Source of the DNA: a virus
Virus record (IMG/VR): IMGVR_UViG_3300004369_000061
Location: 1-35,183 of that record
Strand: one strand, 5' to 3'
Length of the DNA stretch: 35,183 nt
The notes beneath the pieces were generated by a model that had not been told where the DNA came from, made no database searches, and saw only the letters and a list, made by a program, of their open reading frames with translations. A program made the position numbers and the translations under genes. Shown here in pieces: positions 1 through 35,183 of this stretch. How positions within the stretch are numbered: position 1 is the stretch's first letter; each line of letters opens with the position of its first letter.

Positions 1-117
1 TCTCTGCTCAATCGTGCTACTGATGGTAATCAACTCCTGGCAGTTCTTGATAGTCTGTCGGAGGATTCGCAGCAGTCTAGTGATAACCAACCGATGCTAG
101 ATGTGATCGAATTCTGA
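1..117 (+). CDS. 3' end of an unidentified protein (partial)
   Basis: An open frame runs from the first base to a TGA at 115-117 and encodes the last 38 residues of a protein whose start lies outside the window. The tail is acidic and Ser/Gln/Asp-rich (SEDSQQSSDNQPMLDVIEF at the end). I do not recognise it. It is taken as real because the frame is open throughout and a stem-loop terminator begins 10 bases after its stop. Confidence 0.6.
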   Translation, partial: SLLNRATDGNQLLAVLDSLSEDSQQSSDNQPMLDVIEF

Positions 118-127
118 TGCTAACCGT

Positions 128-154
128 GGGGGCAGTGGTTGACACTTTGCCCCC
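128..154 (+). terminator. Stem-loop terminator after the first gene
   Basis: GGGGGCA (128-134) pairs perfectly with TGCCCCC (148-154). An inner GTG/CAC (135-137 with 143-145) extends the stem across a TT bulge around a GTTGA loop. The following tract (TTATGTGTTAAAATT) is T-rich but not a clean U-run, so this could be a weak intrinsic terminator or a transcript-end stabiliser. Its place 10 bases after a stop codon and before a non-coding stretch supports a terminator. Confidence 0.65.
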
Positions 155-168
155 TTATGTGTTAAAAT
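139..168 (+). promoter_or_regulatory. Sigma70-like promoter overlapping the terminator
   Basis: A perfect -35 hexamer TTGACA lies at 139-144, inside the terminator loop and descending arm. It is followed 18 bases later by TAAAAT at 163-168 (5 of 6 matches to TATAAT). Transcription would start near 175, leaving a leader of about 138 bases before the ATG at 313. Such promoters are used by host RNA polymerase early in cyanophage infection. The call rests on motif match and position only. Confidence 0.5.
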
Positions 169-186
169 TAAATATACCGTGAAGAC

Positions 187-238
187 AGCGTTTTGTGCGG
201 TTGTTTTATATCGTCGGCGCGGCGTGATAAAAAACGCT
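187..238 (+). repeat. Inverted repeat in the leader of the 66-aa gene
   Basis: The gap 118-312 holds the terminator, a promoter and this leader. AGCGTTTT (187-194) is the exact reverse complement of AAAACGCT (231-238), with a 36-base interior that contains an unusually GC-rich patch (211-224). It could fold in the leader RNA of the downstream gene. I see no known riboswitch. A chance repeat is possible. Confidence 0.35.
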
Positions 239-312
239 AACTACCCTAACCTACAGAGGTGACAATCCGCGTTCGATATATAAAAATAAAAAAAAATTTC
301 CGGAGGAAAAAA

Positions 313-513
313 ATGTCCCCAAAGGAAAAATTATTCCACATCTATGCAAAGGACAAATGTCTTTTTCATAATATCAAAGAAGAAGAATTCAATGTGACAT
401 GGCACACCCTCAAAGGAATGATTGGTCTTATGAAGACTGATTATACTCTTGAGGATTTGTCATATGAGGAGGTAGAGAAACCCCTACTCAACACTGAAGA
501 AGTTTCTTATTGA
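313..513 (+). CDS. Small hypothetical protein (66 aa)
   Basis: This 66-aa protein (MSPKEKLFHIYAKDKC start) is of a type I associate with conserved cyanophage hypotheticals; its function is unknown. The start at 313 is chosen because GGAGG at 302-306 sits six bases upstream, an excellent ribosome binding site. A longer in-frame GTG start at 259 would translate the AT-rich leader and has no comparable site. The protein is charged, with an acidic C-terminal third, no membrane segment and no signal peptide. TATAAAAATA at 279-288 resembles a T4 late promoter and could supply a late transcript with a short leader. The stop codon overlaps the -35 box of the next promoter. Confidence 0.75.
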   Translation: MSPKEKLFHIYAKDKCLFHNIKEEEFNVTWHTLKGMIGLMKTDYTLEDLSYEEVEKPLLNTEEVSY

Positions 514-538
514 CACTGAATACATACTACGATAGAAT
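510..538 (+). promoter_or_regulatory. Sigma70-like promoter of the glycosyltransferase gene
   Basis: TTGACA at 510-515, a 17-base spacer and TAGAAT at 533-538 give a consensus -35, ideal spacing and a 5-of-6 match at -10. The predicted start near 545 leaves a leader of about 18 bases before the ATG at 563. The -35 box overlaps the TGA stop of the preceding gene (511-513), so the promoter is packed into the gene junction. Confidence 0.65.
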
Positions 539-562
539 TGAACTTGAAGGTAATTCAATCTT

Positions 563-1333
563 ATGGCTAAAGGATTTACAGTAAAAACCGCATCGCCCAA
601 AAAGAGCAGTCAACCTGAATGGGATATCGATGCAATCAAAGAACGTATGCGAGGCAAGACGATTGTGTTTTGTCTTCCAGGTCGAGGATGTTCGTTCACA
701 TTTCTGAAGAACTTTGTACAACTGTGCTTTGATATGGTACAGAATGGTATGAGTATTCAGATTAGTCAAGACTATTCTTCGATGGTTAACTTTGCACGTT
801 GCAAATGTCTTGGTGCAAATGTTCTCCGTGGACCGAACCAAATTCCTTGGGATGGGAAGTTGCAGTATGATTATCAACTTTGGATCGACTCGGATATTGT
901 CTTTGACACGAACAAGTTCTGGCAACTCTGTGATCTAGCACTCTCTGAAGACGGCACTGAACGTGAAGTAACTGCTGGGTGGTATGCTACAGAAGATGGT
1001 CACACAACTTCTGTCGCACACTGGTTGGAAGAAGATGATTTCCGTAAGAATGGCGGAGTGATGAATCACGAAACTGTCGAAACGATGTCAAAGCGTAAGA
1101 AACCTTTCACGGTTGATTACACAGGTTTCGGATGGGTGCTGATCAAGAAAGGTGTCTTTGAGAATCTTGAGTATCCTTGGTTTGCTCCGAAGATGCAAGT
1201 CTTTGAATCTGGCAGTGTTCAGGACATGTGTGGTGAGGATGTCTCATTCTGTCTTGATGCAAAGGATGCAGGTTTTGATATTTGGTGCGATCCTCGTATT
1301 CGTGTAGGACATGAGAAAACTCGAATCATCTAA
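563..1333 (+). CDS. Glycosyltransferase, GT-A fold (family 2-like)
   Basis: This 256-aa protein looks like a nucleotide-sugar-dependent glycosyltransferase. After an N-terminal beta strand (KTIVFCLPGR, about residues 32-41), WIDSDIVF at 107-114 carries the metal-binding DxD motif (D109/D111). The C-terminal part has CGEDVSFC, where the ED pair is the usual catalytic-base position, and later DPRIRVGHEK, whose His commonly helps hold the metal. There is no signal peptide or membrane segment, so it should act in the host cytoplasm. The acceptor is unknown; phage virion protein, host glycan and modified DNA are all possible. It has its own sigma70-like promoter, and arginine is encoded by CGN codons, unlike the AGA-rich baseplate genes. 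The next gene overlaps its end by 23 bases. Confidence 0.75.
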   Translation: MAKGFTVKTASPKKSSQPEWDIDAIKERMRGKTIVFCLPGRGCSFTFLKNFVQLCFDMVQNGMSIQISQDYSSMVNFARCKCLGANVLRGPNQIPWDGKLQYDYQLWIDSDIVFDTNKFWQLCDLALSEDGTEREVTAGWYATEDGHTTSVAHWLEEDDFRKNGGVMNHETVETMSKRKKPFTVDYTGFGWVLIKKGVFENLEYPWFAPKMQVFESGSVQDMCGEDVSFCLDAKDAGFDIWCDPRIRVGHEKTRII

Positions 1334-1493
1334 ACGATTTAATGTTCTTTATGCGGGGCGGAAGATTTACTCTTCCCTCTCGCACGAAGAATGCCTTGAA
1401 GTTTTACAAGATCTTGCTGATCAGTACTATGAAAGTCCTTCAGAAGGTAAGGACACTTTTGATGCTAATTTAATTGAAATGGAGGAAATCTAA
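1311..1493 (+). CDS. Small hypothetical protein (60 aa)
   Basis: This 60-aa acidic protein starts at ATG 1311, inside the end of the glycosyltransferase gene (23-base overlap), so the two are probably translationally coupled. It has a short basic N-terminus (MRKLESSKRF), then a beta-like stretch (NVLYAGRKIY), then a predicted helix (SHEECLEVLQDLADQYYE). This resembles many small T4-like phage proteins of unknown function. No catalytic motif or membrane segment is visible. Its stop overlaps the next start in TAATG. Confidence 0.7.
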   Translation: MRKLESSKRFNVLYAGRKIYSSLSHEECLEVLQDLADQYYESPSEGKDTFDANLIEMEEI

Positions 1494-1633
1494 TGGCTAA
1501 AGGTGGTATGAATCGGACGGAGTTTCAACCAGGCGCTCCGAAAAAAACTCGTCAAGGACGTTCAGCTCGAACTCTTCTCTCGGCAACGTCTCGTAATGGA
1601 AAGAAAAAGAAATATCGTGGTCAGGGTAAATAA
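1493..1633 (+). CDS. Very basic 46-aa protein
   Basis: A 46-aa frame begins at ATG 1493, overlapping the previous stop by one base (TAATG), with a strong GGAGG site at 1481-1485 seven bases upstream. The product starts MAKGGMNRTEFQPGAPKKTR and ends KKKKYRGQGK. It is dominated by Lys, Arg and Gly and is probably disordered and nucleic-acid binding. I recall similar short basic proteins at this place in cyanomyoviruses but know no function. The coupled start and strong ribosome site make it a real gene despite its size. Confidence 0.75.
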   Translation: MAKGGMNRTEFQPGAPKKTRQGRSARTLLSATSRNGKKKKYRGQGK

Positions 1634-1655
1634 GATAAGAGACATATAAAAATAC

Positions 1656-2429
1656 ATGAGTTGTTTAATTACAAATTTACCTGCACGAAAGGTGTGGGTT
1701 CGTAAAGAATACTTACGCGATTTAAAAGACGGTCATGGTGAATTTGTAGAGGGCGTTTGGGTATCGGCAAAGTCGATGCCTGGACGTGCTTTTTATTTTG
1801 AGACCTATTTACCAGAATATGCGGCAATGTTTGATAAATTGCCAATCAGCGCGTTTGTCTCGCGTCCAGAAACACCAACTCCAGATCTAGATCTTCCAAA
1901 TCTACAGTTCTGGAACTGCATGGATTATGGTGTTACAGCGATCCACAAGCAGTTTATTGGTTCAATGGACTGGGAAGTACGTACAAGGCATTTCGGGTGC
2001 ATTAGAGGGACGTATGAGTGCACATTAGACAACTATCATGAGGGTACTGATACCATTGATTATTCTACAAGTGAGATTCCTGAAGAACATAAGTCCTTTA
2101 ATTTGATTGAACTTGAAAATGGGCAGTTTGCACTGTACCCAAATAACAGATGTCGCATCTATGATAACAGTCTGACACCAGAAAAACCCAAAATTCCTGA
2201 TTTTAAGGTCTCTACAGAGTATTATCAGGTTGAAAATGGCACAGATTGGGGTAGACTTGGTGATACAGATGAATATTTTTGGGAGACACTTACTGAAAAA
2301 GCACAAAAATTAGAAAAACCACCCTTTGTTGCTGAAGGTGGACACTTTTCTCATGGATATAGTCCTTATAATTCAGATTCACGGGATAGCAACCCCGAAA
2401 AAAGTTCTGATTTAACCGATCAGGAGTAA
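1656..2429 (+). CDS. Conserved hypothetical protein upstream of gp25 (257 aa)
   Basis: This 257-aa soluble protein begins MSCLITNLPARKVWVRKEYL, and that N-terminus agrees with cyanophage homologues as I remember them, which supports the start. The first 150 residues are rich in aromatic residues and prolines (for example PETPTPDLDLPNLQFWNCMD) and look like a compact beta domain. The last 30 residues are Ser/Asp/Pro-rich and probably disordered. Function is unknown. TATAAAAATA at 1645-1654 ends one base before the ATG; it resembles a late promoter but lies too close to serve this start. There is no clear Shine-Dalgarno site. Confidence 0.75.
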   Translation: MSCLITNLPARKVWVRKEYLRDLKDGHGEFVEGVWVSAKSMPGRAFYFETYLPEYAAMFDKLPISAFVSRPETPTPDLDLPNLQFWNCMDYGVTAIHKQFIGSMDWEVRTRHFGCIRGTYECTLDNYHEGTDTIDYSTSEIPEEHKSFNLIELENGQFALYPNNRCRIYDNSLTPEKPKIPDFKVSTEYYQVENGTDWGRLGDTDEYFWETLTEKAQKLEKPPFVAEGGHFSHGYSPYNSDSRDSNPEKSSDLTDQE

Positions 2430-2431
2430 AA

Positions 2432-2623
2432 ATGCACGATTTTTTAGACAATCTAGCTAATCAACAGCATCAAAAAATGCTTCGTGAAATCTCAAATGAT
2501 GATTTAACACCAAAAAAACACGATTTTCAAGTTCAGAAAGAACTTCATGAGAAAATTCGTAATGATGAAGATTATGATGATTGGGAATATGGTACTGAAC
2601 CTATTCCTCTTACCGAATTTTAG
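2432..2623 (+). CDS. Small acidic hypothetical protein (63 aa)
   Basis: This 63-aa acidic protein starts three bases after the previous stop, with AGGAG at 2422-2426 five bases before its ATG. It is mostly helical and charged (DFLDNLANQQHQKMLREIS, then KELHEKIRNDEDYDDWEYG), with no cysteine, membrane segment or enzyme motif. It is the last gene before the promoter of the baseplate block. Function is unknown. Confidence 0.7.
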   Translation: MHDFLDNLANQQHQKMLREISNDDLTPKKHDFQVQKELHEKIRNDEDYDDWEYGTEPIPLTEF

Positions 2624-2651
2624 TTGGAATACCCCCTAAATAAGATATAAT
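2624..2651 (+). promoter_or_regulatory. Candidate promoters of the baseplate block (sigma70-like and late-like)
   Basis: TTGGAA (2624-2629), a 16-base spacer and a perfect TATAAT (2646-2651) form a sigma70-like promoter that would start near 2658, just before gp25 at 2672. Within the spacer, CTAAATAA (2636-2643) resembles the T4/cyanophage late octamer TATAAATA. Either or both could drive the 24-kb baseplate block, in which the following genes are nearly contiguous. Confidence 0.5.
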
Positions 2652-2671
2652 TATAGAATTTACCGGTATCC

Positions 2672-3073
2672 ATGCCACTAGAGCGAGTTAGTCGCAGTTT
2701 CAAAGATGTCAGCATGTCATTTCAGAGCAATCCTCTGAATGATGACCTTGTTGCACTCAAAAATGAGACTGCGATTGCTCGCTCTATTCGTAATATTGTG
2801 TTTACGAACCCTGGAGAGAAGTTTTTTCAACCTAATTTTGGGTCAAGAATATCAGAATCTCTCTTTGAAAATCTGGATGATATATCAGCACTGACAATTC
2901 AGGATGAAATTGAAGATTCTATAAGAAAGTATGAACCCAGAGTATCACTAATTGATGTAACAGTAAATCCAAACTTTGATGCAAATCAATTTGATGTTGT
3001 TATTTCCTATAGAATTATCGGTTCAGAAGTACAAGCCCAACAACTAGAATTCGTTTTGCAACCAACAAGATAA
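2672..3073 (+). CDS. 25: Baseplate wedge protein gp25
   Basis: At 133 aa this is the same size as T4 gp25 (132 aa), and it has the GpW/gp25 family signature: an early DLVALKNETAIARSIRNIVF helix, then TNPGEKFFQPNFGSRISE, then a C-terminal beta region ending in ISYRIIGSEVQAQQLEF. In T4, gp25 sits in the inner baseplate beside gp6 and contributes to the site where sheath polymerisation begins. It is followed directly by gp6, the T4 partner, with no gap. No Shine-Dalgarno site is evident. The family is sometimes labelled 'lysozyme-like'; nothing here shows enzyme activity. Confidence 0.95.
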   Translation: MPLERVSRSFKDVSMSFQSNPLNDDLVALKNETAIARSIRNIVFTNPGEKFFQPNFGSRISESLFENLDDISALTIQDEIEDSIRKYEPRVSLIDVTVNPNFDANQFDVVISYRIIGSEVQAQQLEFVLQPTR

Positions 3074-5005
3074 ATGCCTCTTTTAAATTTTACTAGTCTG
3101 GACTTTGACCAGATTAAAACCACACTAAAAGAAGTTCTAAAAACGAACGATAATTTTACGGATTATGACTTCGAAGGGTCTAATCTGTCATCGATTATTG
3201 ATTTGTTGGCATATAATACTTACATTACCTCATACAACGCAAATATGGTTGCGAATGAGGTATTCATTGATAGTGCAACATTGAGAGAGAATGTTGTTGC
3301 ACTTGCAAGAAATATCGGATATCTTCCAAGATCAAGAAGAGCATCAACATGTAATATTAACTTCTTTGTTGATACCTCCACAATCTCGGCAAATCCATCT
3401 TCCCTTACATTAAAAGCAGGTCCAGTAGCTGCAACAGCAAATCAGTTTGGAAATCAGTCATACGTTTTTAATATTCTAGAGGATGAAACAGTTTCTGTTA
3501 CTGATGGTATAGCAGATTTCCAGTTAACAGTCTCTGAAGGCATTCTTGTTAATCAGTCATTTACGTATTCCTCTAGAAATCCCAACCAACGCTTCATTTT
3601 GGGTAATTCAGGTATTGATATCTCTACCTTAAAGGTTGGTGTTAGACCAACTGATACATCTACAGTTAAAGTTGAGTATACACAAAACGTAAGTCTGTTC
3701 GATCAAAACACTAATAATGTATTGTCAGGATCTTCAACGATCTATTTTGTTCAAGAAGTAGAGGATGAGCAATATGAGTTGATTTTTGGTGATGGTGTTT
3801 TTGGTAAAGCACTAGAAGACGGAAACGTAGTAGAAATTTCTTATCTTGTCTGTGCGGGAGAAGAAGCAAATAGAATTAGTAATTTTACATTTAGCGGAAA
3901 ATTAGTATATTTACAAAATTCAATAGAAAACACTATAACTAGCGGAATATCTCTTGTAACAGCAGACTTACCCTCTAGTGGTGGACAAGCAATTGAAAGT
4001 GTTGCATCAATTAAAAAATATGCGCCACAAGTTTATGGAACACAAGATCGTGCGATTACTGCAAATGATTATGAGGTTTTAATACCAAATAAGATTTACA
4101 CAGAAGCAGAATCTATTTCTGTATTTGGAGGAGAAGAACTAGTTCCCCCACAATTTGGAAAAGTTTTTATCAGCATTAAACCAAGAAATGGTGATTATGT
4201 CTCTCAAGCAATTAAAGAGAACATTAAAAGAGATTTGAGAAAGTATTCTGTTACTGGAATAGTACCAGAAATTCTAGATCTAAAATATTTGTATGTAATT
4301 ACAAACAGTAAAGTATATTACAATACAAAACAATCTTCCGATGCTGCTTCTATCTCATCCGTAGTTCAAAATAATATTCAAAAGTACGCAGATTCTTCTG
4401 AATTAAATAAGTATGGGACAAGATTTAAGTACAGCAAATTTTTAGGAATAATTGATCAGAGTCATCCCGCAATAACTTCAAATATTACATCAATTCAAAT
4501 GAGAAGAGATTTAAGGTTGGCAGTTGATACTTTTGCTGAATATGCGATTGATTTTGGCAATCACATGCATGTCCAATCCTTGAGTGGTTACAACATAAAA
4601 TCCAGTGCTTTTAGGGTGCTAGATATAACAGATGATGTTTATCTTTTTGATGAACCAATTGATAGAAGAACTGGAACGATATCATTATACTCCTTACAAT
4701 CACAAGGTTCAACAACACCTGTTGTCAGAAGAAGGAATGTAGGAGCAATTGATTATGTGAAAGGACGTATCACTTTAAATCCAATCAACATTGTATCGGG
4801 TAAAAATAAAGATGGTCAACAAATCATGGAAATATTCGCCGTTCCACACTCAAATGACGTTATTGGATTACAAGACTTGTATTTACAACTGGACACCAGT
4901 TCTGTTGAGATGATTGTAGATGAAATATCTTCAGGGGCTGATCCATCTGGATCCACTTATAAGTCCTCAACAAGTTATTATGATGTCAATAACAACCCAT
5001 ATTAA
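3074..5005 (+). CDS. 6: Baseplate wedge protein gp6
   Basis: This 643-aa protein compares with about 660 aa for T4 gp6, the dimeric wedge protein that forms the inner baseplate ring. The N-terminal segment has the diagnostic DYDFEGSNLSSIIDLLAYNT (about residues 32-51), nearly the same as the T4 gp6 segment as I recall it, followed by a helical region (LRENVVALARNIGYLPRSRR). The middle contains the baseplate-J-type pattern QDRAITANDYEVL around residue 324. Its ATG follows the gp25 stop immediately, so the two should be co-translated. No ribosome binding site is seen. Confidence 0.95.
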   Translation: MPLLNFTSLDFDQIKTTLKEVLKTNDNFTDYDFEGSNLSSIIDLLAYNTYITSYNANMVANEVFIDSATLRENVVALARNIGYLPRSRRASTCNINFFVDTSTISANPSSLTLKAGPVAATANQFGNQSYVFNILEDETVSVTDGIADFQLTVSEGILVNQSFTYSSRNPNQRFILGNSGIDISTLKVGVRPTDTSTVKVEYTQNVSLFDQNTNNVLSGSSTIYFVQEVEDEQYELIFGDGVFGKALEDGNVVEISYLVCAGEEANRISNFTFSGKLVYLQNSIENTITSGISLVTADLPSSGGQAIESVASIKKYAPQVYGTQDRAITANDYEVLIPNKIYTEAESISVFGGEELVPPQFGKVFISIKPRNGDYVSQAIKENIKRDLRKYSVTGIVPEILDLKYLYVITNSKVYYNTKQSSDAASISSVVQNNIQKYADSSELNKYGTRFKYSKFLGIIDQSHPAITSNITSIQMRRDLRLAVDTFAEYAIDFGNHMHVQSLSGYNIKSSAFRVLDITDDVYLFDEPIDRRTGTISLYSLQSQGSTTPVVRRRNVGAIDYVKGRITLNPINIVSGKNKDGQQIMEIFAVPHSNDVIGLQDLYLQLDTSSVEMIVDEISSGADPSGSTYKSSTSYYDVNNNPY

Positions 5006-5020
5006 TAAGTAAAAAAAGAA

Positions 5021-8000
5021 ATGGCAAATAACAGAGTTCAGATTAGACAAGTCTTACAGAGTCAATTACCGAATTATGTAAAGGATGAGTTTCCTTTAAT
5101 TGCTTCGTTTTTAACGCAGTATTTTTCTGGATTGGAATTCCAAGGGGGTCCTATCGACCTCATTCAAAATATTGATTCTTATATTAAACTGAACTCGAAT
5201 GCCAATACAATAGGTGAAACTGAACTTACTTTTGATGCCGATGAGAGTCAGGATTATCTTGACGTATCTAATACTGCAGGGTTTCCAGAAAATTCTGGTA
5301 TTCTCCAAGTTGACGATGAAATAATTATCTACGAAGCAAAAGTTGGAACCAGATTTTTAGGTTGTAGTCGTGGATTTGTTGGTGTAACTTCTTTCGAAAA
5401 TCCAGACAATCCAGAAGAAGCAGTTTTTTCAACCTCAAGTGCAGATTCTCACTTGGCAGGTTCGGTTGTAAGAAATTTAAGTGTTCTATTTTTACAAGAA
5501 TTTCTTAAAAAAATAAAAGTACAGTTCTTACCAGGACTTCAATCAAAGGAATTAAGTCAGAATCTCAATCAAGCACAATTTATTAGACAATCAAAAGATT
5601 TTTACTCCACAAGAGGAACTGAAGATTCTTTCAAAATTCTCTTTAAAGCTCTGTATAATGATGAAATAAGCATTATTAGACCAAAAGATTATCTTTTTAC
5701 CCCATCAAACGCATCATATCAGATTACAAGGGACTTGATTGTAGAGTCTGTTGAGGGAGATCCATATAACTTATTAAATAAGACTCTTTTCCAAGACTCA
5801 TTTGAGAATATTGGGAAAGCATATGCTCCAGTATCTTTTGTAGAAAAAATTGTTGTTGGAGTTTCTACCGATAATTACTACAAGATAAGCATTGATACTT
5901 CATATAACAAAAATGACGGATCTACGGAACTATTGTATGGTGATTTTTCTGTTCATGCAAAAACTCAAGTAATTGACACAGTTAGTGTTGGTCAAACTTA
6001 TTTTGAAGTAGATTCTACTATTGGATTCCCACAGTCAGGAACCTTATCAGTTACATTTTTAGACGGAACAGCAGGAATTATCACTTATTCTGATAAATCA
6101 CCAAATCAGTTCCTAGGAATCACTACAACAAGCATTACTGGTACTATTAGTGATGGTACTGTTGTTGATCAAAACACATATGCATATGGTTTTGATGATG
6201 AATCTGGAGAATCTGATGGAATTAAGATAAAAATTAGATCCGTTTTAAATAATCTCCAAAAACCATCATCAGCATACTACCAGTCTGTAGGATCAAAGAT
6301 AAAAATTAAATCTTTAGGTAAAATTTCATCAGATACTAAAGCAAATCACTGGTTTTTCAATACAGCGCAGTATTATGATGTCGAAAATCTAACTTTAGAA
6401 GATTCTTCGAATAATACCTATAAACTTATAACAAAAGATAGCAATATTTTAAGAATTGGTGATTCTGTAGAACTAACCGATAGATTTACAGTCAAAAAAC
6501 CAAATGATCTATTCGTTGTTGATGTCTTTGACGAAAGAACATGCTTAATAAGAGGATCTGGAGTTGGAGATCCAAGTACTATTGTTAAGGTATCAAAAAG
6601 AATTTCCAGAACTGACTCTAGTTTCTACCCAGAGTTAAATAAGTTTCCATCAAACGTGCAAAACACGTATTTAAATGGAGACAAAGTTCTTGTTTCAACA
6701 AACTCCCTGCCTTACTTCCTTGACACTAAATTAAATCCAAGAAATCAGAAGATAACTCTTTCTGGAACTTTTACTTTAGGACAAGAAATTTTACAGATTT
6801 CATCTGGTCTTGATCATAATTTCTATACTGGCGATGTTGTATATTATACTCCACAAAAAAATACAATAACTTATACCGATGCAGAAGGTAAAACGGTAAC
6901 AGAATCAACTGTGATAAGTTACCTGTTCGACGAAGGAAATTATATCGTAAAAAGAATAGACTCCAATAATATCAAACTTGCAAAAGGTGTTTCCGATTTA
7001 TATGCAGAAAAATTCTTAACAGTCACTCCAGTTGGAGGTTTAGATACTGTTGCGATTGCAGAAAACACTTTAGAGAAAGCAGAATTTAGAAATAAGGCAA
7101 TAAAACCTCAAAAAATTTATAGACAAATATCAACACCAACCATTAATTCTGAAGAATATGAGACAAAATCTGGTTATACTGGTATATTGATAAATGGTAT
7201 TGAAATTTTAAATTATAAATCAAAGAACTATGTACATTATGGAGTTCTAGAATCTATTGACATTTCATCTGGAGGAGAAAATTATGATGTTGTAAATCCT
7301 CCAGTTGTTAACATAAGTGATTCTGTTGGAACAGGTGCTACTGGCATTTGTGCAGTAAAAGGTGAATTTAAAGAAATACGTGTTTTAAATTCTGGATTCG
7401 ATTATGTAGAAATACCAAAAGTAAAAATAACAGGTGGTAATGGAAGTGGGGCAACAGCAGATGTAAATCTAGTTGTAGTTTCACACCAAGTTTCTTTCAA
7501 CCCAACAGGGGTTTCTACAGATATTTCTGGTATAGGAACTGTTGGTTTTGGTTCAGATGCATCTACTATTGGATTTACTACATATCACAAATTCAGAAAT
7601 GGCGAAAGAGTAGTATATAAAACTTTTGGAGAGAGGGCAATCTCTGGATTGTCTACAGATGCAGTATATCACGTATCAGTACAGAGTCCATATATTGTGA
7701 AACTTCACAATACTTTAAATGATTCTGTATTGGGAATTAATACCGTTGTTCTTACAAGTGCTGGTGCAGGTGTTCATGAATTAAAGTCATTAAATGGAAA
7801 ATCAGTAGTTGGATCAGTAACTTTAACAAATGCTGGATCTGGATATGAAACAAAGCAGAGACTTTGTTCTTCTTCTGGTATCAACACAGCACTCAATACT
7901 GTAACTATTAATAATCATGGATATAAAACTGGAGAAATTGTCAAATACTCATTTGATGGCACTGCAGTTTCTGGGTTGTCTACCACAGTAGAGTACTATG

Positions 8001-11000
8001 TAACTGAAATAGATCAAAATACATTCAAATTAAGTTCTGTTGGGGTCGGTACTACTGCAAAAGATTTTTACTTAAACACTAAACAATATGAAGATTTTGC
8101 TTCAACTGGTGTAGGAACTCACAGTTTTAATTACCCACCAGTATCAGTAGAGGTTGTTGGTAACATTGGTATTGCTTCAACTGGAAGTAGTAAATTTAAG
8201 GCAATTCTCCAACCAATAGTAAGAGGAGAAATAACTTCTATTCAACTGACAAATACTGGAGTTGGATATGGATCGTCTGAAATTATTAACTTCAAGAGAG
8301 AACCAGATGTAACATTAAGAACTGGAACTGGAGCACTACTAGAGGCTGTAGTATCAGAAAGTGGAAAGATTATCGACGTTATTGTTAACAGAAGTGGTCA
8401 AGAATATAATTCACCACCAACTCTTGTTGTATCTGGAATTGGAAGTGGTGCAAATTTAGTTCCAAAACTCTCAAATGGGCAAATAGTAGGAGTAGAGATT
8501 AATAAGTCTGGAGTTGGTTACGGAGTTTCAACCACCACTATTGAAGTTAAAGAAACCGGTTCTGGTGCTAAATTTATTCCAAATATTCAAAAATGGACTA
8601 TTAATAATTTTGGGAAAAACTTACCAAACATAAATTCGGATGATGTTTTCATATCAGAAGCAAATAATACAGACTTTGAACTGCAATGTTCTTATGTTTA
8701 TGCTCCAAGAACATTAAGAAAAGTTATATATTCAGTCAATCAAGATGGAAATCCACTCTATGGTAAAAAAGATCTTGAAATTCAGAATGGTCAAGAAGTA
8801 GATAACACATCACACTCATCAATCATTGGATGGTCTTATGATGGTTACCCAATCTATGGACCATATGCATACTCCACTACATCTGGTGGTAGTATAACTC
8901 AAATGAAATCTGGTTATTCATTATCACTAAAACCAAACAGACCCCCAACAAGTGCTTTCCCAGAGGAATTTTTTGTAGAAGACTTTGAGTGGAGAGAATC
9001 CGCAGATGAATCAGTTTTGGATGAGAATAATGGAAGATTCTGTGTAACTCCCGATTTTCCAAATGGAACTTATGCATATTTTGCAACTTTTGATAGATCC
9101 TCTTCTACAGATGGTGCATTTAAGAATTTCAAGAAACCAAGTTTCCCATATTTAATTGGAAAAAATTTCCAATCAAGTCCAGATGAGTTTAACTATGATC
9201 CAAATTCAAATCATGACGAGTATGATGTAAGTTCTCATGCATGGATAAGAAATACTTATCCATATGCACTTAATAAAGAATATAGTGGATATGATTACCT
9301 TCAAAAATCCTACGATTTTGTTAATCAAGATTCTACGATAAAATCAATCCAAAAAGGATACATTGATAATATTGGAATTGAAACTGGTGGTACAAACTAT
9401 AAAGTTAATGATAGAGTTGTTTTTGAAAAAGAACCACAATCTCAATTCTTCTCTGCGTCTAGGGTCTCCAAGATTTTAGGAGCAAGTCCATCAGCAATAA
9501 GTGTTGCAAGGACTGAAATATCAAACGTTGAATTTTATCCAATCAAAGGAGATGGCACATTCCTTGGAATTGGAACTGCAATTCATGGATTTAAGAAAGA
9601 TGATGTAATAAATGTATCTGGACTTTCCACAACTTCCTCTTTCTTGGATGGAAGTTATGAGGTAGGAGTCTCTACAAATTACTTAACAGTATCTAAATTT
9701 ATTGCTACTGATGGAGCTACTGGAATTGTAACTTACATTTCAATTTCGGGAAATATTGAGTTTCCTCAACTTCAAGAGAATGATATCCTCGGAATAGGCA
9801 CTGGATCTAATTCAGAACAGGTTAAAGTTCTAAATGTTGATAAAGTTTCTTCTAGACTCAGAGTTTTAAGATCGCAAAATGGTGCTGTCGGGGTTTCTCA
9901 CACACTATCAACAAGAATTGAAGAACTGTCAAGAAGAGTTCTTATTAATGTTGGGTACAAAACATCATTCAATGGAAAAGTAAACAAAGAATATTATTTC
10001 AATCCAGTAGAATCTTTGGGTATAAGTTCAGTATCTGGAGTCGGCATCGGAACTACAGTATTTTTCTCCAATCCTGGATCTGGAGTGACTGAAATATTTG
10101 TTCCTGCACAATCACTGTATTTACCAAATCACAAGTTATTAACTGGAGATGAAGTAACTTACAGAATCAATAGTGGAGACGCAATAGGAGTATCTACTGT
10201 AAGTGCAGGGTCTTCCTTTACTTTAGCAGATAATTCGACTTTATTTGTGGCAAAATTAAGCACTGATTTAATTGGACTATCTACAGTAAAAGTTGGACTT
10301 GGAACAACAGGAACTTTTGTTGGAATTGCTAGCACAACATCAGGTCAAGGTTTATTATATTTCATTGGAGTTGGCACTGGAGTATACCATAGTTTAGTTA
10401 CGAATTATTCGGGAATAGTTAAAGGATCTATTGATAGAAATCTTGTAACTGTTTCAACATCGTCAACTAATGGACTTTTAAGAAATGATACTGTTTTTGT
10501 TGACGTAAATCCGTCAATTTCAACATCTGTTTCGGTCAGATATAATACTCACAACAGAAAAATGACTGTTGGTAGTCTAGATTTTGGTGCAAGTGGAATT
10601 ACTACGTCAACAAATACGATAACATTATCCAATCATGAATTAACCACTGGACAAAAGGTAATACACACAGCAGCATCACCTGCAACTGGGCTTACTAACA
10701 ATGAGGAATATTATGCATACGTTGTAGACAGAAATAACATCAGACTTTGTGACACAAAATATCAAACAACAAAAACTTCACCAAGTTTTGTTAATATTTC
10801 TACTCAATCTTCTGGTAGCATTCTTCCAATTAATCCACCACTAACATTCTATAGGAATTCTACAGTCACTTTTGATGTTTCAGACTCATCATTATCTTAT
10901 ACTAGAAATTCCACGAAATATCCAGCATTTGCACTTAAATTCTACCTTGATTCTGAATTCACAGAAGAATATGTTACTAATGGTAAAACCTCCACATTTA

Positions 11001-14000
11001 ATGTGTCAAAATCTGGAGATTTTGGATCTTCTGGATCAACTGTAACTTTAACTGTTAATTCCGATTCTCCAAAAATCATCTACTATAGATTAGAAGCACT
11101 TGATATTACTGGAAACCTTCAACAAAATCTTGATATTGTTGTTGACGATGAAATTCATTCAAATAATCAATTACTGATAAAATCAAGTTTGTATAATGGA
11201 ACTCATACAGTATCTGGTGTTTCCACAAATTCATTCAACTACACAATAAAGGAATACCCAGAGGCAGATTCTTACTCAAGCAGTTCTTCTACTTTATCAT
11301 ATACAACTAACTCTAAATTTGCATATGGACCAATTGCAGAAGTTGAATCTTTAGATAGGAGACTTGGTTATTCTAAACTTCCAGGGATAAGCACAATAAC
11401 TACTTTATCTGGAACTGGGGCTGTTTTAAATCCCTCTAGTAAAACAATAGGAAGAGTCTTAAAAATCCAGATTGATAATATTGGATTCAACTATCCATCA
11501 GATTCTACGCTTTCTCCACAAGCAATACTTCCTCAAGTATTAAAAGTATCTGCGTTTTATAAGTTCAAGAGTGTTGGTATTACTTCTTTTGGTCTTGGAT
11601 ATACCACTGCTCCTTCTCTTGTTGTTATTGATGGTGGAACAAAGAAAAAAATTAATGATGTAGATCTTCGTTACACTGTTGGTTCAAATAAAATTGAAAT
11701 TAAGAAAAATACTTTAAGTTTAACCAATAACTCACCAACAATTATACCAACTGGAAATCCGAATGGAATTAGAGTTTCTAATTTGGAGCATGATCCATCT
11801 TCAGAAACTGTAAAAGTAACAATGAAGGAAGTTTACAGTGAGAACTTCCCAATTTCTGTTGGGGATAAAGTTTTAGTGGAGAACTCAAGTGTTGGAGTAG
11901 GAACAACTGCTAAAGGGTTCAATTCCAATGAATATGATTATGCACTCTTCACGGTTACTGCAGTTCACCCAAATCTTGGCGGAAATGTTGGATTTGTAAC
12001 TTATAGTTTTGCAGATTATCTTGGAACTGGCGAATCTTTAGGAGTTTTTGATTCAGTAAATTCATCAACTGTACTTGTTCCTGAAAAATATTTCCCACAG
12101 TTCAAATATGAACTTGAATCAAATTCCTTCCAGAAGGCAAATAAAGTTGTTTCTGAAGATGTTAAAGGAACTGTTTTTGAATGGGACGAAGTAAATCAAT
12201 TATTAACAGTAGAAAGTTCGGAAGATTTTGTTGTAAATGAAGAAATTGAAGAGACCATAACTGGATCAAAAGCAAGGATTGAAGAGATTTATTCCTTTGA
12301 ATCCCAATATGACTTGGATTATTATTCAATTGTTGAAAACGGTTGGAGATATGATAGTGGAATTCTGAATAATTTAGATCAAAAAATTCAAGACAATGAT
12401 TATTATCAAAACTTCTCTTATTCCATAAGATCAAAAATACCATTTGAAGATTGGAACGATGTTGTAAGTTCTTTATTACATACAACTGGACTTAAGAAGT
12501 TTAGTGATCTTCAAGTAGAATCTGAAGTTGTTTCTGCCGATAAAGAAGCATTAAAAATTAGTCCATTAGATGCAACGACTATTCAAGTTGATTATGTAAG
12601 TCAATATGATTTAAATTGCGTCTCAAATTATGATTTGGTAACAGAAAACTACTTGCAATCAGAAAGTTCAGAATTTTCTGATCAAATTTCTTTCAGTTCA
12701 AGAATTATAACTGATTATTCAGAATCTATAGGAAACAGAGTTCTTACTATAGATGATGTAAGTTCACAATTTAATAGCAACCCAAGGTCAACACCATATT
12801 CTAACATTTCTAGACAACCTATTGGTGATGGAGTTGCAACAAAATTTGTTGTTTTGGCAAAAGATAGACTTTATACTGGAGAAAGACAAGTATCACTCGT
12901 TACTGTATTGAATAACACCTCTAATGGTCAAGCAATGATCAGTCAATATGGAGATGTTGATACTGTACTGAATTTGGGAGATTTTGATTATACTATCGAA
13001 GGGTCAGAAGGTGTTTTACAGTTCTACCCAACTAAATTTAAATTAAACAATTATAACTTATCGGTCTTTAGTTACAATTTAGATAGACTTGGGTTGAACA
13101 CAGAAACGGTTGGTGTTGGAACGACATTAGTTGGTGTTTCTACCGCAAGTTCTTTCCCAGGATCTCTGATTAGTGTTGCAAGTACGAACATAATTATTTC
13201 TGGTGCAACAACAACCGAATTATTCACTCTTGCAGGAATTGGAACATCTACTTCAGGAACTAGATCAGCAAAACTAGTTGTAAGTATTGAAAATGATAGC
13301 GAAGCAGAATTTGATGAGTTGAGCATTATTCATGACGGTACAGATGTCAAAATATTTGAATATGGACAGTTAACTACTCACTCTCTTGATGGATTCCAAA
13401 GATCATCTGGACTTGGAACTTATGGAGTAACAATGTCTGGTTCAGATATTATTGTCAAATATACTCCGATTAGTGGATTCTCTACAACTAAAGTTAATGC
13501 CCTTTCAGTAGGACTCTCATCCGAAGGTTATGTTGGTAATGGGACATATGATTTTGTTAATGCACAATTGATAGCAAATGGAGTTGGAATAGCATCGACG
13601 AGTTCACCAACAGCAATTGGTATTGGTAGTTATGGGGATTCTAATGATGGTGCATATGGAATAATCCAAGTTTCAGATTTGACCAACAATATTCACCAAT
13701 TGTCGGAATTTGTCATGGTTGATAATGACAGTGAAATCTTCCTGACAGAATTTGCTGTTTATAATACAACAAATGACCCAACTGGATTTGGAACTTATGT
13801 TGGACTTGGGACATTAGGGGCAGAAAGAAGTGGATCAAGATCTTTATTAACATTTACTCCAAATCCAGATATTGAAGTTCATGTTAAAACTTATATTAAT
13901 GCAGTAAGTGTTGAAGAAAACACTTCAACTACTAGAACTGAAACTGATTTGGGTAGTGCTTCAATTAAATCCAATTTCTCAACATATACAGGAACTCTTG

Positions 14001-17000
14001 CGGAAATTAGAAGAGATTTCCCACTCACACACAAAAACAATCAAATTTTTGAAAGAAATTTTGATGGAGCAGATTCTACTATTGTCAATCTAACTGATAA
14101 TACACTCAACATACCAAATCACTTCTTTGTAAGTGGTCAACAACTTACATATTCAACAAGTTTGGGTATTAAGACTGATTTCATCTCGATTGCTTCTACA
14201 GATGGATTTGTTGGTGTTGGAACAACCACCACCTTACCAGAAAATGTATTCTGTATCAAAGTTGATGAAGATAACATCAAACTTGCTGCAACTGCAGAAC
14301 TTGCTCTCCGCAAGAATCCAGTTTCTGTAGCATTTACTGGAGTTGGTATTGGAAACTCCCATACATTGACTGCTATCGATGCAAATCAAAAAGTCTTGAT
14401 TTCTATTGATAATATGATTCAGTCTCCTATTGCGGAGACTTCAATTAGAACAACTTTAGCAGAAACAGCAACGTCTGCACAAGACGTACTGTACTTTACA
14501 GGAATTACTTCATTCTTTGGTGGAGATTATGTACAAATTGATGATGAAGTTGTAAAGATACTTGCAATTGGTATTGGAACAACAAATGCAGTTAAAGTTA
14601 CTCGTGCATGGTTGGGCACCAAGTTAGCTGGACACACTTCAACAACAACCGTATCAAAGATCAGAGGAAACTATAACATTAGTGGAAATACGATTAATTT
14701 CATCGAACCTCCATATGGAAATACTCCAATTGGATCCGTAACTGATCCACCATCTTTCAGAGATTGGATTGGTATAACTTCTTCATCTTCTTTCAATGGA
14801 AGATCATTCATGAGAAATGGAATAGTTGGAACTTCCAGTGAAACCTATACTAAAAATTATCTGTATGATGATATTACTGAAAGATTTAATGGACAAACAA
14901 AACAATTCTCATTAACATCAGATGGTCAAGATGTTACTGGAATTAGCACCAACTTCCCATTGTTGCTAATTAATGGAATTTTACAAGGTCCTGGTGCAAA
15001 TTACAACTACACCTTGATAGAGCAATCTGGAATTACTTCAGTCAGATTTACAGGAACTGCAAGTTCTGTTTCATATGATGTTAATAATGCAAACATTCCT
15101 ACGGGAGGAGTCATCGTTTCTGTCGGATCAAGTTCTGGATTTGGTTTACAACCACTTGTTGCTGCTGGAGGAACGGCAGTAATCTCCGCAGCAGGAACAG
15201 TTTCTTCTATCTCTATTGGAAATAGTGGTTCTGGATACAGAAGTGGTATTCAAACAACAGTTAATGTTGGCGTAGGAACCTCCTCTACAGGAATTCCAAA
15301 TATTGAATTCATCGGAACCGCTGCTATAAGTGGTGGTCATATTGTCAGTGTTGCCATCACAAATCCAGGTGCGGGGTACACTAGTTCAAATCCGCCTTAT
15401 GTATTCTTTGATGCTCCACTATCTTATACAAATCTTCCTTTACATTATAGCGCAAGTTCCCCAGGAGTTGGAGGAACTCAAGCAAAAGTAGATGTTGTTG
15501 TTGGGCAAGGATCTAGTGTAATAGAGTTCAGTGTCTCAAACACTGGATATGGATATGGAGTTGGTCAAATATTGACAATTGGAGTTGGTGGAACAGTTGG
15601 AATTCCAACAGATCCAACAAAAACTTTTGAAGAGTTTAAACTTACAATTGATAGAGTTGATGCAGATCAATTTACTGCATGGTCTGTTGGATCAATCGCA
15701 GTTCTTGACGATTTCTCTAATCTTTTCAATGGAATCAGAAAAACCTTCCCAATTTCAGAGAATGGAGAATCTCTCTCGATTGTTTCAAAACCTGGATCGA
15801 ATATATCAATTCAAGATACCTTGTTGATATTCATTAACGATATTTTACAAGTTCCTGGAGAATCCTATGAGTTTTCTGGTGGAAGCAACATTAATTTCAC
15901 AGAAGCACCAAAAGCAGGGGATACTCTAAAGTTCTTGTTCTATAAAGGAACTGGTGGTGTTGATGTTACTGATGTTGATGTAACAGAGACTGTAAAAGTT
16001 GGTGATGACCTGACAATTGAGAGTGATAGTTCTTTATTAGATCAAAATACAAGGACTGTTTCTGAAATTGTTTCTTCTGGAACCGTAAACACAAATACTT
16101 ACTTTGGTCCTGGTTTAAGTGCTAATACTTCATTATTAAGACCAGTAAAATGGTGTAGACAATCTGAAGATAGACTCATTAATGGTAAAGTTGTCAGTAA
16201 AGCACGCGATTTGTATGAAGCAGATATTTTCCCAACAACTTATTTGATAAGATCTGTTGGTGTGGGATCAACTGAAATTTATGTTGATAATGTTAGACCA
16301 TTCTTTAATCCTCTCAATGAAAATATCGTGTCAGTTGAGTTCCAAAAAGAAATTATGATCGTTGATAATGGCGAAAAAGTTTCTGCTGCTGCAACTGCTA
16401 TTGTTTCTATCGCAGGAACAATATCATCTGTTGTAATTTCTTCTGGTGGTATTGGATATGCTGCCGCACCACAAGTAACCATAGAAAACCCCGTTGGCGT
16501 TGGAACTTCGCAAAGAGCAACTGCGACTGCTTCAATTTCTGCAGGAGCAACTGTTTCTAGTGTTACGATAACTTCTCCTGGAACTGGATATACTACAACA
16601 AATCCACCATTGGTTTTGATTGGACCTCCAGCAACAGTAAAAGAAGAAGATAACACAATCGTATCCTATAGCGGAGATTATGGTGTTATTACTGGAATCA
16701 GCACAACTTCAGTTGGAGTTGCTTCTACTGCAATTGTGTTTGATTTAGTGATTGAAGCAACATCAACATTGAGAAATAACACTAACATTACTCCACAAAC
16801 AACAATCAGTGGATTATCTACAGGAGATTTCTTCATTGTATATGATTCTAATGTTGGTAGTGGTGTAACTTCTCTTGATGAAGATCTAAACGTAATTGGA
16901 ATTGGTACAACTTGTCTTGATAACATTTATAGAGTTGCAGCAGTTTCTACTGCTAGCACATCTGCTGTTGGATTTGCATCAACTACAGTTGCTAGAGTTA

Positions 17001-17209
17001 CTGTTAGTGTTTCCGATTACAATGGATTTAGTGCTGCTGGATTGGCAATTAGTAGTTTCTATGGCAGATATAGTTGGGGTAAAATTATTACCAGTGAAAG
17101 AGTTGGTACAAGCACATACTCTGCGATTACTACAAATGGAGTTGTTGGAATTCAAACAGGTCCTTACATTATAAGAACCAAATCATTAAAGTCCCAGGGT
17201 TATTCCTAA
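5021..17209 (+). CDS. Giant gp7-like baseplate protein with a YHYH domain (4062 aa)
   Basis: This 12.2-kb gene sits between gp6 and gp8, where T4 has gene 7 (1032 aa). Residues about 189-215 (SKDFYSTRGTEDSFKILFKA) and 2450-2495 (IRSKIPFEDWNDVVSSLLHT) match two neighbouring segments of the T4 gp7 C-terminal region as I remember it. They suggest a gp7 core interrupted by about 2,100 residues. Other parts: an IDDE-type repeat at about 90-150; 'NHG-x-TG' repeats at about 595, 853, 963, 1700, 1869 and 3030; a YHYH domain at about 1227-1387 (DGYPIYGP, LDENNGR, PYLIG); many GxGY repeats; HDG-type repeats at about 2745 and 2890; and 'LLFINDILQVPG' repeats near 3310 and 3600. There is no signal peptide or membrane segment. 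It is probably a wedge scaffold with a large surface-exposed part. Confidence 0.85.
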   Translation: MANNRVQIRQVLQSQLPNYVKDEFPLIASFLTQYFSGLEFQGGPIDLIQNIDSYIKLNSNANTIGETELTFDADESQDYLDVSNTAGFPENSGILQVDDEIIIYEAKVGTRFLGCSRGFVGVTSFENPDNPEEAVFSTSSADSHLAGSVVRNLSVLFLQEFLKKIKVQFLPGLQSKELSQNLNQAQFIRQSKDFYSTRGTEDSFKILFKALYNDEISIIRPKDYLFTPSNASYQITRDLIVESVEGDPYNLLNKTLFQDSFENIGKAYAPVSFVEKIVVGVSTDNYYKISIDTSYNKNDGSTELLYGDFSVHAKTQVIDTVSVGQTYFEVDSTIGFPQSGTLSVTFLDGTAGIITYSDKSPNQFLGITTTSITGTISDGTVVDQNTYAYGFDDESGESDGIKIKIRSVLNNLQKPSSAYYQSVGSKIKIKSLGKISSDTKANHWFFNTAQYYDVENLTLEDSSNNTYKLITKDSNILRIGDSVELTDRFTVKKPNDLFVVDVFDERTCLIRGSGVGDPSTIVKVSKRISRTDSSFYPELNKFPSNVQNTYLNGDKVLVSTNSLPYFLDTKLNPRNQKITLSGTFTLGQEILQISSGLDHNFYTGDVVYYTPQKNTITYTDAEGKTVTESTVISYLFDEGNYIVKRIDSNNIKLAKGVSDLYAEKFLTVTPVGGLDTVAIAENTLEKAEFRNKAIKPQKIYRQISTPTINSEEYETKSGYTGILINGIEILNYKSKNYVHYGVLESIDISSGGENYDVVNPPVVNISDSVGTGATGICAVKGEFKEIRVLNSGFDYVEIPKVKITGGNGSGATADVNLVVVSHQVSFNPTGVSTDISGIGTVGFGSDASTIGFTTYHKFRNGERVVYKTFGERAISGLSTDAVYHVSVQSPYIVKLHNTLNDSVLGINTVVLTSAGAGVHELKSLNGKSVVGSVTLTNAGSGYETKQRLCSSSGINTALNTVTINNHGYKTGEIVKYSFDGTAVSGLSTTVEYYVTEIDQNTFKLSSVGVGTTAKDFYLNTKQYEDFASTGVGTHSFNYPPVSVEVVGNIGIASTGSSKFKAILQPIVRGEITSIQLTNTGVGYGSSEIINFKREPDVTLRTGTGALLEAVVSESGKIIDVIVNRSGQEYNSPPTLVVSGIGSGANLVPKLSNGQIVGVEINKSGVGYGVSTTTIEVKETGSGAKFIPNIQKWTINNFGKNLPNINSDDVFISEANNTDFELQCSYVYAPRTLRKVIYSVNQDGNPLYGKKDLEIQNGQEVDNTSHSSIIGWSYDGYPIYGPYAYSTTSGGSITQMKSGYSLSLKPNRPPTSAFPEEFFVEDFEWRESADESVLDENNGRFCVTPDFPNGTYAYFATFDRSSSTDGAFKNFKKPSFPYLIGKNFQSSPDEFNYDPNSNHDEYDVSSHAWIRNTYPYALNKEYSGYDYLQKSYDFVNQDSTIKSIQKGYIDNIGIETGGTNYKVNDRVVFEKEPQSQFFSASRVSKILGASPSAISVARTEISNVEFYPIKGDGTFLGIGTAIHGFKKDDVINVSGLSTTSSFLDGSYEVGVSTNYLTVSKFIATDGATGIVTYISISGNIEFPQLQENDILGIGTGSNSEQVKVLNVDKVSSRLRVLRSQNGAVGVSHTLSTRIEELSRRVLINVGYKTSFNGKVNKEYYFNPVESLGISSVSGVGIGTTVFFSNPGSGVTEIFVPAQSLYLPNHKLLTGDEVTYRINSGDAIGVSTVSAGSSFTLADNSTLFVAKLSTDLIGLSTVKVGLGTTGTFVGIASTTSGQGLLYFIGVGTGVYHSLVTNYSGIVKGSIDRNLVTVSTSSTNGLLRNDTVFVDVNPSISTSVSVRYNTHNRKMTVGSLDFGASGITTSTNTITLSNHELTTGQKVIHTAASPATGLTNNEEYYAYVVDRNNIRLCDTKYQTTKTSPSFVNISTQSSGSILPINPPLTFYRNSTVTFDVSDSSLSYTRNSTKYPAFALKFYLDSEFTEEYVTNGKTSTFNVSKSGDFGSSGSTVTLTVNSDSPKIIYYRLEALDITGNLQQNLDIVVDDEIHSNNQLLIKSSLYNGTHTVSGVSTNSFNYTIKEYPEADSYSSSSSTLSYTTNSKFAYGPIAEVESLDRRLGYSKLPGISTITTLSGTGAVLNPSSKTIGRVLKIQIDNIGFNYPSDSTLSPQAILPQVLKVSAFYKFKSVGITSFGLGYTTAPSLVVIDGGTKKKINDVDLRYTVGSNKIEIKKNTLSLTNNSPTIIPTGNPNGIRVSNLEHDPSSETVKVTMKEVYSENFPISVGDKVLVENSSVGVGTTAKGFNSNEYDYALFTVTAVHPNLGGNVGFVTYSFADYLGTGESLGVFDSVNSSTVLVPEKYFPQFKYELESNSFQKANKVVSEDVKGTVFEWDEVNQLLTVESSEDFVVNEEIEETITGSKARIEEIYSFESQYDLDYYSIVENGWRYDSGILNNLDQKIQDNDYYQNFSYSIRSKIPFEDWNDVVSSLLHTTGLKKFSDLQVESEVVSADKEALKISPLDATTIQVDYVSQYDLNCVSNYDLVTENYLQSESSEFSDQISFSSRIITDYSESIGNRVLTIDDVSSQFNSNPRSTPYSNISRQPIGDGVATKFVVLAKDRLYTGERQVSLVTVLNNTSNGQAMISQYGDVDTVLNLGDFDYTIEGSEGVLQFYPTKFKLNNYNLSVFSYNLDRLGLNTETVGVGTTLVGVSTASSFPGSLISVASTNIIISGATTTELFTLAGIGTSTSGTRSAKLVVSIENDSEAEFDELSIIHDGTDVKIFEYGQLTTHSLDGFQRSSGLGTYGVTMSGSDIIVKYTPISGFSTTKVNALSVGLSSEGYVGNGTYDFVNAQLIANGVGIASTSSPTAIGIGSYGDSNDGAYGIIQVSDLTNNIHQLSEFVMVDNDSEIFLTEFAVYNTTNDPTGFGTYVGLGTLGAERSGSRSLLTFTPNPDIEVHVKTYINAVSVEENTSTTRTETDLGSASIKSNFSTYTGTLAEIRRDFPLTHKNNQIFERNFDGADSTIVNLTDNTLNIPNHFFVSGQQLTYSTSLGIKTDFISIASTDGFVGVGTTTTLPENVFCIKVDEDNIKLAATAELALRKNPVSVAFTGVGIGNSHTLTAIDANQKVLISIDNMIQSPIAETSIRTTLAETATSAQDVLYFTGITSFFGGDYVQIDDEVVKILAIGIGTTNAVKVTRAWLGTKLAGHTSTTTVSKIRGNYNISGNTINFIEPPYGNTPIGSVTDPPSFRDWIGITSSSSFNGRSFMRNGIVGTSSETYTKNYLYDDITERFNGQTKQFSLTSDGQDVTGISTNFPLLLINGILQGPGANYNYTLIEQSGITSVRFTGTASSVSYDVNNANIPTGGVIVSVGSSSGFGLQPLVAAGGTAVISAAGTVSSISIGNSGSGYRSGIQTTVNVGVGTSSTGIPNIEFIGTAAISGGHIVSVAITNPGAGYTSSNPPYVFFDAPLSYTNLPLHYSASSPGVGGTQAKVDVVVGQGSSVIEFSVSNTGYGYGVGQILTIGVGGTVGIPTDPTKTFEEFKLTIDRVDADQFTAWSVGSIAVLDDFSNLFNGIRKTFPISENGESLSIVSKPGSNISIQDTLLIFINDILQVPGESYEFSGGSNINFTEAPKAGDTLKFLFYKGTGGVDVTDVDVTETVKVGDDLTIESDSSLLDQNTRTVSEIVSSGTVNTNTYFGPGLSANTSLLRPVKWCRQSEDRLINGKVVSKARDLYEADIFPTTYLIRSVGVGSTEIYVDNVRPFFNPLNENIVSVEFQKEIMIVDNGEKVSAAATAIVSIAGTISSVVISSGGIGYAAAPQVTIENPVGVGTSQRATATASISAGATVSSVTITSPGTGYTTTNPPLVLIGPPATVKEEDNTIVSYSGDYGVITGISTTSVGVASTAIVFDLVIEATSTLRNNTNITPQTTISGLSTGDFFIVYDSNVGSGVTSLDEDLNVIGIGTTCLDNIYRVAAVSTASTSAVGFASTTVARVTVSVSDYNGFSAAGLAISSFYGRYSWGKIITSERVGTSTYSAITTNGVVGIQTGPYIIRTKSLKSQGYS
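7250..8580 (+). repeat. GxGY beta-repeat cluster 1 in the giant protein
   Basis: Encoded residues about 743-1187 contain repeated units of the form 'I-x-I-x-N-x-G-x-G-Y-x-x-x-P-x-V-x-I-x-G-x-G-x-G-A'. Examples are SGGENYDVVNPPVVNISD, NSGFDYVEIPKVKITGGNG, TNAGSGYET, TNTGVGYGSSEIINF, NRSGQEYNSPPTLVVSGIG and NKSGVGYGVSTTTIEV. They alternate with NHG-type units. The repeats are clear in protein but diverged in DNA, which argues for old duplication. Confidence 0.8.
15180..16640 (+). repeat. GxGY beta-repeat cluster 2 in the giant protein
   Basis: Encoded residues about 3390-3870 carry further units (GNSGSGYRSGIQ, TNPGAGYTSSNPPYVFF, SNTGYGYGVGQILTI, SSGGIGYAAAPQVTIENP, TSPGTGYTTTNPPLVLIGPP). Two paired units have a 'TAxISAAGTVSSIxI' lead-in that is also present in gp14. 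A 'FINDILQVPGESYEF' unit lies between the pairs. Confidence 0.8.
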
Positions 17210-17215
17210 TAAATA
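17208..17215 (+). promoter_or_regulatory. Late-promoter-like octamer before gp8
   Basis: AATAAATA overlaps the stop of the giant gene and lies 17 bases before the gp8 ATG. It matches the T4 late -10 octamer TATAAATA at 7 of 8 positions. In this AT-rich junction a chance match is possible. Confidence 0.4.
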
Positions 17216-17232
17216 AATAAAAAATCACAAAA

Positions 17233-18783
17233 ATGTCTGCTATTATAACTGATCAGATCAGAATATTAAATGCGAAGAATTTTGTAGCTGGATTTAACAC
17301 CACTGCAAATTCATATTACAGTTTTGTTGGACTACCAAACCCGACAGCAATTGATAGTGATTGGGACACCACACCTCCTGCTCCCACTGATAATTTTAAT
17401 GATGAGAACAAAACTTGGGAAACTGTAATAGCACTTAAGAAGATAACGTCTGATGATGCCAAGCAGGTTGTAAAGAAGAATGTTTGGAGTTCTGGTACAA
17501 CATATGATTATTACAGACATGATTACAGCATAACCAACACTCCAAAAAATGCTAGTGGAACTTCTTTGTACTCTGCAAATTATTTTGTAGTCAATAGTGA
17601 TTATAGAGTTTATATTTGTCTTCAAAATGGAACTGATCCAGAAAATGTAAATGGAAAACCATCTTTGGATGAACCAACATTTACTGATTTAGAACCAAGA
17701 ACTGCTGGAACAAGTGGTGATGGTTATGTTTGGAAGTATCTTTATACTATTAAACCATCCGATATTGTTAAATTTGACAGCACAGAGTACATGCCAGTTC
17801 CATCAAACTGGTCAACTAGCACCGAAAATGCTGCAGTTAGAGATAACGCAGTTGATGGTGGACTTAAAGTAGTAGTTATTAAAAATAGGGGAGTTGGCGT
17901 AGGTACTGCAAACAGAACTTATACAAAAGTCCCAATTAAGGGTGATGGTTCTGGAGCAGAATGTACAGTAACGATCAACAATGATTCAAAAGTTGGTAGT
18001 GTTGTAATTTCTAATCAAGGATCTGGATATACTTTTGCAAATGTTGATTTAACTGCTGGTGGAATTCCTGCACCAACAACTTATCCCACGTTAGATGTTA
18101 TTATTCCACCAAAAGGTGGTCATGGAAAAGACATCTACAGGGAATTGGGTGCAACAAATGTGCTTTTATATTCCAGAATAGAAAATGATACAGAAAATCC
18201 AGATTTTATAACTGGAAATGAAATTGCTAGAATTGGAATTGTAGAAAATCCTCTTGCATATGGAAGTTCTCAACTTTTGTCTTTAGATAAAGCAAGTGGA
18301 GTATATGCTCTTAAGTTGACTGGAACTGGTTATAGTTCTGCTACTTTCACCGCAGATTCTGTGGTACAACAAGTAATTGGAACTGGTCAAACAGCAATGG
18401 GTAAAGTTGTTAGTTATGACCAAACTACAGGAGTTCTAAAACTCTGGCAAGAAAGAACTTTTGCTGGATTTAACACTGTTGGAACTGCTCAAACTAATCC
18501 CACTTTTGGATACACTTTGAACAGATTTACTGCTACACCAACAAGTGGAGGAAGTTTTACAATCACTGGTGGCAGCGTCAATTTAGGCATTGACACCTCC
18601 TTCACGGGTCTCTCAACCTCCATAAATAATAGGACATATTATCTTGGTCAAACTTTTGCTAGTGGAGTGTCTAATCCAGAGGTTCAACCTTTCAGTGGTA
18701 ATATAATTTACGTTGATAATAGACCATCCATAACCAGATCTTCAAATCAAAAGGAAGACATTAAAATCATATTGCAGTTTTAA
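17233..18783 (+). CDS. 8: Baseplate wedge protein gp8 with inserted repeat domain
   Basis: Two segments identify T4 gp8: SGDGYVWKYLYTI (about residues 160-172; T4 has GDGYVWEYLFEI) and the C-terminus SGNIIYVDNRPSITRSSNQK (T4 has SGEMIYMENRPPI). In T4, gp8 dimers join wedge arms and bind gp10, gp7 and gp6. This protein is 516 aa against 334 aa in T4. The added length lies mostly between the two signatures (about 210-470) and includes a GxGY repeat (VVISNQGSGYTFANVDLTAG, about 257-276) like those of the preceding giant protein. It follows that gene by 23 bases, and no Shine-Dalgarno site is visible. Confidence 0.93.
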   Translation: MSAIITDQIRILNAKNFVAGFNTTANSYYSFVGLPNPTAIDSDWDTTPPAPTDNFNDENKTWETVIALKKITSDDAKQVVKKNVWSSGTTYDYYRHDYSITNTPKNASGTSLYSANYFVVNSDYRVYICLQNGTDPENVNGKPSLDEPTFTDLEPRTAGTSGDGYVWKYLYTIKPSDIVKFDSTEYMPVPSNWSTSTENAAVRDNAVDGGLKVVVIKNRGVGVGTANRTYTKVPIKGDGSGAECTVTINNDSKVGSVVISNQGSGYTFANVDLTAGGIPAPTTYPTLDVIIPPKGGHGKDIYRELGATNVLLYSRIENDTENPDFITGNEIARIGIVENPLAYGSSQLLSLDKASGVYALKLTGTGYSSATFTADSVVQQVIGTGQTAMGKVVSYDQTTGVLKLWQERTFAGFNTVGTAQTNPTFGYTLNRFTATPTSGGSFTITGGSVNLGIDTSFTGLSTSINNRTYYLGQTFASGVSNPEVQPFSGNIIYVDNRPSITRSSNQKEDIKIILQF

Positions 18784-18789
18784 TCAATT

Positions 18790-21700
18790 ATGGCTCAACA
18801 AACCAATCTCAATGTCTCACCATATTTTGATGATTTTGATCCAAATGACAACTACCATAAGGTTCTTTTCAAACCTGGATATCCAGTTCAAGCAAGAGAA
18901 CTAACGGGACTGCAGTCTATACTTCAAAATCAAATTGAAAGATTTGGTCAGCACTTTTTCAAAGAAGGTGCTAAAGTCATTCCAGGAAATACTGCATATA
19001 CAAGAAATTATAATGCCATTGAGTTAAATAATACTCATTTAGGTGTTCCTGTTGACTATTACATAGATCAACTGTTAAAAAGAAAAATAATTGGTTTAAC
19101 TTCTGGCGTAACAGCAATAATTGATAAAGTCTTAAGATCTGAAGATTCGGAAAGAGGAAATCTAACATTATACATTTCCTACTTATCATCTAATGTACAG
19201 AATTCAGAAACTTCCACTTTTCTGGATGGAGAACTTCTTTCTGCAGATATTGATATCATATCTGGTCCATTAAATAATCCATTTATACCAACTGGCGAAT
19301 CGTTTGCTTCTACTATTCAAGCAAACGCATCCTCAACTGGTTCTGCATTTTCTATCACAAATGGTGTCTACTTCGTAAGAGGAAATTTTGTAAACGTTGA
19401 TGATGAAACCATTGTTTTATCCCAGTATTCAAATTCTCCTAGTGGCAGAATTGGTTTAAATGTTTTAGAGGAAATTGTCAATGCTGATGAGGATCAGACA
19501 TTAACAGATAACTCAAAAGGATTCAATAACTATGCAGCTCCAGGAGCTGATAGACTTAAAATATCTTGTTCTCTCACAATTAAAGATCTTGATGATTATA
19601 ATGATTCGAACTTCATTGAACTCGCTACAATAAGAAATGGAGTTTTAGAATCACAGGTCAAAAATACACAATACAGCATCATTGCTGATGAACTTGCACG
19701 TAGAACATACGCAGAGTCTGGAGACTACACAGTCAATCCATTTAATGTTTCAGTAAGAGATTCTTTAAATGATGGAATTGCAAATAATGGTGTTTATGAG
19801 GAAGGTCAGTTTACATCTGGTGGATCTTTAGCATCAGACGATCTCGCACTCTATGAAATATCACCAGGAAAAGCATTCGTAAAAGGATATGAAGTTGAAA
19901 CAATTAATACAACATACTTGGATGTACCAAAACCAAGAACTACAAAAACTTTAGAGAATCAAGGAATCGTATATAATACTGGTTCAACACTGAAAGTAAA
20001 CAATATTTTTGGTGCGCCGACCACAGGAATAGGTAACACATATATTGTAAGTTTGAGAGATCAAAGAGTTGGTGCAAGTTCTTTGACTGCTCCAGGAAAA
20101 GAAATTGGTTTAGCAAGAGTATATGATTTTGCTCTGGAAAGTGGATCATACAGTGCAACAAATGCGGATACAAATCAGTGGGATCTGCAATTATATGACG
20201 TTCAGACGTTCTCTCACATCACTCTAAACGAACCAGTAACATTATCAATTCCAACCCAAATTAAAGGAAAATATAGTGGAGCAACTGCTTTCTTAAGACA
20301 TGCGGTTTCTGCCGGAACTTCAATTACCGTTTATGAAAAGAGTGGTGAATTTGTAAATAACGAACCATTTATTTTCAATGGGATTGAGAACAACAGAGTT
20401 GCAATTGCAATAACCTCGTCAGGAATTACCGATGTAAAATCTGTTTATGGTGGACCAGATCTAGGAAATGTTGGTTCTGCGTCTACTTTCTCGGCAGATG
20501 CAGTTTTAGAAACTCTGATCAATGTTGGTATTGCCACAATTACTCCAAACAATGCTGGGGTTAGCACTATTGTATCTCCTTCTGGATCACCACTTCTTTC
20601 AAATGTAAAGGTAAACAGTGTTCTTCAATACTCTGATAGCAGTGCTACATTTACAGATCCAATTGCAGTAAGAGTAACAAGTATTGGAACAACTTCTGTC
20701 ACTGTTGTAGGTGTTCAGACAGTTACCGGCGTATTTGATGGTGCATTACCTACATCAACAACTTTATCTGTTACTGATTTAAAAATAGTTGGCACAAAAT
20801 TATCTGGATCAACAGCAAATTTGGATTCTGGTGCTCTTTATACTAGAATGCCAAAACAGTTGATTTCTAATGTTGATTTGACTGATGCTCAAATTTCAAT
20901 CAGAAAAACTTTCACGGTCAACATATCGGGAAATCAATTATCAAGTCCGGTCAGTGCAGGAACAAACGAAACTTTCCTGGCATTTGATGAAGAAAGGTAT
21001 TCATTAATTAGATCTGATGGAACTACAGAAGAATTAACTTCTGATAGATTTACTTTTACTGATGGCGCAAAAAATCTCCAAATCAACAATTTGGGTAGTG
21101 ATGACACTGGAGCAACGCTTACAGCATCTTTAAGAAAAACAAAAATAAAAGCAAAAGTAAAGAGAAGAAATAGAGTAAACACTTTAGTTGTTAGCAATAG
21201 TAATCTTGAAGGATCTGGAGTTGGATCAACAACACTAAACAATGGTCTTACTTATGGAAACTTCCCATTCGGAACAAGAGTTGAAGATGAGAAAATTTCA
21301 CTCAATACTCCAGACGTAATTAGAGTTCTTGGAATCTATGAGTCGGTTGATACTTCGGCACCTTCAGCACCCAAAGCAACTGTCACTTCATTAGATGGTC
21401 CTACAGGTAAAACTACAGACCTGATAATTGGTGAATTTATTGTCGGAGAAACTTCTGGCGCAAGAGCTGTATATGCAGAAAGACTGTCAGACACTCAAAT
21501 TACATATACTCCAAGAAATGACATTAATTTCGTTGAAGGGGAGACATTAACTTTTGCAGAGTCGAAGGTAACTTGTGTATTAACGACTTTAGATACTCCA
21601 AGTAAACCAATATCTAAAAAATACAAGTTCAATAACGGACAAAAGGCTTCAATCTATGGTCATTCATTCTTGGTAAGAAATCCTGGTGAAAAAGCACCAA

Positions 21701-24700
21701 CGAAGCAACTCAAGATATACTATACAAATGCTTACTATGAAGCAACGGATGATGGTGACATAACCACTAAAAATTCTTATGATTCGTTTGATTATGACTT
21801 CGATATTCAATATGTCAACGGTGAAAGAAACACCGATTTAATTGACATAAGACCAAGAGTTTCCAATTATACTGCATCTGCTGGATCAAGATCTCCATTA
21901 GAGTTCTTGGGTAGATCTTTTGATGGTAGTGGAAATTCTGCAGCAAACACTTTGGTTTCTGATGAGTCAATCAATGTAGATTTTTCATTCTATCTCGGAA
22001 GACTTGATAGAATTTTCTTGACAAAGGATGGAAGATTCCAAGTCCAACAAGGAACCCCATCAGAAAACTTTGAGAAACCTGTTGTAATTGATGATGCATT
22101 GGAAATTGGAACAATAAAACTTCCTCCATACCTGTTTAACACTCAAAATGCTTCTTTATCTTTCCTAGATCACAAGAGATATAGGATGTCTGATATCAAA
22201 CTTCTTGAGGATAGAATCAAGAGTTTGGAATACTATACAACTTTGTCACTTCTTGAAACAAATACGGAATCACTGTTTATTTCCGACTCTGAAGGATTGA
22301 ACAGATTCAAGTCAGGATTCTTTGTTGATGACTTCACAACTCTCTTACCACAAGAAACAAATGAAGTTATCAAAAATTCTATTGACCTACAAAATAGAGA
22401 GTTACGTCCAAGACACTATACCAACTCCATTGATTTAACAGTTGGACCCGTAGAAGGAGTTACAACTGCAACTGATCTGGGATTCACTGAACCCGAAGGA
22501 ACAAATATAAGACGTTCGAGTGATCTTATTACATTAGACTATACTGAAGTTGAGTGGTTGAAGCAAAACTTTGCCACAAGAACAGAAAGTATTACTCCTT
22601 TCCTGGTTAGTTTCTGGCAAGCAACAGTTGCATTGACTCCAGCATCAGATACTTGGGTTGATACTGCAAGAATTGAAGCTAAGATTATTGAAACTGAAGG
22701 AAATTATGCAGAGGAGATGGCAAAAGCCACAAGACAATTTGGCGAACCAGATAGACAAAATGGATTCTTCCCCATTGTTTGGAATTCTTGGGAAACTACT
22801 TGGACTGGAAGAGAATCTACCACAAAATCTCTTGGAACAAGATCCGTAACTAGATCTGGTGGAGGTGGACAAACAACAGTTGATGGTGGTACAAGGCATC
22901 AACAAGGTCCTGGTGGAAGAGGTCGAACAAGATCTTGGACAGAATCTCGCACAACTAGTATTTTAGAAGATTTCCAAACTGATACGTTTAGAACAGGAAC
23001 GGACAATAGAACTGGATCGAGAACTATTATAACCGAAAGGTTTGATAGAACATCCGTTGGCGATAGAGTTGTAAGTAGAGATGTCATCAACATCATGCGC
23101 TCTAGAAACGTACAGTTTGTTGCTAATAAAGTAAAACCACTTACAAGAGTTTATGCTTTCTTCGATGGTAGAGATGTAACCAAATATTGTGTTCCAAAAC
23201 TTTTGGAAATTGCAATGGTTTCTGGAGTATTCCAAGTTGGTGAAACTGTTGTCGGTAAAATGAGAACCACTGGATTGGGCAATCCAGATATTGCAGATCC
23301 AGATATCAGATTTAGAGTTGCACAAGCGAATCATAAGGAAGGACCTTTTAATGCTCCAACTAGAGTTTTTACAAATAATCCTTACTTATCTCAAGTTTCT
23401 CCATCTGCGATTGAAACTTTCTTGGGAACTCCTGGACAGGTTCAAGTTCCTGGACAAGGAAATGTTTTACCAGAAACGTATTCATCAACATCAACTGTTT
23501 TGAATATTGATACTTATGGACTGTCATTACAAGCTCAAGGAGATTATTATGGATATGTCGCTAAAGACATGATTCTTGTTGGGCAAACAAGTGGTGCCCA
23601 GGCAACTATATCTGACTTTAGACTTGTTTCTGATTTAAGTTCTACCTTAATTGGTAGTTTCTATATTCCAAATCCAAATATTGGAGGAAATCCAAAGTTT
23701 GAAACTGGAACTAAAACATTTACACTTATCGACAAATCAGATAATGATCAAAATGCTGCATCAACAATAGGTGAGCAAAAATATTCTGCTGCTGGTACTC
23801 TTGAGACAGTTCAGGAAAATATCATTTCCACAAGAAATGCTGAAATTCAAATCAGACAAGAATCTGAAAGTAGAGCGGCAAGAGAATTGATCAACTCTAG
23901 CAGATCTTCTAATACAATATCTTCAGTAACTACAAATACAACAGTCGTTGAGTGGTATGATCCTCTTGCACAATCATTCCAGGTTCTAGACGAAACTGGA
24001 GTATTCATTACTAGTTGTGATGTATTCTTCCAGACGAAGGACGACATGGATATCCCCATGACGTTCCAAATTCGTACCATGCAGAATGGTGTTCCTACTC
24101 AAAAGATTTTACCATTCTCTGAAATCATTAAGGATCCTGATCAAATTAATGTTTCTGCGGATGGAACTGTTGCAACGACATTTACATTTAAGGCTCCTGT
24201 ATATCTTGAAGGTGGTGGAGAGTATGCAATTTGTCTGGCATCTTGGTCAACCAAGTATAGAGTGTTCATCTCTAGAGTTGGTGAAACTGATCTATTAACA
24301 GATGAGTTTATCTCAAACCAACCATACCTTGGATCACTGTTTAAGTCTCAAAATGCTTCTACATGGGATGCAAGTCAGTGGGAAGACTTGAAGTTCACTT
24401 TACGTCGTGCTGAATTTGCAACAAATGGAACTGTTGAAATCTACAACCCAATTTTAGGTGAGGGTAATGGACAAGTTCCTATTCTTCAACAAAATCCAAT
24501 CGTACTAAATTCCAAGAAAATTAGAGTTGGTCTTGGATCAACACTTCAGGATACCCTGGTTCTTGGAAATACCTTCTCTCAAGAAGGATCAAATGCGACT
24601 GGAAACTACGTTGGAAATGCAGGATTAGCAACTGGAAACCTCACAATTACTAATGCTGGTGTTGGATATACTCCATCATCTGGAAGTTTGACTTATACAG

Positions 24701-26382
24701 GTGTTACTCTTACAAACATCACTGGATCTGGGCAGAATCTAACTGCAGATATTACCATCTCTAACGGTGTTGCTGTTGCTGCAACAGTTAATACTTCTGG
24801 AACTGGATATCTTGCAGGAGACGTTCTTGGAATAACGACGCTTGGAAATACCACTGCAGGAAGAAATGCTAGATTCTCCGTTGTCTCTATTGCAAGCACA
24901 AATGAACTGGTATTTGATAATGTTCAAGGTGACTTCCTGACTGGAGTAGGAAATACACTCAAGTTCACAAACAGTGCAGGAGTTACAACTACCTTAAACA
25001 GTGGAGCAGGCGGAAATGTTATTCCAACCACAATCAGAACAGTTGGTGTGAACGATGGTGTACATGTTGTGGTTAATCATAAGAACCATGGTATGCATCA
25101 TGAGAACAATAGAGTTACAATATCGAATGTTTCTAGTGATATCATTCCAACTAAACTAACTTCACCATATAATTCTGACTCAACTGCCGATATTCTTGTT
25201 GCAAGTAGTTCAAACTTTGGAACTTTTGAAAATGTTGGTGTTGGAACAACAAATGCTGGATATCTATTAATTGGTGATGAAGTTATTGAATACACCTCAA
25301 CTTCTTCTGGAGTAATTGGTGGTATAACTAGAGGTTCTAATCCAAAGAACTATCTGGCAGGCACACCAGTTTACAAGTATGAACTTGGAGGAGTATCTCT
25401 CAAGAGAATTAACAAAACTCACCTGTTGAGTGATGTCACTGCTTCTAATCCAATATCATTTGACTCATATAACGTTAAAGTTGACATGAGTTCGGATGGT
25501 GTTGATAGAAGTGTTGGAACCAGTTTCCCCATATTGTACTTTAATGAAACAAAATCTGATGGTGGATTCAAAGTTAAAGCAACGCAGAACATGCCATTTG
25601 AGGCAATTGTTCCATCAGTTCAAAACGTAACTGTTCCTGGAACTAACGTTACTGCTAGAATTAGAACAACCTCTGGTACAAGTCTTGGTGATGGATCTGG
25701 ACAATCAACACAGACTCCATTCAACAATGAAGGATTTGAAGATGTTACCTTGAATACAACAAATTATTTGTCATCTCCAAGAATAATTGCATCTAGGGTT
25801 AATGAAATTAACAATGCGACTATCTCTGATTTGCCAGGAGATCGCTCCTTTAATATGACTCTCACGCTGCAGTCCAATGATCCTCGCATTAGTCCTATCA
25901 TTGACACTCAAAGAATGAGTGCCCTTTTAGTATCCAATAGAGTTGACAAAGCAATTAGCGACTATGTACAGGATAATAGAGTAAATTCTATCAGTGATGA
26001 TCCAACTGCATTCCAATATATCTCCAAAGAAAACAATCTTGATTCTCCATCTACTAGCATTAAGTTGATACTATCTGCTCACATTAATCAATATAATGAT
26101 ATTAGAGCTTTCTATGCGATTGGGGAGAGCGAAAACTTTGAACCAATTTTCCAACCATTCCCAGGTTATTCTTCCTTGAATGATGGATCTTCAGATAAGT
26201 TTATTTCTCTATCCAATGCATCTGAAGGTTTCTTATCCAATGACTTGACATTCAAAGAATATACTTTTACTGCTGACAACCTTCCTTCGTTTAAGTCATA
26301 CAGAATCAAACTTGTTGCAACTTCAACGAATCAAGCGTATGCTCCAAGAATTAAAGAACTTCGAACAATCGCTTTAGCATAA
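18790..26382 (+). CDS. Giant virion structural protein with DUF4815 (2530 aa)
   Basis: The N-terminus (NVSPYFDDFDPNDNYHKVLF, then FKPGYPVQARELTGLQSILQ) is the DUF4815 signature of large T4-like tail proteins. From about residue 1280 a helix-rich segment leads to a Gly/Arg/Ser/Thr-rich low-complexity patch (about 1351-1386), then RVYAFFDGRDVTKYCVPKLL near 1450. EWYDPLAQSFQVLDETGVF, with FFQTKDDMDIPMTFQIRTMQ soon after (about 1720-1765), is typical of phage fibre and baseplate proteins. Two GxGY repeats occur at about 1950-2015 and an IDDE-type unit near 2150. The C-terminus SYRIKLVATSTNQAYAPRIK is also typical of the family. It fills the place of T4 genes 9-12, so it is probably an outer-baseplate or fibre-anchoring protein, but I see no direct homology to those genes. 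Confidence 0.85.
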   Translation: MAQQTNLNVSPYFDDFDPNDNYHKVLFKPGYPVQARELTGLQSILQNQIERFGQHFFKEGAKVIPGNTAYTRNYNAIELNNTHLGVPVDYYIDQLLKRKIIGLTSGVTAIIDKVLRSEDSERGNLTLYISYLSSNVQNSETSTFLDGELLSADIDIISGPLNNPFIPTGESFASTIQANASSTGSAFSITNGVYFVRGNFVNVDDETIVLSQYSNSPSGRIGLNVLEEIVNADEDQTLTDNSKGFNNYAAPGADRLKISCSLTIKDLDDYNDSNFIELATIRNGVLESQVKNTQYSIIADELARRTYAESGDYTVNPFNVSVRDSLNDGIANNGVYEEGQFTSGGSLASDDLALYEISPGKAFVKGYEVETINTTYLDVPKPRTTKTLENQGIVYNTGSTLKVNNIFGAPTTGIGNTYIVSLRDQRVGASSLTAPGKEIGLARVYDFALESGSYSATNADTNQWDLQLYDVQTFSHITLNEPVTLSIPTQIKGKYSGATAFLRHAVSAGTSITVYEKSGEFVNNEPFIFNGIENNRVAIAITSSGITDVKSVYGGPDLGNVGSASTFSADAVLETLINVGIATITPNNAGVSTIVSPSGSPLLSNVKVNSVLQYSDSSATFTDPIAVRVTSIGTTSVTVVGVQTVTGVFDGALPTSTTLSVTDLKIVGTKLSGSTANLDSGALYTRMPKQLISNVDLTDAQISIRKTFTVNISGNQLSSPVSAGTNETFLAFDEERYSLIRSDGTTEELTSDRFTFTDGAKNLQINNLGSDDTGATLTASLRKTKIKAKVKRRNRVNTLVVSNSNLEGSGVGSTTLNNGLTYGNFPFGTRVEDEKISLNTPDVIRVLGIYESVDTSAPSAPKATVTSLDGPTGKTTDLIIGEFIVGETSGARAVYAERLSDTQITYTPRNDINFVEGETLTFAESKVTCVLTTLDTPSKPISKKYKFNNGQKASIYGHSFLVRNPGEKAPTKQLKIYYTNAYYEATDDGDITTKNSYDSFDYDFDIQYVNGERNTDLIDIRPRVSNYTASAGSRSPLEFLGRSFDGSGNSAANTLVSDESINVDFSFYLGRLDRIFLTKDGRFQVQQGTPSENFEKPVVIDDALEIGTIKLPPYLFNTQNASLSFLDHKRYRMSDIKLLEDRIKSLEYYTTLSLLETNTESLFISDSEGLNRFKSGFFVDDFTTLLPQETNEVIKNSIDLQNRELRPRHYTNSIDLTVGPVEGVTTATDLGFTEPEGTNIRRSSDLITLDYTEVEWLKQNFATRTESITPFLVSFWQATVALTPASDTWVDTARIEAKIIETEGNYAEEMAKATRQFGEPDRQNGFFPIVWNSWETTWTGRESTTKSLGTRSVTRSGGGGQTTVDGGTRHQQGPGGRGRTRSWTESRTTSILEDFQTDTFRTGTDNRTGSRTIITERFDRTSVGDRVVSRDVINIMRSRNVQFVANKVKPLTRVYAFFDGRDVTKYCVPKLLEIAMVSGVFQVGETVVGKMRTTGLGNPDIADPDIRFRVAQANHKEGPFNAPTRVFTNNPYLSQVSPSAIETFLGTPGQVQVPGQGNVLPETYSSTSTVLNIDTYGLSLQAQGDYYGYVAKDMILVGQTSGAQATISDFRLVSDLSSTLIGSFYIPNPNIGGNPKFETGTKTFTLIDKSDNDQNAASTIGEQKYSAAGTLETVQENIISTRNAEIQIRQESESRAARELINSSRSSNTISSVTTNTTVVEWYDPLAQSFQVLDETGVFITSCDVFFQTKDDMDIPMTFQIRTMQNGVPTQKILPFSEIIKDPDQINVSADGTVATTFTFKAPVYLEGGGEYAICLASWSTKYRVFISRVGETDLLTDEFISNQPYLGSLFKSQNASTWDASQWEDLKFTLRRAEFATNGTVEIYNPILGEGNGQVPILQQNPIVLNSKKIRVGLGSTLQDTLVLGNTFSQEGSNATGNYVGNAGLATGNLTITNAGVGYTPSSGSLTYTGVTLTNITGSGQNLTADITISNGVAVAATVNTSGTGYLAGDVLGITTLGNTTAGRNARFSVVSIASTNELVFDNVQGDFLTGVGNTLKFTNSAGVTTTLNSGAGGNVIPTTIRTVGVNDGVHVVVNHKNHGMHHENNRVTISNVSSDIIPTKLTSPYNSDSTADILVASSSNFGTFENVGVGTTNAGYLLIGDEVIEYTSTSSGVIGGITRGSNPKNYLAGTPVYKYELGGVSLKRINKTHLLSDVTASNPISFDSYNVKVDMSSDGVDRSVGTSFPILYFNETKSDGGFKVKATQNMPFEAIVPSVQNVTVPGTNVTARIRTTSGTSLGDGSGQSTQTPFNNEGFEDVTLNTTNYLSSPRIIASRVNEINNATISDLPGDRSFNMTLTLQSNDPRISPIIDTQRMSALLVSNRVDKAISDYVQDNRVNSISDDPTAFQYISKENNLDSPSTSIKLILSAHINQYNDIRAFYAIGESENFEPIFQPFPGYSSLNDGSSDKFISLSNASEGFLSNDLTFKEYTFTADNLPSFKSYRIKLVATSTNQAYAPRIKELRTIALA
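24636..24850 (+). repeat. GxGY repeat pair in the DUF4815 protein
   Basis: The encoded stretch contains LTITNAGVGYTPSSGSLTYT and TVNTSGTGYLAGDVLGITTL, two units of the same type as in the gp7-like giant, gp8 and gp14. Confidence 0.7.
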
Positions 26383-26383
26383 T

Positions 26384-26611
26384 ATGGAAGAAGTAAAAGT
26401 AAAGGGATACTCAAATTTAGTTAGAGATCCCATAACAAATGCAATTATTAATACAAACGCAACTGCCTATGAGGAGTATATTTCTCGTAGGCAGTCTAAA
26501 GAGAAAGAGAACCAAAAAGTTCAAAATCTTGAATCTGAAATTGCTAGTATGAAAAATGATTTGGATGAAATTAAATCTTTATTGAGGAGTTTGGCAAATG
26601 AATCCCGATGA
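26384..26611 (+). CDS. Small coiled-coil protein (75 aa)
   Basis: This 75-aa protein begins EEVKVKGYSNLVRDPITNAI, a pattern I recall from a conserved T4-like phage family. It then has a predicted coiled coil from about residue 38 (KEKENQKVQNLESEIASMKN, then DLDEIKSLLRSL). It starts one base after the DUF4815 stop and its end overlaps the next gene by 14 bases. It may be a small oligomeric virion or assembly factor; function is unknown. Confidence 0.8.
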   Translation: MEEVKVKGYSNLVRDPITNAIINTNATAYEEYISRRQSKEKENQKVQNLESEIASMKNDLDEIKSLLRSLANESR

Positions 26612-26780
26612 TATTTCTTTAGAAAATTTATCAAAGAACTTTGAATATTTCAAAATGTCTTCCGAAATAGATAAATGTAATGATAATGATACTTTAAAAA
26701 ATATTGCTAAAGCATTCTGTAAACTTTATTATAAACAACAAGAGACAATGCAAGTTATAGGAATTCCAAATGGCAACTAA
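26598..26780 (+). CDS. Small hypothetical protein (60 aa)
   Basis: This 60-aa mostly helical protein (MNPDDISLENLSKNFEYFKM start) has three cysteine-free helices apart from single Cys residues in IDKCND and AFCKLYY. GAGGAG at 26584-26589, inside the preceding gene, lies eight bases before its ATG, an unusually good site for this region. It overlaps both neighbours (14 and 11 bases), so the three genes form a coupled set. Function is unknown. Confidence 0.75.
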   Translation: MNPDDISLENLSKNFEYFKMSSEIDKCNDNDTLKNIAKAFCKLYYKQQETMQVIGIPNGN

Positions 26781-27162
26781 AAAAATAACATTTGATCCTG
26801 ATGCAGATTCAACACCATCTGCAAATTTTACTATTCTTGGAGGTGCAAATTTCCAAGGAGACTTTGAAGTAGTAAGAACTTCAAATTCTGCGTTTAATTT
26901 AGAAGGATACTCTGGATCATCTCAAATGACAAAGAGTACTTCTATTGGATCGACTGCTTTTCCTGCCGCAACATTTACAGTTGGATTTACTAGTGCTGCA
27001 GATGGTAAAGTTCGTATATCTTTGGCAGGAACGGATACAAAGTCTTTAACAGAAGGTCGCTATGTTTATGATGTTCTTGTAAGTTCTGGAAATACTTTCT
27101 ACACTTTAGTAAATGGAAATATTCTTGTCAGACCAGGAGTGTCTTCTATAACTTCACTATAA
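26770..27162 (+). CDS. Small virion-type beta protein (130 aa)
   Basis: This 130-aa protein looks like a single beta-sandwich. Its pattern is 'ITFDPDADSTPSANFTI ... NLEGYSGSSQMTKS ... AATFTVGF ... GKVRISLAGTDTKSLTEGRY ... VYDVLVSSG'. This resembles a domain found in tail or baseplate accessory proteins of many phages, where a strand-turn unit ends in 'GRYVYDV'. It overlaps the previous gene by 11 bases and precedes gp13. It is probably a structural or decoration protein; the exact partner is unknown. Confidence 0.7.
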   Translation: MATKKITFDPDADSTPSANFTILGGANFQGDFEVVRTSNSAFNLEGYSGSSQMTKSTSIGSTAFPAATFTVGFTSAADGKVRISLAGTDTKSLTEGRYVYDVLVSSGNTFYTLVNGNILVRPGVSSITSL

Positions 27163-27165
27163 ATA
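27158..27165 (+). promoter_or_regulatory. T4-type late promoter before gp13
   Basis: TATAAATA is an exact match to the T4 late -10 octamer recognised by the gp55 sigma factor. It overlaps the stop of the previous gene and ends 22 bases before the gp13 ATG. It is the best late-promoter match in the window and would start the neck and packaging gene group. Confidence 0.7.
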
Positions 27166-27187
27166 CTAAAAAGGTAATATATTATAA

Positions 27188-28033
27188 ATGGCACAACCAT
27201 CTAGCCGATCAGAACTTATTACTTATTGCAAAAGACAACTGGGCGCTCCTGTTCTAGAAATTAACGTAGCTGACGAACAGGTTGAGGATCTTGTTGATGA
27301 TGCCTTACAGTATTTTCATGAAAGGCACTATGATGGTGTAAGTCAAGTATATTTAAAGTATAAGATAACACAAGCAGATATTGATAGAGGAAGAACCAGA
27401 GGAGGTAGTACTCCTGTAGGAATTGTTACAACAACTGCAACTTCTACTATTGTTGGAACAGCAACTACTTTTACTTTTGAAGAAAATAGTAATTATTTAC
27501 AAATTCCTCCAGCAGTTATTGGTATAAACAAAATATTCAGATTTGACGGTTCTAACACTGCAACCAATAATATGTTTAGTGTAAAATATCAACTGTTTTT
27601 GAATGATATTTACTATTGGGGATCAACCGAAATATTAACATATGCAATGACAAAGAGATATCTAGAAGATATAGACTTTTTATTGAATACTGAAAAGCAA
27701 ATAAGATTTAATCAAAGACAAGATCGATTATATCTTGATATTGACTGGGGAAGTGTGAGTGAAAATGATTATCTAGTTATTGATTGTTATAGATTGTTGG
27801 ATCCTAATGACTTTACTAGAGTCTATAATGATCCATTCCTAAAAAGATATTTAACTGCTCTTATCAAAAGACAGTGGGGACAGAATCTTATCAAGTTCCA
27901 AGGAGTAAAACTTCCAGGTGGAGTTGAGTTGAATGGTCGTCAGATATATGATGATGCAGAAAAAGAATTAGACAAAATTCAGGAGCAAATGTCCAATACA
28001 TATGAACTTCCCCCTCTTGATATGATTGGGTAA
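27188..28033 (+). CDS. 13: Neck protein gp13
   Basis: At 281 aa (T4 gp13 is 309 aa), this protein starts with the conserved neck pattern SRSELITYCKRQLGAPVLEI and DEQVEDLVDDALQYFHERHY. Later LNDIYYWGSTEILTYAMTKR and a C-terminal helix (EKELDKIQEQM) fit cyanophage gp13 as I know it. In T4, gp13 and gp14 close the portal after packaging and make the joint for the tail. A short Thr-rich insert (about residues 81-98, IVTTTATSTIVGTATTFT) interrupts the N-terminal half. It is followed five bases later by gp14, its partner. Confidence 0.88.
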   Translation: MAQPSSRSELITYCKRQLGAPVLEINVADEQVEDLVDDALQYFHERHYDGVSQVYLKYKITQADIDRGRTRGGSTPVGIVTTTATSTIVGTATTFTFEENSNYLQIPPAVIGINKIFRFDGSNTATNNMFSVKYQLFLNDIYYWGSTEILTYAMTKRYLEDIDFLLNTEKQIRFNQRQDRLYLDIDWGSVSENDYLVIDCYRLLDPNDFTRVYNDPFLKRYLTALIKRQWGQNLIKFQGVKLPGGVELNGRQIYDDAEKELDKIQEQMSNTYELPPLDMIG

Positions 28034-28038
28034 GAACT

Positions 28039-29475
28039 ATGTTAAATCCATTTTTCCAACAAGGTTCTTCTGGGGAACAAAGTCTCGTCCAAGATTTAAT
28101 TAATGAGCAATTGAGAATGTATGGGGTGGAGGTACACTTCATGCCACGTAAATATGTCACAGAAAATACCATTCTAAGAGAAGTAATAGAATCAAAATTT
28201 GATGATGCCTACCCTATAGAAGCCTACGTTGAAAATTATGATGGATATGGAGATACTCCGACACTATTATCAAAATTTGGAATACAGCAGACAAATGAAA
28301 TAACACTAATAATTTCAAAGGAAAGATTTGAGAGTTATATTTCACCATTAATAAAAAACGAATCTAATATCAAATTATCTACAAGACCAAAAGAGGGAGA
28401 CTTAATTTATTTCCCACTTGGCGATCGAATATTTGAAATTAAATATGTTGAACACGAAAGACCTTTCTATCAACTACAAAAAAATTATGTCTATGAGTTA
28501 CGATGTGAACTCTTCCGTATCGAAGATGAAATTATTGATACTGGAGTCGATGCCATCGATAATACTCTAGAGGGAATTGAAGGAGCAGATGGAGACACTA
28601 TCTTCCAAGGAACAGGTATTCAAAAACTAACCTTGGTTGGCACTGCATCTTCTGCAACTGCTGTTACCACAAAAGTTGACGGTGCTATTAGATTCATTGA
28701 CATTACAAATAGGGGATCTAATTACATTGTAAGACCAAGGGTTGCAATTTCTTCTGCACCAGCTGGTGGTGTAACTGGTATTGGAACCATACTTACACTT
28801 GGAGGAATAGTTGTTTGTTCTGGAGCAGCAAGTCCAGAAGGAAATCAACTTGTAGTTCAAAGTGCACCTTTAGTAAATCCAGGTTCTGGATATACAGTCG
28901 CACCAAAAATTCAGTTCTTTACTAATAATGTTGATGGAACAGGGTCTGGTGCAGCAGGAACTTCTATCATTACAAATCATGGTGCTATCGGTGTTGTTAC
29001 AGTCACTGGAGGGGGTTCAGGATACACCACAGCACCTACAATTACCTTTACTGGTATATCGACAGTCTCAGCTGCTGCAACAGCGGTTGTAAGCGCAGCA
29101 GGAACTATTTCAGCAATTTACATTACCAATGCTGGTGCAGGATACACAGAACCACCAACTATTTCTATTGCATCTCCAGGATCTTCTGGATCTGGAGATT
29201 TCTCATTCAACGAAACAATAACCGGAGGAACATCTGGAACCACTGCAAGAGTGAGAAAGTGGGATACTTTAACTTCTGAACTTGATATTTATGATGTAGA
29301 TGGAACATTCTTGAGGGGAGAAACAATCACAGGATCAGTTTCTGGTGCAACTAATACTATTAGAATTGTAACCACAAGTCCAGCAGACGATGGATTTGCG
29401 GATAATGATAATTTTGAGACCGAAGCAGATGCAATTCTAGATTTTACAGAACAAAATCCATTCGGAACCCCATAA
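28039..29475 (+). CDS. 14: Neck protein gp14 with long C-terminal repeat extension
   Basis: Residues 1-180 fit T4-like gp14: LVQDLINEQLRMYGVEVHFM with PRKYVTENTILREVIESKFD, then GDLIYFPLGDRIFEIKYVEH and the QLQKNYVYELRCELFRIEDE segment. T4 gp14 is 256 aa and this one is 478 aa. The extra C-terminal part (about 195-478) is made of GxGY repeats and ends in two tandem units of the form 'FxxGExITGxxSGxTxxx'. The extension would put repeat domains on the outside of the neck. It is co-located with gp13, gp15 and gp16. Confidence 0.88.
   Translation: MLNPFFQQGSSGEQSLVQDLINEQLRMYGVEVHFMPRKYVTENTILREVIESKFDDAYPIEAYVENYDGYGDTPTLLSKFGIQQTNEITLIISKERFESYISPLIKNESNIKLSTRPKEGDLIYFPLGDRIFEIKYVEHERPFYQLQKNYVYELRCELFRIEDEIIDTGVDAIDNTLEGIEGADGDTIFQGTGIQKLTLVGTASSATAVTTKVDGAIRFIDITNRGSNYIVRPRVAISSAPAGGVTGIGTILTLGGIVVCSGAASPEGNQLVVQSAPLVNPGSGYTVAPKIQFFTNNVDGTGSGAAGTSIITNHGAIGVVTVTGGGSGYTTAPTITFTGISTVSAAATAVVSAAGTISAIYITNAGAGYTEPPTISIASPGSSGSGDFSFNETITGGTSGTTARVRKWDTLTSELDIYDVDGTFLRGETITGSVSGATNTIRIVTTSPADDGFADNDNFETEADAILDFTEQNPFGTP
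28680..29360 (+). repeat. GxGY and GETITG repeats in the gp14 extension
   Basis: Encoded units are TNRGSNYIVRPRVAISS, VNPGSGYTVAPKIQFFT, GGGSGYTTAPTITFTG and TNAGAGYTEPPTISIAS. They are followed by FNETITGGTSGTTARVRKWD and LRGETITGSVSGATNTIRI. The units share the 'ATAVVSAAGTISAIYI' spacer type with the gp7-like giant. Confidence 0.8.
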
Positions 29476-29476
29476 A

Positions 29477-29484
29477 CATAAATA
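29477..29484 (+). promoter_or_regulatory. Late-promoter-like octamer before gp15
   Basis: CATAAATA differs from TATAAATA at one position and ends 21 bases before the gp15 ATG, nearly the same spacing as the exact octamer before gp13. Confidence 0.5.
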
Positions 29485-29505
29485 TAGTACACAAGGTATC
29501 TAGAA

Positions 29506-30507
29506 ATGTTTGAGTATTTTTATAACGAGATATTGAGGAAAACTATTATTTCCTTTGGTACTCTTTTTAATGATATAGAAATTCAGCATACGGATAGTTC
29601 AGACAACATTACCAGTGTTGTCAAAGTTCCTCTTGCTTATGGACCAACTCAAAAATTTTTAGCAAGACTTGAGCAAACAGCAGATTTAAATAAATCAACA
29701 GCAATATCATTGCCAAGAATGTCCTTTGAGTTTACTGGACTTACATATGATCCATCTAGAAAAGTAACAACAACTCAACAATTTACTGTTAAGGATCCAA
29801 ACACGGAAACCACAACTAAAAAGGTTTTCATGCCAGTTCCATATAACATGCAATTTGAGTTGAGCATCATGACTAAATTAAATGATGATGCTCTACAAAT
29901 TGTAGAGCAAATTTTACCGTATTTCCAACCAGCATATAATTTAACAGTTAATTTGGTTGAACCAATAAATGAGAAAAGAGATATTCCAATTATACTAGAG
30001 AATATTACAATGCAAGATGATTATGAGGGTGATTATAAAACCAGAAGAGTTCTGTTGTATACTCTCAGATTTACTGCAAAAACGTATCTATTCGGACCAG
30101 TAAGTACAGCAACAAAAGATATCATTCGTTCTGCAAAAATCAGTTACCTTGCCGGAACAGACACTACAAATACCGATAGAGATATTACATATACTGTTGT
30201 ACCAAGAGCAATCAAAAACTATACAGGAACAGTTCTTACAAACTTATCAAAAGATGCTGTTATTGCCGATAGCGTTTTTGAAGTTGAAGATGGAACAACG
30301 ATCACTGCCAAAACATATATTGACATAGACAATGAAGAACTATTTGTTACTGCCGTTAGCGGCAATAAAATTACTGTTGAAAGAGGGAAGGATGGTACAC
30401 CGATTGAAGATCATGTTAGAGGTTCAGCAGTTAGATCTATCACGGACAGTGACGATGATTTAATTCCAATGGGAGATGATTTTGGATTTGATGGATCGAT
30501 AAGTTGA
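29506..30507 (+). CDS. 15: Tail completion and sheath stabiliser protein gp15
   Basis: The start MFEYFYNEILRKTIISFGTL corresponds to T4 gp15 MFGYFYNSSFRRY, and DALQIVEQILPYFQPAYNLT corresponds to T4 MFQIVEQILPYFQPHFNTT as I remember it. T4 gp15 (272 aa) forms a hexamer capping the sheath and tube and binds the gp13/gp14 neck. This protein is 333 aa. The extra C-terminal 90 residues contain an IDDE-type unit (TYIDIDNEELFVTAVSGNKI, then TVERGKDGTP and HVRGSAV) that also occurs in both giant proteins. The order gp13-gp14-gp15-gp16 is that of T4. Confidence 0.93.
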   Translation: MFEYFYNEILRKTIISFGTLFNDIEIQHTDSSDNITSVVKVPLAYGPTQKFLARLEQTADLNKSTAISLPRMSFEFTGLTYDPSRKVTTTQQFTVKDPNTETTTKKVFMPVPYNMQFELSIMTKLNDDALQIVEQILPYFQPAYNLTVNLVEPINEKRDIPIILENITMQDDYEGDYKTRRVLLYTLRFTAKTYLFGPVSTATKDIIRSAKISYLAGTDTTNTDRDITYTVVPRAIKNYTGTVLTNLSKDAVIADSVFEVEDGTTITAKTYIDIDNEELFVTAVSGNKITVERGKDGTPIEDHVRGSAVRSITDSDDDLIPMGDDFGFDGSIS

Positions 30508-30508
30508 G

Positions 30509-30934
30509 ATGAAAATGACTAAAAAATTTGACGAATTAAATGAGTCTTTCAATGTTTCCAATGACATTGTTACTCCTGAAGTTGTTGATCAAAAAATAGA
30601 AAAGATCAGAGAAAAAACGGATGAGGTAACAAAAGACTACGAATATACCAGAGGAAATCTATATTCTCTTATTGAAAAGGGACAAGAAGCAATTAATGGT
30701 ATTTTGGAATTAGCACAAGAAAGTGAAATGCCAAGAGCATATGAAGTTGCAGGACAACTGATTAAAAATGTTGCTGATGCCACAGATAAATTAATGGATC
30801 TTCAGAAGAAATTAAAAGACGTTAATGAAGAGTCTACAAAAGGACCTACTAACGTTACAAATGCATTGTTTGTTGGTTCTACAGCAGAACTTGCCAAACT
30901 TTTGAAGAGTGAACGTAAGGAAGAGAATAAATAA
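30509..30934 (+). CDS. 16: Terminase small subunit gp16
   Basis: This 141-aa protein is slightly shorter than T4 gp16 (164 aa) and lies directly after gp15 as in T4. It shows a central helical hairpin (DYEYTRGNLYSLIEKGQEAI, then ESEMPRAYEVAGQLIKNVAD) and a conserved C-terminal TNVTNALFVGSTAELAKLLK, comparable to the T4 'IQNATVFMGSPTELM' segment. Small terminase rings recognise phage DNA and regulate the gp17 motor; gp17 is not in this window. The ATG at 30509 is used here, and a second in-frame ATG at 30515 is an equally plausible start. Confidence 0.9.
   Translation: MKMTKKFDELNESFNVSNDIVTPEVVDQKIEKIREKTDEVTKDYEYTRGNLYSLIEKGQEAINGILELAQESEMPRAYEVAGQLIKNVADATDKLMDLQKKLKDVNEESTKGPTNVTNALFVGSTAELAKLLKSERKEENK
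30926..30933 (+). promoter_or_regulatory. Late-promoter-like octamer at the end of gp16
   Basis: AATAAATA (7 of 8 to the late octamer) overlaps the gp16 stop. Transcription from it would begin near 30939, inside the left arm of the hairpin at 30934-30957. Confidence 0.4.
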
Positions 30935-30957
30935 CTTTGGGAGAGAAATCCCAAAGT
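30934..30957 (+). promoter_or_regulatory. Perfect 9-bp RNA hairpin between gp16 and the fibre-like gene
   Basis: ACTTTGGGA (30934-30942) pairs perfectly with TCCCAAAGT (30949-30957) around a GAGAAA loop. No U-run follows, so this is not a standard intrinsic terminator. It fills the gap between gp16 and the ATG at 30976. It may shield the end of the upstream message, mark a processing site, or hold a GGGAGAG purine tract away from ribosomes. Confidence 0.6.
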
Positions 30958-30975
30958 ACAAATGTTACTCATACC

Positions 30976-33210
30976 ATGTCACACGAAGAGTTACCTTCGA
31001 TTGAAGAGTTTACTGAAGATTTTAGTAAACTACCATCAGTCGATGATTTTTTAACAGAAGGAGCACTGAAGGAATTACCTTCTGTTGAAGATTTCATTGA
31101 AAAAGAACAAGAAGTATTAGTAGAAGCAACGCAAACGATAGAAGATGCTGAAGGAAATTCGTTTGCTGAAATAAAAGATATAATCCCACCGTTTCCAGAA
31201 TTAATTCGTTTAATTAATGATGTCAGAAGAGATATTCCTGACATCCCAGAAATTAAATATTACGATAAAGAACTAGAAGATTTAACGGAACAAATTAACA
31301 GGGTAAGAGAAGAAATACCCGAAGTCAGATACTATGAAGCAGAAATAGAGGCTATCTGTGATCAAATAGACCTCGTAAAACAAGTAGTAGAAAAGAACGC
31401 TGCAGATATTCCAGAAATAAAATATTATGATGAGCAGATCAGCGAATTAGAACATCGCCTTGATCTTGTAAGTCAAAATATCACTGAACTTCCAGAACCA
31501 AGGTATTACGAGGAGGATCTCGAATCTATTAAGGTAACGATTCAGGAAGTTCAGAATCAAATTCCAACATTCCCCAAGTGGGTCAATGAAGTTAATGAGG
31601 TTCCTGATTTTTCTTGGATTGGAAAGACTTTCAGTGTCATTGATGATGACTTTGTTAAAGTTCATGATGCAGTTGAGGGATTAAGAGGTAAAGTTGAATA
31701 TGATCTTGATCAACTTGCAGAACATTTTGATAAGAAAGAATTTGAAACCAGAACCGAATTTAATGAATTAAGAGAAAGTATCAATAGTAGATTTGATACG
31801 GAAAAAGAAAAAATTTGGAAAGAAATCAAAGAGACCTCAATGAGAATGTGGGGTCATCATAAAGAATTTAAAGATGATGATAGAAAGTTAAGAAAACAAT
31901 TACTTGGAGAATACAATACTCTTAAGCAGACTCTCAAAAAAGATTTAAAAGAAATAAATCAAGAAAGTGTAAAAACAGATGAATTACTTCTTGGATATTT
32001 TAACGATCTGAAGAAAGAAATTTCAGAGTTACCTGAAGTAAAGTATTATGATGAGCAAATTGATGACGTAAGAAGTGAATTAAAAGAAGGATTTAAGTCT
32101 CTTAAAATTTTAGTTGAAGAGATTAGACAAAAACAAGAAGTTTTAAAAGAAGAGGTCAATAATAGACCCATACAACCAGATCCAAGTGAATCTAATATAG
32201 ATCCGCTTACACCAACAGATCAAAACTTTGCTACTCATGAAGACCTAGCAAAACACTATAAGTTATTTGTAAACAGAATCCAACAGCAGTTATACACTAT
32301 TGGTGGCGGTGGTGCTGGATTTATTAAAGATCTTGATGACGTTGAATTTGATCAAACCACTGGAACTGGAAAACTTCTCATCTACGATGGTAGTCAATGG
32401 GTAGGTATTGCAAGCACTGCGATTAGTGGTTCTCAAAATTTAAATGAAGTTCTTGGGGGAGGAAACACTTCATCATTGGGAATGAGTGTCGGCGTTGTTA
32501 CTGCAACCAAACTTCATGTTGGAAGTGGCACTACATTTACAGAAGATTTAGTTGTAACAGGTGATGCCCGTGTAACAGGAATACTTACGATTGGAACTGC
32601 AACTATTACATTAGATCCAAACACAAATATTGTTAGAGTTGGTTCTGGTATAACATTAGATGCTTCAAATAATATCATTAGTGTTGGCGGATACAATATT
32701 GCAGATTCTTCTGGAAATGCAAATTATGCGGGTATTGTTACTGCATTATCAATAGATGCCACCAGTGCAACTTTTAGTGGAAATGTTTCCGTTGCAGGAA
32801 CATTAACATATGATGATGTTACCTACCTCGATTCTATTGGAATTGCTACCGCAAGAAGTGGTTTGGAAATAGGATCTGGAAGTATTACTACTATTGTTTC
32901 TCTAGGTGCAGCAACAGCTACAACTACAACAACAGATCAATCCAACATTGATACTTTTGATGCTTCTGTGTTTAGGTCAGCACAATATCAAATTCAAATT
33001 ACTCAAGATTCTTCATATCATGTTACTACACTAAATGTTTTGCATGATGGGTCCACAGTATATTTGAGTGAATTTGGAACGATCAAAACTGGATCGTCTC
33101 TTGCAACATTTGATGCAGACATTGATTCTGGAAATGTAAGAGTTAGAGCAACTCCAAGTTCAACATCATCAACAGTCTTTAAAATTTCAAAAACACTCAC
33201 AAAAGTATAA
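30976..33210 (+). CDS. Coiled-coil, fibre-like virion protein (744 aa)
   Basis: The ATG at 30976 is chosen; a TTG at 30937 would lie inside the hairpin. The N-terminus has three copies of LPS(I/V)(E/D)(E/D)F (residues about 6-12, 19-25 and 33-39). Five PE(I/V/P)(K/R)YY motifs follow, at about 91, 115, 146, 173 and 353, each leading a charged helix; residues 90-410 are probably a long parallel coiled coil. After a Pro/Ser/Asn linker and GGGGAGFIKDLDDV, the C-terminal 300 residues are beta-rich fibre repeats (VGVVTATKLHVGSGTTFTED) ending in an HDG-type unit (LNVLHDGSTVYLSEFGTIKT). Placed after gp16, it may be a neck whisker, head fibre or tail fibre. No catalytic motif was seen. Confidence 0.8.
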   Translation: MSHEELPSIEEFTEDFSKLPSVDDFLTEGALKELPSVEDFIEKEQEVLVEATQTIEDAEGNSFAEIKDIIPPFPELIRLINDVRRDIPDIPEIKYYDKELEDLTEQINRVREEIPEVRYYEAEIEAICDQIDLVKQVVEKNAADIPEIKYYDEQISELEHRLDLVSQNITELPEPRYYEEDLESIKVTIQEVQNQIPTFPKWVNEVNEVPDFSWIGKTFSVIDDDFVKVHDAVEGLRGKVEYDLDQLAEHFDKKEFETRTEFNELRESINSRFDTEKEKIWKEIKETSMRMWGHHKEFKDDDRKLRKQLLGEYNTLKQTLKKDLKEINQESVKTDELLLGYFNDLKKEISELPEVKYYDEQIDDVRSELKEGFKSLKILVEEIRQKQEVLKEEVNNRPIQPDPSESNIDPLTPTDQNFATHEDLAKHYKLFVNRIQQQLYTIGGGGAGFIKDLDDVEFDQTTGTGKLLIYDGSQWVGIASTAISGSQNLNEVLGGGNTSSLGMSVGVVTATKLHVGSGTTFTEDLVVTGDARVTGILTIGTATITLDPNTNIVRVGSGITLDASNNIISVGGYNIADSSGNANYAGIVTALSIDATSATFSGNVSVAGTLTYDDVTYLDSIGIATARSGLEIGSGSITTIVSLGAATATTTTTDQSNIDTFDASVFRSAQYQIQITQDSSYHVTTLNVLHDGSTVYLSEFGTIKTGSSLATFDADIDSGNVRVRATPSSTSSTVFKISKTLTKV

Positions 33211-33365
33211 TGAAAACGTTTAAGCAATTCCAAGAGTCTTGGACTAATAAATATAAAAAGAGTATTGACTGTTCTAATCCAAAAGGATTTTCTCAAAAGG
33301 CACACTGTGCTGGAAGAGCAAAAAGAGCAAAAGGTGAACAAACTAAATCAAAACCAGTAAAGTGA
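33210..33365 (+). CDS. 51-aa protein with capsid-targeting-like N-terminus and Cys/Lys module
   Basis: The ATG overlaps the previous stop by one base (TAATG) and the stop overlaps the next start (TGATG), so it is coupled on both sides. The N-terminus MKTFKQFQES closely resembles the capsid-targeting peptide of T4 internal protein III (MKTYQEFIAE), which is cleaved after Glu by the gp21 prohead protease. The remainder (SIDCSNPKGFSQKAHCAGR, then a Lys-rich tail) is a two-cysteine module I recall from other cyanophage proteins. It is possibly a packaged internal protein; the function is inferred, not shown. Confidence 0.7.
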   Translation: MKTFKQFQESWTNKYKKSIDCSNPKGFSQKAHCAGRAKRAKGEQTKSKPVK

Positions 33366-35101
33366 TGAGCGAAAAGAAAGACCACGAATATTCTATGGCA
33401 AGAGCACAACTTGCTACGGTAATGAGTGCTGCTAAAAGACTCCGCTCAAAAATGAAGGGCGAAGGTGAACTTGAAGCATGGGTTCAATCAAAAATTACCA
33501 AAGCAGCAGATTATCTTGATTCTGCCGCTGATTATGTTGACAGTGGAGAAATGAATGAAGCAAAGAATGGTCGTTGTCCTGCTGGTCAATATTATTGCTA
33601 CACCAATAAAGAGTGTAGACCAATACCTAAAGGGTTTATGGTAGATCCTGAAGGTATGCTCCGCAAGGAAAACGGTGCAACTGTTGATGAAGCAAATAAG
33701 AGTGGAGACTCTTCTTTGCGCGACTGGTTTGGTAAAAGTAAGTCTTCTGACGGCAAACCTGGTTGGGTTCAACTTGGCGGCAAATACGCAGGAAAACCCT
33801 GTGCAAAACAACCAGGACAGACCACAAAACCAAAATGTGGTTCAAGCAAGATGAAGCGTGCTCTCTCCAAAGATGAGGAGGAAAGAGCATTTCGCCGCAA
33901 AAATCGTCAAGATCCAAATCCAGAAAGAAGCGGTAAGGCAATTAACGTCAAGACAGAGGAAACTCAAATGAGATCAGTATCTGAAGTTGCAGACTTTGTA
34001 ACTCTGCCACTCCAAATTGAAATTCCAAACAATATTAGAGATTTCAATCTTGGGTTAATGTTCCGCGAAAGTTTGGATCAAAACAGTGGTATGCTCTTCA
34101 TCTTTGATGAAGTAGCAGAACAATCTTTCTATATGAAAGAAACTAAAATTCCTCTGGATATTGCTTTCATCAGAGAGGATGGAACTATTGAAAGCATCAA
34201 ACAATTAGAACCATTTGACGAAACCCCAGTATCTTCAGAAGGTGAAGTGCTGTGTGCATTGGAAGTAAACCGTGGATGGTTCGCAGAAAATAATGTAGAA
34301 GTAGGCGACGAGATTGACATCGAAGAAGCAGCGGGAGAGAAAGACGCTTGCTACCATAAAGTCAAATCACGTTACAAAGTTTGGCCCAGTGCATATGCGT
34401 CAGGAGCACTGGTCAAATGCCGCAAGAAAGGTGCTGCCAATTGGGGTAACAGCACCAAAAAGGAAGAATTAGAACTTGATGAGAAGTGTTGGAAAGGATA
34501 TGAGAAGAAGGGTATGAAGACTATGTTTGGTAAGAGATATCCAAACTGTGTCAAAAAAGAAGAGGCAGAATGTGTCCATACCAAGAAGGGTAAAGAGTGC
34601 CCTGTTCATGGAATGGATGCATGTCCAGATGAAGTAAATGAAGCAGTAAGATTACCAGCAAAAACAGGTAGTCTTATAAATGTAATTTTTAGATTTAGAA
34701 GTTCTTCTCTCATGTTAAGAATGTTCTTCCCACAAACATCATTACCTACAAGATCTGATGTACAAGATCAGATCAACAAAGTGTATCCTGGCGCAAAAGT
34801 ACTAACTTTCAACGTTTCCGACTATGAACCAGGGCAACCAATTCTCCATGCCGAAGGGGCAGCATGGACCAGAAAGGAAGGACAAAAGAAATCAGGAGGA
34901 CTCAACGAAAAAGGCAGAAAATCTTATGAAAGAGAGAATCCTGGAAGCGACCTTAAAGCACCAAGCAAAAAGGTTGGAAATCCCAGGAGGGCATCATTTT
35001 GCGCTCGAATGAAGGGAATGAAGAAGAAGTTGACTTCATCTAAAACTGCTAGTGATCCCAATAGCAGAATAAATAAGTCATTAAGAGCTTGGAACTGCTG
35101 A
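33365..35101 (+). CDS. 578-aa mosaic protein with DUF192 domain; candidate prohead polyprotein
   Basis: The start ATG 33365 overlaps the previous stop (TGATG); a GTG one codon earlier is less likely. Modules in order: helical (1-65); Cys-rich CPAGQYYCYTNKECRPIPKG (71-90); a Lys/Cys module with DWFGKSKSSDGKPGW (118-200); DUF192 (about 204-320, with GLMFRESL, GMLFIFDE, FYMKETKIPLDIAFI and ALEVNRGWF); KVKSRYKVWPSAYASGALVK (332-351); CWKGYEKKGMKTMFGKRYPN (375-394); a Cys/His segment (403-420); an AVRLPAKTGSLI domain (427-497); and a basic GLNEKGRKSYERENPGSDLK domain (512-531), probably the type called DUF6321. Several boundaries carry a hydrophobic-x-Glu|Ala/Gly motif (MNE|A, VDE|A, IEE|A, VNE|A, HAE|G), like T4 gp21 sites. 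No membrane segment was seen. No function is proven for any module. Confidence 0.8.
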   Translation: MSEKKDHEYSMARAQLATVMSAAKRLRSKMKGEGELEAWVQSKITKAADYLDSAADYVDSGEMNEAKNGRCPAGQYYCYTNKECRPIPKGFMVDPEGMLRKENGATVDEANKSGDSSLRDWFGKSKSSDGKPGWVQLGGKYAGKPCAKQPGQTTKPKCGSSKMKRALSKDEEERAFRRKNRQDPNPERSGKAINVKTEETQMRSVSEVADFVTLPLQIEIPNNIRDFNLGLMFRESLDQNSGMLFIFDEVAEQSFYMKETKIPLDIAFIREDGTIESIKQLEPFDETPVSSEGEVLCALEVNRGWFAENNVEVGDEIDIEEAAGEKDACYHKVKSRYKVWPSAYASGALVKCRKKGAANWGNSTKKEELELDEKCWKGYEKKGMKTMFGKRYPNCVKKEEAECVHTKKGKECPVHGMDACPDEVNEAVRLPAKTGSLINVIFRFRSSSLMLRMFFPQTSLPTRSDVQDQINKVYPGAKVLTFNVSDYEPGQPILHAEGAAWTRKEGQKKSGGLNEKGRKSYERENPGSDLKAPSKKVGNPRRASFCARMKGMKKKLTSSKTASDPNSRINKSLRAWNC

Positions 35102-35102
35102 T

Positions 35103-35183
35103 ATGAAATCATTTAAACAGTTCATATCAGAAAGTGTCACTATTCATGGTGACTTTAATGGAACTCTCAATGTAGGAGGAGAT
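35103..35183 (+). CDS. 5' end of a protein with capsid-targeting-like N-terminus (partial)
   Basis: A frame opens at ATG 35103, one base after the previous stop, and continues past the window edge. It begins MKSFKQFISESVTIHGDFNG and then TLNVGG. The first ten residues again resemble the T4 capsid-targeting peptide, with a gp21-like site FISE|S. The following 'VTIHGDFNGTLNVGG' looks like a short beta-repeat. Only 27 residues are visible, so no product name is given. Confidence 0.65.
   Translation, partial: MKSFKQFISESVTIHGDFNGTLNVGGD

Follow-up and report, generated by a model that had tools for sequence, protein, structure and literature searches.

Near the end of the DNA analysed here, a viral stretch of 35,183 nucleotides (the window), one long open reading frame raises the question of whether a phage can carry several small proteins into its head as a single chain and cut them apart there. 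A reading made from the sequence alone had seen in its product about nine short modules joined in one frame, with Glu-containing motifs like those cut by the T4 prohead protease gp21 at most joints, and had proposed a prohead polyprotein. The frame has two possible starts (GTG 33362 or ATG 33365) and stops at 35101; counted from the ATG, the protein, called the mosaic below, has 578 residues, a pI of about 9.0 and 15 Cys.

The window virus is a marine virus of cyanobacteria (cyanophage), and the mosaic matches the family phrog_727 (T4-GC 119) with E 4.6e-158 in PHROG profile comparison, the homology spanning most of the protein. It is 71.6% identical to SSM2_109 of phage S-SM2 over 100%. Because S-SM2, Bellamy and others encode the same chain in one frame (67-72% identity), the mosaic is one protein and no chance fusion. 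Relatives of the ORF were found by tblastn in 497 phage records, cyanophages nearly throughout. In the records read, T4-GC 119 goes by the names hypothetical, structural or virion protein only. The gp22 scaffold family is absent among the Pfam and PHROG matches of the mosaic. In sequenced cyanophages T4-GC 119 occupies a slot between gp16 and gp17. The window has gp15 and gp16 upstream of the mosaic and ends before the expected position of gp17, which follows the mosaic gene in S-SM2 and Bellamy. Between gp16 and the mosaic (30937-33207) lies a tail-fibre-like protein with a TTG start and repeats of the form PEIKYYDEQI/PEVRYYEAEI, and two very long ORFs, 5021-17209 (4062 aa) and 18790-26382 (2530 aa), occupy the positions that gp7 and the VrlC-like protein have in S-SM2.

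The modules and joints of the mosaic, together with its immediate neighbours, are as follows (an arrow marks the bond after Glu; P1 is the residue before it, P1' the residue after).

33210..33365, plus strand: 51-aa ORF beginning MKTFKQFQE↓SWTNKYKKSIDCSNPKGFSQKAHC..., a capsid-targeting-like leader and a small module of basic character; overlaps the start of the mosaic.
33365..35101, plus strand: mosaic protein, T4-GC 119 / phrog_727 homologue, 578 aa plus stop (ORF list).
33365..33550, plus strand: module A, residues 1-62, two predicted helices (2-27 and 33-58).
33551..33562, plus strand: junction MNE↓A (65/66), within the low-pLDDT segment 59-68.
33560..33682, plus strand: module B, Cys-rich, residues 66-106; encoded elsewhere as a gene of its own, behind a capsid-targeting-like leader.
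33683..33694, plus strand: junction VDE↓A (109/110), in the low-pLDDT segment 104-120.
33692..33964, plus strand: module C, basic, with SLRDWFGKS, residues 110-200; phrog_12753 match at 117-191.
33977..33988, plus strand: junction SVSE↓V (207/208), before DUF192, in the low-pLDDT segment 191-240.
34013..34321, plus strand: DUF192 domain, residues 217-319; PF02643 E 5.8e-27; Foldseek 3m7a and 3pjy, E about 1e-6.
34319..34330, plus strand: junction IEE↓A (321/322); E 33/34, P3 chiefly I/V.
34328..34474, plus strand: module E, DACYHKVKSRYKVWPSAYASGALVKCRK, residues 322-370; stands alone as Roseobacter phage CRP-902 gp70.
34475..34486, plus strand: junction LDE↓K (373/374); E 32/32, P3 L/I/V 33/33, P2 D/G/N.
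34484..34564, plus strand: module F, CWKGYEKKG, residues 374-400; in several phages a stretch like a capsid-targeting sequence (CTS) stands before it.
34556..34567, plus strand: proposed junction KEE↓A (400/401); E 18/32, D 11/32, P3 Lys.
34565..34633, plus strand: module G, C-H..C-P-H-G, residues 401-423, seen in the sequence; 40 occurrences in relatives.
34634..34645, plus strand: junction VNE↓A (426/427), the best-conserved; E 34/34, P3 LIVM 34/34, P1' A 33/34.
34643..34846, plus strand: module H, a folded domain, residues 427-494; pLDDT 72-91 at 431-490.
34847..34858, plus strand: junction HAE↓G (497/498); E 34/34, G 26/34, P3 H/Q/Y.
34856..35098, plus strand: DUF6321 domain, residues 498-578 (Pfam match 507-576); PF19846 E 5.3e-22; net charge +16.
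34901..34912, plus strand: possible further in-domain site LNE↓K (515/516); E in 114/114 fused copies.
35103..35183, plus strand: start of the next gene, MKSFKQFISE↓SVTIHGDFNG..., a leader plus a module-H-related domain; runs off the window.

The division into short modules is borne out by the same chain in S-SM2 and Bellamy and by its shuffling in relatives, and the DUF192 domain that had been named is confirmed by Pfam (94.1 bits against a curated cut-off of 27; DUF6321 scores 78.7 against 28.5). All seven motifs that the sequence-only reading listed (65, 109, 321, 373, 400, 426 and 497) stand at the residues it gave; the junction at 207 and the in-domain LNE↓K at 515 were overlooked.

An AlphaFold2 model built with 34 sequences has a mean pLDDT of 60.8 and a pTM of 0.26, with low-confidence segments at 59-68, 104-120, 191-240, 320-373, 399-404, 422-431 and 492-513. 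The seven listed sites and 207 all fall within these segments. The model agrees with a chain of small, mutually independent domains that are flexibly joined and lack a fixed fold as a whole, so that, on sequence and model together, distinct domains appear parted by protease-type sites. Module E is also of low confidence and is therefore not resolved by the model. A Foldseek search of the PDB identified DUF192 alone (3m7a, 3pjy), and the remaining modules received no functional assignment from it. Such a string of beads, disordered at the joints, is also what would be seen if the mosaic were a multidomain virion protein of the head or neck that is never cut, its beads strung on acidic linkers and its hydrophobic-x-Glu-small motif serving as a linker or docking motif (for example, to the scaffold). 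The linkers are indeed Glu-rich, and the label 'virion protein' carried by a homologue is silent on cutting. We consider this explanation unlikely, yet the strongest of the rivals; what weighs against it is the behaviour of the joints.

T4 gp21 cuts after Glu, stripping short leaders off internal proteins, taking a 65-residue N-terminal part off gp23 and cutting gp22, gp67 and gp68 into pieces (PMC5694885; PMC9958956). The T4-equivalent cleavage position of gp23 in 81 related phages reads L/I-x-E, then A, Q, T, S or G. At the level of sequence, the mosaic carries sites of this gp21 type, hydrophobic-x-Glu (hxE) followed by a small residue. The proposed likeness of its joints to gp21 sites thus agrees with gp23 of related phages, but is marred by the polar P3 at 497 and the poor conservation of 400.

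Module orders were compared in 80 IMG/VR relatives, among which both the order and the number of modules vary. Module A, for example, stands mid-chain in relatives L004, L010, L036 and L042, in L004 between C and DUF192. Across relatives the joints follow one rule, a hydrophobic residue, a free position and Glu, with Ala, Gly, Ser or Lys usually next: MSE↓A, VKE↓A, VEE↓A, VLE↓A, VDE↓A and VTE↓A before module H; LDE↓K, LGE↓A, INE↓A and VSE↓A before module F; IEE↓G, IDE↓A, ITE↓G and VPE↓A before module E. The pattern [LIVM]xE[AGSKTQ] is present in 106 of 162 non-redundant junction 14-mers, compared with 39 when these are reversed and a mean of 27 (maximum 44) over 2000 shuffles, and 26% of Glu within junction windows lie inside the motif, versus 11% outside. 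When each ordered module pair is counted once, hxE is the majority in 62 of 72 (reversed 30, shuffled 11); the H to DUF6321 joint is among the pairs that break the hydrophobic rule, and these figures are to be read with the caveat that acidic linkers lift the chance level and that in some pairs reversed linkers also exceed shuffles.

Conservation of the sites was scored in an alignment of 34 relatives. The motif Glu had been expected to be conserved; at 321, 373, 426 and 497 the P1 Glu is 97-100% conserved and ranks among the best linker columns, while at 400 it varies. Site 400 was rejected as a conserved site on its mixture of E (18) and D (11) in 32 sequences and its Lys at P3, and is probably not a cleavage site. 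Junction 321/322 is retained although the upstream neighbour module differs among relatives, and at 207 Glu is present in 14 of 17 relatives, with chiefly M or V at P3. Sites 65 and 109 are conserved in some relatives and not family-wide: junction 65/66 is kept only where module A or N stands before B, and hxE occurs in 20/20 B-to-C and 12/12 N-to-C junctions. At 426, P2 takes many residues while the P1 Glu, P3 and P1' hold. A fixed P1 Glu beside a free P2 is what would be expected of a protease site and not of a plain linker, which needs no invariant P1 Glu, hydrophobic P3, small P1' and free P2. An uncut string of beads also sits poorly with a motif that outlasts the shuffling of unrelated modules and that recurs ahead of modules encoded as separate genes with targeting-like leaders.

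The capsid-targeting sequence of T4 IPIII is MKTYQEFIAE. T4 internal proteins carry such a 10-residue sequence, which gp21 removes; in the IPIII leader, residues 4 and 7 are important for targeting and residues 8 and 10 for processing (PMC9026906). The window protein, beginning MSEKKDHEYS, has no N-terminal capsid-targeting leader and in this differs from a T4-type internal protein. Very similar to the T4 leader is MKSFFQFLSE↓A, which starts the cytidylyltransferase GC190 of cyanophages, a protein detected in S-SM1 virions (PMC3037559). Stand-alone module genes start with leaders of the form MK-x-F/L-x-x-F-x-x-E: module B alone has one (such as MKSFDRFIEE↓AATKRCP) in 49 of 53 B-type ORFs (contigs L181-L260), module N, which comes first in the S-SM2 mosaic, starts MKTFQEFLAE↓SNPRIPR when alone, and the DUF6321 gene of S-SZBM1 reads MKTFKQYITE↓A...MMRAE↓GAAWT. 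That single modules elsewhere follow a capsid-targeting-like leader ending in Glu, as in most B-type ORFs, supports the prohead-processing interpretation. Both neighbours of the window mosaic start with capsid-targeting-like leaders, and the gp16-gp17 interval therefore resembles a head-cargo gene cluster. The same small gene as the 51-aa ORF adjoins many GC119 homologues, and the downstream leader-bearing protein is a distant relative of module H (profile match, probability 90.6, E 1.3e-6). In S-SM2, the gene upstream of the mosaic, SSM2_108 (L001:11288-11716), has its leader fused precisely where mature gp23 begins (FLKE↓TPTNSVGNGGYTS in SSM2_108, MIAE↓QPTNAVGNGGYTS in gp23), and thus reuses the exact Glu boundary. 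L008, L047 and L083 likewise have a leader that runs, at the cleavage Glu, into a copy of the N-terminal arm of mature gp23, with other modules behind it.

These stand-alone, leader-bearing versions of several modules could also mean that the joints are relics, leader-bearing internal-protein genes having been fused by recombination and the Glu motifs persisting, no longer cut, as leader remnants or short-homology scars. CTS-like stretches do occur within some mosaics (e.g., MTYQEFQE, ITYREFIAE), as in GMTYQEFQE↓KCWKGY of Syn33 and ITYREFIAE↓GNR of S-SZBM1, and before module F also in ITYTEFQE↓KCWQGY (S-CAM22) and LSFQDFQE↓KAMKCWKGY (S-SM1). However, the remainder of the leader decays whereas hxE is retained at nearly every joint. 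Glu 426 is encoded by GAA in 34 cases and by GAG in 25; since both codons are in use, the constraint acts on the protein, and short-homology scars in the DNA are disfavoured as the main explanation. We regard relic joints as improbable.

Among 21 S-SM2 proteins, motif excess over shuffles is highest for gp22 (z 3.5) and gp21 (z 2.6), both established gp21 substrates, followed by the mosaic (z 2.1), with all others at or below 1.6 and no excess in tail, replication or metabolic proteins. An ordinary tail or host-takeover protein whose Glu-Ala pairs arose by chance could be entertained from the modest excess in the window protein alone (nine [LIVM]xE[AGSKTQ], where shuffles give 3.8; P about 0.007), but chance was rejected as the main explanation, and is very improbable, given the comparative enrichment and conservation across relatives and the lack of excess in S-SM2 tail and replication proteins.

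Evidence on the virion comes from relatives. In the S-SCSM1 record the homologue SSCSM1_29, whose translation is a mosaic of the same family, is labelled 'virion protein', as are portal, sheath and protease, and unlike the terminases. Mass spectrometry found 45 virion proteins in S-SCSM1 (PMC9602691), and we infer that the label equals detection by that method. In S-SM2 (GU071095.1), GC119 carries the note 'similar to Synechococcus phage S-SM1 protein', which is otherwise found only on virion-type proteins (including gp4, gp14, gp21, gp25, gp53, GC15 and GC190) and is missing from replication and metabolic genes. These seven were newly detected in S-SM1 virions, in a mass-spectrometry search that used no enzyme specificity (PMC3037559). 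Because it is restricted to virion-type proteins, newly detected ones among them, the note is probably a marker of the S-SM1 virion proteome and can be used, as indirect evidence, in its place. Record labels thus support the view that relatives of the mosaic are present in virions. Absence from virions had been named as evidence against a polyprotein; SSCSM1_29 speaks for presence, whereas the related mosaics SSZBM1_192 and _194 of S-SZBM1 are both outside its list of 30 virion proteins. The 87-aa virion protein S-SZBM1_195, encoded beside the mosaic, was considered as a released module and rejected, its sequence being unrelated.

The explanation we favour, and think likely, is that the mosaic is a prohead cargo polyprotein processed by gp21 in the manner of T4 internal proteins. 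It would be made alongside other late head proteins and taken into the prohead core, where a gp21-type protease would act on the joints, cleaving behind the Glu of hydrophobic-x-Glu↓Ala/Gly/Ser/Lys sites. The expected yield is some six to eight small proteins (2-13 kDa), most of them basic and with Cys, plus an acidic DUF192 protein; cuts at 65, 109, 207, 321, 373, 426 and 497 are computed to give pieces of 4.9 to 13 kDa, mostly basic, with DUF192 acidic. These products would remain beside the DNA inside the head and may be injected into the host. Sequence comparison establishes a modular build, shuffling, site-like joints that obey the gp23 rule and leader-bearing stand-alone modules, and the earlier interpretation as a prohead polyprotein is upheld in part, by the gp23-like motif, the conserved Glu and these modules, and weakened at sites 400 and 497. 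Counted against a cut polyprotein are the missing N-terminal leader of the window protein, the variability of 400, the polar P3 at 497, a P1' Lys at 373 that was not seen at gp23, the S-SZBM1 mosaics outside the virion list, the acidic linkers and the reversed-linker scores. The wider proposition, that in marine T4-like phages prohead polyproteins act as modular cargo carriers, with exchangeable small proteins bounded by protease sites, packed as one chain, cut in the head and delivered with the DNA, we judge about evenly balanced. A single phage may encode several of these polyproteins, since the L261-L340 contigs (e.g., L275, L277, L301) contain, at other places, further mosaics built from different modules (N, Q, B, c, E, F).

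DUF6321 also stands alone, in podoviruses and pelagiphages. Two of these encode it directly behind the capsid gene: a T7-like cyanopodovirus as the next gene after the major capsid gene (L096:2453-2707), and a pelagiphage within 0.4 kb after it (L095:2480-2764). The free-standing proteins start M..AAW or M..PAW, the mosaic equivalent being E↓GAAW, and junction 497/498 is the same point at which they begin. Fused copies read GGLNEKGR in 114 of 114 cases, and free-standing ones GGLN[A/Q] or GGLTA (L094, L095, L096, L341-L419). LNE↓K at 515 may be a protease site gained on fusion, or may reflect mere lineage history.

If the mosaic is cut as proposed, the widespread cyanophage gene cluster T4-GC 119 would be explained, and tailed phages would have a delivery route of one chain, one packaging event and many products that is absent from the open-licence literature searched. 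The modules would then name small proteins that Synechococcus and Prochlorococcus probably receive when they are infected, and hxE before a small residue at module joints would be a sequence rule helping to find more such proteins. Cutting would be expected to yield the peptides YMEIADVKPGEQFLQVSE, GAAWTK, APPIESYETYDLEAMTE, SELFNE and DCWDGYEK from SSCSM1_29 of S-SCSM1, and EETQNE, SAAWTR and EEFEGNLSFQDFQE from SSM1_115 of S-SM1.

The sequence-only reading knew of no such phage polyprotein, and our search of open-licence papers likewise found no description of one, of DUF6321, or of DUF192 in cyanophages. Several known systems share features with the mosaic. T4 IPI-IPIII and Alt are small basic head proteins that lose a Glu-ended leader to gp21, and the modules of the mosaic are found elsewhere behind MK-x-F-x-x-F-x-x-E leaders; the mosaic, however, has several modules per chain, predicted sites at the joints and no N-terminal leader. 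T4 gp22, gp67 and gp68 have many gp21-type sites per protein (in S-SM2, gp22 ranks first and the mosaic third in motif excess), but none matches the mosaic in sequence, and gp22 is one scaffold domain that is degraded and cleared, whereas the sites of the mosaic part distinct, independently inherited domains. In giant-phage head proteins (SPN3US gp53/gp54, phiKZ), cleavage also follows Glu in a short motif at several sites per protein; these sites mostly trim long propeptides off one mature protein (PMC10052503), and such proteins lack an array of separate modules. T4-GC 119 (phrog_727), of which the window protein is a member, is homologous and holds the same place between gp16 and gp17. The open-licence papers searched describe no phage head cargo polyprotein that is cleaved, and the mosaic would best be called a variation on T4-style head-protein processing.
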